Assembly (NCBI GenBank): GCA_030374765.1
Contig: JARGXX010000068.1
Span: forward strand, 3,844,001 to 3,908,000
DNA from: Agarophyton chilense
Taxonomy: Eukaryota > Rhodophyta > Florideophyceae > Gracilariales > Gracilariaceae
Length of the DNA stretch: 64,000 nucleotides
Direction of reading: 5' to 3'
Part shown: positions 1 through 64,000 of the stretch, in pieces
Numbering within the stretch: the stretch's first letter is position 1
Layout: every line of letters starts with the position of its first letter
Notes under the pieces: model-generated
Seen by the model: only the letters and a program-made list of their open reading frames with translations
The model's database searches: none
What the model was told of the DNA's origin: nothing
Made by a program: the position numbers and the translations under genes

Positions 1-355
1 AACGGAATCGTGCAAGTCACGCCGAATTCCTTTTTCAGGGTGTTGGTTGCCAATCTGGGAAAGGCTCCCCAGACGCTGGCAAAGAACCAAGTCATTGGGT
101 CTGTGACGCCGCACCCGCTCGCGATGCTCCCTAAAAAGGTGACGGCTGCCGAAGTACTCGGAATAACTCCCTCTACCGAGGATGGTCTCCCGGTATCCGG
201 TGCAGAAACCTCCGGGGAGGCACAGCAGTTGGCGCTCGATAAAACCGTCAAGACGGATGCATTTCCGACCTCGTCGGTTCCCCCACCTGACACCAGGGCA
301 CAGCCTACGCGCTACGATAAGATAGACCCGATCAAGGCCCTCGAGGACCTGGACC
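1..355 (+). CDS. pol: Element B pol, protease C-terminal region and linker to RT (partial)
   Basis: Open on the plus strand from the window edge to the insertion point of element A. The start reads as the tail of a retropepsin domain (TPNSFFRVLVANLGKAPQTL) followed by a polar linker that ends in KIDPIKALEDLDL. In Ty3/gypsy pol this position precedes the RT domain, which is found directly on the other side of element A at 7147. Fossil block; the start lies outside the window. Confidence 0.7.
351..355. repeat. Target-site duplication of element A (left copy)
   Basis: GGACC, repeated as GGACC at 7147-7151 directly after the right LTR. Five bases is the usual duplication length for Ty3/gypsy integrases. 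Confidence 0.92.
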
Positions 356-1269
356 TGTGGAGCAAAACCCGGCGACGGGAAGTGCTCTCAAGGTGTTCGA
401 AGCCTTGCTCCCTGGGGGAGGCAGACTCAGAGACAGAGCCCTCCGTTCCACCCGTAGTGTGGGGTGTAACTCCCACGGGGGATTCCGGCAGTACCGACGG
501 AGGTGAGGGGTAGAAACCGTTGGATCGGGAATGGGTATGAGTATCCCAAAGAATGGGGGAAAATCCGGCGAACAGGAAAAACGGGGCGAGGGTCGGGCAC
601 TAACAGGCACCGGACCCGAGAACCAGAAAAGGGGCGAAACAACAAAAGAAACCCAATACAGGGGCGAAAACCTGTCCTGGAAAGGAAACACAAAAAGTAC
701 GCAACAAGTAAGCAGAACCCCCACGGGGTATCGTGCACGCAGGTCGTCTGAGCGGTCCCAAGGGGGTGGTTGCACGGAACCCAAACGTGGGCACTCTCCA
801 AGTGGAGTCGTGTCCCTACGCAGGCGTTGCTAACCAGAGCCCGTTCCGGGTTGTAAGGCCGAAACGATGGCGACGAAGAACCTCTAAAGGTATCGAAGAC
901 CAACCTTGGTTACCATTTACTTTGAGCTTCGGACTGTCAGATCTCATCTCCCTAAGTAGGGCCCACTAACTAAACTATACAGTAGTGCACACCTGCTCAG
1001 GGCCATACACGTGGAGATCCAACTGTCAGGGCCCAAAAGTCCAACGTTCTACAAATATCCGAAAATCGGTGCCAAAATTAAGCCACGTGTATCACGGGGC
1101 CAATCCAACCATGGGCCATCCGAATTTTCCCTTATAGGCGAAATATAACCGGAAAACAGTGCCACCTCAGCACACCGTAGAGGGGATCATAATCATTACC
1201 CTCGGAGGGTTCAATCCTCATTCTATGAGTTGCATCTTCAAGTATCCCCTAACTGGGCGTTGCTCTACA
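356..1269 (-). repeat. Element A 3' LTR
   Basis: 914 bp, with TG...CA ends. It is collinear with 6233-7146 at a constant offset of 5877 bases, so there are no length differences. All open frames inside it recur unchanged in the other copy. The polypurine tract of the minus-strand element abuts it at 1270-1285. Confidence 0.93.
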
Positions 1270-1311
1270 TCTCCCCTTCCTTAAGACGAGGAAGAACATT
1301 CCGAGCCGCGG

Positions 1312-2247
1312 GTGTCTAACTTTCCGATCACTATACATACTTCTTTCCCAATGGGGTCCTTCACCACTTCTGAGGATCGCCACAAAACCGGCACATCGGT
1401 ACAACTTTCTTCTACTCCTCCGACTTTCGGCGATACGCAACTTCTCGCAGCAGCGGTTTCGACTAGCCCTCTCAAGGGAATGAACCCATACGTCATCAAC
1501 CCACTCTCGGGGCCATCGGCCTCCGCGCCGGCGGACAACGAAGCTCCCCAGCAGGGTGGAGATTTCTCCGATGCTACGGACCATCATGCGTCAGATCGAC
1601 CTTGTCCCAGCGTTGGGTTCGGCCAGCAACGTGCAGGACCTGTATCCAATCTTGGACGTGATCGACAACACCCAATGGGATCGAGTTCCAGTGGTAAATC
1701 AACCGGCAGGGGAAGGATCCGCGCGAGACAAGTCTCCTGGCCGGTACGATCCGGGCTCCGGTAACTGGGTCTATTACAATCCCTTCGAAGGGGTTCGCAT
1801 CAGCGCGGCGCAAGCACGGGCGCTGATTGACTTGCCTCGACCGATGCCGGTGGGACACCCGACGGGGTTCATTTATACCGACGATTACGAGTACGAGCCT
1901 CCAGTAGACCTGGACGATCCAGAGTGGGATAACGAAGTGCCAGCTCCTAGTGGAGTACTCCCTGTGGAGCCATCTGCACCCACTAACCAGTGGGAACGAC
2001 CTCAGCTGCGGCGGCGAATGCATCCGGTGGCGGTCCATCTGCTCCCCCCGGGTGGGGTGTGAACCCCCTTGCGCAGGCGCCGGTTGCCACTCCGCAAGCG
2101 GATAGTGTGCGAAAAGGCCTCGTGAACGCAGGCATTCCGATTCCCCCGGGTATGACGGATGTGAGCCAGATGTTGGCTTTCGCCTCGGCGTACCATCAGG
2201 GTCAGAATCCCAACGGTGGGGCGGGTCCCTCCTCGGGCTTTCCGTAG
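1312..2247 (+). CDS. Element A opposite-strand ORF block
   Basis: Plus-strand open frames (1312-1764, 1556-2062, 1990-2247) running against gag of the same element and lying between the chromodomain tail and the 3' LTR. The middle frame has LDVIDNTQWDRVP followed by WVYYNPFEG and an acidic stretch. The opposite-strand frame of element B at 13396-12065 has LDFLEGVQWDEVP followed by FVYFDPW, so the two are homologous. The last frame (APVATPQADSVRKGLVNAG) is rich in Gly, Pro and Ala. Function unknown; no family recognised. Confidence 0.6.
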
Positions 2248-2316
2248 TTCCGCCTTCGGGCAATTGTAGAGTCCATAGCTTGGCGACAATAGTAAACTTC
2301 TGATATTTGCATAACT

Positions 2317-2453
2317 TCTTTTCTTCTTCCTTCCTAGGATCTTCTTTATCTTCTTCATTCCTTCTTAGGATCTTCTTCATCTTCTGCCCTTCCTAGGGTC
2401 CAATCTTCTTCTTAATCTTCTTCTCCACTTCGTGGGTCTTCTTTTCCTTTTTC
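2317..2453. repeat. CTT-rich imperfect tandem tract in element A
   Basis: Pyrimidine-rich run built from repeated CTTCTT and about three imperfect copies of a unit like TCCTAGGATCTTCTTCATCT. It lies between the opposite-strand ORF block and the chromodomain tail. It probably arose by slippage. Confidence 0.75.
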
Positions 2454-2628
2454 ATTATAAACTGTCCCGATAACCGGTGTTGTGATCCCCGGTTAACGGC
2501 GCTAGGCCGAGGGCCAGTAGACATTCCCTCTCAATACGTGTTCTTCGGGATACTCTCCTCAATTCCTCTTCAGAGGTCCAACATCTTCCTCACTTCGAGG
2601 TCGCATCCACAACAGTTCCCGTGGTGGC

Positions 2629-2841
2629 TTACCCGACTTGGGCACGATCCAGACTTGGAGGCAAGGTTACCCGAGCGCGTCGGTGATATGATAAAACCTT
2701 AGACCTCGGAAGGTGCTCAATGGGTTCCACTGTATCCTCATCAGGCGAGAATACGTACCATCGGACTTGGTAGCAGACTTCTCCCTCGGGGGTGTAGATG
2801 TGACGCACGATGCGATCGATAACGAATTCCTGCGGGTACAC
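2629..2841 (-). CDS. Element A chromodomain tail of pol
   Basis: Seventy-residue frame with YPQEFVIDRIVRHIYTPEGE, then WYVFSPDEDTVEPIEHLPRS. It matches the chromodomain of element B at 11067-11288 (VQEYVLDRIVGHSYDEHG, WDTPEPIEHLPRS). In chromoviruses this domain sits at the end of integrase and is thought to guide integration to marked chromatin. Here it is the only recognisable pol piece. Confidence 0.75.
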   Translation of the reverse strand: MYPQEFVIDRIVRHIYTPEGEVCYQVRWYVFSPDEDTVEPIEHLPRSKVLSYHRRARVTLPPSLDRAQVG

Positions 2842-3197
2842 TTTTCCCTGTTCGGGCTTCTATTCCATCTTGGAACGCTCTAGTTCCCTTGAGGGTGTCA
2901 ACGTAGGGTCTAGACACACCCCGGTGGGTTCTTTTCCGTGTTGCGAGCGGGTCTCAGCACTTCGTCCAAACGGCGCCGAGTGGCCTGTGGGCTACGTTGT
3001 AACTTCCGTCTACGGAGTCAAAACGGCCCAGTTTGGGTTCTTCTTAAAGCGGAGATCTTCCCGATAACAACGGTGTTCTTAGATTCCGTGACGGTTGAGA
3101 AACCGCGACGCGGTAGCGTCTCCAATCTCAGGGGGGTAAGACTTCAACGTCAACCCGAGCTACGGGGACGAAGGCTGCTCTTGTGCAACGCGCCGTG

Positions 3198-3302
3198 CGA
3201 CGGAGGCGGTTTGCAGGACGGTTGGTCGTCAGAGCCTTTTGATTGTCTCAGTGAGGCGGTTTGCGCGACGGTTGGTCGTCAAAGCCTTTTGATTGGCTCG
3301 GT
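3198..3302. repeat. Two-copy tandem repeat, unit about 50 bp, in element A
   Basis: GAGGCGGTTTGC..GACGGTTGGTCGTC..AGCCTTTTGATTG occurs twice back to back with a few differences. It lies in the interval between gag and the chromodomain tail. Confidence 0.8.
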
Positions 3303-3977
3303 GCAATTCGACGTGTGCCACATAAATGCACGGGCGCCGGTTGCCACTCCGCAAGCGGATGTGAGGTGGCGCTTTCGGCACGCGCTAGCACTCTCCTGAG
3401 CTGTCCCCGACGGGTCTCACTCATTTCTTTCCCATTCCTGAGGGTTCCAGTGTCTCCATAGGAGTTTCTATTCCCATTCCATAACGGAGAGCCAGATTTG
3501 GTCAACCTCGTCGTCGAGATCTTCCCCGTGCGGGTCCGCTGACACAGCTTGTTCCCGAGAAAGCGGGGTTTGGGTGTGCGGCACCTCAGTGTCTCTTCCC
3601 CGGCGGCGGGTGATCGTCGGCTCTATAGGCGTTCCGGGTGCGGACTTCTCCACACGACTCTCCCTAGGCGGGTTTTCGTCATCGTTTCTGACGTCGTGCT
3701 CGGCTGGGTCGGCGGTGATGTCGCTACCCATACGCTGGGGTTGTGACTTCTCTGTCGCCGGCTCGGTCGGGCTCGCCGTCTCACTGTGAGAACTAGATTC
3801 CCTGTTAGGGCGACTGGCTGACGCCGAAACATTGTCCTGCGAAGGAACTAAGTCCTCCTCCCCCTCCTTAGGCAGAGAGCCAGGAGGCTTGATTACCTCC
3901 GGTGGGGGAGTAACTCTGTAAGAGTTCGTTGACTGGGCCCTTGAGGGAGCGGGCCCAGGTTCGGGAGTATCCGAAGT

Positions 3978-6130
3978 TTAGTTTTTCGAAGCGGACCCCA
4001 CCGAATTCGGTGCAGCTGCGTCGAAGGGGACCGGTTGTTCCCCGTTCGCGGGTACAAGTTCTGTATCCCTGTCAGCAAGGTGAGCTCGGAGTATCCTTTG
4101 TTCCTCATAGGACCTACTCGGGACTCGAGCTTTCTCCTCAGGGGTCAGAGCCTCGTCCTGAGCGATAATTCGTGAACCCTCCCGCAGGGGAAATGTGCAG
4201 TCTGGTGCTTTGTGACCACGGAGGTAACACAAATAGTAAATCAGCTCTGCCGGGTTCGGTTGTGGACGTGAATCCACGCGAAGTGGTGCTGTATCCCTCC
4301 ATCCGGGGCGAGAGACCCGAGCAGCGGTATTCGCAAAATGTAGCGATGCGGCTGGCACCCTCCGTCCGTGGGTATAGAGGGCAGGGTCTTCATCCGTAGT
4401 CGGAGCGGATGTCGAGGGCAACTCAGATGTACCTATAGATTCGGGGTTACTTCCCATGAAGTGAATGTTATCATTGACCCCCACAGGGGCAGGGCCTCGT
4501 GCAAGTGACGAAGACGAGTTACCTCTATCGGCGAGGAGTGCACTTGTCGGCCGACTCTTTCGGTTCTGCCGGGCACGGAGAGTATCCCCCTCAGCCTGGG
4601 CGTACTGAACCAGTTCCAATTAGGTCAGCTTGCGCTTCTCTTCCCGATGTCGGGCAACCAATGCCCTTATCGAGGGGTCCAAACCATCCACAAACATGGA
4701 GCATCTCTCGTAGGCGGGGAATACATTCCCGCATCGGTGAAACGCTTTATTCAAGCGAGTTGAATACACCGTTTCGGTTTCCATCGGCTTCTGCCGCGTA
4801 TCCCTTAATGCAAGGGTTGCTTCCTGAATCGCATTTCCAGTAGCGTATGACCTCAAGAGGTACTGCACCGCTTCGGGCCAGCACGTGACTCCCCCTTCCG
4901 AGGCTCGGGATGATCCACGGACGGAGTTGAACTGGTCTTCAGCCATTCCCTTTAAGAAATAGGGTAATGCAAGATACGCTTGCGCTTCACTTATACCGAG
5001 GATGTCAGCCTCCTGGACGAACCTCGCAAGGAAATCGAGCACCAGAATTGGGTCTGTTCCTGTGAACTCCCTCTTCTGTAGGGTGATGCTCAGCCTTTTG
5101 ATGTAGTCCTTGACCTTACCCGTTCCGCGGGATGTTCGATCTCCCGAAGGGTTATCCAACGGGTAATAGCGGTACGATAGCAGCTTCCGATAGAGAGGAT
5201 TCGTTGGCTTCAGCTCCCTTAATCCAAGGTGTTTCCTACCCTTCTTCCGGGTACGGATTGCCCCTTGAGAGTGTAAGTAGCCTTCGACCGAGTCGCCCGG
5301 GATGACCGGCGTCCATCTTCACTATCCGAAGATTCGGAGGACGAACTCGATGACGAGCGATTGGGATCGGAATCCGATAAATCCTCTTGGAGGTGAACCC
5401 TCTTCTTGGACTTGCGGCGGTCCCGTTTAGCGGAGCGGTGTTCTTCGTCTTCCGAAACGTCGGGTTTATCCTTCGAGGCTTCTGTGTCTCCGTCCATACG
5501 GATAATGGCGTCGAGGGTGTCCAGCCGAGCTCGGAAGCGTTCCGCTTGCACGCGGTGCTCCTCCACGAGGCTCCGGTACTCCTGGATAACGACCCCAGGG
5601 GTACCAAAGCTTTCCAAAAGGGAGTTCACATCCCTCCTCAGGGTACGAAGGTCATCGGCGACTCCCCGCACCTGGGCGTCCTCCACCTTGAGGCGGAGGG
5701 TAGTAACCTCCTGAAGGAGCTCGACGTGAGCCGCGTTGGCGATATCAATTCGAGTCTCCAGGCGCTGTAATTCAGGGTCGGCCCGACTTCGGGGTGCTGC
5801 TGAGGGGGTCTCCACCACTGGAGCTGGGCCCACAGCCACGACCTCTCGAGGACCTGAAACCACTGAGGGTGCTCTCCGAGTGTCCGGATCGATACCGGAA
5901 TCGTTCCGACCTTCGGGAATTGAGCTCCTCGGCCTAGGCGGGGCCGGGGGCTCTAAATCTGCTTGACGGTTCGATCCAGTCCTGCAACCACGGGTAGGCG
6001 GCGTCATGCAGCAGACACGACACTGACGATTCGGTGTAACGATGAATTCGATCACGAGATTCCCGGAGAACGGATGACGTAACACAAAACAAAAATAAAA
6101 ACCAATTCCACCCTTTCCAAAGGGGACCAC
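3978..6130 (-). CDS. gag: Element A gag (three adjacent open blocks)
   Basis: Minus-strand frames 6130-5219, 5159-4620 and 4619-3978. The first is Pro/Arg rich, then helical (residues about 115-210: LETRIDIANAAHVELLQEVT), then a Ser/Asp/Glu stretch. The second is the retrotransposon gag core (VLDFLARFVQEADILGISEA, ALPYFLKGMAEDQF). The third ends with a zinc-knuckle-like stretch, LCYLRGHKAPDC. Gag forms the particle and packages RNA; chromoviral gags have this coil, core, knuckle order. A decayed relative of the core is at 27740-28940. Confidence 0.8.
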
Positions 6131-6212
6131 TACAACAAATCTTCACGACGGTGCTTCCTCTTCCAGGAGATATTCCAACACGTGGATGACCAACCAAAAG
6201 GCCAAGAACGGC

Positions 6213-6230
6213 TTCTAAGTCAGGAGACCA
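6213..6230 (-). other. Primer-binding site of element A
   Basis: Next to the 5' LTR the minus strand reads TGGTCTCCTGACTTAGAA, two bases from the LTR end. It starts with TGG, the complement of a tRNA CCA end. Elements D (21642-21625) and F (57236-57253) have nearly the same site, pointing to a shared tRNA primer. Confidence 0.7.
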
Positions 6231-6232
6231 CT

Positions 6233-7146
6233 TGTGGAGCAAAACCCGGCGACGGGAAGTGCTCTCAAGGTGTTCGAAGCCTTGCTCCCTGGGGGAGGCA
6301 GACTCAGAGACAGAGCCCTCCGTTCCACCCGTAGTGTGGGGTGTAACTCCCACGGGGGATTCCGGCAGTACCGACGGAGGTGAGGGGTAGAAACCGTTGG
6401 ATCGGGAATGGGTATGAGTATCCCAAAGAATGGGGGAAAATCCGGCGAACAGGAAAAACGGGGCGAGGGTCGGGCACTAACAGGCACCGGACCCGAGAAC
6501 CAGAAAAGGGGCGAAACAACAAAAGAAACCCAATACAGGGGCGAAAACCTGTCCTGGAAAGGAAACACAAAAAGTACGCAACAAGTAAGCAGAACCCCCA
6601 CGGGGTATCGTGCACGCAGGTCGTCTGAGCGGTCCCAAGGGGGTGGTTGCACGGAACCCAAACGTGGGCACTCTCCAAGTGGAGTCGTGTCCCTACGCAG
6701 GCGTTGCTAACCAGAGCCCGTTCCGGGTTGTAAGGCCGAAACGATGGCGACGAAGAACCTCTAAAGGTATCGAAGACCAACCTTGGTTACCATTTACTTT
6801 GAGCTTCGGACTGTCAGATCTCATCTCCCTAAGTAGGGCCCACTAACTAAACTATACAGTAGTGCACACCTGCTCAGGGCCATACACGTGGAGATCCAAC
6901 TGTCAGGGCCCAAAAGTCCAACGTTCTACAAATATCCGAAAATCGGTGCCAAAATTAAGCCACGTGTATCACGGGGCCAATCCAACCATGGGCCATCCGA
7001 ATTTTCCCTTATAGGCGAAATATAACCGGAAAACAGTGCCACCTCAGCACACCGTAGAGGGGATCATAATCATTACCCTCGGAGGGTTCAATCCTCATTC
7101 TATGAGTTGCATCTTCAAGTATCCCCTAACTGGGAGTTGCTCTACA
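6233..7146 (-). repeat. Element A 5' LTR
   Basis: 914 bp, same ends and content as 356-1269; GGGAGTT here against GGGCGTT there is the one difference I noticed. Target duplication GGACC follows directly. Confidence 0.93.
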
Positions 7147-9503
7147 GGACCTGAGTCATGTACCGGTCTCACACCGGGACCGCTTACGCGGAACGCTACG
7201 CGAGTTGACCACAATGTGGGACGGCTCACTGGGTGAGATCAATACAACCGAACATCGGATAGACTTTCGACCGGACGCACGTCCGGTTGCACAACCCCCT
7301 TACAGGGCGGGACCGAAGGCTCGGGAGGAGGAAGAATTTCAGGTGGACAAGATGCTCCGTGCTGGAGTCATCGAGCCCGCCCAATCTCCTTGGGCTTCAC
7401 CGGTGGTGCTGGCCCTCAAGGCTGACGGCACGTGGCGGTTTTGCGTTGACTACCGCCGCCTCAATGCCGTCACCGTGAGGGACACCTACCCGATTCCGCG
7501 CATGGACGAGTGTATAGACTCGCTCGGGGACGCTACCGTGTTTACGGCTCTGGATGCTAACTGGGGCTACTGGCAAGTCCCAGTCCGGGAAGAGGACCGA
7601 GACAAAACCGCGTTTGTTTGCCACTCGGGTTCCTACCGCTTCAAGCGGATGCCGTTTAGTTTAACCAATGCACCGGCCACCTTTCAAAGGGCAATAGACA
7701 TACTGATGTCGCGTTTCAAGTGGCGCACGTGCCTTGTCTACTTGGACGACATCATTGTCTTTTCCAGAAACCTGGACGATCACCTGACCCACGTGCGGGA
7801 CGTGATGACCGTACTGCGAGACGCAGGAATAACCCTCAAGTTGAGGAAGTGCGAGTTCTTCACCGACACGGTGAAGTATCTCGGGCACGTCATCCGTCCA
7901 GGACGGTTAATGATCGAACAAGTTCGTATCAAGTCCCTCTGCGAGGCGAAGGAGCCCCGTACTCAAACGGAGCTCCGATCCTTTTTAGGTCTGGTCAACG
8001 TCTATCGACCGTTTATACCGAGTTTCTCGTATATCGCCGCTCCGCTAAACGCGCTACTGCGGAAGGGCCAGCCACCGAAGCTTGCGCCATTTACCACCGA
8101 TCAGTCGGAATCTTTTCGCTCCTTGATTAAGGCAGTTACGACAGCTCCCATCCTATCCTTGCCCAAACCTGGGCTTCCCTACTCCATCGACACCGACGCC
8201 AGCGACCACCAGGTGGGCTGCGCACTGTTCCAAACCACCCCCGAGGGGGAAACGCAAACCAATTGGCTATTGGTCCCGCACGCTGAACGTCCACGAGCGC
8301 AACTACTCGGTCTCCGAGAAGGAGTGCCTCGCAGTGGTCTGGGCGCTATCCACTTTGCTCCCATACCTCATGGGCGTTCATTTCACCGTGTACACGGACC
8401 ATGCCTCGTTGAGGTGGCTGCTGAACATCGCAGATCCTTCTGGCCGCTTAATGCGGTGGCGCCTCCGCTTGACGGAATTCGACTTCGAAGTCGTCTACAA
8501 AAAGGGTGTCCAGAACACCCAAGCAGACGCCCTCTCTCGAGTACCTACGACAGGTGAAGCACTTGCCGACCCGGAGGTCGACGAGATCCCGTGCTTTACC
8601 TTGGAAGCGGAAACACCGACGGAGTCGGACTGGCCCGAAACCGGGGAAGACACCATGGAAATGGATGAGCTACTCGCAGCGCGCGAGAATGAAACACCCG
8701 TAGCCGGGACCTTTGTACCCATCTCCACGGAGGAGATGATCCGAGAACAGTTCGGAGACCCGTTCTGCACGCGCATACGGGCCCGCCTAAACGATGGAGA
8801 GGACCTGCCGTTCGAGGTAAACGACATCGGTTACCTCGTCCGGACGGTGGACCACCGATCCCAGATCGTGGTTCCCCACACCTTGCAAACCAGGGTGCTC
8901 CACCACTCACACTACCCGATCCTCGGGGGACACACCGGTGGGAGAAAACTTTATCTAACCCTGCGCAGGGACTTTTATTGGCCCGCTACGGCGGTTGATT
9001 GCTACGCTACGGTGCAGTTCTGCACCCAATGCGCAAAGAACCAGGTGAAACTCCGGAAGCACTCCAAACGGATGAAGCTTTTCACCGCAAGGGCGCCCCT
9101 CGAGTTTGTCGCAATCGACATTCTCGGGCCTCTACTCAAGACGCGCAAGGGAAACAAGTTCCTCTTGTTTATCACTGACCGCTTTTCGAAGCTGGTGCGC
9201 ACCGTACCTTTACGGAAGATCACCGCTTTCACGGTTGCGAACGCCTTCGTTACGCACTGGGCGTTCGTTTATGGCCCTCCGATAGAGGTTCTATCCGATA
9301 ACGGTAAGCAGTTCGCCTCTAAGTTCTTTCAGGACGTCTGCCGCATCCTCGACGTCAAGAACCTGTTTACTACCACCTACCACCCGCAAACAAAGGGGCA
9401 GGTGGAACGCTTCAACCGCACCCTACTCGCGTCGCTACGCTCCTACGTATCCGATCACCCAATGACGTGGGACATTTATTCTGATGCTATAACCTACGCC
9501 TAA
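7147..9503 (+). CDS. pol: Element B pol: reverse transcriptase, RNase H, integrase
   Basis: Two long overlapping open blocks (7205-8557, 8334-9503). RT: RFCVDYRRLNAVTVRDTYPI, ALDANWGYWQV, MPFSLTNAPATF and the catalytic YLDDIIVFS. Connection and RNase H: FLGLVNVYRPFIPSF, IDTDASDHQVGCALF, VYTDHASLRWLL. Integrase: H2C2-like region (HHSHYPILGGHTG, CTQCAKNQVK), then the core with AIDILGPL, VLSDNGKQFASKFF and TTYHPQTKGQVERFNRTL. Gene order RT-RH-IN defines Ty3/gypsy. Fossil with few breaks; the catalytic motifs are recognisable. Confidence 0.9.
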
Positions 9504-9548
9504 AACACGCAGGTCCACCAGACAACCGGTCTGACTCCCTTCGAGCTT

Positions 9549-11288
9549 GTGCTCTCCAGGACACCTCCGCCAGTGGCGGTCGAACCCCAACACAGGGTCA
9601 ACTCTTTCCCATCCGTGGGCCAATACCGCCTGAAGTGGAAGAACTGGATCACCAAGCTCGTACCAGTCGCCCGGAAGTCCATGGAACGTGCCCAGGCCGC
9701 CTACAAGCGGGACTTTGATAACCGCTTACGCGGACCACTACCGGCACCGCCCAAGCCGGGAACCTACGTGTTCGTTCGCCGGGAGTACTACAACCCCCGG
9801 ACCGACAAGCGTCACAAGCTCTCGCCTGTCGCTGAAGGTCCGTTCCGGGTCGTGTCCTCCCTCCCCGGCACCGTTGTGGTGGGCAAGAACGGCGACCACG
9901 AACGTCTTTCACAAGACCGCATCGTAGCCGCCCCACCACCACAGGCGGAAACCGCATCAGCCCCCGTCGAAACGGCCTCGTCGGATACCACGGGTACAAC
10001 GGTGGCACCACGCCCCGCCGTGGTACCGCAGCCCTCACGGGGTCTCTCCGATATACCGACTTTATCGGAACCACCGGCAATGCCGGAAATACCTGGCCCT
10101 CGCGGCCAGCTACCCTTACGGGCGCCGCGCAGCGGTATTTATACCCGCCATGCGGTTAGCCCACCATCACCCGTCGCTCCGTCTAAGGAGGGGGAGGGGA
10201 CCCGCTCAATCGCGGAAGCATCGCCGTCGCAACGGAAGTTTAACCGGGCACCCCGGGCAAGGCCCCCGAGCGGACAACCGGCATCGTCGCCGGACGCCAA
10301 TCCGCTCCCGCGGGACGCGGCGGTCAACCCGACCGCCACGCCACCCCGCAAGGGGAACCAAGGCTTTCGAAGACCCAAAGCCGGGAAGCGAGACCCTATT
10401 GACGCTCCGCATCGCGTGGAAGCAACTAAGGGCTCCCCGCGCATTCGCGGTCGCACACCGAGCGTTTCGGTCGATACCGGTACTCCGGCGGGCGCTGCGC
10501 AAGCAGGTCTAGCGAGCCACTCCGTTGAGAACGGTACGAACCCCATGGGGGAAAAGGGGCGCGACGACAAGTCGAAAACCGCCTCCCTTGCCGAACAATC
10601 GGAGCCAACCGTCCGCGACGGCCCGACCACCCGTCCTCAAGGTCACGTGACCTGGGCGGGAGATCGGACCAGTGGGCACCCGGCATCCCGGTCATTGGCT
10701 GACAGTCACCCCGCGGAGGCGGACCGCCGGGACGGTGAACCACTCACCGCCCACAGCGCACCGCACGGCGGAAACTGCCCACCAATGGGAACGCCTCATG
10801 CCGCAAATCAAGCGGAGGCCTCCGGCGAACCGTCACCAATACGGAAGGACCCCCGCCAACTCGCGGTAAGAGCGGACTTCAGGGAAGCCCCTACCGCCCA
10901 GCGGCAACAAAACCCGGCCGCGCCGGAAACTTCCGCGAAGCGGTACGGCAGCCCCGGCAACCCGGCAACAACTGCAGAGCGGAACTACAAACCGGGTGAC
11001 CCGGAACAGGCGACAACGAGCCCAGCACCACGCGGCGCTGAGGCTCGGGTCACCACCACCCGGCAAGGCCGGCAAGTTTACGTGCAGGAGTACGTCCTCG
11101 ACCGAATCGTCGGACATAGCTACGATGAGCACGGGGTGCTCCAGTACTGGACCCGCTGGTACGGAAACGGGCCGGAGTGGGACACCCCGGAGCCCATCGA
11201 GCACCTCCCGCGCTCCGCGGTAATGCGATACCACCGCCTTGCGGGGACCGCACTCCCAGCCACGCTGGTAAACGCCCAAGAGGGATAA
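9549..11288 (+). CDS. pol: Element B integrase C-terminal tail, disordered linker and chromodomain
   Basis: A 579-residue frame. It starts with the end of integrase (HRVNSFPSVGQYRLKW, FVRREYYNPRTDKRHKLSPV, EGPFRVVSSLPGTVVV; the GPY/F-like region). About 400 residues of Pro/Ala/Arg/Gly-rich low-complexity sequence follow, and it closes with a chromodomain (residues about 505-575: YVQEYVLDRIVGHSYDEHG, WDTPEPIEHLPRSAVMRYHR). A linker this long between integrase and chromodomain is unusual. Its high GC content sets it apart from the AT-rich host genes. Confidence 0.85.
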   Translation: MLSRTPPPVAVEPQHRVNSFPSVGQYRLKWKNWITKLVPVARKSMERAQAAYKRDFDNRLRGPLPAPPKPGTYVFVRREYYNPRTDKRHKLSPVAEGPFRVVSSLPGTVVVGKNGDHERLSQDRIVAAPPPQAETASAPVETASSDTTGTTVAPRPAVVPQPSRGLSDIPTLSEPPAMPEIPGPRGQLPLRAPRSGIYTRHAVSPPSPVAPSKEGEGTRSIAEASPSQRKFNRAPRARPPSGQPASSPDANPLPRDAAVNPTATPPRKGNQGFRRPKAGKRDPIDAPHRVEATKGSPRIRGRTPSVSVDTGTPAGAAQAGLASHSVENGTNPMGEKGRDDKSKTASLAEQSEPTVRDGPTTRPQGHVTWAGDRTSGHPASRSLADSHPAEADRRDGEPLTAHSAPHGGNCPPMGTPHAANQAEASGEPSPIRKDPRQLAVRADFREAPTAQRQQNPAAPETSAKRYGSPGNPATTAERNYKPGDPEQATTSPAPRGAEARVTTTRQGRQVYVQEYVLDRIVGHSYDEHGVLQYWTRWYGNGPEWDTPEPIEHLPRSAVMRYHRLAGTALPATLVNAQEG

Positions 11289-11620
11289 ACCGTGAACACG
11301 GAATGGAATGGCTGATGGCGCCACGCGCCATCTCAGTCCATGCCCCAACGCGGGGAAGGAAGCAACCGCTCACGCTATCCCAACGTCGTTGGTGGTCGTG
11401 CCAGTTACCTGGTCCGCGCGCGAAGCGCCCACCGTTAAACACGGAACTCCCAGCTAGGCCGGTTCCCTGCAACGCCGGAACCCCGGTGGAAGGCCGGTAC
11501 CCCGGAAAGAAAGAAGTGGACTTGGGAAAGGGCGTCAGAAAGGCGACCCTCTTCTTTTATTTCTCACTACTGGCAAGGGCGCCCTAGTGGCGCCGCCCTA
11601 CATTCTACCGGAAGCTCCGG

Positions 11621-11938
11621 TCATTCCTCCGCACGAGGTGCACCCCCGCCCAGGCGGTTGGCTAAGGCATCCCGCATGGCGGCCACATCACCCAAGATCT
11701 CGGAAGGGCGAAGCCCCACCTCCCGAAGGAAGCGCGCGATGACCTCGCCCCGCTCCGCGCCAGCGGCAGTTGCGGGCGGGCCCGCCACCGATGGAGTCGG
11801 ATAGGAATCCGTTCGCACGGCATCAGCAGCCCCGGATGGAGCCGCACTACCGTATTCAACGGACTCCTCACCGGCCTCGCCGGACCCGTCATCCTCCATC
11901 GGAGCGTAACCAGGATCCTCCGGTTCGTTGTCGACCAT
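11621..11938 (-). CDS. Element B opposite-strand ORF, C-terminal block
   Basis: A 105-residue minus-strand frame: acidic start, Ala/Pro/Gly-rich middle, and a short helical end (VIARFLREVGLRPSEILGDV). It directly follows the 443-residue block at 13396-12065. The corresponding plus-strand frame of element A at 1990-2247 has the same Gly/Pro/Ala bias and a similar ending. Product unknown. Confidence 0.5.
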   Translation of the reverse strand: MVDNEPEDPGYAPMEDDGSGEAGEESVEYGSAAPSGAADAVRTDSYPTPSVAGPPATAAGAERGEVIARFLREVGLRPSEILGDVAAMRDALANRLGGGAPRAEE

Positions 11939-12064
11939 CGGGTCACCATCCGCATAGTCGTGGTAATAGTCGCTCGAGTCGACATACTCTCTCGGGTGGT
12001 CGGCCGGGACTTTAAGCGGCGCATGCCGGCTGGCTTCCGCTTCCTCGCGGCTGATCTCGTGGTA

Positions 12065-13396
12065 CTACCAGGGGTCGAAGTAGACGAAATCCCCCGCTAG
12101 CGCGGTATTCCTCCCGAGTCCGGGGCCAGACCCGCGACGCGGTTGAATGCGTTGGGAGTTCTCCAGCGGGACTTCATCCCACTGGACCCCCTCCAAAAAG
12201 TCGAGGAGGCCCAGCATCTCTTCTTCGTTCGCCTCGCCCCCGAGGAGGATGCGCATGTCCAAACGACGGATCGCAGCCCGCACACGCGGTGGCACGTACC
12301 ACAATCGGTATTGGTCGTACGCCTCAGCGAGGATAAAAGCCGCAGTGCGGACGGCCCATTCGCTTACCACGACGGACCGCCACCCCGACTGGGGATCGTT
12401 CAAGAACGACGACCCTACATAGGTGAATACTGGGGGCAGCTCAACGAAGCAACCCCAGCACGCCTCCAATGAGGACCACCATTCTGGGAGACTGACGTAC
12501 CGACCACGTCGGTGAGCAGGCGCGATGCGCTCAATCTCCGTGTTCTGGTACGGTACGAAATACCCGGTCCGGGCCCGCCAACGCCGCTCATCGTGGATGA
12601 AGTTCTGAAGGAAGTTCGAGCGCGACTTCCGCGGTTGATAGCGGAACTCTGCTCGAAGAATCGGTCGTGCCCAGCAAAGGGCTTCTTGCCGAGCGATCGG
12701 TGTGCCCCTCCAAGCGAGGGTTTCCAATCCGTTAAGACGGTCACAGTACGACATTTCCCCGCGAGTGCGGTAAAGGTGGACGTCGAATTCGACCTCTGGC
12801 GGTATCGGGAACTCGAAAGGCGCCCGATGGTGCCTGAGATAAGCAATCCGCACAAGCGCGGCTTGAGCCTCCGCAGAGGATTCACCGCGTCGGCGGAGTA
12901 TGTGGTGTACCGGGATGGCGATACGATTACGCCAATCCCAGGACAGGGTCACCACGCCGGGCAGGTCGCCCGGGAGCATCTCCGAGTTATCGGTGTAGGA
13001 TTGGATCAAATCCTCGTCGCGGACAGCCAATGGGTGAAACCAAGGCGCATACCGCAACATCGCGGAGCCAAGCCGAGTTCTCGGATTTGCACCCACAAGG
13101 GCGTCGTAGGTCGGCCACTGTGGTGGGTCCGCCTGTCCCCAAAAGCGGGCGCCAATACGGCGGTCTTCGTACGCGAGGTTGGTAACATCCCCAGGGTGGG
13201 GCGCGGACCGGAAGCCGGTGGAACCGCCAAGGGCGGGAGTCGCGGATGTGTTATGACGGTCGGGGTTGGACATGGTGCGTGTTGGTGTGCTGTGGTTGGA
13301 ATCGGATGCGGAGAGCGTACGTGGGATCCATGGTGAAGGTGTGTTGGTTTCCGGAGACCCGGTGTCGGACGCGCTCTTATCATGACGAGCTGCCAT
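12065..13396 (-). CDS. Element B opposite-strand ORF, main block (443 aa)
   Basis: Long ATG-started minus-strand frame between the chromodomain end of pol and the 3' LTR. N-terminal about 70 residues are Ser/Thr/Pro rich. Then come Trp- and Tyr-rich, apparently folded stretches: RLGSAMLRYAPWFHPLAVRD, RAEFRYQPRKSRSNFLQNFI, YVSLPEWWSSLEACWGCFVE and, near the end, LLDFLEGVQWDEVP and DFVYFDPW. The YVSLP..W and LxDxxxxxxWxxVP motifs recur in the opposite-strand frames of elements A, E and F. I recognise no known protein family. Its length and the conservation between families argue that it is a real element gene, not a shadow of pol, since pol has ended by 11288. Confidence 0.7.
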   Translation of the reverse strand: MAARHDKSASDTGSPETNTPSPWIPRTLSASDSNHSTPTRTMSNPDRHNTSATPALGGSTGFRSAPHPGDVTNLAYEDRRIGARFWGQADPPQWPTYDALVGANPRTRLGSAMLRYAPWFHPLAVRDEDLIQSYTDNSEMLPGDLPGVVTLSWDWRNRIAIPVHHILRRRGESSAEAQAALVRIAYLRHHRAPFEFPIPPEVEFDVHLYRTRGEMSYCDRLNGLETLAWRGTPIARQEALCWARPILRAEFRYQPRKSRSNFLQNFIHDERRWRARTGYFVPYQNTEIERIAPAHRRGRYVSLPEWWSSLEACWGCFVELPPVFTYVGSSFLNDPQSGWRSVVVSEWAVRTAAFILAEAYDQYRLWYVPPRVRAAIRRLDMRILLGGEANEEEMLGLLDFLEGVQWDEVPLENSQRIQPRRGSGPGLGRNTALAGDFVYFDPW

Positions 13397-13442
13397 GCCG
13401 ACTTCCTCTTCGAGGTGTTCGCCCTGTCTTAAGGGGGGGATA

Positions 13443-14306
13443 TGAAGAGCAACGTCCTCCAGGGAGGTTTTGGGGACTTAAGTTTTTTCCGGAGCCTCCG
13501 GCGTGCAACCTCTTTATGAGTACGAGTAATCCGTTTTTACGGCGATGGCCGGAACGCCGGTGATGCACCGGCGGGACCGGGTGCCATACACGTGGCCGCA
13601 GCGCCCGCGCGACACATGGCCGCCAGATTGGCCCCTTTGTTAGACGGACATTTAGCTATTTAGGGTAGACTTTATTTATTCTGTTCTACGGTGACTACAG
13701 TACTTAGGCCGCCGGCCTCGCGGCCGCCGGTCCAGTAAAATCTCCCCAACAAGGGTGATATTGGTCTTCCAGATCTTGGCTCTGGGTCGAACCGCCTGCG
13801 CGGATGTACAACTCCTTACGGAGGAATTTCCCGTGGTGCACGGCTTCCCAACCCCCTTGGACGTTCAAGCAGCCTTCGTGTGTTGGGTATCTATTCCCAC
13901 TTTCGTGGTTCCACCCGTGTATACGGTTTGCTACACCCGGTAGTGCCGGCTATTCCCGAGTCCCCACTTGCGACTCGTGGTCAACCTCGCCCTCTTGCCT
14001 CCGTTCCCATTTTCCTTCCCTTTTCCTCCCCTTTATTGGGCAATTCCCGCTCTTGCGGCTCGCACTGACACCTGTCGTGCTCGCCACTCTCGTGGGCTTT
14101 TCCTCCTCAGAGGATACGCAAGCACCGCATTACGCGGATATTCTCGGCTTCTTTCAGCCTCCCTGCGCCCGTCGCGACGGTTCGGCTCCGGCTTACACCC
14201 GGCATTGCGCGCGGATCCCTGGGAGGGCTCTTCCGCGCCGGTTACCTCGTGAGAGGAAGATCCGGACGTCTTCGTGGGTTTTCCCCCTTGGGGGCATTGT
14301 CCTACA
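13443..14306 (+). repeat. Element B 3' LTR (only one copy in window)
   Basis: Placed from the polypurine tract TTAAGGGGGGGA (about 13429-13440) and a TG start resembling the element A LTR (TGAAGAGCAACG here, TGTAGAGCAACT there). The end is at TGTCCTACA (14306), after which Helitron coding sequence resumes. Without the second LTR the ends are inferred, to within a few bases. Confidence 0.6.
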
Positions 14307-15785
14307 ATTCTCTTCCCGTATGGACAGGACGGATGGCAATTGAGCTTCAGGTTTCCTCCACCCAACTCTACCAAACAGAAAAAGGTGGCTCTTTTGATAT
14401 ACTCTTTATAGCAGCTGTTCCAGAGGCCGACGGAGTTTAGTACCATCCTGCACGGCAAAAGACTATTTCAGAAGTACTTGGTGGATCAGTTCTGTAAGGT
14501 GGAGTCCGAACGTCTCTCACATCTCCGTAACAACCAGCAAAAACTACGGGCATCCGACTACATTTCCCGCAGACGGAATATGGGTGGTTCCCTTCACGCA
14601 TTGGATGAGGCCGATGCTGTGCTTGCCGGAAGACTGTTTGTGATACCTTCCACATTCGTCGGAGGCCATCGATATATAAGACAAGAACTACATGCCATCA
14701 TTTCCATATCCAACAAACTTGGACACCCAGATATCTTTTTTACAATGACCTGTAATCCCAACAGGCCTGAGATCAGAGGAGCGCTCTTCACCGGTCAGCA
14801 ACCACAGAACCGGCCCAATTTTTGTGCGCGAGTGTTTCGCCTAAAGCTCAAGGCTTTGATGGCCTTCATTATTGAGGGTAAATACTTTGGTACCGTAGCA
14901 CTTCATGTGCGGGTCATGTAGTTCCAGAAAGAGGTTTGCTGCATGCTCACATCATTTTCTTTTTGGACTCTATTTCTCAACACAGACTTTTTCCTCCGGA
15001 GAATGTTGACAACGTCATTTCCGCAGAATTCCCGCTGTGAACAGACCTAACACTTCGCGAGTTGGTTTTGAATAACATGATTCAGACGCCCTGTGGCTCT
15101 GATAACCAATCTGCACCCTGCACGGGTGAAGGATTCTGCAAGATATACTTCCCAAAGGAGTTCAACGCCGAGACTGGGAGCCTTGAAAGGGAGTATTACA
15201 TCTCCTATCGCCGTCGTTCTCCCGAAGGTCGCGGTGATTTATTGCAATACAGAGTCCGTACTGGCCATCAAGAAAGCGTAGTATCGCTGGATAACTCTTA
15301 TGTCGTCCCGTACAGCCCGGATCTACTTCGCATGATGGAATGTGACATGAATGTCGATTTGGGCGTCTCTCCAGTCGGAAGAGTCAAGTAACATTTCAAA
15401 TACATTTGCAAAGGATCAGATCGAGTTACTATGGTAATTGCAACAGCAAATGGTCGATACAATGAGATCAGACCCTATCAGGACACTAGATACGTGGCAG
15501 CTTCCGAGGCAGTGTGGCCGTTTTATTCTTTCTATATTGTGGCCCGCCACCCACCTTTCGTGCGACTCGACGTTAACTTGGAGCATCATCATACGGTGTT
15601 CTTCCGAGAAAGCGATGAAAGGTTTGCTCCAGCTCGAGAAAGATCGGCTGCGAAGCTCTGCGAGTGGTTCGTGGCTAACCACAAGTTTCCAGATGCCCGT
15701 TTCATTCGCTACGATGACTTTCCAAAGTACTTTACACTGAGCAAGTCGAAAAAATGCTGGCTTTCAACAGCTTGCCTAAGGCGTC
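14307..15785 (+). pseudogene. Helitron Rep/helicase gene, Rep part
   Basis: Begins inside the Helitron-like N domain (LFPYGQDGW) and continues with GKRLFQKYLVDQFCKVESER, PSTFVGGHRYIRQELHAI, KLGHPDIFFTMTCNPNRPEI, then a HUH-type stretch LLHAHIIFFLD near 14940, MIQTPCGSDNQSAPC, YRVRTGH and VVPYSPDLLRMME. Rep nicks and rejoins DNA for rolling-circle transposition. The reading is broken by a TAG after HVRVM (14919-14921), frame changes nearby, and a TAA within VK-HFKYICKG (about 15390). Element B interrupts it on the left and element D on the right. The gene start lies beyond element B, outside the window. Confidence 0.88.
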
Positions 15786-16231
15786 TGTAACACAATGACT
15801 GGTATGTCAGCGTACTGATCACAACATGGGGTAGCGTGGTAAAGCGGGTCCTAAGGTTCGTATCCTTGACGGCGGCACTCCCAGTGTACTTAGTGCAATG
15901 GGCTGGCGTTTACTGCGTAGTACTACAGGTCGAAGCTACGGAAACGATGTCTTTAAGACCAATTGGTGGAACTAATGTACCAAAGAGGGTTATTTAGTAT
16001 CCTAACGGTGCCTACCTAATTCTAACGGAGAAGAACCACTCGAGCAAAGTAAATATCGATAGCAAGGCACTGGGATTTCCCTGGCACTGTAAATCTATCC
16101 TATTATACTAAAAAAAATAAAACCACTATCTAAATATGTCCAACTGAGATCGCTCAGTTCACGTGGCGTCTGTAAGATACCTCAGGCCCTGGCAGCTTAC
16201 AGGGTTCGAACTTCATCGTTACTCCTTCACA
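15786..16231 (-). repeat. Element D 3' LTR
   Basis: 446 bp, the same length as the family LTRs at 52163-52608 and 56787-57232. It contains a tRNA-like pair of boxes read on the plus strand: TGGTAAAGCGG (15837-15847) and GGTTCGTATCC (15855-15865). Confidence 0.87.
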
Positions 16232-16306
16232 TATCTCAGTCCTTAGGATTCGACCGTCACGGCAAAGTCCAAATTGCCTCACACCTTTCTGGGGGTCTAG
16301 CTCTAA

Positions 16307-17335
16307 GTGGACCTATGGATGAACCTCCAATCTTGCCTTCGGGATCGGAACGTCGTAATCCTTAGCGTCCTAATGGCCCGGACACGAGCGGTGCCGTGCC
16401 CGACATGTCGGCGTTTTATGACTAATCCGGGGGTTAGTTGCTCTCGTTACCAATGGGCGCGACGGGAAGTCGCATCGCCACCATCCTCGGGGGTACCAGG
16501 GCGTATGAGCTGACCCTTGGCGCCCGGTTGGAAAATAATTTACCTAAGGTACTGTACGCGCACCGGTGAGGGTCCCTTTCGCTATTCCTATCCTTCGCTA
16601 TTCCAATGGCGACCCTACGCGCGTCGTCTGCCGTGAACCATAGTGTGCGCTTCGTCCGTTCGGGGTCAAGTCGGTCATTCTGTCCTATTCGGTTTCATCT
16701 TCTCTCCTTCCCGTCGCGGTATTCCTCCATTGGTCACGCGCGATGCCGAACTCACCTCATAAGCCCTTCGGATATGCCACTCTCCCTCCGCACTTAGTCG
16801 CTCCGGTTGGTTAACCTATTCATTTCCCGGTGGAGCAACCTGTGGGCAGCGGCGCCATGACTTCGAACAACCAAGCGGGGAGCTCCTCGGGATACCATGT
16901 GGCGTATGAGCGCCCCGGGGACCGTTTTGACCATACAATCGGACGAAACCCGTGGATCTCCGTCATGTCTGCTTTAACGTTGGTATTACTTCATCGATGG
17001 ATATTTCGACAGTTCTGAGGGATGCTTGCTCCTCGGCGCGTCGCTCGGCGCGCTACGCCGCGGTTGTCCAACAGGGACAAGATCTGAAGACCGCAAGGGT
17101 CAATCTCTTGCAGCAGAATGCACAAATGATGTCCCAGAGGGTTAGGGTTACTGCCGACTTGGATGCCCTGTATGGTCTAAATGTGAGCGACCGGGAGGCT
17201 TCCAAGCGTGACAATAGTTCCTCATGTGAATCTCCGCCGGAGAAGCGTGCTCGGGTCGCTGGTTCCAGTCCTATTGGTACAGTGAGACCTCCGGGTGATC
17301 CTAGTCCTAATTTCGCTCCTGCAGGTTCAAATTAG
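16307..17335 (+). pseudogene. Element D opposite-strand ORF block
   Basis: Plus-strand open pieces running against pol. The best preserved, 16952-17335, has RRSARYAAVVQQGQDLKTAR, a long helix, YGLNVSDREASK and a basic stretch PPEKRARVAGS. It matches the intact frame at 55580-55945 (RSARNAAVVQQGQDLK, YGLNLSDREAS, RKKRARLAEAG). Upstream pieces (16606-16797, 16830-17018) match frames at 52819-53405. The basic cluster resembles a nuclear localisation signal. Decayed copy. Confidence 0.65.
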
Positions 17336-17543
17336 AACAACGGAGATACTCCTGCGCCACTCCAGGGAGTCCTATCGGTGTTTGGAGCTCTTTCGCAAAC
17401 CCCGAGGTCATGGAGAGGGCTGTTAGGTGTCTGCTAGTTACTCAAATAAAGTAATGCTTGTACTTCCCCTAATTTTCTCCTTTATTCCTCCAACGTGCAT
17501 TCCCCATATGGCGTCCGAACCTTGGAAGCTTCTCAGGTCTTCC

Positions 17544-18137
17544 TCAAGTTTCGCCTGAGGACTGACGCTGTTCCTTGATGTGGGAGCTACGCCGAACGGT
17601 CGGGTCGAGAGGCGTATCGCGAAGCGTTTTGGGAGGCGGTTTGGAATTATTCGGGCCAATGGCTGCCCCCTCCTGAAGGATGGGCTCCGTGCCGCCGATT
17701 TTGCGCCCATAGCGGGCAATAAAATTCGCTCGAATGGTCTGAGCCTGTTGCCAAGTGTCTTTCTCGGGAGAATATCCAAACAAACTAATGCAATAGCGCT
17801 TTGTTCCATCTTCTCCTCGACCGGCGGAGATGATTCGTTCAATACCCTATTTTTGTTGGTGTTCCTCCTCCAGAAGGAGAGTGTGGTCCAGAGGGCCGCA
17901 TTCATCGGAGTCGACTGGGAGAGATGGGTCATCTTCATTGGCGTTGACTAATGGGTTCGTGGGGATAGTCAGGACCGCGGAAATTGCCTTAGGAGCTGTG
18001 GGGACCTGAGCTTTGACAGGAGGTTGTGGGGATTCCGTTGTGTCGAAGGGCTGGGACATTGGTGGTCCGGAGGAATTGGGAGCTCGTGTCACCCGATCAA
18101 TATACACGGTGTCCTGTAGGCCGTCAATTAGTATCAT
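17544..18137 (-). pseudogene. Element D integrase tail with chromodomain-like end
   Basis: Minus-strand pieces after the integrase core. One holds LFGYSPEKDTWQQAQTIRAN, which fits the second half of a chromodomain (W.GY....TWE....), preceded by a Pro/Ser/Thr-rich stretch. The end of this region matches 61130-61348 in element F (GVAPTSRNSVSPQAKLEEDL against AVAPASGNKVSPSATPEEDL). Fossil. Confidence 0.6.
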
Positions 18138-18347
18138 GATTGTGTGTTGAATGGCCCTAAGGACTTTATATGGGCCCGTCGAGCGGCGTAGGAGTTTCTG
18201 CGTAGTATCCTCGACTGCATCACCGTCTTTCGGTGCCTGGTCCAGTTAAACCAATTCTCCTTTCCCAAATGTAGGTGTATTCCTGACGGTTTTGTCGAAA
18301 TTGACCTTGTATTGCCGTTGGAATTTGGTCAGTACACCTCTAGCTGA

Positions 18348-19197
18348 TTAGATAATGCTGTCGATGCGTCGGCGCGAGTACCGTTTCGCCTGAGTAGGGG
18401 CCATCTCTTCGGTTATGTCCTGGGGTGTAAGGGACTCCTGAAGGTCAACAGCTATCGGCGGTGTCGATCTCGTTAGCTTTAAAATAAAAGGTGTTGTCCC
18501 GGTGGAAGCGTTTACTTTCGTGGTGTAGGCGTAAGCCAGTGATTCTACGTTGTCGTCCCAGCCTAATTGGGGCTCCGATACATAGTGTGCCAATCGGTCC
18601 TGAAGGGTACAGGTGGAGCATTCGGCTTGCCCATTGGTTTGCGCGTGGTATGGCGTGGTGGCTACATGTTTGATACCTAAGGTAGCACAAACGTGCGAAA
18701 AGAATTTGGATACAAACTGGCTCCCATTATGTGTAAGGAGGTATACGGTCATGCAATAGGGATATACCCAGTGGAACAAGAAGGCTGTGGCGACATCCGT
18801 GGCTGTTGTCTTTTCTAGAGGTAGTGCTCGGGTAAATTTGGAAAAACTATCCGTTATTATCAAGACGAACCGTTTCCCATGGGACGACTTGGACAAAGGT
18901 CCAAGGATATCCCTTGCGACAAATTCCATCGGGCCTGTGGCCGGGAAAAGTTTCAATTTGGCCTGATGGTTGGCGCGAGACCCTCGGATTTGTGCGCACG
19001 AAGTACAGTTCCGTGTGGCTAGCCACAAGTGCTGCGCTACTAGTGGCCAGCAGGGAAACTTCCTTATAGTCTGGTACATTCATCGGCCTCCAGGGTGACC
19101 AGCCAAGCGAAGGACATAGGCGAAGTATAGGAATCGCGCCCTCAATGAAATTGGTACTATCCGTTGGAGTGCGCCATCCAGTTGTGAGTGGCGACAT
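18348..19197 (-). pseudogene. pol: Element D integrase
   Basis: Contains the end of the H2C2 region (TRNCTSCAQIRGSRANHQAK) and the catalytic core: MEFVARDILGPLSKSSHGKR, LIITDSFSKFTRALPL, LLTHNGSQFVSKFFSHVCAT, TTPYHAQTNGQAE. Typical Ty3/gypsy integrase order, here decayed. Confidence 0.82.
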
Positions 19198-19382
19198 AAT
19201 AGTCTGAATCGGTCGTAGTCGAATAATTATTCAGGGGCTTCTACCAATTGGGCCGTTTCCTTGCAGTACTCGTCTTCGAAATGCACCTTTAGGAGCTCCT
19301 CAATAGTTATAGGGAGGAGCTCTTTTTCCTCTGGGGTTATTACACAAACCTGAGGTGATATGGAATTGGTTGGTACTATCTT

Positions 19383-20853
19383 TCAGTCCAATAAATACAC
19401 TTCATTCTGCTTTACCCCAGGATCATCCACTTTGACAGTACCCACAAGGTAATCTATTTCCGTATTATCCTGAGGTCCATCATATGTGAAGAGAGTAGAA
19501 ATGAGGTCGTCCAATGGCGTGTCATCAGATCCGTCGGTAATGATTCGGGAGAGGGCATCTGCTTCCTGGTGCTTGATGCCTGGACAGTAGGTTATATTAT
19601 AGTTATACTCTGAGAGCCGAAGGCGCCAACGAGAGAGGTGACTTGATGCATCGGTCATATTGGGTAACCAGCGGAGTAAGTCGTGGTCTTTCCTAATGGT
19701 GAACCAAGTCCCCTCGAGGTATGGACGCAGTGTCAGTACGGACCATACGATTGCTAGAAATTGCTTTTCGATAGTAATATAGTTTCTCTCCGCGCTGGAG
19801 AGCGTTCTGCTCCAGTATTCAATAGGTCCATAATACTTTGGTGAATTTCGTGCCTGTAACAGAGCACATCGCACTTTGACATCAGAAGCGTCTGTGTCCA
19901 AGATAACGGGCCTATTGGGATTCCGTAAAGCCAGTATGGGTTTGTTTAGCAATTTGTCATTTAGGGTCTGAAATTCCTGATATTGGTCCTTCTCTTCTTC
20001 AAGATTGCGTTGAAAGGGGCCGAGATTTTATCAAATCCTTGGACGAAACGTCGGTAGACATTGCACAAGCCCACTAAGGATCGTAATTCCGTGTGTGTTC
20101 TGGGACGTTTAGCCTGGCGGATTGCATTCGTGGTCCGTGTGGCTACCTTTCACTTTCCTGGGAGGACGAAGTGACCGATATAGTTCACTGAGGCCTGGAA
20201 GAGGGCGCATTGGCGGAGTTTCAGTGATACTCCGGCGCCCTGTAGGATTGTTAGCACCGTCTTCACTTCGATTAGGTCTTCATTCACGGTCCGTGAGAAG
20301 ATTATTACGTCATCCAAATAGTCCAGGGCCAATTTTCATTTGACTTTGGACAGTATGGTGTCCATTACACGTTGGAAGGCTGCTGGTGAATTCTATAAAC
20401 CAAAAGGCATAAGAGTAAATCTGAATAGACCTTCACGGGTGGTGAAGGTTGTCAGCACTCTTGCATCCTCAGCCGTTGGGATTTGCCAATATCCGGAATT
20501 AGCGGTCAGTGAGGTGAATACGTCTGCTTCACCTAAGAATCTAGACATTCATCCATACGGGGTATCGGGTATGAATCCCTCTTGGTTCCTGCGTTCAGCA
20601 TCCTGTACTCGACACAGAGCCTGACGAAGCCGTCTTTCTTAGCCGCGGGGACAAGGGGATTTGCCCATCCGGATTGGTTAGGAGCCGCCGGCTCGATGAA
20701 ATGAGCTTTGCGCATTTTGTCCATCTGGTCGGCGACAGTTTCCCTACCTTTCAGGCCTGTACGGTATGTGTGCTCCAACTGTGGTTTAGCATCATCCTGA
20801 ATGACAATAAGTTGTGTAGTGGCTCTGATTTTTCCCAATCTACCTGACCACAT
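19383..20853 (-). pseudogene. pol: Element D reverse transcriptase and RNase H
   Basis: Minus-strand blocks. RT start: RLGKIRATTQLIVIQDDAKP, VRLCVEYRMLNAGTKRDSYP, IPRMDECLDS (20853-20533). Polymerase motif: LDYLDDVIIFSRT (about 20332-20290). RNase H: VILDTDASDVKVRCALLQAR, YWSRTLSSAERNY, CPGIKHQEADALSRI (19952-19383). Fossil with several breaks. Confidence 0.82.
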
Positions 20854-20890
20854 GGTCAGGTATTCCTTGAGGAGATCAATTACCTGAGGC

Positions 20891-21610
20891 TTATAGGATT
20901 CGAATTCTGTGGCGATAAGGTCTATCCCCTCCCCAAGAGTCGATGTCCTCGTCGGGAGTTCGTGTTAAAAGGTTATCCAGTTGGGACTCTCTGATGGCCA
21001 CAGGCGCAGGTAGAGTGATGCCAGTCAATGTAAATTTAGGTAACCGTACGGGTTTATCTCTGAAGTTGCTGATTGTGACCAAGAAGGGCCTGTTAGGGAT
21101 TATTCGAGTAATGAGGTAATCCGTATGGTCGGCGATCGCCGTAGCGAGCCGCATGTGCACCATGCAATCCATGTGAGCAGAGCAGAGCTCACGGAGATGG
21201 GGCCAGAGAAGGTAAGCAAGCCTTGCGGGAATGTTCACTGTAATTACTTCTGTCTTACGGAGTTCTACTTGGGGTGTCCCTTGCCTAGAGGTGGACCTGG
21301 TGAGGCGTTCTCGTAAACGCGCTGCCACCGTGGGTTCTCGGCAAATCCTTTCAGGGTCTTCCAGGAGAGACAGTACTTCCTGCGGCTGGCTTCTCGTGCT
21401 CCTGCGGTCACTATCAGTAACAAACTGTTGTTCAGGCGACATAGTCGGCGTTGCAGTTGAAACATGTCTTGCTGTAGGAGTCCTATGGTCTGGTTGGTTG
21501 GGTGTGTTTCCTGCATCCATTATGGCGGATGCTTCTATTCTTCTGGTCTGTTGGGGAATAAATCCAAAGACTAGAATCCGTATAATTCTTCTTTCGAGTG
21601 GTCTGTTCAA
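20891..21610 (-). pseudogene. Element D N-terminal block (protease-tail-like)
   Basis: A 239-residue frame just inside the 5' LTR. It starts with a Pro/Thr/Ser-rich stretch (GNTPNQPDHRTPTARHVSTA) and ends with NRPFLVTISNFRDKPVRLPK, which resembles the retropepsin-to-RT linker of element B at 1-100. A homologous start follows the LTR at 57268. I see no gag core in it. Confidence 0.5.
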
Positions 21611-21645
21611 TTATTCCAAAGGTATTCCAAGTCGGGAGACCAAAG

Positions 21646-22126
21646 TGTAACGCGATGACTGGTGGGTCAGCGTACTGGTCTCAACCTGGGGTAACGTGGT
21701 AGAGCGGGTCCTAAGGTTTGTTTCCTTGAGAGCTTCACTCCCAGAATACTTAGTGCAATGAACTGGAGTTTATTGCGTAGTCCTACAGATTGGAGTTACG
21801 GAAACTATGGATTGAAGATCTTCAATCCATTGTTTCCGAAACTCCGGTCTAGACCAATTGGTGGAACTAATGTACCAAAGGGGGTAACTTTGTATCGGAA
21901 CGGTTCCTACCTTACTCTTAGGGAGAAGCGTCACTCGAGCCAAGTAAATAGTACTGGCGAGGCGCTGGGATCTCCCTGGAACTGTTAAACTATCCTATTA
22001 CACTAAATAAAACAAAATAATTATCTAAATATATCCAGCTGAGGTCGTTCAATCCACGTGGTGTCTGTGAGATACCTCAGGCCCTGGCAGCTTACAGGAC
22101 TCGACATTTGACTTTTCTCCTTCACA
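21646..22126 (-). repeat. Element D 5' LTR
   Basis: Starts TGTAAC and ends TTCACA on the plus strand. Relative to its partner it carries an inserted stretch with the inverted pair GGATTGAAGATC..TTCAATCC near 21807. Directly followed by duplication GCGTC. Confidence 0.87.
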
Positions 22127-22131
22127 GCGTC

Positions 22132-24243
22132 GCTCCGTTCCTCGGGGTCTGACTTGCTCTTCTACAGCTGTTCCAGGAGATTTTTATGATTTCAATCTCG
22201 AGGGAGCTTGTTTTATTAGCCTTATCTACGCCGTAAGTTCCCGTGAAGGCGAAAGATGTTTTCCGCGAATGCTCCTTACACAAGTTTCGGGTGCTACTTC
22301 GTTCGGAAACTTGCGTACTGTCCAAGTCGAGGTGTGTGAAACGTTTAGAGACGAAAGTCTCAGAATGGGTCTGTTAGCAGACGATGCAGAATGGAAGCGC
22401 ACGATTTCAGAGTCCTTTGAGTCTTCTATCGTACCTCTTACATATTTATTGGCTACAATCTTGCTATACTGCAAACCGAGAGACTCACGTTCGCTTTGAA
22501 ATGAGCACCTGTCAATGCTTTTGAAAGTTCTTCGCGCCCGACATAGAGGCATTGGGCAAGCGCTCTCTAATGATAAAGTAGCCATTGGGTGTGCTTTGCT
22601 TGAGGTCCAAACTGCTTTGCAAGAAAAGAGTGCATCAGCTTCCTTGCAAAATTATGGCCTACCTTTGCCTCCAGCTTATCTTTCTACACTGGGAAATCCT
22701 TTGCAATCCAAACAACAGGTGCACAGTGACCTAGAAGAAGTCGTGCGTTCTTCTATTCCGCGGTTCAACTCAGATCAAAGAAACGCATTCAACAAGATCG
22801 TCGGCGCTATTCTTGCAGGAGTGTCAACGGAGAGTTTGGAAGGTATTAGGAATGCTTCAGGGACTTCTTCCTCAGCAGATAAGTCCTCAGAGGTGTTTTT
22901 CTTAGACACATCCAGAGGTATAGGCAAGACATTTATTTCCAGAGCTATACAATCAATTCTACAGCTTCGAGGCAAAAATGTACTCACAATGTAAACATCA
23001 GCTGTAGTTTCTGTGCTGCTAGATGGAGTTCGCAGCGCGCACTCAACGTTCAAGATACCCATACCTGTCCTGTCTGATAGTACGGTCAATATCTCCTTGC
23101 AATCTAAGATCGCTGAAAGGATACAGAAAGTGGACTTAATTATATGGGATGAGACAAATGTGTGTCACCGCTTTTGCCTCGAAGCTGTGGGGCGTACTCT
23201 CCGCGACATTATGCGCTCGAATACCCCATTTGGCTGCGAGTTTGTTTTGTTCTCAGGGGATTGCCTTCAGATTCTGCCTGTTGTTCGTCGGTGGTCCAGA
23301 GCCCAGATCGTCAATGCTTGCATTAAATCCTCTATCCTTCTCTCTCATTTTACGACGATTCATCATAATGAGAACATGTGACCAACTGCACTTCGTAACG
23401 ACCGTTCAGCTACCGAACACGCCTTGCACTTCCCCGCATACCTCCTTCAAGTAGGAAAAGGTAGGGTGCCTCGGACCGTTTTGTGTGACATTATTCCTCT
23501 CCCGCCCTCAATTCAGTATCACCATTGCTACCAAACCATGTCTTTCGCTTTATTTGAAAGAATTGCCGACTACTAGTCAGATCTGTTTTGGATTACTACT
23601 ACAGTAATTCTGAAGACAAAACAAAGTCGCATACTGGATTTGAACGACTCTTTTGGACATATGATTCCCGGCCCCTTTCGAACACATCTCAGCGCCGATA
23701 AAGTGGCAAATAAAGACCAAGAGGCGGTGCAATACCCCGTTGAGATGTTGAATACACACACTGCGGGGGCTGCCCTTCCTGATCATATTCTCAAACTATA
23801 AAGAAAGTATTAATGTTTACGTTGCTGTGAAACTTGAATCCTTCAAAATAACATGTGAATGGTGCCAGGTACTTAGTTGAATGATTTAGAAGCAGTTTCC
23901 TCTTCTCACAACTAGCTACGGTTGCGCACAAAGGAAAGCGTCTTTGCTTACCGAGAATGCCCTGCGGGCATGGAGAAGAAACGTTTTCGATTCCCGGCTT
24001 TAGGCGCACGAAATTTCCCGTATGGGGTTGCTTCGCATTGACTACCAAAAAAACACAGGGGCAATCTTTCGGGGGTGGGATTGGACTGTACTTTCGAGAT
24101 AGTTGTTTTTTTCACAGCCAGCTTTATGTCGCTCTCTCATGTACTACTAATCCTATCAATTTCAGAGTACGCATAGCACAAAACGATGGAAACACACCTA
24201 ATGTAGTCTTTCCAGGTGTTTTGTCGTAAAAATCTTACGGATG
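22132..24243 (+). pseudogene. Helitron Rep/helicase gene, helicase part
   Basis: Continues the Helitron gene after element D. It opens with Helitron linker sequence (LLTQVSGATSFGNLRTVQ, LRMGLLADDAEWKR), then a PIF1-like helicase: NSDQRNAFNKI, Walker A-like DTSRGIGKTF (about 22910), IIWDETNVCHR (Walker B region), FSGDCLQILPVV, then LNTHTAGAALPDHILKL and the end RRTKFPVWGCFALTTKKTQGQS...QLYVALSCTTNP, closing near 24229. Helicase unwinds the donor strand during rolling-circle transposition. A TAA (22993-22995) interrupts 22515-23381 in one frame, further frame changes follow, and the Walker A differs from the usual GPGGTGKT. Inactive. No clear 3' hairpin plus CTRR end was found. Confidence 0.87.
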
Positions 24244-24602
24244 ATTAAAACCTAAGCACAGCTTTGTTTCCCTTTCTTAGTCTTTCTCAGCCTCTCTTAT
24301 TCTTTCGAACTAGCCGTACTCACAATATTGTTTTTTCAAAAGCCGGTGTGGAACTACATAAGCTACCAACTACTGACAAAGCTTTTCTTTACACATTAGA
24401 GACCGTACACCCCCAGACATGCGCGAAATTGGGCAGTAGTTGGGAGGTCTGCTAATGCAAAATTTCCACAGGACATTTCATCTACGCACAAACTTTCAGA
24501 CTCGTACACCTGCGATAATTGGTGTGGACTCGAAAGTATTACTCTCACAAGGGTCACGGTACGACTCTCAGCGACCACCATGGCGTTGCAGTCGGACTCT
24601 AA

Positions 24603-25760
24603 GTGCACGGCCTGCCGCGGTCGCGCGTACTCACTTGGAGTAGTTGTAGGGGCCCTTGGAAACGGCGTCGCAGCGCACCCAGGCCCGCTTTTTCGGCTCC
24701 AAGCGTCTTGCTGTCTCTCGCTGAACTGGTTCCACGCAATTTAGATGAGCACGATCGCGTCCTTTCCCGCAGTAACCGCATTTCAAACAGCGATTTTGCG
24801 TTGAACTTCAATATGTATGGGGACCAAGAGTGTTTCTACGAGTTTTGCTTCACGCGCTGGGATGTCGAGCGAATGGTGCGGGCAGTAGCCTGTGCAGGTG
24901 CAAAGATGCATAGAAGCCGTAACCAGTACAGCGTAACACCCATCCTAGCGACCTGCCTCGTGCTTCGCCGCATGTCATTCCCTGCAAGATGGGCGGACCT
25001 GGAGCTTTTGTTCGGCAAGAGAAGGCCTCATTTATCGGATATATACTGGGAGGCCCTGGAGTGGATGTGGGAAGCTAATAAAGCGGTTCTTCGCGGCATA
25101 TCTATGCCTGTTACGCAGTAACATGCGGCTAAGTACGCGCGTGCTATCTACGACAAGGTTGATGCACTTCCTAACTGCGTCGCATTTATAGACGGGGAGG
25201 TGATTGCTATTGCTAGTCCGAAAGGACATAAGCGACAGCGTGTTATGTATACCGGGCATAACAGACAACAAGGTCTGAAATAACAGGCTGTACATACCCC
25301 TGAAGGGTTAATTTTACATGCTTGTGGCCCAATAGGAAGACTTCAGCACGACTGGACTTTTTACGTTAGGAGTGACTTGAACGATGCCCTTTTATCTTTA
25401 ATGCACGTGGGGGACATAAGGCATAGCATCTATGAGGATTCAGGGTACAACCACCGTTGGTAGTTGTAGGTCGCTTTCCAAGGAGCATCGTTAAACGCAG
25501 CCCAGAGAGCGTTCAAACAGGCCATGTCGTCGACAAGGATAACGGTGGAGTGGATATTTAAGGAGATCAAGATGCATGTTACTATCGTGGATTTCAAGCG
25601 CAAGATGAAACTATTGGAAAGCCCGATCGGATTGCTTTTTCTCTGCTGCATGTTCTCGAGCAACTGCCACAATTGCATTTATCCCAACCAGATATCGAAA
25701 TACTTTGCGTGCCGTACTCCTTCACTCGAGGAATTCTTGGCCATGCACACAGAACAATAA
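24603..25760 (+). pseudogene. PIF/Harbinger transposase (DDE_Tnp_4 type)
   Basis: One continuous plus-strand frame interrupted only by four in-frame stops (25119, 25281, 25461, 25467) and no frameshift that I can see. N-terminal half: RWDVERMVRAVACAGAKMHR, SVTPILATCLVLRRMSFPAR, WADLELLFGKRRPHLSDIYW. Catalytic DDE-like motifs: CVAFIDGEVIAI (D at 25191), GRLQHDWTFYVRSDL (D at 25350), IYEDSGYN (D at 25437). The C-terminal part RITVEWIFKEIKMHV is typical of the family. The enzyme would cut and paste the element, usually at TAA/TTA targets, with a Myb-like partner. The partner gene lies convergently at 26640-25915. Confidence 0.82.
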
Positions 25761-25914
25761 GACAGCCGAGCGGAGGTTGCGAGGACCATATCAGCTAATG
25801 CAAGCTTGCGAGCTCTAACGCAGACACGCTCAGAGAGGAGAAAATCGCGCTTCTCTGCAGCGATTCTACAAACTCCAAGCGTCAAAAACCGCCGCAACAC
25901 ATGAAAACCTTACT

Positions 25915-26640
25915 TCTGCTGAAACTGGAAAGAGCCTCGTAAAGCCTGTAGTTTCTTCAACTCCAGCTCGCTGTTCTCCTGACGCTCCAGCAGACGCTCT
26001 TATCGGTCTTTACGTCGCTCTTCTTTCTTAACATCAAACGTATGACGTTCGAACTCTAGCTGATCACGCTCCAAGTCAATGCGGGCCAAATCCGACTCTC
26101 TAAGCGAGTCACCAAGTGCTAAAAGCTCTCCTCCAATACCACCACTTCGTACCTTCTTGCGCTTCTTTCAGTTCTTAGGACTACCGCCCGAGTCACTTCC
26201 TGAACCTTCACCGTTGCTCTTATAATCGGGTGAGAGCTTACTTTTGCGGGACTTCGAAGTGGGGACAAGTTCCTTCCCTATACGCTTCTTTTGTTTTTCT
26301 GTTTTTGGCGACCTTATCCTTCTTCTCGCTCTAGTCTCGCTCGAGAACTTTCTCAGCTTCACGCATTTAGAAAAAATGCTCGTTGAGCTCTCTTAGTTCA
26401 CCCTCCTATTCCAGAACGCAAATGTGTGAGCCCCTTCTTTTTGGCTGCAGCTTCTTGTGGAGGAGTGTAGCGATCATGGAACCGTTTTCAAATTAATTTG
26501 CAGGTCATGCTGGGGTTTGAATTGCAGAGCGTAGATACTGCCTCATAACGAGGGCGCGTTTGACCAGAAGGGGCTATGTGCGCCTTAGCAGCCGCCACTT
26601 CCCGTACAATTAAAATGTCCTCCACAGGCGTTTACTTCGA
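25915..26640 (-). pseudogene. PIF/Harbinger Myb/SANT-like accessory protein
   Basis: Minus-strand frames facing the transposase. Upstream: ILIVREVAAAKAHIAPSGQT, RPRYEAVSTLCNSNPSMTCK, FHDRYTPPQ, the trihelix/Myb-like DNA-binding pattern of Harbinger second ORFs. Next comes a basic Ser/Lys-rich part (26362-26168), then a charged coiled coil (RESDLARIDLERDQLEFERH, KEERRKDR, ERLLERQENSELELKKL). These partners bind the element ends and carry the transposase to the nucleus. At least three in-frame stops or shifts break it. Frame assignment in the upstream part is by my own translation. Confidence 0.6.
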
Positions 26641-26880
26641 GCAACGGCTGCTATTGTTGCGACGTTCGTCATCATGCGTAGAAAATGTCGCAACAGAGGG
26701 TGTATTACATGGCATTATATCTGGCACAGCCTGAATAGCTTTCTGATCAAGAACTGTCTAGACAGGCGCGATGGAGGCAGGAATTAGAGGCCGGGCAGCG
26801 GTTGTATGTTGCGTAGAAGAGAACGAGATAGCGTCAATCGCCATAGCGGGGGATAAGGGTCTTGGTTTGGTTTGTGAGGG

Positions 26881-27175
26881 ATGCACGGCATAGGATACAC
26901 AAAGGCTTTTGGTGCTTTTTCAAGGTGGTATCTATCTTCCAGCCACATTAATGTCCTCACGGCTGTGCAGCTTTCTCAAAAGGCTCGTGACAAAACTGGA
27001 ACAATTCAGCCCGGTTTTTCACGAGCCGGAGGGAGGATTCTGCAAGGGTGCTGCCACTCTAAATTATATTCTTCACATGCTGCAGTTATGTGGCCCACAT
27101 CTGAAGGCGTACGGTTACTATTTAAACTCTAAAACGCGTTCGAAGCACGCTACTGAACCACTTGTGATTCCCTGA
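26881..27175 (+). other. Unassigned open stretch at the right side of the Harbinger region
   Basis: Two overlapping frames (26881-27132, 26909-27175). The second reads RLVTKLEQFSPVFHEPEGGF and LHMLQLCGPHLKAYGYYLNS and could be a remnant of a domesticated or element protein, but I recognise no family. I could not find the terminal inverted repeats of the Harbinger element on either side. Confidence 0.25.
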
Positions 27176-27739
27176 AGCGCAGAAGGCTTCGAGGAAAAAG
27201 CCGGTTTCCACGAAACTATACATTTCATAATCAGTACATACTCATCCGGTAATCCGACGGTTGGTAGATGTTACACCCAAGTACAATGTTCTTCATGTTT
27301 TTCGACCGTCAACGGCCACTTTAAGAACACGGACAGCTTTTTAAACTGAACGGTGTTGTTTTGGTACAACCCACTATAACTTTAAGGGTTTTGGTTGCTA
27401 TCTTCGGCACAACCACACAATAATTGGTTAATAAACAAGTGAAAGGCTCTGTTATACATCACCGTTTGCCACCAAGACTGACGCAAATACCTATGGAAGA
27501 ACCATGCAGGAAGTTCATGTGGAAAGTGCGTTTTAGCTCTGAGATAAGACTTCATCTAGACGAAATGCTTCTCTTCTAGAGTGAGGGCCTCAGAATCGCA
27601 CCAACTTTGATAATTTTGCCAGAGAGAATTTACAATGCGGCGAAATGTGCTTGTAAGTGTATCACAGGTAAAAAAGAAGTGTAAAAAATCCCGAGTTCGG
27701 ACCAAGGTTCAGAGTTTTCGTTAATCGATCGGCAGGGTG
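27176..27739. other. Gene-free stretch
   Basis: AT-rich; no open frame, repeat or element end that I can support. Confidence 0.5.
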
Positions 27740-28940
27740 GTCATCTCTTCATCTAGGCCATTGATAACGTGATACCCAGTTCAAGTATGGGAATCGCGCG
27801 ACTGCAATGAAGTGAAGAACTTCATAAAGAAACGACTTTTCTAATGCTGTTTCAAACGAAGTGTCCGTTGGCGACGAAAGTTCTGTTTTCGGGACGGAAT
27901 CGACGTCGCCTTGTGCGAGGTGCGGGTCGTCGAATCCCTGTTGGGGGTCTTCATTCGGTACGAGGAAGATTGAAGGGGACCTAGTGTCCACGAACAACGC
28001 TTTTGCAAGCTTCGAACGAGTAACAGAAGCAAGTGCACGGATGGCACCCCCCTCGGCGTGGGTGCATTAGACCAGCTCAAGGTAGAAGAACTTTTGCTTT
28101 TCCTCACGGTTCCAAGCGACAAGGGTCTTAAAAGTCGATTCCAGTCTATGGATGAAAATCTTGTAGCTTTTCTCAGCAAGATAAACATTCCTATAACTGT
28201 GAACACCCTTGTCAAGTAACACCAAGTACTCGATTTAAACCTCTTCAGGGCGCTGGCGAGTGTCTCGAAAAGCCAGGATTACCGAATATCTTCAGGACAG
28301 GACGTAACCTCCGCTTTTTATGCACAGAGAAACCCTCCAACAGAGTTGTGTTGGCCTTTGAAAACGCTTAGAAGAATTGACAAGGAAAAATAGGTCTGTC
28401 ATACTTTCATTGCGAGTACATCGGCTTCAGCGATGAGACTGGCCAGGAAGTCGAGCACCGAAACTTGGTCTTCTCCAGAAAAGATTTGGTTGCGCATCGA
28501 AAGTTGTATGCGCTTGATGCAGTCTTTCACTTTTCCCGTTGCACGGGGTGTTCGATCCAATGAAAAGGTTCCTGGCCGGTAGCATCTGTACAATGATAAC
28601 TTCTGATACAAGTGGTTCGTCTCTCACAGGTTTTATAGACCTAAGTGTTCCCTTCTCTTCGAATGGGATCTGACAGCACCATGAATGGCTAGCGAACACT
28701 TTGCGCGGGCTAGGCACTCATGCTCACCGCCCTTCGAGGCGTCATCGGACGAGTAGGATTTATTACACGGATTGGGAACAGAATCCGATGAGGTGGAGGA
28801 GTCAGAATCGTAATCTTTCGTCGTGGCTCGGCTTCGGCCTATGGCGGTAATTACCCTTTCCAGGTTTTTGTCGAGATGTGATGTAGAAGCTACCTCAGCC
28901 AGAGAGGTTTCGACCATCAAAATTTTTTATTCCAAAGCCT
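27740..28940 (-). mobile_element. Old chromoviral gag fossil related to element A
   Basis: Minus-strand fragments match the gag of element A in order: a Ser/Asp-rich stretch (DYDSDSSTSSDSVP), RATGKVKDCIKRIQLSMRNQ with VLDFLASLIAEADVLAMK (A: RGTGKVKDYIKRLSITLQKR, VLDFLARFVQEADILGIS), TSCPEDI (A: TCWPEAV), LDKGVHSYRNVYLAEKS (A: LNKAFHRCGNVFPAYER) and WNREEKQKF (A: RHREEKRKL). No LTRs are visible around it. Heavily broken, clearly much older than A, and more AT-rich. Confidence 0.7.
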
Positions 28941-29061
28941 CCAGAGGTGCTCTAACGCGACCGAAAGAGGTTTCAACCGCCTCTACAAAGGTAGCGCATC
29001 TACCAAGACATTCTGAAAACAAGTTAACGTCTGACTGTAAAATGCGGAAATCTTCGGTGAC

Positions 29062-29098
29062 ACCCTAAACCCTAAAACCTCTAAAACCCCTAAACCCA
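29062..29098. repeat. Short interstitial telomere-like tract
   Basis: CCCTAAACCCTAAAACCTCT followed by AAAACCCCTAAACCC: degenerate copies of CCCTAAA. It could be a trace of break repair or an internal microsatellite. Confidence 0.5.
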
Positions 29099-29129
29099 CC
29101 TGTCTGATCTACGGTGATGATGGCCAGCA

Positions 29130-30080
29130 CTATCCAGGGCCTGATCTAAGGCCATCTCCAGTTTGCGAGACCGAAACTTTCGGAAAACAACTAAGTACCA
29201 ATGATCCCCTCAAAAAGTCGTTGCACTTCATGCACTTGTGGCGCCATCCTCGTCCATAATTTTCTCTGGGGTTTTTTGGGTTGGATCTAATACCTACCGC
29301 TGCGCACTGTCGCGTAGCTGATAGTATATCTTTCCGTGATCTTGAGCTTACTTCGTCAAATATGGGATCTGAATGTTTACCCAAACCCCTTCCTAAACAA
29401 AAGAGTTCGATGTTTTTTGCTGTCTTTGATGTCGTCTTATTTGTTCTTTTACGGGTAGTTAATTTGTTTCTTAGTTTCTTCGGTACCAACCGTTTTTCTT
29501 CTTCAGTAGCTGTGGCATTTTTCTCCTCATGAACCTTTTCCTTCCGTTTCTCCTTGTGATTTCCGTTTTAGTCCCGCTTGCGTTCACGGTTTCGTCTAGA
29601 CATCTTGTTACAGTTCAAGTAAGACTCGGTTATTTTTTCTCTTTCCCAGCTACGACCAAGTAACTCTTTGAGATCCTCTTGTTACAGTACAAGTTCTTCT
29701 AAAGTATAGATTTCTTCTTGCAGTCCAATCCAGCAGATATCTTGGGCTGACGTGTATTATTTTTCATTCTGTATCAGAGCAGCCTTCAGTGCTGAAAGGG
29801 ATCGATTGCATTCAGCTTTCGTGTTTTCTACTTCTTCCCAATTGTAGACGTTTTGTTATTATTTCTAACGCACCAAAGATCTAACATAAAGATAGTTAAC
29901 CTTTCTTAGGGAGGCCAGAACGTTTTGTGTTGATCTCAATAAAGATTCTCTGAGTGATTTTTATGAGTTTTCCCTTTAATCGCTAAATACTTCAGGACGG
30001 CTAATGTTTGTAAGTAGACAGCGCATGTTCACGTTTTTGCAGTCTTTGTCGACTCCCAATATGAATTTCATGGACAACAA
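29130..30080 (-). other. Degenerate minus-strand charged/coiled-coil remains, unassigned
   Basis: The minus strand reads Lys/Glu/Arg-rich sequence in pieces, for example LQEEIYTLEELVL, LKELLGRSWEREKITESYLN, NGNHKEKRKEKVHEEKNATA and KRLVPKKLRNKLTTRKRTNK (29640-29400 region). It may be the worn remains of a coiled-coil gene or of an element N-terminus. No family recognised, and no full frame survives. Confidence 0.3.
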
Positions 30081-30089
30081 GTACTAAGC

Positions 30090-30293
30090 ACGAGCGAATA
30101 GATATTATATTGTAACCGTTTATGTCTATGGAGATGTATTACAAAGCACTAGTCTGCAAAATGAACACTGAACATTATGTAAGCACAAGATTCTGCTTAC
30201 GGAAGTCGTCTGACTACCGAGCACCACTGCTATACGTCGACTAACTCGATCCAGACCTGTCATAGTACCCAAATACTGATTTATACCTAGGCA
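30090..30293. repeat. Dispersed 200-bp repeat, copy 1
   Basis: Matches 36455-36650 in the same orientation (shared AACCGTTTATGTCTAT, GAACATTAT, GACTACCGAGCAC, CAGACCTGTCATAGTACCC). It lies 5' of the Copia-like gag, so it could be its 5' LTR. Copy 2 also abuts the 3' end of the LINE, so this may instead be a 5'-truncated LINE tail. Confidence 0.6.
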
Positions 30294-33200
30294 TGGTCCC
30301 AGAAACAGGTTCTTCAACTAGTCCACGCCGTCCAAGATTCTCCTGGGACCTCAAGAATGTTCCCAAAACAGATGGAAAAAGAGATCAAGAAGACTTTGCT
30401 AAATCTTGCTCGCCCTAGAATTCGTTTCAAGACCAGATGCTCGACTCCAACTAGAATAAGATCACAGTGGCCTTGAGGCTAATTATGTTGAAATCAAAAC
30501 TCTACGGCAGGGTGAAAGACTTGTGCTCTGCTATCTCAGACACATCGATTTGGCCTCGAATACTGGAGTAGAATCGATAGTTAAAGCTATATACAATCAA
30601 GATTCGTTCTTGATTGTGAGTGAAGTCTATGCTAACCTTATTGGTCTCCAAAAAGTTAAGCGTGCCACTAATGAAACTTTGAAGAACTTCGAATTCAGAT
30701 TCGACGCCCAGGCATCCAAGTTCAATTCCCATAATGGAATAGACAAACTACCTGAAGCCCTCACTCCGTTCATGCTCCTGGCAAACTCGGCAGTTGAAAA
30801 ACGGACAGCGTATTTACGTATTTTCGGCTGCATTAAGGAAACAATTGGACATCGGAGGCCACGGAGGCCCCCACAACAAACTTTCTAAATACCTTTAAGT
30901 ACAAAAAGATAACTTCGGTGTTGCGCCTGTGTAATGGTGTTCACATTCTCGCATCGACAACTTACTCCGATGCTCAGTCTCTGTCTGCGAGGGCTGCTCG
31001 GATTCCGCTTCCTAACTATAGAAGCAATGACCACAATCGCTCGAAGAAACTGTCCCTACACTGAAGTATCCCTGAGACATTTGCAATGAGTATGGTCACT
31101 AGGAGAGAAACCATATCCCCGAAAGGTCCTTACCACACCATGTCAGAAGTGTTGATGCTCCTGTTTCATCGACAAACGGTCTTTCTGGCTCTGACAGTGA
31201 CCCCAAGGCCACAGGATATGGCCATATAACGGAGCAATTTAAATAAGCTTCTTTTTTCTACTCTGCAGCCACTGTTCATGATTGTTCTGTACCCGAACGG
31301 CTTGTTCTTCTTTTAGAACACGGGTCAATATTCTCGACAATCGGCCAAGTGACGTTCCAACTATTGTCGCAAGAACTTGTCGTTCCTGTTATTAGCACCC
31401 TAGACTCGACTTCTGACTCTTTAGATAGACAAAATAGATTTCAGTACGGCCCGGCCAACATGCAAGGCATCAATGAAAAATCCTTGGCTCAATAATTCTT
31501 ATGGCTGCATCAGACAATGAGGCTGTCATCAAGATTACCCACTTAGTCTTAGAAGGATCTTCGCAACGGGTGATCGGTAGAAATGTTATCCGTGAGACCA
31601 ACATCCTGCACCTTGGACGAAATGCACTGTGCCTCAAAACTGCAAACGAGCTCGATTCTATATCCATAATCGACTTAAGGTTTCTCAGTTATATTCCGGT
31701 TGAAAAGTTCACCTCTTCGACAAAGTGCCTCGGTTCTATTTTGTACAGTCTATCAGCTGTCACCCTTGGGAAGGCACCTTGGTCTGATATGAAGGCCAGT
31801 ATGGGTAAATTTTAAAAACATGTCTTCGTACACCCAAGTTTCAGTGACTCTAAGCTGCTGTGGCAACGCAATGGTCTTTGGAACAATAAGGTCGAAATGT
31901 ATGTCGCTGACATCGTGGCCAGATGCATAGCGTGTAGATCGACTGCAGTAACTCCACCAACTCGGAAAGTATCGATAAGCATTCTCTCGTAGTCATTCAT
32001 TGACATTGTGAGCGTTGATTCCTTATTACAAGATGAACTGTGTGTTATGAAAATTATGAAACTTTACAGCCCACGTTTTTTCAACAACTGAGCTTCAAGA
32101 AGCGGTCATAGGATTTGAAGAAAGTTGGTGGTCGGCTTTCTGGTACTCCGATGCCATACGTTGCGGCAAAGCCTTCATGATCGGCGCATTTTGCGATCAC
32201 TGTGACTCTCCCGCAATACCCCTGCACCCTGTTGCTCGCCGCCGCTAAGCTCAAAATGCAGTAGAATCGAAAATTTTGATCATGAGGAGCGTGTCTCTCC
32301 GCCTCAAGGTCGAGGTTGGCGACAATTTCGAGTTTTTTATCGGCCTACAAATCTGTGACCATCTTAAACGATCTCAACGGTAATAAAAACATTTCAGCAT
32401 TTGAAATGGCAAAGTGTTTCACGAAATCTGTGGGAAATAAGCCAATCGAAACCTTCATTCCAGCTGAAATAGTGTAAGTAAGAGATCAGTTCATTGTTTG
32501 AAGAAGGATTTCATGGATTCCAAGATCAAAATAAACCACCGAAGTACTCATATCTACTGAGAATACTTTATAAGTCTTCATTTAGAAGAAAAAAGAGAAA
32601 CAAGATCGTTAGTTCACCCCAAAGACAGTGAATTCCAGGATAAAATGGCAAGGAGATGGCGGCCGTCCTTGAATACACTCGGCTATCACATCCTGATACT
32701 AACTTCTCAAAGCACGTACACGATGGCCTGGATTATGTCAGTAAGGCTCATAAAATCTACCCAGTGCTACCAATCATCAATGAAACCGAGCACAGCCGAG
32801 GTGATGCTGACTCTCATGGCTTCGATGCCAACTTTGATGGTGGAGAATGTGGTAACAATGCCGACGTTGGAGAAAACACCGAGATGTCCTGGAGTCTTGC
32901 CGATATCTATTAACGAGGACTGTACAATCTGAAGCTACAGATGGGAATTTCAATACACACTACGACGATGGTAGAACTGAAGTGCTGGATTAACAAAGAA
33001 GCTTTGGAACTACTCTGATAGATTGGTTGCTGTGCCGCGGGAAGTGGAAAGCAAAGAAGGACTAGTTTTTAACACAATGCTTGATCACTTTGTAAATAAG
33101 CTTTTCCTTCAGCATGAGGCGTAATTGTTTGATCAGTATCCAATTCACAACGCGTACACCAAAGAAGAAAAAAACTCCCTCAAAAATGCTAAGCCAGCGT

Positions 33201-34690
33201 TTCGCCGACTGTTGCCGCCCAGTTTCAACATAAGAAGCAGTCACACCCTGTATGAGATCAAAAAAATGATGACGGGGCCCTGAATCTTAAAACTGGTTTC
33301 TCATTACGTGGCAATGACGATGACATGAAAGATGATATTAGCAAACACGGTGAAATTTGTTCTCCTACCGGTCTGCGGATCCTAAAATCAATAGTATTTC
33401 TTCATGTCTGGACACCGCACAATTCCGATGTAACAGCTGCCTTTCTGCAAACGGGATAAATACAGAGGAATTTATAAGTAATTCCATTCAAAACAAGTAA
33501 AACGAAGTCTACTCATGTTTGGCTACTTTTGACTTTTATCTATGAATTGGTGAATGCAAACGCAAAGTGGCAGAAAGCACCTGACCTAGTGATACGACAA
33601 ATTAGCCCCTGTCAGTCTACGTACATACCGCAGGTCTTCTACCAGAAAGACAATAGAAGACTGTTTCTGATAGTAGCCAAGATCTTAGATAATCTCAAGT
33701 TTGCTGCTGAATGAGATTCTTTGAGAAGGTTCTTAAAAGCTTTCAATGATAGTTTGGCGTCATCAACAATAGCCCAACAAAAACACAGGTTTTTGGAATT
33801 AATGTCATCCAAAAAATGACTTTATCAGCAATAAAAACGCCAAAGACACGCGGAAAGATATCATGAAATATCCAATTTAGCTTTCGTTACGAAAAGAGTA
33901 CGCAAAAAGCCTCCAAAAGATTGAGAAGTCTGCTTTTGCATCAATATACAGAAAACCAAGCTGATTAGAGACAGATGACTCACTTTTGTGCTCATTCTAT
34001 AGCAGCTACCTTCAACAGAAAGCATCTGACATGTGAGTGAGTCACCTGATTGGACAAGGCAACACCATAAGAAAATTCAACCAACTGGGAACTTTTATCG
34101 CATAACCCAGCCCGATTGATAAATATGAACACGATATCAGTATTTTCGTATTCTCTGATGCATCTCGTATCGATCATGTTTGAAAATTGGAAACCATAAT
34201 TGGTTTTCTGATAAAGAAGATGGATAATAATTCAATCTTCCATGGTTTCTTCTGGAATTCACAAAAAGCAAACTACCCAGTCCCATTTGTGCCAACCGCG
34301 GAGATTTTTGTAGTAGAAGAAGGGATTGATGAAGATAGGAATATCAGAAACGCTTATCGATAACTGCTGGACATTGAAGTTAAGTTGGGAATTCTATTTG
34401 ACTCCAAAAACCTGTTCTCGTCTATTTCTACCCAGAACAATTCTATCGCCAAATCAATTAGAGGTGATGTCAGCAGCATTAAATTTGAGCTTGAAATTGG
34501 ATCTGTAGACTCGAATTTATGGATTACCGGCTCGGAAAATCTAGAGGATCCGCTCAAGAAGATAGATAGCTGTTTAACTAGTGCACTCCAGTTATCTTTG
34601 TTTACTGGAAGAATGAACATCACAGTCTATGACCAGCCCGTCGATTTCGGTTTTTTCTTGGCGAATCGAGGCCACTTCATTGCTGGATGA
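30294..34690 (+). mobile_element. Heavily decayed Copia-like (Ty1/copia) element
   Basis: Plus-strand fragments in Copia order. Gag: SIVKAIYNQDSFLIVSEVYA, NETLKNFEFRFDAQASKFNS (30523-30888). Protease region with EGSSQRVIGRNVI, SYIPVEKFTSS (31501-31815). Integrase: FSDSKLLWQRNGLWNNKVEM, CIACRS (31820-32000), LRLKVEVGDNFEFFIGLQI (about 32300). RT: HVWTPHNSDVTAAFLQTG, FIYELVNANAKWQKAPD, LIVAKILDNL (33400-33715). RNase H: LFDSKNLFSSISTQNNSIAK, SIRGDVSSIKFELEIGSVDS, ENLEDPLKKIDSCL (34385-34690). Integrase before RT shows Copia rather than Gypsy. Very many breaks, so an old fossil. Possible LTRs are 30090-30293 and 36455-36650. Confidence 0.75.
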
Positions 34691-34699
34691 AAGTCACCC

Positions 34700-35676
34700 C
34701 GCCATTCAGAAGCCACCTTTCCCAGATGTCCTTGTCCCCTTTTCCACTCTAAAAACAGCGCTGCCCTCGTCAACGCAACTCGAAACCCCCAAGATCCTTT
34801 CCATCGTAACGTCTCGAGACCGCCACCGCTGCTCCGCCATGGACTCTATCCGTTCGCTGCGCGTCCCCATGAATTCATAGAGACACATTTGCTGCTTTTT
34901 GAAAACCGCCTTAAAGTTCTACAGATGTCCTTAATCTCTCCGCCCTTTAACAACGCAACTAAAAATGTCCCAAGAATTCATCACCGCCATGGGGTACGAA
35001 GACCTCTTTGACAACCAATTTGATGCTGACTGAGGCTTCTTTGTTCGCGCCCATCGCCTTCTCGCCGGTATCGTTTCCCGAGCCCTCCTGTGACGCTTAT
35101 ATAGACGTTTTACGACCGAATAAATGCAAAATGGAGACTACAAGCACTGGACGATTTCCATAAAAAGGGGTTTAGATACGCTCCAAAGCAAACTGAAATC
35201 TACAGCGGACGGCAAAAAAATTGTTTCAAGTTAACTCCGATCTTTCTATACTTCGGCTGGAAATGTTCGCAGCTTTTGTAAATCAGTCTGGAGAGCTTTC
35301 ATGATTCTGCAGCCAGAACGAGAGAGATGTGGCATTTGGATCAATCTGTTCCTAGAAAAACTGCTAAGATAGCGTCCGCTGTTGCCTCTGTATCCCCTGT
35401 AGAGAATGGAACGATGCAAATAGCAGACAGGAGAGTCTCGTATTGACTCAATAGACGTTTTGTCTGAGCATAAACAGAATAACGCGCATTTTGTAGCTCT
35501 AGATATTCTAAACTTCTCTGGTTACCTAGAATTCGCAACGAACGGCAAGATCGAGCTCTGCAATCAGGTATGCGACACTCTTTGTCGGAGAAGAGGGCAC
35601 TATCGTGACAGTGACGGATAGTATTGGCGTGCAATGTACACACTTTGGGATCTCAGTGACGGCGACACATACACGC
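34700..35676. other. Stretch without a supported gene
   Basis: Between the Copia-like RNase H and the Cys-rich minus-strand ORF. Short plus-strand frames (for example 34629-34880) look incidental. Nothing recognised. Confidence 0.4.
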
Positions 35677-36213
35677 CTAAAACGCACGATTAACTTTAAG
35701 TTTCCGTGATAATATAGTGCTAAAGTGGTCCGACTGTTGGGACGGAACGGTCGCCAGAATGTTGGGTGTTGAAGGAATTTCTTTATAGAAACGAACCGCT
35801 GTAGGGGATTTCTCATAGCAAACGATACAACGAAATTTCTTCTGTAAAGCGCAAATGGAGTTTTGAACTTTGGAGTTCCTCTTTTGGATTCGAGACACGG
35901 TTTTGTGCATTTGAAATAAGCGCTTTTGAACGGTATTGGGTGTGAGTGCAGCCTTGTAATCTGGCGTGCAGGACGGGCAGAGATATTCTCTTGTTAGGTT
36001 AGAAAAGAAGGAATTTTGGAGGCCGTTTGGAGGATGTGCTCTACAATAGCAGAGCAGAAGTTCGCCATCAGTAACGATGAAATTGCGGTCTTTGAGCCAT
36101 TTTGCCTGGCAACCAATGCAGTGGATGTGTTGGCACTTTTTTATGGACTCTATTCTTGTGGTTAAGCTTTTTCTGTTGCAATAGATGATTGGATCATCTT
36201 CTTTCGCGGCCAT
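35677..36213 (-). CDS. Intact Cys/His-rich protein of unknown function (178 aa)
   Basis: I chose the ATG at 36213 (MAAKEDDPIIYCNRK); the frame stays open slightly further upstream but without an ATG. It has a Cys/His cluster at about residues 29-95: KKCQHIHCIGCQAKWLKDRN, LLLCYCRAHPP, YLCPSCTPDY, and a later pair FRCIVC. The spacing suggests one or two zinc-binding folds of RING/PHD style, but I cannot name the family. The middle is basic and probably helical (VQKRLFQMHKTVSRIQKRNS). It is uninterrupted although the Copia-like pol on its left is riddled with breaks and a LINE lies on its right. It could be a host gene or an opposite-strand gene of an element. Confidence 0.5.
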   Translation of the reverse strand: MAAKEDDPIIYCNRKSLTTRIESIKKCQHIHCIGCQAKWLKDRNFIVTDGELLLCYCRAHPPNGLQNSFFSNLTREYLCPSCTPDYKAALTPNTVQKRLFQMHKTVSRIQKRNSKVQNSICALQKKFRCIVCYEKSPTAVRFYKEIPSTPNILATVPSQQSDHFSTILSRKLKVNRAF

Positions 36214-36454
36214 TGAATGGTTGCTGTAGATGTTCCTACCCGGGAAGGGCGGAGACCGGGATGTCAATGCGCGTGAAAGGCACCGATCGCTCCTGAAGGT
36301 GTGCTTGGGGACGGCTATGTGTTGACGTATACAGCGGATTGTCGAGCTCGTTTATCATATTTTTGCCCTGAAAACCTGGCTTGGCCTTGATCAGTTTTAG
36401 CCATGTGTCTGAGATGAAAAGTTCAGAGAAGCATTTCGGTTTGCCGAAAAGAGC

Positions 36455-36650
36455 GGAATACAGATATTACATTGCAACCGTTTATGTCTATTGATATGTA
36501 TTTCGAAGCACTAGTGTGTAGACTGAAGACTGAACATTATATAAACACAGCATTTTGCTGCCGGAAGTCGTGTGACTACCGAGCACTACTGCTGTACTTC
36601 GATTAGCTCGACCCAGACCTGTCATAGTACCCGAATACTGCTCTTTACCT
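36455..36650. repeat. Dispersed 200-bp repeat, copy 2
   Basis: See copy 1 at 30090-30293. Its right edge coincides with the stop of the LINE RNase H frame (36645), as expected for a LINE 3' untranslated region; the other reading is the 3' LTR of the Copia-like element. Confidence 0.6.
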
Positions 36651-37332
36651 ACCCAAGGCGCACTCACAGCGTAGTGTCTTGTAGTCCATGTAGCATGCCA
36701 CCGGATGGAGGGAAGAAGTGTGTCCAGTGAAGAATTGGGCTTGCTTAGCCTCCATGAAGAGCGCATCTTTCGGGTCAATTTGGTTCTCTTCCTTTTTCAG
36801 TAACAGCCTTCGGTTGTTTTGCTTGGTCTTGAGCACAGATTTCACGTCCAAAATATCATGGTCCTCTTTGACAAGTCCTTCCAATGGCGTCAACCAACCT
36901 GTTTTTGCGAGCTTGTCTAGTCGTTCGTCTTCTGTCGTTCCGCAGTGATTTGGAACCCATGATATATGGACAGTGCATTTTCTATTTAGCTCTTCTAAGG
37001 CCTTTGATAGCGCCTTTAGGTGAGCGGATTGTCGCTTTAGGTCTCCTTGGAGAGCGTCAAGCGTCGCACGGGAGTCGGTAAAAATTTCGAATGAGGCCTC
37101 TGAACGTCGTTGGTATATTTCGAACTGCGCCCAGCATTGCAAGAACCTCTGCTGTGAATGGACTCAAGTTGACCCCAGCTGGAATGTTCTTTTGCGTTGT
37201 TTCACTTTTTTCTCTGCAATGTCTTTCGAATGCTCCTGCGGCGACGTTTTGCACTTTCAGGAATGCTATATTAAGTTCATGCGCATCCACGTCGGTGATT
37301 GTGCTGAGATCTCCATTGTTTCTGTACCCCAT
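36645..37332 (-). pseudogene. LINE RNase H domain
   Basis: Two overlapping minus-strand frames. The first has AFLKVQNVAAGAFERHC and NLSPFTAEVLAMLGAV (with E in the second catalytic position). The second has IFTDSRATLDALQ and WVPNHCGTTEDERLDKLAKT. RNase H1-like domains at the C-terminus of LINE ORF2 remove the RNA template. A frame change separates the two parts. Confidence 0.75.
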
Positions 37333-38239
37333 TTGTATCCATCATCGTAGTGGACCAAGAACGTCGGTGGGTATGCTCGTCTGGCGGTAAACTGCTGTAT
37401 ACGAAGTTCAATTTGGAACACTTTTCCCAGATGACACACTGAACCACAAAAAGCCATCTCTCGTCCAATATAAGTGCTGGCCTGTCGAGTAAAAGACTTA
37501 GTTCAGAAGGTAGACCTACGGATCTGTCGCACCATATGCCACAGTCTCCTGGGGGGAGTGTGGATATGAATGTTTTGTTGCCTGATATTGCACGGATGGA
37601 GGGTCTTCTTTTGTGTAAGATGTATACCCAAACGTTACGATATCGAGTGTTAAGAACCAGGTTTCCCATGGACTAGGAGACCTAGGTCACTGTATCATTC
37701 CCTTCTTGACAGACAGTTTTCCGCCATTGTTCTCAGGTTTGGGCGATTCACTCGGGCCTTGAACAATCCTTGTAATGCAGCTTTTAGGGGCATGCTCTTC
37801 TCGTTTTGCATCGCCGTTTCGTACAGAACCGCAGCTATTGCCTCTCCAATGACTGTAAACGGTTGCATGTGTACTAGCTCTCTAAGATCTGTATTCGGTG
37901 AGGATTAGACCCACCCGGTTGCGATGCGTACAGCCTCATTGCGCGCTCCCTCGAGCTGGATGATTCCTTTTTTGTTTCCGTTGATAACTGCCGTACCTGC
38001 TGCGTACACTGCGATTGGTTCAGCAAAGCTCCTTCCTACTGTGTCGATTGTTTTCCAGTTGCACCCCCAAGACTTACCGGCAAGACATCTCATTATACGG
38101 TTTCTTTTGTTTGATTAAGGGTCGTGTTTTTTAAATGCATCAAAAAGGATAACTTGGAATCCAGTACCACACCGAGAATCTTTGCGCGGCTCGAAGGGGT
38201 TTCTTGGTGTCTTGACACCTTCATCGAATACTGCTTGGT

Positions 38240-39338
38240 GTCGTTCTGTCATTTTGCCATCGATGACGGGACTACTACTGTCTTTGTCGGGTTCATGGCG
38301 ATGTTGTTCCCTCCACAGTTTGTCGCTAAAGCATCAATTGCGGCTTGAGCTTTAAACTGACATTGATCAGGAGTTTGGTGGGAAATCCACATCAGAGTGT
38401 CGTCTTCAAAGAGGTTAATATATGTGTCCGGCGCACTGCGTTTTACCTGATCTGGAAGGTCATAGACATATGCAATCCAGATCCGTGGTGACAGAGTCCC
38501 TCTTTGTGCTAACCCATGAGGTACTGCGCTTTAAGCCCCAGCTGTGTTTTCCCAACGACATTTCCACCGCCTATCCATCACGAAGGACCGAATCCACCGC
38601 CAAAGATGAGGGTAGCAGCCCATATTGGCCAGTTTGACCATTAATCTGTGGTGCAAGACACAGGCATCGGCTTTTGAAAAGTCCCAGAACACTGCCAAAA
38701 CTTGTTTCTTATCATCCCAAGCATTTCGAGTGCTTTCGCACACGACAGCAATGTGTTCCTCTGTGTTTTCGGCTCATACGAAACCCTGCTTGATGTGGTG
38801 GCAGTTTTGGTTCAAGAAATTCCATGAGGAGTCTGTTCACCATTCTCTCGGCCACCCTTGAAATCACTGCTGTAAGTGATAAGGGTCGGAATCGGCCAGG
38901 AGATCTGGCTTTGGAATTGGCACCAAGGTGGAGAGACGCCACTTGGCAGGCGTGACGCCCTCTTTAAATGTTCTACTGATCAGCTGCAACCGTCGGGATA
39001 TTGTTGCGTTTGGCAAATGTTGGAGGAACGCGATTTTGAAGTTGGTCGGGCTCGGCTGCCTTTCTGTCATTTATCTCTTCGATCGCCTTTTGCCAATGAA
39101 GTTGCCTAAACTCTGTTACCCGTACGTCTTGAAGTTCCTGGCTGTATATATCGAGTTGTTCTCTATATCTGTTCCAGTGGACAATTTCTTTCCCCGCACT
39201 CCGGACTTTTCGTAGCTCTGTTCTGACAAACCATCTTCCTCTTTTTGCATTATCCCATGACTCTCCGTTTGGTAGGCACATGGAGGACGAAGTTTTTCGA
39301 TTGTCATCGATAGCACGTAATGTTTTCCAGAGTTTCAA
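38240..39338 (-). pseudogene. LINE reverse transcriptase domain
   Basis: Pieces in order from 39338: thumb-proximal N region (KAIEEINDRKAAEPDQLQNR), SPGRFRPLSLTAVISRVAER, HQAGFRMSRKHRG, motif A DFSKADACV, WIRSFVMDRRWKCRW, then FEDDTLMWISHQTPDQCQF and CGGNNIAMNPTKTVVVPSS. Motif A lacks the Phe usual in SKAFD, and the catalytic box reads FEDD. Broken by frame changes; it would not be active. Confidence 0.8.
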
Positions 39339-40423
39339 TCTTCTGTTTGTGTCTTCAAATCAGTTACATGCTCTCTCCGTGAGTCTCTTTTTAGCCAGTC
39401 GAGGACTCTGGTGATTTCGTGTCTGATTTCTTGGAGGGTCTCGTTGGTCTCCGGGAAGTGGTTTGCTCTCCATGCTTTTCAGGCGTCCGATCGGCGACGA
39501 ACGGCTTCGAATGCCTCTTTACACCACCACGGGGCCCGTCGCCTACGCCTGCTTCTAGCAACAGCCAAACCGGCTGCGGCTAAGATGACCTCGACATTTT
39601 TCTCTGTCCACATTCCATTCTGATTGAATAGGGGTTTCGTGTAATCTCTTCTAGACGGCGTCCATGTAGGTTTTACAGTCAGCTTTTATAACACTCCATC
39701 TTCGTTTCGCACGTTAGTCAATTGGTGGAATGTCAACTGTGAGAATGCAGGGGTGGTGATCTGAGAAAGGTTCGTTTGTTGCCTCCCACGCTGAGTATGG
39801 TAACCATCGTGTTGGTACTACAGCTATGGCAATTGCGTTCTGTGTTCCTGTTGATGGATCTGTTCTCGTCGGGGTGCCCTCTGAATTTAAGAGATGGCGA
39901 TTGTTGCTTTCCACATAAGTCTCGAGGGCTACTCCTGCTGGTTCCATACGTTCTGGTACCATGAGCCGCATATGTTGCAGTCTGCAACAGTTATATGATG
40001 CTAATGGCATTTTTCGTACCAATTTGAATGAAGTACCGAGGGGGGTACGTAGACATTCAAAATTGAGAAACTTTTGATTGTGGTAAAGATAGATCATAGA
40101 ACACGCATTTGCAGTTCAATTCTAGTGAGTACCTCCAACTTTCTAATTCATATTTCGAGATGTTGGATACGTGTAAACACGTGTAAACACGCACGTGGAA
40201 GATTGCAAAAAACAATCGAAAGGATTGAAAATGTATCGGTCCTGTCCCATGGATGTGAAATAGAGCGGAGCGCATGCAGACCCGTGTCGGCCCGACCGGC
40301 CTTCGTGCCCGTTGTTCTTCTAACAATTTAACTGAATTCCTTGCTTGAATCATCTCATCCAACTCAACGCTAAACGTTACCCTTTCTCTTACGGGCGCGA
40401 ATTGCGTCGCCTTGCGAGTAAAA

Positions 40424-40667
40424 ATGGGCAGCTGTTTCGGTACTTTGGGTGACGGAGCGAAGAAACCTTTGGAACAATTCGTGAACAACAGCAGAAGGAA
40501 AAGCGGTCACACCCACTATACTTCCCATCATGCGCATGGCCATCCACACGGGGGAGAGGAAGAACACCATGATTCGGACCACGAAAGTCTCCACAGCAAC
40601 AGCCATCACAGCAACAGTCATCACAGCAACAGCCATCACAGCAACAGCCATCACAGCAGCAGCCACC

Positions 40668-40712
<45 letters not shown>

Positions 40713-40876
40713 ACAGCAGCAATGACGGAGGAGAAGAACGTGAACAAGAACCCTACGAAGAGGAAGACAATCGATTGGGGGGCGACGATTATGACGATGG
40801 TGGTTATGACGATGGTGGTTACGACGATGGTGGTTACGACGATGGTGGTTACGACGATGGTGGGTATGATGAATGA
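40424..40876 (+). CDS. Small N-myristoylation-motif protein with His/Ser repeats and acidic DDGGY tail
   Basis: The start is the ATG at 40424, giving MGSCFGTLGDGAKK (150 aa). MGSC fits N-myristoylation at Gly2 with possible palmitoylation at Cys4, so it is probably tethered to a membrane on the cytosolic side. Residues about 30-50 are His rich; 50-75 are a repeated His/Ser motif (HHSNS from a 15-bp unit); next come about 14 serines from a CAG/AGC run, an acidic segment, and about five tandem DDGGY units ending DDGGYDE. Histidine and aspartate richness could bind metal ions; that is an inference. Repeats this pure predict length variation between strains. No family recognised. Convergent with the kinase-like gene at 41644. 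Confidence 0.7.
40600..40867 (+). repeat. Coding minisatellites and CAG/AGC microsatellite
   Basis: Three tracts inside the 40424-40876 gene: a 15-bp unit CATCACAGCAACAGC (about 40600-40660), a pure CAG run (about 40670-40710), and a 15-bp unit GAYGATGGTGGTTAY (about 40790-40867). All lengths are multiples of three, so frame is kept. Confidence 0.85.
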
Positions 40877-41643
40877 TTAGCGTCTCCGTGACTTTCAATC
40901 GTTTCATTTTCACTGCAGTTGGTTCTGGCACTCTTTATGTATATGCCTTGTGTATTTATCATCCTCATTCTTTTTCGTCACGTTTCTACCTGGTATAACC
41001 ACACGCTGTTGTACTCTCTTTTTCTCTATACTGTTTTTTGCAATCGTCTTCCTCTCTCAATCTCTGTCTCAAACAGCTCAAGATATCTGCATGAGCGATG
41101 GGCAGTGATATGCTTTCGACACAGAGGTTACTCTTATATTGTTTATCTCGAAATAAGAATCCCTAAAAGAACTGTATATTTCGACTGTCTTGCGCTTAGT
41201 CTGAATTTCTCTCACTACAGTTTACTTTCACATTTGTCCCAACTACCTTGCTTGCATATAAAACTACAGTATATCATTCCCTGTCAAGTGATTTCTCGAT
41301 GCTTGCAGTTTGGGGCCTACTTCCTGAGATGTGGCCGTTCATGTTCTTACTCCACATGGAAACAAGAGATTTTCTTTCCAACGACAATTTGCTCAAGCTT
41401 TGAATGGAAAGGGGTTGGAATTCAAGAGAGAGAAAATAAAACATTATTATTATCTCAACAAATCCGTTTGTATAGTAGCATGCGGTTCCGTTTACTGTGT
41501 ATATAGAGATCCTAGAAAGTAGGCTCGACAGGTACACTTTTCAAAGATTAGCAATCTTGGCCAATAGAACCGAATTATTCCGAATCGTTCACGAAAATTA
41601 GAGTGATTCTATGTCCGTACGCTCCCGTGACCCACTAGAGAGT
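40877..41643. other. Convergent intergenic region
   Basis: AT-rich 3' flanks of the two genes on either side. A 195-codon frame on + (40919-41506) has no ATG at its start and biased hydrophobic content; I do not accept it as a gene. Confidence 0.5.
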
Positions 41644-42591
41644 TCACGCGTTTTCACTTCTTTCTAATGCCAATCCCTTTATAGGAGTAGCTCTCAGATG
41701 TTCCTCAAACTGGTCTCTTATCCATTTGTAGGACGGCTTTTCAAGATGTGACAACGATGTAATGTAGTCATAGACCTTGAGCATAAATTCCGGTATTCCA
41801 AAACAAAGATCTTTGGAGCTAATGTTCTTCTTTCGCAAGTACACTGGATCATCCGTATTCGGTGCAGCAAACCGCTTTCCTGAAGCATACTCTAGCCACG
41901 GAAGATCGCCATTTATGAGAAAAATCATGGAGTAGAACAGACTCTCTAAATCCCCTTTTCTTGTGCCATGACCAACTTCATAAAGTGTTGGAGAAGCAAA
42001 TATCGGATCCGTAATCGGTATAAATTTCGTGGGTTTCGGAGTTTCCACGAAGTTGACTGCGTATCGGAATCCAACTAAATACAGCTTGTCTTTCTGCTCT
42101 GAGGTTAAAGCTGTAAGGATTTTGCTTGGTGACAAAAGCCCATGAACAACCCCGGTACTGTGTAGATACTCTAGAATGCTAATTAGTTTCCAGGTAATCA
42201 AAAGGATCGTGGTAGGGCTAAAAGAGCGTTTCTTGAGAAGAAAAAAACGATGTAAACTCTGTCCGACCTTCTCTAAAACTAAGTAGTTGTATTTTTGATC
42301 TGAACAGATAAACAATGCCCGCGGAACGTGAAGAAAGCCAGATCTCTCTAAATACGAGTAGAGCTTGTATTTGTCGTTGAGCCGATTTCCATAATCGTGA
42401 GCTCGTTCTATATTGAATACCACATTCTGTCCGCCGATACTTAATCCACAATACACCGAGTCGGAGAAATAACTATCAATACATCCTTGGATAATATATT
42501 TCTTTCTTCCGCGTTTCACGATAGTTCCTTCTATGTTGTTTTCCTTTGAATCTCGTTCACCCGACATGATTCGATATTTCCGAAATGACAT
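41644..42591 (-). CDS. Casein-kinase-1-like pseudokinase (315 aa)
   Basis: Intronless, from the ATG at 42591 (a second ATG eight codons on is possible). CK1-family landmarks in order: YIIQGCIDSYFSDSVYCG (glycine-loop region), LYSYLERSGFLHVPR, YNYLVLEKVGQSLHRFF (CK1: LVMDLLGPSLEDLF), LISILEYLHSTGVVHG, and GDLESLFYSMIFLINGDLPW (CK1: [20 protein letters not shown]). Catalytic residues are replaced: the HRD loop reads HGLLSPSKIL with no Asp, DFG reads VGF, and the strand-3 Lys position reads FNIE. It probably lacks phosphotransfer and acts, if at all, as a binding or scaffold protein. The open frame is otherwise clean, which speaks against simple decay. Convergent with 40424-40876. Confidence 0.82.
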   Translation of the reverse strand: MSFRKYRIMSGERDSKENNIEGTIVKRGRKKYIIQGCIDSYFSDSVYCGLSIGGQNVVFNIERAHDYGNRLNDKYKLYSYLERSGFLHVPRALFICSDQKYNYLVLEKVGQSLHRFFLLKKRSFSPTTILLITWKLISILEYLHSTGVVHGLLSPSKILTALTSEQKDKLYLVGFRYAVNFVETPKPTKFIPITDPIFASPTLYEVGHGTRKGDLESLFYSMIFLINGDLPWLEYASGKRFAAPNTDDPVYLRKKNISSKDLCFGIPEFMLKVYDYITSLSHLEKPSYKWIRDQFEEHLRATPIKGLALERSENA

Positions 42592-45246
42592 TCCAAAATA
42601 CTAATGCCGCGAGCACCGAAATACAGAAGTTCACACTTTACCGTAGAGATTGGATGAGTTGGAGGGGGAAAGTGGTCAGTCGTTCATGGGAAGCACGAAC
42701 TGTTGCGCTTTAAATCTGATCGTCCATGACTACTGGAATAGTCCGCCAAAAAAGACGACAAAGTTGAATCATGTTTGAAAAACTAAAGCTATTAAACACA
42801 TATAGGTTCAATTCTTACCGACAGTGGAGCTTTAAAGCAACCTATTCGACGTGTAGATGGTCAGAAAGAACTGAGATGCTCCGTGGTCAAAGAATATCGC
42901 TGCGATTTACAGCTTTTCGCATGACTACAAAAACAAAACAAGCACAAAACTTTTTCGGCACACCACATATATGGTGACTCTTTGCCAAGACGTAGTACCA
43001 TTTTTGAATCATTTCTACATTGAGTTCCTTCCGTTTTCTACTCAGTTAAACTTATCTCCAAACTTGAGGTGTTTTTACATTACGAACGGTAAAAATTAAT
43101 TTTGCTCTTCCAAAATGTCAAACGAGAGAGCTATGTTGTGAATATAAATTTCACTGGTTCAGAGCTTGTGTTGCATCGTTTAAAAAGCACTAAAAACCTT
43201 TTCATCTTTGTCATTGACTTACAACTCGGAGCAACTATTCAATGAAAGTAAGATATATGCGTCACAGCAATATATTCAATGTCTAGCAAACTTGAGTAAA
43301 TCCCAAGAAAAACAATAATCATATCTGTTTAGCTTTGAATTTCTGTGCCCAAAAAGCTTTTAAGCATAGCACCTCTGTTTATCGTCCAACAAAAAAATAA
43401 TTAAAAAAGAATCTCGTGAAAGAAGAAGAAGTTCTCTTCATAATGCCTTCATGAAAATTTGATCGACAAATAAAAGAGAAAGCATATTTGTCTTTCAACT
43501 AATGACCTCCCAGGAGCCCAATTGGCCTCGTATGAGGTCCATGATCCGCTACATGTTATAGGTTTTCGAGAAAAACAAACAGAGATCTCCAAAATTGAAA
43601 ATAATCGCCGAAACAAGTCCGAAAGATCCGTAACAACAACGAGACTCGATAAACTGTTGGGTTGACTATTTTGAAGAGATTCCCAAAGTTTTGCAGTACT
43701 TACATTTTCACGTTCCCAGTTCAGCCAATAGAAAGTATCTGGTTAAACTGCGAATGTGAATTCAATTTGAAAGCGGTTGTGCAGGGCCGGGAAGAGGTTA
43801 GGTTAGGAAAAAGCTTCGATTACTATAGCATTCTGCGTTTCAAGAGAAGAAGACACTAGTGCCAGGGGGAGGGGGGCAACAGGTGCCTACGCACTATCGT
43901 CGAGTTTTCCCTATTACCCGCAGAATGACCCCACGTAAAAATAATTGAAAATCCCCGATAAATAACAACCCCTAACCAAAAAGAGGGGTCAGAGCTAAAT
44001 GACCCCATGCTCTGCTTAGAAGCCCTTACTGTAAAGGGGGTGAATTAGGCTAATATACCAACGTACACTGACACGTGAAGCACCTCGTCCGAATTCCTAC
44101 AGGTGCCGACACGAAAGTTGCAAGCTGGGCTGTACGACGTGCTTAAGAGTGAAGAGCTCTTGAAGGAGGCGACTGCGATGCTGACGAAGGCTGGCGGCAG
44201 AGATCTTCTACAAAGAAGCGCAGGCCTAACACCTACCCTTCGTATCCGCCACTCCGTTCCTGTCACTTTTCTGACTGCGTACACGCACTTGGATGGAACT
44301 AGCGTCATAAGTTTTGATACACTTCGGTATCGAAATGTGCGTCTTTATCGGCACTGCCTGCTAAACTGTTTGGTTAAAAACCTTTTGATGAAATTAAAGA
44401 ATCTCCGAAATCATTCGCTTGAAGCACTCAATCTTCCTCAATGACATTCTTCGCAACAAATACAAATGCTGAAAAACATGCAATGTAACCCGATTCCACC
44501 AAGAAAATTAGATTAACAACATCATTCGAGGGGATTTACGTCCTTGAGTTTTGAAAAAGCTTTCCAAGAACCGTTTACACAAGACGTAAATGTTATAGAT
44601 TTCGGAGAATTCCTTCGCAGATAGTAGAACAACATTAATAGAAACATAAGCAACAGCCAACAAGGAACGAAGATACAAGTATCCTGGAAAAAAAGCTTCT
44701 GGAGAAGACAATTTCGAGAACAGCCATTGCGGCATCTTCGTGAGAGGACTTCTTTTCGCGTCGCTACTTCCTCCCGGTGTGTTCTTATTTCTGTGCTGGG
44801 CGCATACTAGAGGAAGAAGGGATAAAAGGCCAGGACATTCCTATGGGGTGTTGGTTTGGGCAACATAATCATCATAGTAGCGCCTGTGGCGACGTACGTC
44901 TTTCTCTGCGCGGTGTAACTCGAAAAGCGTACTAATACCGGATTGTTCTGCTCGTTTCCCCATTTTCAGTGGAGCCAATTAAATGAGCAGCAAAGCATAC
45001 AACAGTCATTGGTGGGGTTTGGTTCTTGCTTTTCACATGTTCAGCCAAAAGAAGAAAAATAGATGCACAACCACGCACGGTGGAAAGAAAACTGCCAATG
45101 CTACATATTGAGACAAATATCAAGGTTCAACTTTTAAACAATCTTCCTTCCTGCAACACCCAACGTTTAAGAAGATATAGAACTAATTTGTCTTGACAAA
45201 ACCTCACAGCGAGCACGGTAAAGGCATGGGATGAACTTTAGAAGTT
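42592..45246. other. Long AT-rich intergenic stretch
   Basis: No gene I can support. Weak candidates are a plus-strand frame ending at 44444 (first ATG about 44178, MLTKAGGRDLLQ) and a minus-strand frame 44735-44508 with a hydrophobic segment. Neither resembles a known family. Confidence 0.4.
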
Positions 45247-47073
45247 TCATGAACAACGCCCAAAACAACGCGTACGGCCATTCTCAGGAGCCTCCGAACG
45301 AATTATATACGCCATATACTCCGCAAGCATCAGTACAGAGGCTGCGGGGCCCGATGAACGCGGCATAGTTTTCAGTGAAGAAGCATCAACAACCCTGAGG
45401 CCTAGAGTGCCCTTCACTCTCAGATTGCCGTCCAGCACCTTACCCACACCACAGCAACCCACGAAATGAGCTCCTGTATTTGCTGTGCTTCGAATGTATT
45501 CTTCATCCACCACTCCATTTGCAGGTTGTGTCAATGTCATGTTAAACTCCGGTGGAAAACTGTTATGAAGGTTGACTATGCGCTTTAAACACCTTTGCAA
45601 CCTTTGAACATCTTCAATATCTCTCAACAAGTTAAGCTTCACCCTCGGCGGGCTAAAAGCGTTCGCATCTCGGATACGTACTGTTGCAGTGTTATTGGTG
45701 TTGTGGAAACAGTTTGTTCGCAGTTGAGGTGCACCCGGGAAGAAAGGCACAAAGCCAGAATTTAAGTAGCCATCCTCTCCAGCACGTCCGTTGGAAGCTG
45801 TGACAGGCGTTCCCAACACACCACCCAAACCACTCTCCCAAATTTCACGCTGCTCTGGAGAGTTGACCAGCGTCATATTATTCACTTCCTCGTCGGGAAC
45901 GCCGGTATACGTAGAGGATATACCAGCAGCGGCGCGGCCCACACATTGTTCACCAACAGGAAGGTCCAGAACTTGTTTAATTCCAGCCGCGTCCAAAGTC
46001 TCCTTGGGTCCAACACCGGACAACTGCAAAAGGTGTGCAGAACCATATGGTCCAGCTGCGAGAATAATTTGGCGACGTGCTGCATGTCTCGTCACGACAC
46101 TGCGATTCACTGAATCAATGGTCTCAACAGCCACAGCGACCAACCTTTCATCACGTCTAACGCGAGAAAAAATAATCTTGGAAGCTGTCTGTGCCTCCAT
46201 AATCCTCAAATTCTCAGCACACGAAGTGTCCCGAACCGGTTCTAAGTATGCGGAACACGCATCGTTTCGGCGAAACTCGCTGTTAATGTTCATAAAGTTT
46301 TGCCAAACAGAATGCAATGGCTGTTGAAAAGGGTCGTTATTTGCCTCAAACCCCGCACGGGTGCCTGCGTCAATGTACTCTTGAGCGTACTGCAAAGGAC
46401 GAGCGGGAAGTGAGTACTCAACCTTTTCATATGCCTTTCGATAAAATGGATCGGCGCTTTCTGTGTTTAGACCGTCGATACCCCAAGTCTCCACGGTGCC
46501 TGGCAGCGGTACGGTCCACTGCATACCATTAATGGACGAGGAACCGCCCATAGTATTGCCAGTAAGCACAGTGGTGGAACGCCCTTGTAAACCTTCATCA
46601 GGCTCTGAATCGAAAGCCTCCGTAGCAGAACGATCCGACCATAGATTGAACAACATTCTAGGCGCCCTAACCAGAAAATCAGTTTCCTTCGAGCGAGGAA
46701 CACCGCGTTCCAAAAGTAAAATGTTACGATCTGGAAAGGCAAAACATAATCGGGAAGCTAACACACAACCAGAGGTTCCAGCTCCTACGATTACATAATC
46801 CCAAGCGCCGGGACTGTCTTCCAAGGCATCTGAGTGACCAGAGAGCACAAAAATCAGCGCTAAAACAACAGCAATCATGATGATGACCACAACAGTAACG
46901 CTAAGAGCAAAGCAGGCTGTCCGCCTCGGGCGTAAAATATGAGGGAGAGAACGAGGGCTTTGCTCGAGAGGGGATTCGCACGGAGCATGGGGAAATGAGG
47001 ATTCATGGGGCGGAACCGTGCAGGCAGCAGTGTTGGGTAGCGGCGACGATGCGTTGATGGCGGCTCCACGCAT
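45247..47073 (-). CDS. GMC oxidoreductase with N-terminal membrane anchor (608 aa)
   Basis: I take the ATG at 47073 (MRGAAINASS); the frame is open a little further up without an ATG. Residues 54-78 form one strong transmembrane helix after a Pro/Ser-rich cytosolic head, so a type II membrane protein is likely. FAD-binding GAGTSG is at 97-102 (DYVIVGAGTSGCVLASRL), GMC signature 1 at GNTMGGSSSINGMQW, signature 2 at GPYGSAHLLQLSGVG, and the C-terminal GAHFVGCCGVG and LRVVDASSLKTMP carry one of the two active-site positions (His). GMC enzymes (choline, alcohol, aryl-alcohol and glucose oxidases or dehydrogenases) oxidise alcohols with FAD. The second active-site position, usually His or Asn, falls in PRSSGPAAS, so substrate and activity are unclear. 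Uninterrupted single exon; a typical host gene. Confidence 0.9.
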   Translation of the reverse strand: MRGAAINASSPLPNTAACTVPPHESSFPHAPCESPLEQSPRSLPHILRPRRTACFALSVTVVVIIMIAVVLALIFVLSGHSDALEDSPGAWDYVIVGAGTSGCVLASRLCFAFPDRNILLLERGVPRSKETDFLVRAPRMLFNLWSDRSATEAFDSEPDEGLQGRSTTVLTGNTMGGSSSINGMQWTVPLPGTVETWGIDGLNTESADPFYRKAYEKVEYSLPARPLQYAQEYIDAGTRAGFEANNDPFQQPLHSVWQNFMNINSEFRRNDACSAYLEPVRDTSCAENLRIMEAQTASKIIFSRVRRDERLVAVAVETIDSVNRSVVTRHAARRQIILAAGPYGSAHLLQLSGVGPKETLDAAGIKQVLDLPVGEQCVGRAAAGISSTYTGVPDEEVNNMTLVNSPEQREIWESGLGGVLGTPVTASNGRAGEDGYLNSGFVPFFPGAPQLRTNCFHNTNNTATVRIRDANAFSPPRVKLNLLRDIEDVQRLQRCLKRIVNLHNSFPPEFNMTLTQPANGVVDEEYIRSTANTGAHFVGCCGVGKVLDGNLRVKGTLGLRVVDASSLKTMPRSSGPAASVLMLAEYMAYIIRSEAPENGRTRCFGRCS

Positions 47074-48129
47074 GAAATGCGCAGCGAGATATGGTAACCA
47101 TGAACCCCTGCGATAGCTAGGCACACGAGACGTCAACTACGAATATGTAATACCGTACTCCTGACACAAGACAAGTCGTAGGGCTGTGATTAATAACCTT
47201 ATGTAATGTACCTTTGGTTTGTTGAGTAATCACAAGAGTGGCATCCCGTCTTAGCGCGGAGGTCACAAGGATGGACGGCGGCGGCTCATTCCATCACGAA
47301 CCAAGAACCATGGAAGGACCAAAGCGCTACGAAAGATAAGATTGGGCATCACGTTTCGGCAGGGATTGAGCCACGTCTAGCGACGTTGCGAAGCTTGAAA
47401 CACCATCGTTATCTGTGCGGATCTGTATTAAACGCCCAGATGCGGCGCATTGCCGCCCGTGGGATCTTTGCTGTCTTTCATTTCCGGATTTCATGCTGGG
47501 ATTTCCTGCTGGGATTTCCTGCAAAGGTCCACGGACTCAGTTGCTGCTATGCCACCGCATCGTTGCCCCCTCCTCAAAACACCCCCGCATATTGAATAGG
47601 CCTCCCCACAATTGCCACTAACTGCGGAGAACTTCAGATCCAATCGTTTTTATCAAGTTATCCGTGTATATTCGTTTCACCATCCCACTTTAAAGCGTTC
47701 ATATTTATTGAAAGCTACACGTCTTCCATTACCCACTGACCGTTCGGATAGTGAGAAAACGCTGTTGCCTCAAATAAAATCACCATTTTCTTCGTCTTTA
47801 CTGCGTATGCATCTTTCTAAATTCGAGAGCAGAATCAATCCCAGCAGGCTGACCTTTGGTTCTCTTCCGTTGCGATGATACTGTGCCTCATCAAGATATG
47901 TTTGTTGAGAGGCATCGAAAACCCAATCTGCAGTTTGTCTTTTTTTGGGACAAGCATTCCTTGTTACCGGATTTCGCCTCTGATAACCACCCGAACCAAA
48001 TGAATAATGCGATGCTGCGCTGCACTGCGCTGTAGCAGGACGAAATCCCCGATGCCCTCTCACAGATGCTACACAGCTAATCGCTTTAAGCTATTCCGCG
48101 AGCAGGAGGGGATTCGAATTGGCAAAGGC
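47074..48129. other. Intergenic region between GMC and cupin genes
   Basis: No gene recognised. A plus-strand 88-codon frame (47612-47878) is unsupported. Two adjacent copies of TTTCCTGCTGGGA-like sequence near 47500 are the only local repeat noticed. Confidence 0.4.
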
Positions 48130-48228
48130 TTAGTGATGGAAACAGCACGAAAAATCCTGGCCTTTAAGAGAATTGACTATTATCTGCAGGGTTTGCCTCT
48201 GTTTTGCTGGGAGGTAAAACGGAAGATC
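48130..48228 (-). CDS. Possible second exon of the germin-like gene
   Basis: A 139-bp candidate intron (48367-48229; starts GTGAGC, ends TTTAAG) would join in phase 0 to 32 codons starting DLPFYLPAKQRQTLQIIVNS and ending at the TAA 48132-48130. That brings the protein to about 199 aa, the usual germin length. Inferred only from splice-like borders and length. Confidence 0.4.
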   Translation of the reverse strand, partial: DLPFYLPAKQRQTLQIIVNSLKGQDFSCCFHH

Positions 48229-48355
48229 CTTAAATGACAAGAAGAAAGCAATGGATAAAGAGTCCAGGGTCCCGGCAAACAATGCCACTCAGAGTGAGGG
48301 AAACAACAGTTTACTCAGACGCAAATCGCATCAATATGTTATCAACATAACAGCT

Positions 48356-48859
48356 CTAGAGGCTCACCGGCACAAGTCCAGGATCCGCAGAGTTGAACGT
48401 AGAAAGAAATTCGCAATCATGATGACTGATACAAACAGTCTCGTGAATAAGTCCCTGTGGAAACACCGTAGACTCTCCCGCATGAATCACATTAGACACC
48501 GAACGTGGATTCAATCCCTCAAACTTAAAAGTCACACGGAACTTTCCTGCAAGAGCATTGAGCACCTCAGTTCCTCTGGGATGATAGTGAGGAATGAAAG
48601 TTTGTTTGGCCTTGAGAGTCACCCTCACGATCTGAGTCTGCACATCCTGGGCGCCAAGAGCGGGGAAATTAGTCACATCCGCAATTCTTGCACGGAAGTT
48701 GGGAGTATTTAGGATAATTCCGTTCTCTGGGTTAATGCTAAAGTCCTTGTCAGCCAATTTGGAACGAATCTCGGGGTTGGTTTGCGTCAGAAAACTAGGA
48801 ATTGACCCCCAGGCGGACGCAAACATGGCAAAGATCACGATGATTGTAGTGCTCTTCAT
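48356..48859 (-). CDS. Germin-like secreted cupin (167 aa, or about 199 aa with a second exon)
   Basis: The ATG at 48859 gives a signal peptide MKSTTIIVIFAMFASAWGS. The cupin domain has germin box 1, IPHYHPRGTEVLNALAGKF (two His and Glu as metal ligands), and box 2, HAGESTVFPQGLIHE (third His), so a Mn-binding beta barrel in the cell wall or extracellular space is likely. Germins act as oxalate oxidase, superoxide dismutase or structural proteins; which applies here cannot be told. The frame ends after NSADPGLVPVSL, about 30 residues short of usual germins. The codons just before the stop contain a GTGAGC splice-donor-like site (48367-48362), so the protein may continue in a downstream exon at 48228-48130. 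Confidence 0.85.
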   Translation of the reverse strand: MKSTTIIVIFAMFASAWGSIPSFLTQTNPEIRSKLADKDFSINPENGIILNTPNFRARIADVTNFPALGAQDVQTQIVRVTLKAKQTFIPHYHPRGTEVLNALAGKFRVTFKFEGLNPRSVSNVIHAGESTVFPQGLIHETVCISHHDCEFLSTFNSADPGLVPVSL

Positions 48860-48960
48860 GGTACGTAGTTGTATTTAGGCCTTTTTGCAGTTGGAAACGT
48901 TCGTTGGAAAGTGGTAGAGAATGGACGACACAATTGAGGTAGGGTGTGGGTATCGGCATC

Positions 48961-48966
48961 TTTATA
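48961..48966 (-). promoter_or_regulatory. Candidate TATA box of the germin-like gene
   Basis: TATAAA on the minus strand, within GTATAAAGA, about 100 bases upstream of the ATG at 48859. Position and sequence fit a core promoter with a 60-70-base leader; not otherwise supported. Confidence 0.35.
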
Positions 48967-49501
48967 CCACTCGAAGAACTGTCCAAGCTCTCGACTTGCT
49001 GCGAGAGGACCATCCCAAGTTGTGAGTTACAGTGCTTTCTCGGTTAGACAGGGACCTCCACTAAGGGAAACCTCGCCAGAGAGGACACGAACTGATCCGC
49101 CGCCTCGGTTCCGCAGGTGCCAGTCCCGAATCAGCGTCCCTTCCTCCTTCGTTTATAAAATACCTAATGGAAACACTGCAAAATTCGGCGCTTACGGTAT
49201 CCAAGCAAAAAAGAAAGGCCGGATCGACGGGCCAAAGTGAAATAACGGCATAACGGCTACACTTAAAGTGTTCCCTTCCCTACACCCTGACCACCTCAGG
49301 CCTAAGACCTCAGGCCTTAGGCGGTGTCTAAACAAGGGTACAAACGGACCGAGAACCCTCAAAAACACCTTTTCACGTTTGCTGATTGGCTCAAGCATAT
49401 TGCCCCGTTCACGGTCGTGAACGCCCTACGTCATCAATACGTCATCAATACAAAAGCCTAAGAATGGTCCTCCCCGCGCCGTCAAAGGCGGTAGAAATGT
49501 A

Positions 49502-49630
49502 CAGTGCGTTTCAAAAACATATCCCTTTACAAAAACTGCGCCAAAAAGGCATTTCACGTACTGTAGAGCACATTTCACAACAAATAAAAACCACTAAGTC
49601 AATAACACTGTTTCAAAAGTATATCCTTTA
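49502..49630. repeat. Left IR/DR of Tc1-like element 1
   Basis: Outer site GTTTCAAAAACATATCCCTT (from about 49509) and inner site GTTTCAAAAGTATATCCTTT (from about 49609), in the same orientation about 100 bases apart. Confidence 0.8.
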
Positions 49631-49649
49631 TACAATCATTCGCTCAATT

Positions 49650-50642
49650 ATGGCTCGTGGCGCACCTCTGACACGCTCTGAACAGCTGGAAATCATGGAA
49701 TTAGTAGGTCAGGGTATGATTCCAGCAGATATAGCCCGAAAACTCAAGCGCAGCCCAAAAACAATCAGCAACTTCATCAAAAACCCCGCTACATACGGAA
49801 CAAAGCGTTCAGCCGGCCGTTATACGGCACTATCCCCGGCCGATAAGCGTGGAATTAAGCGAAACTATGCCGCAACACTTCATCTTGCGGGAAATTTGTC
49901 AAAAATCTAAATTTGCCTCTATCAAGATCTACAATATGGCGTGAAGTCAACCGTCAAAATTTGTTCAAGTACACAAAAATGAGGAAAACGTTTTTTTAAA
50001 AGATAATCACAAGAAAAATCGAGTTTAATGGTGGGCTCAAAAGGCTTATTGGAAAACGGAATGGAATAATGTTATCTTTTCCGACGAAAAAAAGTTTAAC
50101 CTTGATGGTCCAGATTGCTATAAATTTATTGGCATGATCTACGAAAAGAAAAGAAGGAATTTGTGACTAGGCATTCAGGAGGCGCATCAGTAATGGTTTG
50201 GGCTGGAATCTCTACGAAAGAAGCAACTGATATGGCTTTTGTTGAAACTACAATGAACTCTGAGAAGTATGCTGAGGTTCTAGAAAACTATCTTTTACCT
50301 TTTTCATACTGTATGCACGGAGAAGAATTCATTTTTCAGCAAGATAATGCACCTGTGCATAAGTCTAATTCTATGAAACAGTGGTTCAATAGTCTAAATA
50401 TGTCGGTTATGGAATGGCCTGCGCGCTTTCCTGACCTCAACCCTATCGAAAACATTTGGGGAATGTTGGCCCGAATGGTTTATGGGCAAGGAAGGCAATT
50501 TGATACAGTTTTTGATTTGAAAAATTGTATCAAAGATTGCTGGGAAAAGATTGACGGTAATGCTAACAATCCTTTTATAGAATCAATGCCAAAGCGTTGT
50601 ATAAGTGTTATACAGGGTAGAGGAGCAAAAATAAACTACTGA
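49650..50642 (+). pseudogene. Tc1/mariner-like DD34E transposase (element 1)
   Basis: Starts at the ATG 49650 (MARGAPLTRSEQLEIMELV). Helix-turn-helix part: GMIPADIARKLKRSPKTISN, then a basic stretch. Catalytic domain: VIFSDEKKFNLDGPD (D at 50083), FIFQQDNAPVHKSN (D at 50343), PDLNPIENIWG (E at 50448), with exactly 34 residues between the last two, the Tc1 signature. Broken by a TAA at 49908, stops in the following stretch and a frame change between 50085 and 50163. The catalytic block 50163-50642 is open. Moderately young decay. Confidence 0.87.
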
Positions 50643-50985
50643 ACTTGCGTTAGAATAAAAAGGATGCAATAAAGGTTATGATTTTGAAACAGTTTTTTTA
50701 CTTGAAAATTTTTTCACACTGATTTTGTTAGTTTTACTGTAGCCAAAACGTCGAGTTTTGGAAAACTTGCGCGAGGGATATGATTTTGAAACAGACTTTA
50801 ATTGTTGAAAGACTAATGTATGTCGTACGCTTACTTACAGACTACCGGAGATCGCGGCGGCAGTTTACAACCTCTCTACAATTAATTTCTACTACAATGG
50901 CTGAAATTAGAATAGCACACCCCCGTTTATTTCTATTTTCTCGGTCCCTTCATGACTTTGGCCAGTCAACCAATGCCATAAGCTA

Positions 50986-52162
50986 CAGTACTATGGCCTA
51001 AATAAACGGTCACAAAATGAAAAAAAATCACTTGTTCTTTACAGAAGTTAATACGAAACGGTTACCAAAACCACGCAATTAGAATAGAACAGAAAATTTT
51101 AATGACCATTGTAGTCAAAAGTTCTATGATTAAAGAGGCGAGAAACATTATAAAAGCTTAGTCAACTTCTTCTTTTTCCTACCAAACTCCTCATTCAGTA
51201 GCAATGGGAAGAAAATTGTGCCTAACTTCCAGAGAAAAGAAAGACATTAAAGTTTTTTTCAAATAGAACAATTTTTTCAACAAAATTGCCCAAAAGACTG
51301 GTCAAAGTCGTAAAGTTGTATCAACGTATCTTCGAAACAAAGAGAACTATAAAAAAAGCTTAATACCAAAATAATCGTAAGTTATCCAAAAAAGCGAATT
51401 GTCTCTTCCTACGAAAAGCAGTAAAACAAAGAGAATTCTGCATCTCAACTGAAATGTAATCTTAATTTACGTTTGACTCCAAGTCGGATGTAGCAAATAT
51501 TGTCATCGTTCTCTAACATAAAGTATATGAAGATCAAGAACGCACCAAAATGGACGCTAAAAAACGTAAAAGCAAAGCTAAATTGGGCTCGTAAATATCA
51601 TGCTTTACCTTTAGCACAGTGGTCAAAAGTTATATTTTTTGATGAGAAAAATTCTAACTCTGATGTTCCAGACATTCATCACTACTATTTGCAAGATTTA
51701 TGTAAGGAAAAACGTATTTTCTAAAAACCAAGCTGTTGAATGATGGAAAATGGTTTGGGGACCTTTTTTGTGAAGATAAATACACTACTTTAGCTCTTAG
51801 AGTTAAAACTAAAGATTATAAGAGGTACAGCAGCACTTTAGAGAACTATTTGATACCACTATCTTCCAAGGTCTACAGTAGAAGTTAAGTATTTCACCAG
51901 GACAATGCCGCTATTAAATATTTTAAGTACACGAAAGAGTGGTTTGGTTCTACAAATATTGAATTAATGGAGTGGCCCGCACGCAGTCCTGACTTTTGCC
52001 CTATTGAGAATGTCTCGTTGATTTTAGCTCGTGCAGTCTACGCAAATGCGAGGCAGTGTTCTAGTGTAGAAATTCTTAACAACGCAATTGTTGAAGAATG
52101 GGTGAAATGGGATCGAATGTTGAAATATAATTTACTGAAAATTATGAAGAAGCGTTTCTTAC
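50986..52162 (+). mobile_element. Tc1-like transposon 2, right end cut by LTR of element E
   Basis: Coding region from MGRKLCLTSREKKDIKV (51204) to KKRFLL at 52160. A plausible left end is TA followed by CAGTACTATGGCC at 50986. The right terminus is absent because the LTR starting at 52163 follows the last codons directly. Only loosely similar to element 1. Confidence 0.7.
51204..52162 (+). pseudogene. Tc1/mariner-like DD34E transposase (element 2)
   Basis: Pieces: N-terminal REKKDIKVFFK, KIAQKTGQSRKVVSTYLRNK (helix-turn-helix), NAPKWTLKNVKAKLNWARKY, VIFFDEKNSNSDVPD (D at 51641), QDNAAIKYFKYTKEWF (D at 51901), WPARSPDFCPIENVSLI (E at 52006), again with 34 residues between the last two. Several stops and frame shifts; older than element 1. 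The final codons run into the LTR at 52163. Confidence 0.8.
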
Positions 52163-52608
52163 TGTAACGCAGTGATTAATGGGTCATCATACGGGTCTCG
52201 CCCGGTGGTAGCGTGTTAGAGCGCGTCCTAAGGTTCGAATCCTTGACGGCGGCACTCCCAGAGTACTTGGTGCAATGGGCTGGCGTTTACTGCGTAGTCC
52301 TACAGGTTGAAGCTCCGGAAACGATGAATTGAAGACCAATTGGTAAAATTAATGTACCAAAGGGGGTTATTTAGTATGCTAACGGTGCCTAACTTACCCT
52401 AAGGGAGAAGCGTCACTCGAGCCAAGTAAATAGTACTGGAGAGGCGCTGGGATCTCCCTGACACTGTAATGCTAATCTATAACACTAATTAAAAATAATT
52501 AAAAAACTGAATCAGTCCAGCTGAGGTCAGCCAGTCCACGTGGCATCTGTCAGATCCCTCAGGGCCCGGTGGCTTACAGAGCTCAACCGTTATCGTTTTT
52601 CCTTAATA
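52163..52608 (-). repeat. D-family LTR of element E
   Basis: 446 bp starting TGTAACGCAGTG, matching 15786-16231 and the inverted copy 57232-56787. It contains A-box-like TGTTAGAGCGC (52214-52224) and a perfect B-box-like GGTTCGAATCC (52232-52242). Confidence 0.85.
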
Positions 52609-52818
52609 TATCGCCCTCCTTAGGATTCAACCGTCACGGAGAAGTCCAGATGGCCTCGTGACTAACCCAGGGGACGCGAGCACTTTGTTGCTCCCAGTAC
52701 CATTGGGCGCGACGGGGCGTGGCGTCCTCATCGCCTGCGGGGATGCGGGGAAGCGTGAGTTGACCATTGGCGCCGGAGTGGCAATTGATTTGCCTAAGGA
52801 CGGAAACTCCAGCGCGCC

Positions 52819-53948
52819 GTGAGCGCTGGCCATAGTTGCATCGCCGGCGCATTCTTCGCGTCGCGTTGCCTGGATGGTCCGTTGGCTTTTTCTCCTCTAA
52901 CGATCATTGGGGCCTTCCTTAGTCTCCGTTCTTCCTTTGGAGACCCTCCGCGCTCCGTCCCCCGCGGTTTACGCCTTTCAGTCCGTTCGGGTCAATTCCG
53001 TCACCCCTTCTGCCCATCGTGGTACTTTTTCATTGTTCGCGCACGATGGCGAACTGGCCTTGTGAGCCCGTCGGATACGTCGTTCTCCCTCCGGACTTTG
53101 TCGCTTCCGTCGGTCGTCCTATTCATTTCCCGGCGGACAAGCCTGTGGGCAGCGGCACCATGGCTTTGAACAACCAAACGGGGAGCTCCTCGGTATATCA
53201 AGTGGCCTACGAACTTCCCAGGTACCGCTATGACCATACTATCGAACGAAACTCGCGGGCAGTGCCTCATGCCATTCTTACGTCCTCTGTGGAAAAATAC
53301 CAAAGGTTTTGCCATATGTATCTCGACGTCCTGAGGTTCGCGACGATACCAGATTTCCGGAGGGGCACTAAGCACACGCGCAGCGGCTCTTGGTACAAAC
53401 GGTAGTTACATTGTCCTGGGGATCCGCGTTTGGCGACGCGCTGTAGCACCCTCATCCAAGCAGACATGCCGTACGTCCGCTGCGAGGAGGAAGCTGAGTA
53501 CCGGTTCAGGATGAAAAAACTCCTCTTAGACCTATAAAGGGACTTCATCTCGCCTCATGTGCGATTTCCTCCGGTGGGTCACAACCACCTGGCGCTTATG
53601 AGCTTCCATCTGCCGCATGACCGCCTGTTTTGGATGTTCAATAGGGTCTATTGGAACGAGATGCACGAGCCCGATGGTCGTCTACGTCAATCTGTGGAGT
53701 TCTTCTTCTGCTGGCACCAGGTGGAGTTTCACGACATGAGCGCCGACATGTGTCCTCCGTCATATCTCTCGTTGCCTCGTGCAGATGAGAACCAATGGGC
53801 CATGTTCTGGCGTGTTTCGCCGTTCCTTTTGGTCCCCACGACGTCCGTGGTGGCGTTCCATTCGTGCCAACTCAAGGGTGACGACAATGACCGAAGGTCT
53901 TGGATCTCCTGGCAGGTACTCTTCTTCGAGTTCGGCGTGATGTTGTAG
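52819..53948 (+). CDS. Element E opposite-strand ORF block, first half
   Basis: Plus-strand frames 52819-53169, 53019-53405 and 53559-53948. They include CEPVGYVVLPPDFVASVGRP, GSSSVYQVAYELPRYRYDHT, HNHLALMSFHLPHDRLFWMF, HEPDGRLRQSVEFFFCWHQV and YLSLPRADENQWAMFWRVSP. The last motif has the same layout as YVSLPEWWSSLEACWGCFVE in element B's opposite-strand protein. Trp/Tyr/His rich; no known family. Interrupted on its right by a solo LTR. Confidence 0.6.
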
Positions 53949-54758
53949 AGCAATCCCAGATGGGTAAATACCTCTCGGGTGTTCGAGTCCCGCTCTCGTG
54001 AAGAGAGGTAACTCAGCGAACGAGCCTTAGTGCCACCGATGCGTGGGTGTAAGACCACGGTGGTTCAGGCAATACCTACAAAGGTGATGACTCCAGGAAA
54101 AGGGGAAGAATCAAAGGGGGATCCAAGTACAAGGATATTCCGCGGACAACGGCAAAGTGTAGGGCGAAAGTGAAGGGCGAAATAGAACGCACGACCAAGC
54201 GTACATACCTATGAAAGAGGTATCCACACTGGATAAGCGAAATAAAGATGGTTAAAAACAACCCTATACAGGGTCGGTGTACTGACCAAACACAGGAAAA
54301 CCAACAAAAGAGAGAAACACACCATTAAAGATGGTACAGTGACGCCTGAGCTTCCCGAGGGGATAGATTAGCCAAACCGGTCGCGGTTACTGCCGTTAAG
54401 AGACGGAGACTCTCGTAGGCGACATAATCTAGAGCCAAACACTCGGTTACCATTTACTTGGTGGTAGCGATGGCGGTGAAGCATTCGCTTAAGTCTATTC
54501 TAGACAGTGGACTACACGTGTAGACTATAGTAGTGCAAACCAATCCTGGTTCATACACGCATCATACGTGTAACCCCTGCCTTGCACTTCCTTCCGTCCA
54601 CTACGGTGCTACTGTAAAGACTTAACTAACATACCTTCTAGGGTGTCTAAAAAACTAGAAACTAACATTACTCATAAAACCATCAACGTGGTCCCTGATA
54701 TATCGGACGCCATATGAATGGTGCTCCGACCGGTTATACGCGCACGCGTTGCTCTGCA
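53944..54758 (+). repeat. Solo LTR of the A/B chromovirus group inside element E
   Basis: 815 bp from TGTAGAGCAATCCC to GCGTTGCTCTGCA, collinear with the element A LTR (shared GGTGTTCGA, GGTTACCATTTACTT, TAGTAGTGCA, CATACACG, GCGTTGCTCT). Flanked by GATGT and AATGT, a 5-bp duplication with one difference. No internal region, so it results from recombination between LTRs. The inverted arm carries the same copy at 62650-63464. Confidence 0.8.
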
Positions 54759-54890
54759 AATGTCCCTTATGGCCCTCCTGAATACCGCGAAATCGGCGTC
54801 CGTGGTAATGTCCGTTCGGAGGATTAGAGGGTATGGCACGACGAGAACATACTCGGTCCTCGAGGTCGTTTAGTTCTGCTCCCGGACATC

Positions 54891-55583
54891 ATGATCCGAT
54901 TTGTAAGGAACCTGGGCATCCAGAATACCTTCCGTGGGACCCAGTTCGACGTCGAAGAGACCGAGGCCCTTTTCGATCATGTCCTACAGGTGGAGTGGGG
55001 CAAGACTCCCGGGTTCCTTAAGCACGACCACGATACCGACTCGTTCACGCCGATTCCGCTACATCCGCAGGGTCGGGACGACGCCCGTGCCTATCCCGCC
55101 AAGCCTCTGAGGAATCAGCCATCGGACATCCCGAGGCGTCATGTGCCCGACTATTATCAGAAGGCCATTGGTTTCGATCCCCTGTGCTTCGAGTCTGGTG
55201 TGGAAGCCACGCCGTTGGTTCCTGTTGGTATGTCCGATGGAGAATCCTTCAGTGAAGATCCCTTCATCCAACCCGTGGAGGCCATCAATCCTCCGGTCGA
55301 GTCCGCTGTTGTGTTGACGACCACTTCCCCTCCTCCAGCTCCTCCGGGCGCTGCTACTCAGGATGAACTCTCATATGAACCGCCCGTCACCCGAGCGGAC
55401 ATCCCTCCTGACGAGGTTACTGCCGAAGCTGAAAGTCATGTAAGCGATGCGATGGCTCAGACGTCCAGTGGGGGCGTCGACATCGCTCCGTCCTCTCCAT
55501 TGCCGCATTTTCCCGCTTCGGTCACGGCTGCACCCGCGGATCTCTGTCCTATCTGCGTACCGTTTGTATCACTGCCTCGATGA
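54891..55583 (+). CDS. Element E opposite-strand ORF, second part (230 aa)
   Basis: ATG-started frame: MIRFVRNLGIQNTFRGTQFD, VEETEALFDHVLQVEWGKTP, then Pro/Asp-rich sequence with YYQKAIGFDP and a long acidic, Ser/Pro-rich end. The LFDHVLQVEWGKTP motif lines up with LLDFLEGVQWDEVP in element B and ILDVIDNTQWDRVP in element A. Overlaps the next frame by four bases, which recalls compact element coding. Product unknown; intact in both arms. Confidence 0.65.
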   Translation: MIRFVRNLGIQNTFRGTQFDVEETEALFDHVLQVEWGKTPGFLKHDHDTDSFTPIPLHPQGRDDARAYPAKPLRNQPSDIPRRHVPDYYQKAIGFDPLCFESGVEATPLVPVGMSDGESFSEDPFIQPVEAINPPVESAVVLTTTSPPPAPPGAATQDELSYEPPVTRADIPPDEVTAEAESHVSDAMAQTSSGGVDIAPSSPLPHFPASVTAAPADLCPICVPFVSLPR

Positions 55584-55945
55584 ACATTGGGAAAGTCCTC
55601 AGGGAAGCTTGCTCCTGGACGAGTCGCTCGGCGCGCAATGCCGCGGTTGTCCAACAGGGTCAGGATCTGAAGACCACTACGGTCAATCTCCTGCAGCGGA
55701 ATGCACAGATGATGTCGCAGAGGATTACTGCCGACTTGGATGCCCGGTATGGTCTAAATTTGAGTGACCGGGAGGCCTCCGATGATGACAATAGTTCTTC
55801 AGGTGAATCTCCGCGGAAGAAGCGTGCTCGACTCGCTGAGGCCGGTCCTAGTGGTCCAGTACGCTCCTCGGGTGACCCTAGTCCCGGTTTCACTCCTGCA
55901 GGTTCCAATGAGGACGACGGGGTTACTCCTATGCCGCCCCAATGA
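55580..55945 (+). CDS. Element E opposite-strand ORF, helical basic protein (121 aa)
   Basis: Starts MNIGKVLREACSW. A long helix (ARNAAVVQQGQDLKTTTVNL, LQRNAQMMSQRITADLDARY) with heptad-like spacing is followed by an acidic Ser run and RKKRARLAEAG, a likely nuclear localisation signal, then a Pro/Ser tail. The same frame, decayed, is in element D (16952-17335); an identical one is in element F (61828-61463). The helix plus nuclear signal suggests a nuclear regulator, but this is inference. Confidence 0.65.
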   Translation: MNIGKVLREACSWTSRSARNAAVVQQGQDLKTTTVNLLQRNAQMMSQRITADLDARYGLNLSDREASDDDNSSSGESPRKKRARLAEAGPSGPVRSSGDPSPGFTPAGSNEDDGVTPMPPQ

Positions 55946-56059
55946 GTCTTATTGGTGTTCGGAGCGCTTTCCCGAACCTTGAGGTCATGGAAAGGGCTGT
56001 TCGGCCTCTGCTGGTTAGTCAAATAAAGTAAATCTTGTTTTTTTTCAAGGTCGTTCCTG

Positions 56060-56786
56060 TTCACCGATCAGGCTGGCTGCCACACAGAATCTGCATGCCA
56101 ACATAACTGTAGCTCCCCAAACAAATCCCTAGATCTTTAACGTTTTCATGCGTCTTCACCTTGAGCATTGGAGCCCTTACAGACAGGTAGATTTCCACCA
56201 ACATCTCTGCATCGCTGGACTAAGAATGTGTGATCGTCTAACAACACGTCAAGCATTATTGCAGCCCAATTATTCTTCTTTTATGTTTCTATTTACTTCT
56301 TATTGGCACCAGTCCTTGATTAAATTGAACGTTTTTGACCATCATTCGTTTCGGTGTCTTTTTTCTTTGTTTGAGTCACACCACTGGAGATACACACCGT
56401 ATTCAAGAAAGGGGGTTATACATTTGTTACTTATAAAACAAAGACGTCTGGGCAGACCTCTCTGCTTCAATGCAATGCAATGCTTAGTATTGGTGATTGA
56501 ACGGCACCGGGCAAGGGCTTCTATAATGATTCTGTGTGTGCTGATCGGAGTAATAGCTTCTGTATCCATTTTCTTCTTACGTTTCTGGCGTTGTCTTGTG
56601 CTGAAGGCCCTGAGTACTGACGCCAATGCAGTCGCTCGAATTCCAAGCGAAATAGAGCTAGGAAAATACAAATGAGCCATAGAAGACAAATACCATTCCC
56701 TTGAATATGTTTATGCAGTTGCAGACTGTCTAAAGCTTCTACTAAACCAAGCAGTGACTGTATCACTCAAAAAAGGTACTGCAATA
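56060..56786. other. Spacer between elements E and F
   Basis: No similarity seen to either element. A 175-codon plus-strand frame (56148-56675) has hydrophobic runs but no family resemblance; I do not call it a gene. Confidence 0.4.
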
Positions 56787-57232
56787 TGTGAAGGAGCAAC
56801 GATAACGGTTGAGCCTTGAAAGCCTCCGAGCCCTGAGGGAACTGACAGATGCCACGTGGACTGGCTGACCTCAGCTGGACTGATTCAGTTTTTTAATTAT
56901 TTTTAATTAGTGTTATAGATTAGCATTACAGTGTCAGGGAGATCCCAGCGCCTCACCAGTACTATTTACTTGGCTCGAGTGACGCTTCTCCCTTAGAGTA
57001 AGGTAGGCACCGTTAGCATACTAAATAACCCCCTTTGGTATACTGAATCAACCCTTTGGTCTTCAAACCATCGTTTACGAAGCTTTAACCTGTAGGACTA
57101 CGCAGTAAACGCCAGCCCATTGCACCAAGTACTCTGGGAGTGTCGCCGTTAAGGATTCGAACCTTAGGACCCCCTCTACCACGCTACCACCGGTCGAGAC
57201 CCGTACGTTGACCCACCAGTCATTGCGTTGCA
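56787..57232 (+). repeat. Element F 5' LTR
   Basis: 446 bp, reverse-complementary to the D-family LTR at 52163-52608. Starts TGTGAAGGAGC and ends GCGTTGCA. Carries GGTTCGAATCC on the minus strand (57163-57153). Confidence 0.87.
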
Positions 57233-57235
57233 TTT

Positions 57236-57253
57236 TTGTCTCCCGACTTAGAA
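57236..57253 (+). other. Primer-binding site of element F
   Basis: TTGTCTCCCGACTTAGAA, one or two differences from the D site (TGGTCTCCCGACTTGGAA) and the A site. Confidence 0.55.
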
Positions 57254-57267
57254 TCCTCTAAAAATAA

Positions 57268-57786
57268 TTGAACGGACAACTGGAACCAAAAATTATCCGG
57301 ATTCTAACCTTTGGTTTGATTCTCCAACGGACCAGAAGTAAACAAGCCACCGCCATTATGGACGTAGGAAACACCCCCACCCGACCAGACTATGGGACTC
57401 CCACGGCAAGACCAGCTGCCACTGCAACGCCGACGATGTCGCCTGAACCTCAGGCTGATAATCTTAGCGACCGCAGGAGCACGAGAAGCCAGCCGCAAGG
57501 ATTACTTACTCCCCCGGACGACCCTGAAATGATTCGACGATAACCCACGGTAGAAGCGCAATTACGAAAACGCCTCACCAGGGCCAACTCTAGGCCAGGA
57601 ACACCACAAGTAGAACCCCGTAAGACTGAAGGAATTAGATAGAATATTCCCACAAGGCTTGCTGACCTTCTCTGGCCCCGTCTCCGTGAGCTCTGCTCAG
57701 TCCATGTGGATTCCATTGTGGACATGCGACTCGCCACGGCGATCGCTGACCATTGGGATTACCTCGTTACACGAATCGTCCCCAAA
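57268..57786 (+). pseudogene. Element F N-terminal block
   Basis: MNGQLEPKIIRILTFGLILQ, GNTPTRPDYGTPTARPAATA, MRLATAIADHWDYLVTRIVP match the minus-strand block of element D (21610-20891). The similarity stops near 57786, after which unrelated sequence begins. Fossil. Confidence 0.7.
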
Positions 57787-58199
57787 ATCATGGAGTCTGA
57801 GCTATTCTTAGACTCCCTCATTCAGACCGTTCAAGGAGCAGTCACCAGCCAGTCAGGCAACGGAGTCCCTAGAACCACTTCACAAGTCAACCATCCAGCT
57901 TCCATATGGCAACCCCAAGTCTGTGTTCTTGGAATGTTAGTTTAGTGTGCTAGATAGCTATATTGGAGCGCAAACTCCTGAAAAGTTTAGTGGAATTGCA
58001 GTTCGCGCCAGTTCACACCAGTTGCACTGTAGAAATATTAATTTTTCGGAAATATCGTTCCCACTCCCCCTAGAACCAACAGTTCTAGTTGCAGTTCGAT
58101 GATAGTTTAATATTTTATTCCTTTTCTCTCAGCATCGCCGGTCGGAAACCAATTTTTTGTGAGAACATATTTACTTAATCAAGTGCCTTCCGCCACATG

Positions 58200-58830
58200 G
58201 GAACCCAGAACTCATCTGGCATCCGGCCATTGCTTCACCGGAAACAACATCTCATAAAACTCCCGGGGTACACTCTCTATCCCCTCCCACGGCTTCCCTC
58301 GGCTCACTGAGTCCTCTCCGCCTCCGCACTCATTCTTTCCATCTCCCAAACGCCCCATCGCCCCAACCTCCCCCTCCTCCTCCGGAACACTCTTCGACAC
58401 CCTCTTTCCTTCCCTTCTCTAGCAATCTTCCTTCTCAACCTCTGTCCCAAATCTACCGCAGTTATCAACCGCTTTTTCCCCACCATCTCTTCATTCCCCT
58501 CATCCCCCTTCGGCCCTTCGACCGGTCGTAAACAAGACTCCATCCCATTCTCCTCTTCCTTTTTTCTCCCCCTTTCATTACCCTTGTCCCTCTGCAGTCC
58601 TTTCAAAGCCCTCCCCAGCTGCAAAACACGACCCTCCAACTGGCGCTCTTTCTCTCTCACCTCGTGAACACGTCGCGATAGCTAACTCTTCGTCCGTTCA
58701 GCGCCAGTTTTCAATCGCTCGTTTCCGATATCGCGCTTTCCGAGCTTCGCCGATGATACCTCGCGAGACAGTTCTATGAGATTCTTTTTGAACTCAAAGA
58801 AGACTTGGTTTAAGACCTTTTTGTTCATGG
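58200..58830 (-). pseudogene. Coiled-coil gene fragment inside element F
   Basis: Minus strand from an ATG at about 58830: MNKKVLNQVFFEFKKNLIEL, SREVSSAKLGKRDIGNERLK, one in-frame TAG near 58680, then VREKERQLEGRVLQLGRALK and GLQRDKGNERGRKKEEENGM, becoming Arg/Gly rich. The charged heptad pattern indicates a coiled coil of a host-type protein. It does not resemble any element gene in the window. Family unknown. Confidence 0.45.
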
Positions 58831-59309
58831 GCAAAATATAACCCAAACATCGGCGACGGTCATGTGTCTCTACCCTTTTAATACGACAGCAGTGAAGAGT
58901 AGGGCGCCGAGAGTCGGTTGTTTAATTTCCGGCTCGATCGCGGAGGGAGCGACCTGTGCAGAATCGACTGGGGCGTGGAATAACTGCAGTTTCGTGCCCA
59001 CGACAGTGGAGATGTGATTCTCCGATAAGACGACCAGAAGGGCCTCGACATGAGGGGGGAGGCGGTGGTCGACTTGATAGATGCGCTCTTCGACGACAGA
59101 GGGTCCATGAACTTGGCCGCTGTGCCGAGAACAAGCTCAGTGACCTTGTTAAACGTGAGGTTGAAACGCAAGATGAGCTGCATACACTAGGGGACGGCGG
59201 CCTCGACCGTCATCTGCTCCGGGTGCTGTATGCAGTCGAAACGAAGGCTTATCATCTTGGAAAAGCCTTCGGACTCCTTGCGGAAGAGGTGATAGCCCCT
59301 TTCTGTTAA

Positions 59310-59685
59310 CTACATCCTTGTTTTCACTCGCTCTTTCTCAAAGGCGTGTGTGGCTTTGGGGCGAAGATTCGCCGAAACGTTTCGATCCAAATCGTACAGA
59401 AGCCCTTCGTTTGAGAGGAACCCAGATGAGAGAAGTGCGTCGACGACTGAGCGGAAGATGTCAAGGCGAGAAGTGTTGGAGTCGGAGGCACTCAGAGGCT
59501 TAAGTATGTTTAGAAAGAGAGAAATTGTGTTGGGGAGAGAGGCTGAATTGAGCTGATGGTTGCGGTTCTCGGTGACAATCTTCGAAACATTAGTCGGAGA
59601 GGTGAAGTTAATGACCGGTTCAAAAAGAAAGATGACGGATTGGCTGTGGGCCACACAGTCGTCGGGGAGAGTCGTAATGTTACAG
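59310..59685 (-). other. Unrecognised open stretch inside element F
   Basis: The minus-strand frame reads CVAHSQSVIFLFEPVINFTS, PTNVSKIVTENRNHQLNSAS, LPNTISLFLNILKPLSASDS and LLSSGFLSNEGLLYDLDRNV. Composition looks like a genuine exon. Minus-strand frames on both sides (59183-58878, 60927-60439) could belong to the same former gene. Family unknown. Confidence 0.35.
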
Positions 59686-60019
59686 AAATGTTATGTGAGA
59701 GAGATGTGACGTGTAGAAGGTACAATGCAGATTTTGCGGAGAGCAAGCGATGATCCATGTAACCGCAAGATTAGAATTTGCACAGACAAGGGCGAGGTTG
59801 GGTTGGGAGAGCGCGTGACTTGGAATGGAAAAAAGCGCAACTGGCAGGGGCGCACTAAAGTGGGGCGCCAACCATCGGCTTGGTGCGGTCGGTAGTGGGG
59901 TGTGCCTCGAGGAGTGTCGTGGAAGCGGTGATGGAATGGGAGTTGGTGAAGGCAGGGTTTTTGGAGTTGGGTTTCGTGGGGGGGTTCGTAGTCAGAGTTA
60001 GGGTTGGGGCGGTGGTTGA

Positions 60020-60330
60020 GGGGGAGATGGTGCGGGGGCTAGTTGCTGACGGGGTTGCAGCGGTGGTTCAGGGCGATTTGGTGCGGGGGTTAGTTGCGGA
60101 CGGGGTAGCTGCGGCAGATGTTGTTTTGGTTGTGGTTGTACAAACTTTCATTGTGAAGGCGGAGTTGTGGTTCACAGTGGATTTGGTAGGAAATCGGGGA
60201 AGGTGTCTCAAACTGGGGAGGGTGGTGGAGAGGATGTGAAAATGTACTAGTTAGTTGTGGACGGGGTTGCTGTGGCAAATGATGTTTTCGTGATGGTGTT
60301 ACAAACGTTGGTTAAAAAGGCGGCGTTGGG
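60020..60330. repeat. Degenerate G/T-rich tandem repeat
   Basis: Repeated GTGCGGGGG.TAGTTGC.GACGGGGT and CGTTGG..AAAAAGGCGG-like units across about 300 bases; three or four imperfect copies. Lies inside the non-element part of F. Confidence 0.6.
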
Positions 60331-60438
60331 GTTGGCAGTGTATCTAGGAACAACCGTAGGCTTTTGAGACTCATCATCTGCGGCGGTGATGGAGGCCGAC
60401 ACCGGTCGTAAGGGTTCCTTGGTTGCAGGGCCTGTTCC

Positions 60439-60927
60439 TTAATATGTAGTGTGAGCAGCTGCTAAATCCTTCAGCGATGCAATGCCACCGCTCTGGAATT
60501 CACCAGGAGCCATGCCTTTCGCAGAATTAGATGAATGGTTCTCGTTCGGAAACATTTTCGCGCTCTTCTTTGCCTCGTAGGATCTATGCGCTAGTTTTTC
60601 CATCGGTTTTGATACGCTGGGCTTTATTATAGACGAGTAGTTTCTTTCTGTGAAACCGGTCATTCTAAAATCGACTTCGTGATATAATTCATCGGTGATG
60701 GACGATCCAGGCTGCCTCGGTCCTTGCATATCATGCATACTGCTTGATCCCCGTGAATCTATGCTTAAAAGGGAGCCTCTGATACCTGTGCTCTGCTGAA
60801 GGGGATGAAACTTCTTACCACCCAAGATAAAGACGTGAGATATTAACGATCCTGTAGTGTTCTTTCCCAAAATCAACTCGTCTCGAGACGTATCGGAATG
60901 TAATCCCATTTTAGGTATACGTGGCAT
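60439..60927 (-). CDS. Unrecognised, probably disordered protein segment (162 aa or longer)
   Basis: The frame from ATG 60927 reads MPRIPKMGLHSDTSRDELIL, GKNTTGSLISHVFILGGKKF, SSSMHDMQGPRQPGSSITDE and ends GGIASLKDLAAAHTTY. The frame stays open upstream to about 61035 (ARRSEIPAFPKIKSPSRLST, SARNVPSVGEL), so it may be an exon. Ser/Lys/Pro-rich with short phospho-site-like patches. No family. Its setting between pieces of a retroelement suggests captured or interrupted host sequence. Confidence 0.4.
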   Translation of the reverse strand: MPRIPKMGLHSDTSRDELILGKNTTGSLISHVFILGGKKFHPLQQSTGIRGSLLSIDSRGSSSMHDMQGPRQPGSSITDELYHEVDFRMTGFTERNYSSIIKPSVSKPMEKLAHRSYEAKKSAKMFPNENHSSNSAKGMAPGEFQSGGIASLKDLAAAHTTY

Positions 60928-61129
60928 GAGTTCACCAACAGATGGAACATTACGAGCAGATGTGGATAAGCGACTAGGCGACTTTATCTTTGGAAATGCA
61001 GGAATTTCACTTCGGCGAGCTGCCGACGGTGGTTGGGGCTCAAGATGTCAGCAAAGCGGTGAATGGGTCTTGCCTATGCTATCCATCACTGCACTACAGG
61101 TTTCTCAAGGCAGTGGTAAGGTTAAATGG

Positions 61130-61348
61130 GTCTCTTGAACGAATTTAGCGTTCCGGAGGTTCATGCCACCCATTGCGAAAAAGCAGAAACATTCCACGAA
61201 GGGGGCCCGCCACGCCGGTTCGTCGGAGCACGAGGGTTTGCCGTAGCTCCCGCATCAGGGAATAAGGTCAGTCCTTCGGCGACACCTGAGGAAGACCTGA
61301 GACGCTTTCAAGGTTGGACGCCGTCCCGGGGCACGCACGTTTGAGATC
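61130..61348 (+). pseudogene. Element F end of the integrase tail
   Basis: RRFVGARGFAVAPASGNKVS, PSATPEEDLRRFQG matches the minus-strand tail of element D near 17520-17600 (APTSRNSVSPQAKLEEDLRS). It marks where element similarity resumes after the foreign interior. Confidence 0.6.
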
Positions 61349-61462
61349 CAGGAACAACCTTGAAAAAAAACAAGATTTACTTTATTTGACTAACCAGCAG
61401 AGGCCGAACAGCCCTTTCCATGACCTCAAGGTTCGGGAAAGCGCTCCGAACACCAATAAGAC

Positions 61463-61828
61463 TCATTGGGGCGGCATAGGAGTAACCCCGTCGTCCTCAT
61501 TGGAACCTGCAGGAGTGAAACCGGGACTAGGGTCACCCGAGGAGCGTACTGGACCACTAGGACCGGCCTCAGCGAGTCGAGCACGCTTCTTCCGCGGAGA
61601 TTCACCTGAAGAACTATTGTCATCATCGGAGGCCTCCCGGTCACTCAAATTTAGACCATACCGGGCATCCAAGTCGGCAGTAATCCTCTGCGACATCATC
61701 TGTGCATTCCGCTGCAGGAGATTGACCGTAGTGGTCTTCAGATCCTGACCCTGTTGGACAACCGCGGCATTGCGCGCCGAGCGACTCGTCCAGGAGCAAG
61801 CTTCCCTGAGGACTTTCCCAATGTTCAT
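61463..61828 (-). CDS. Element F opposite-strand ORF, helical basic protein (121 aa)
   Basis: Identical to the frame at 55580-55945: helix, acidic Ser run and RKKRARLAEAG. Runs against the orientation of element F. Confidence 0.65.
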   Translation of the reverse strand: MNIGKVLREACSWTSRSARNAAVVQQGQDLKTTTVNLLQRNAQMMSQRITADLDARYGLNLSDREASDDDNSSSGESPRKKRARLAEAGPSGPVRSSGDPSPGFTPAGSNEDDGVTPMPPQ

Positions 61829-62517
61829 CGAGGCAGTGATACAAACGGTACGCAGATAGGACGGAGATCCGCGGGTGCAGCCGTGACCGAAGCGGGAAAA
61901 TGCGGCAATGGAGAGGACGGAGCGATGTCGACGCCCCCACTGGACGTCTGAGCCATCGCATCGCTTACATGACTTTCAGCTTCGGCAGTAACCTCGTCAG
62001 GAGGGATGTCCGCTCGGGTGACGGGCGGTTCATATGAGAGTTCATCCTGAGTAGCAGCGCCCGGAGGAGCTGGAGGAGGGGAAGTGGTCGTCAACACAAC
62101 AGCGGACTCGACCGGAGGATTGATGGCCTCCACGGGTTGGATGAAGGGATCTTCACTGAAGGATTCTCCATCGGACATACCAACAGGAACCAACGGCGTG
62201 GCTTCCACACCAGACTCGAAGCACAGGGGATCGAAACCAATGGCCTTCTGATAATAGTCGGGCACATGACGCCTCGGGATGTCCGATGGCTGATTCCTCA
62301 GAGGCTTGGCGGGATAGGCACGGGCGTCGTCCCGACCCTGCGGATGTAGCGGAATCGGCGTGAACGAGTCGGTATCGTGGTCGTGCTTAAGGAACCCGGG
62401 AGTCTTGCCCCACTCCACCTGTAGGACATGATCGAAAAGGGCCTCGGTCTCTTCGACGTCGAACTGGGTCCCACGGAAGGTATTCTGGATGCCCAGGTTC
62501 CTTACAAATCGGATCAT
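61825..62517 (-). CDS. Element F opposite-strand ORF, second part (230 aa)
   Basis: Same as 54891-55583 except for one residue (DLRPIC here, DLCPIC there). Overlaps the next frame by four bases. Contains the LFDHVLQVEWGKTP motif shared with A and B. Confidence 0.65.
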   Translation of the reverse strand: MIRFVRNLGIQNTFRGTQFDVEETEALFDHVLQVEWGKTPGFLKHDHDTDSFTPIPLHPQGRDDARAYPAKPLRNQPSDIPRRHVPDYYQKAIGFDPLCFESGVEATPLVPVGMSDGESFSEDPFIQPVEAINPPVESAVVLTTTSPPPAPPGAATQDELSYEPPVTRADIPPDEVTAEAESHVSDAMAQTSSGGVDIAPSSPLPHFPASVTAAPADLRPICVPFVSLPR

Positions 62518-62649
62518 GATGTCCGGGAGCAGAACTAAACGACCTCGAGGACCGAGTATGTTCTCGTCGTGCCATACCCTCTAATCCTCCGAACGGACAT
62601 TACCACGGACGCCGATTTCGCGGTATTCAGGAGGGCCATAAGGGACATT

Positions 62650-63464
62650 TGCAGAGCAACGCGTGCGCGTATAACCGGTCGGAGCACCATTCATATGGCG
62701 TCCGATATATCAGGGACCACGTTGATGGTTTTATGAGTAATGTTAGTTTCTAGTTTTTTAGACACCCTAGAAGGTATGTTAGTTAAGTCTTTACAGTAGC
62801 ACCGTAGTGGACGGAAGGAAGTGCAAGGCAGGGGTTACACGTATGATGCGTGTATGAACCAGGATTGGTTTGCACTACTATAGTCTACACGTGTAGTCCA
62901 CTGTCTAGAATAGACTTAAGCGAATGCTTCACCGCCATCGCTACCACCAAGTAAATGGTAACCGAGTGTTTGGCTCTAGATTATGTCGCCTACGAGAGTC
63001 TCCGTCTCTTAACGGCAGTAACCGCGACCGGTTTGGCTAATCTATCCCCTCGGGAAGCTCAGGCGTCACTGTACCATCTTTAATGGTGTGTTTCTCTCTT
63101 TTGTTGGTTTTCCTGTGTTTGGTCAGTACACCGACCCTGTATAGGGTTGTTTTTAACCATCTTTATTTCGCTTATCCAGTGTGGATACCTCTTTCATAGG
63201 TATGTACGCTTGGTCGTGCGTTCTATTTCGCCCTTCACTTTCGCCCTACACTTTGCCGTTGTCCGCGGAATATCCTTGTACTTGGATCCCCCTTTGATTC
63301 TTCCCCTTTTCCTGGAGTCATCACCTTTGTAGGTATTGCCTGAACCACCGTGGTCTTACACCCACGCATCGGTGGCACTAAGGCTCGTTCGCTGAGTTAC
63401 CTCTCTTCACGAGAGCGGGACTCGAACACCCGAGAGGTATTTACCCATCTGGGATTGCTCTACA
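62650..63464 (-). repeat. Solo LTR of the A/B group, inverted copy
   Basis: Mirror image of 53944-54758 with the same flanks. Confidence 0.8.
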
Positions 63465-63849
63465 ACATCACGCCGAACTCGAAGAAGAGTACCTGCCAGG
63501 AGATCCAAGACCTTCGGTCATTGTCGTCACCCTTGAGTTGGCACGAATGGAACGCCACCACGGACGTCGTGGGGACCAAAAGGAACGGCGAAACACGCCA
63601 GAACATGGCCCATTGGTTCTCATCTGCACGAGGCAACGAGAGATATGACGGAGGACACATGTCGGCGCTCATGTCGTGAAACTCCACCTGGTGCCAGCAG
63701 AAGAAGAACTCCACAGATTGACGTAGACGACCATCGGGCTCGTGCATCTCGTTCCAATAGACCCTATTGAACATCCAAAACAGGCGGTCATGCGGCAGAT
63801 GGAAGCTCATAAGCGCCAGGTGGTTGTGACCCACCGGAGGAAATCGCAC
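63460..63849 (-). CDS. Element F opposite-strand ORF block, first half (partial)
   Basis: Identical to 53559-53948: HNHLALMSFHLPHDRLFWMF and YLSLPRADENQWAMFWRVSP. The block continues past the right edge of the window. Confidence 0.6.
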   Translation of the reverse strand: MRFPPVGHNHLALMSFHLPHDRLFWMFNRVYWNEMHEPDGRLRQSVEFFFCWHQVEFHDMSADMCPPSYLSLPRADENQWAMFWRVSPFLLVPTTSVVAFHSCQLKGDDNDRRSWISWQVLFFEFGVML

Positions 63850-64000
63850 ATGAGGCGAGATGAAGTCCCTTTATAGGTCTAAGAGGAGTTTTTTCATCCT
63901 GAACCGGTACTCAGCTTCCTCCTCGCAGCGGACGTACGGCATGTCTGCTTGGATGAGGGTGCTACAGCGCGTCGCCAAACGCGGATCCCCAGGACAATGT

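Follow-up and report, generated by a model that had tools for sequence, protein, structure and literature searches.

The window analysed here is a stretch of 64,000 nucleotides from the red alga Agarophyton chilense (assembly GCA_030374765.1, contig JARGXX010000068.1, positions 3,844,001 to 3,908,000 of the forward strand), in whose own coordinates all positions are given. It contains a retroelement, B, which lies on the + strand and has a second element, A, nested within it (Table 1). Judged by its domain content (RT, RNase H, integrase and a C-terminal chromodomain), B is a chromodomain-bearing Ty3/gypsy element, its pol matching the Pfam families RVT_1 (E 3.9e-34), RT_RNaseH (E 2.3e-28), Integrase_H2C2 (E 3.9e-11) and rve (E 4.4e-11). 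Bases 1-183 match the stretch before the RT in a third-family copy and are therefore assigned to an earlier part of B; a Pfam scan of the B frame in these bases gave no match.

Table 1. Retroelement features of the window.
Feature	Position	Strand	Remarks
Element A, second family, nested in B	356..7146	-	internally deleted
LTRs of A	356-1269 and 6233-7146		99.8% identical
Target-site duplication (TSD) of A, GGACC	351-355 and 7147-7151
Antisense gene of A, N-terminal piece	1351..1570	+	reaches the deletion junction
Antisense gene of A, C-terminal piece	1559..2241	+	46% and 43% identical to P0008, E 5e-35
Chromodomain remnant of A pol	2632..2850	-	convergent with antisense gene of A
gag frames of A, interrupted	3468..6142	-
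pol of B: RT, RNase H, integrase	7130..9503	+	two overlapping frames
C-terminal pol frame of B	9504..11288	+	convergent with antisense gene of B
Chromodomain of B pol	about 11091-11231	+	PF00385 Chromo, E 0.0011, 19.3 bits (below the Pfam cut-off of 25.1; weak taken alone)
Antisense gene of B	11621..13396	-	ATG at 13396; 591 codons plus stop; near full-length match to P0005
Open 443-codon part of antisense gene of B (P0001)	12065..13396	-
Polypurine-tract-like stretch of B	13430..13442	+	immediately before 3' LTR; recognised by eye
3' LTR of B	13443..14306	+	864 bp, TG...CA
Antisense gene of D, N-terminal piece	16743-16949	+	67% and 71% identical to P0015 for the two pieces
Antisense gene of D, C-terminal piece	16955-17332	+	core deleted between the pieces
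pol of D, interrupted	17547..21142	-	convergent with antisense pieces of D
Antisense gene of E	53046..55942	+	parts 53046-53942 and 54789-55942; 68-77% identical to P0015
Antisense gene of F	61466..63999	-	inverted copy of the E gene; runs off the window

Beyond the end of pol, B carries a gene on the opposite strand. The two are arranged tail-to-tail, 332 bases apart, and the antisense ATG stands 47 bases from the 3' LTR. As the polypurine tract and the 3' LTR follow beyond this start codon, the antisense gene lies inside the element; in eight B copies, similarity stops at the outer end of the 3' LTR. The span given in the initial annotation, 11621-13396, is exactly the complete gene (592 codons including the stop). 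The 443 codons reported there for B are indeed open from 13396 to 12065, but the full gene is longer, an in-frame stop at 12065-12067 cutting the 591-codon frame in this copy. A 617-residue protein of Gracilariopsis chorda (P0005) aligns with it from 13396 down to 11636, and a further frame, P0002 (11662-12024), lies outside the conserved antisense frame. The distance from the end of pol at 11288 rules out a shadow frame of pol, as the annotation had held. A nested insertion of another element as the source of the frame is likewise ruled out by its position beyond the chromodomain in four families; in B and the second family, the two inspected, it sits before the polypurine tract. In the window copy, the antisense region has a stop-free run of 458 codons, against a maximum of 460 and a mean of 203 in random sequences of matching composition. 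Its length alone is compatible with chance, and it is the homologues that decide. In another B copy (L004) the run reaches 607 codons, against a maximum of 427 among 1000 Markov-1 sequences. Neither strand of the B and A LTRs showed any of a few TATA motifs looked for, and a bacterial-type promoter scan near the LTR, which has little meaning in a eukaryote, found no promoter. Right behind the 3' LTR of B lies a Helitron_like_N piece (14412-14921, E 1.6e-37); a weak PIF1 helicase match at 22500-22994 (E 3.2e-4, below the cut-off) is also a Helitron piece.

Antisense genes of elements A, D, E and F

Element A is young, given its almost identical LTRs. Its two antisense pieces are in different frames, both opposite in strand to its gag; compared with second-family loci, the antisense core is short of about 950 bases, and 9 bases are common at the junction. 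The junction stretch (1440-1680) recurs nearly complete, at 97-100% identity, in all 40 matches scored among 546 candidates, so copies with this deletion have multiplied. Because these relatives of A multiplied with the core of the gene deleted, the antisense protein is dispensable in cis. Within A, Pfam reports Retrotrans_gag at 4623-5318 (E 2.4e-5), the two other gag pieces have no Pfam match above the cut-off, and besides the chromodomain end no RT or integrase was found. To judge from this coding content, A must have been moved in trans by proteins supplied from elsewhere, the second family being a candidate source. The antisense deletion of A, an element with gag and without an RT or integrase match, is common to at least 39 other places. 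A second gag-like remnant, 29-44% identical to the gag pieces of A, lies at 27599-28683 on the - strand.

Elements D, E and F belong to a third family. D is old, as its LTRs are only 77% identical. An insert splits the E gene at about 53943-54788, and its frame is also broken; the open frames 54891-55583 and 55580-55945, listed in the initial annotation, are fragments of this one gene of about 680 codons. E and F occupy opposite arms of an inverted repeat (47937-56059 versus 61349-69471, the second arm running from 61349 to 64000 in the window and on to 69471 in the contig). The arms are 99.9% identical over at least 8.1 kb and about 5.3 kb apart, and we therefore count E and F once; they represent either a recent inverted duplication or an assembly artefact. 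The initial annotation had placed antisense frames in A, B, D, E and F beside the chromodomain end of pol. Homologues of the gene are present in all five, but those of A and D have lost their core, and E and F are one duplicated locus. Using B pol as the query we found no chromodomain beside E or F, only a scrap of 27 residues of a pol C terminus near F (about 61206-61286, E 7e-4).

The antisense gene is conserved in four families and retained beside pol

We searched the genome (79.8 Mb, 135 contigs) with four antisense proteins; the resulting counts are lower bounds, since they cover best matches only. For B, P0001 gave at least 95 scored places among 1801 candidates (itself and 94 others, 93-96% identical); by hand count, 67 of these 95 are free of stops in the matched part. 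For the second family, to which A belongs, P0008 gave at least 75 among 1893, of which 43 were stop-free, again by hand count. The third-family query, P0003, gave at least 150 scored places among 580, namely the two of the window and 148 at 68-80% identity; many contain stops, although the frame in locus L042 is open over 682 codons (P0015). A fourth family, outside the window, was represented by at least 68 scored places among 1833 candidates, 37-43% identical to the query P0010. Whole-genome motif counts, with up to two mismatches, gave 167 for the B antisense core and 163 for the B pol end, and the reversed control motifs had no match. Three B antisense genes at G000:C68:3138181-3157903 follow one another at intervals of exactly 9197 bases, and on C77 a pair lies 9249 bases apart; these are probably tandem copies with common LTRs.

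Facing the antisense frame, we detected the chromodomain of pol at 45 of 48 loci searched: 8/8 for B, 30/30 for the second family, 3/6 for the third and 4/4 for the fourth. The three misses are thus all in the third family, two of them being E and F of the window. This count includes the B copy of the window and leaves out 16 further B copies that had been cut to contain the pol end; B pol served as the query for every chromodomain search, so that distant pol ends may escape. Among public proteins, of which about 8000 candidates were scored per search, P0001 had 8 matches at E 0.001, alignment A1 had 8 and P0015 had 4. The named relatives come from Gracilariopsis chorda and Agarophyton chilense, and some are nearly full-length. 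Homologues in other elements, which the initial annotation had called for, therefore exist in four families.

The antisense proteins of B, the second and the fourth family are 34-41% identical over 390-471 residues (BLASTP). The third family is more remote: it shares 21% identity with B (E 2.6e-4), and BLASTP at E 0.01 gave no row linking it to the second or fourth family. Profile-profile comparison nonetheless joined it to the others with a probability of 97.6 and an E value of 3.2e-12 over 203 columns, and a smaller comparison gave 86.4 and 4.7e-6. A further protein, P0019, acts as a bridge, being 35% identical to P0015 over half its length and matching P0005 (E 2e-9) and P0010 (E 4e-10), where the E values hold for single comparisons. 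We calculated identities of integrase and of the antisense protein over the columns common to all four families. For integrase (100 columns) these were 0.66 between B and the second family, 0.55 and 0.52 from these to the fourth, and 0.36-0.43 to the third; for the antisense protein (388 columns) the corresponding values were 0.371, 0.356 and 0.358, and 0.204-0.214. Both proteins thus give the order ((B,2),4),3. Given this matching order, the gene is probably older than the split of its families. The agreement supports inheritance of the gene together with integrase, although with four families it is no proof.

Selection on the frame and features of the protein

Between B and the second family, identity at the three codon positions is 0.52, 0.58 and 0.34 (562 codons), the pattern expected of a coding frame under constraint. 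Together with the copies, the homologues and the agreement with integrase, it bears out the central claim of the initial annotation: several chromodomain-bearing Ty3/gypsy families have, at their 3' end, a conserved antisense gene that belongs to no recognised family.

Within families, the signal is weak. Pairwise dN/dS was 0.53 for B (8 copies), 0.51 for the second family (30 copies) and 0.47 for the C terminus of B pol, whereby the values of 0.51-0.53 are biased downwards by the choice of copies by protein score and the second-family chromodomain was left out as shorter than 100 codons. The mirrored frame on the opposite strand, aligned on third positions, had dN/dS values as low as the gene itself (0.57 for B, 0.50 for the second family) and contained 160 stops in the 8 B copies and 642 in the 30 second-family copies. 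In a broader sample of 24 B copies (the 8 and 16 further ones spread over the list), omega of the antisense gene was 0.83 for singletons and 0.71 for shared variants, compared with 0.82 and 0.89 for the pol C terminus. Stops occurred in 10/24 copies of the antisense gene and 8/24 of the pol C terminus, but in 24/24 when this region was read in any of its other five frames; no stop variant was common to several B copies, where 4.5 were expected. In the 30 second-family copies, the N/S ratio fell as variants were found in more copies, from 1.88 (singletons) through 1.55 (two copies) to 1.06 (three or more), whereas in the two shifted frames singletons gave about 2.6 and variants present in at least three copies 3.7-5.5. 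No such fall was seen in the 8 B copies (1.53 for singletons, 1.83 for shared variants). As the second-family chromodomain, with an N/S of 4-5, likewise shows no visible constraint, the test is insensitive. In the sample of 24 B copies, omega is not far from neutral for antisense gene and pol C terminus alike. A weaker signal within families is expected because copies decay after insertion. Ka/Ks between copies, proposed earlier as a test, lies below 1 as anticipated, but only mildly so in the less selected sample.

The antisense protein has about 590-690 residues, of which a core of about 350 is conserved. Its head is rich in Ser, Thr, Pro, Gly and Ala; these five make up 54-58 of the first 100 residues in five of seven proteins, and 44 and 34 in the other two. 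The tail is variable and, in four of the six proteins that have it, acidic, with a net charge of -10 to -19 over residues 400-500; in P0008 and P0019 it is about 0. A short C-terminal stretch is conserved in the families near B. Third-family proteins carry near the C terminus a PKKRAR-like stretch, which we take to resemble a nuclear localization signal; none is evident in B and the second family. Peak hydropathy over 19 residues was 0.91-1.45 in five proteins of the B, second- and fourth-family type and 1.58 and 1.82 in two of the third-family type, suggesting no clear membrane segment in the former and a borderline case in the latter. Pfam, PDB and plasmid searches returned nothing convincing (best PDB row E 0.82), in keeping with the first impression that the proteins belong to no recognised family. 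More specifically, no match to TRP28 (PF04195) appeared even with the E limit set to 1 or 5, and Pfam gave none to a bZIP domain; a scan of IMG/VR gave 10 pattern matches and no relatives. Profile comparison of one gag piece of A with the antisense protein gave a probability of 0.1, and BLASTP at E 0.01 found no match between gag pieces and antisense proteins.

Possible roles and known antisense genes

That the frame is a real, conserved protein-coding gene is highly probable. Our best reading, towards which we lean slightly, is that it would constitute a third gene of a chromodomain-bearing Ty3/gypsy lineage in gracilarialean red algae, expressed from an antisense mRNA and acting in trans as a regulator. 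As the gene is opposite in strand to gag-pol, the genomic RNA cannot serve as its messenger. A separate transcript would have to be made from integrated copies, starting in or beside the 3' LTR and running toward pol. We infer that the protein acts in trans and probably in the nucleus, and that it may regulate the element's own transcription, its silencing or its integration, as has been proposed for plant antisense ORFs and is known of HBZ. For an accessory regulatory role as such, we consider the chances evenly balanced.

The protein could instead serve the particle in a structural or enzymatic capacity (as an Env-like or nucleocapsid-like part or an integration co-factor), its antisense coding being incidental. 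The gene and the pol end are kept in similar numbers and the conserved core is large, as such a helper might require, but a messenger apart from the genomic RNA would be an odd route to a particle part, no clear membrane segment is seen in B, the second and the fourth family (the third being open in this respect), and the comparison with the A gag piece speaks against a gag relation. We regard a particle helper as unlikely. Env-like proteins, moreover, are characterized by sense orientation and a membrane segment, whereas the red-algal gene is antisense and has no clear segment, the third family being borderline.

Still less probable is a role of the antisense RNA rather than the protein, whereby convergent transcription would produce double-stranded RNA over the 3' end of pol and limit the element or feed host silencing. 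The tail-to-tail layout would permit this, and such a role is under discussion for plant elements in the accessible part of PMC7264820. Yet codon positions 1 and 2 are conserved far above position 3 between B and the second family, amino-acid identity extends along most of the protein in B, the second and the fourth family, and the third is a remote homologue; as an RNA would not need conservation at the protein level, a pure RNA role is disfavoured. That the gene was taken from a host and is a mere passenger, with no role for the element, is very improbable: the lack of Pfam and PDB matches would allow such an origin, but the gene occupies the same place in four families whose relationships are ordered as for integrase, and no host relative is prominent, judged by sequence, among the matches listed. 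Chance open frames in GC-rich DNA, to which the random run lengths and the window copy would point, are refuted by homologues across families and species and by open frames of about 590 codons in other copies, and their probability is negligible.

Elements of flowering plants and deltaretroviruses supply most of the known antisense genes that lie at the 3' end in LTR elements. Among the latter, HTLV-1 encodes the bZIP protein HBZ, likewise in antisense at its 3' end; transcription of the red-algal gene would similarly need a start within the 3' LTR or next to it, but the red-algal proteins match no bZIP domain. The plant Retand and Grande elements have a like layout, with a gene opposite to gag-pol between pol and the 3' LTR. 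According to the accessible parts of PMC11963269 and PMC7264820, such antisense ORFs (TRP28, PF04195, of Retand; gene23 of Grande; those of RIRE2 and PvRetro13) lie between pol and the 3' LTR, have a proposed regulatory role and are of unknown function; the TRP28 domain is encoded by 97% of Retand clusters (abstract; PMC11963269 / PMC7264820). Retand, however, is a non-chromovirus of flowering plants, a lineage without a chromodomain, whereas the B-type elements carry one at the C terminus of pol. TRP28, the plant protein compared by sequence, is unmatched by the red-algal antisense proteins; with gene23 and the RIRE2 protein the likeness is one of layout.

With chromoviruses the red-algal elements share RT, RNase H, integrase, C-terminal chromodomain, LTRs and polypurine tract, a likeness judged by domain content. 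In the titles and abstracts covered, and in the accessible portions of PMC5970526 and PMC12477816, we found no antisense gene in chromoviruses or red-algal elements, which does not establish novelty. The Gypsy lineages of the brown alga Ectocarpus are also algal and have a chromodomain at the integrase end, but are reported outside the chromoviruses, with no antisense gene mentioned in the accessible part of PMC12477816. While the layout is thus known from Retand and Grande, the protein family and its setting appear new. If unrelated to the plant genes and deeply conserved, the red-algal gene would be a further case and would suggest repeated recruitment of the antisense layout. Its recent copies, its four families and the multicopy derivative A without the core of the gene provide a testing ground for such genes.

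Tentatively, we also consider a fuller version of the preferred reading, a third gene with an antisense mRNA and a regulatory product in trans, although we doubt that it holds in all its parts. The gene would be an ancient marker of the red-algal chromodomain lineage, its protein a new family as old as the family split. Antisense-only coding would let resident copies, and not the genomic RNA, make the protein, which might assist the chromodomain integrase in trans, by countering silencing or by steering integration, and be exploited by non-autonomous relatives which, like A, are without the core of the gene and the greater part of pol.

The window holds several other genes. A GMC oxidoreductase frame of 629 codons (45247-47136, - strand) is probably a host gene among the elements. 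On the same strand lie a germin-like Cupin frame of 167 codons (48356-48859; Cupin_1 E 1e-14) and a 315-codon frame (41644-42591) whose protein-kinase match is weak (E 2.2e-7) and falls just short of the Pfam cut-off. A Tc1/mariner-like transposase occupies two frames at 49386-50642 (HTH_Tnp_Tc3_1 E 9.5e-7; DDE_3 E 5.8e-13).
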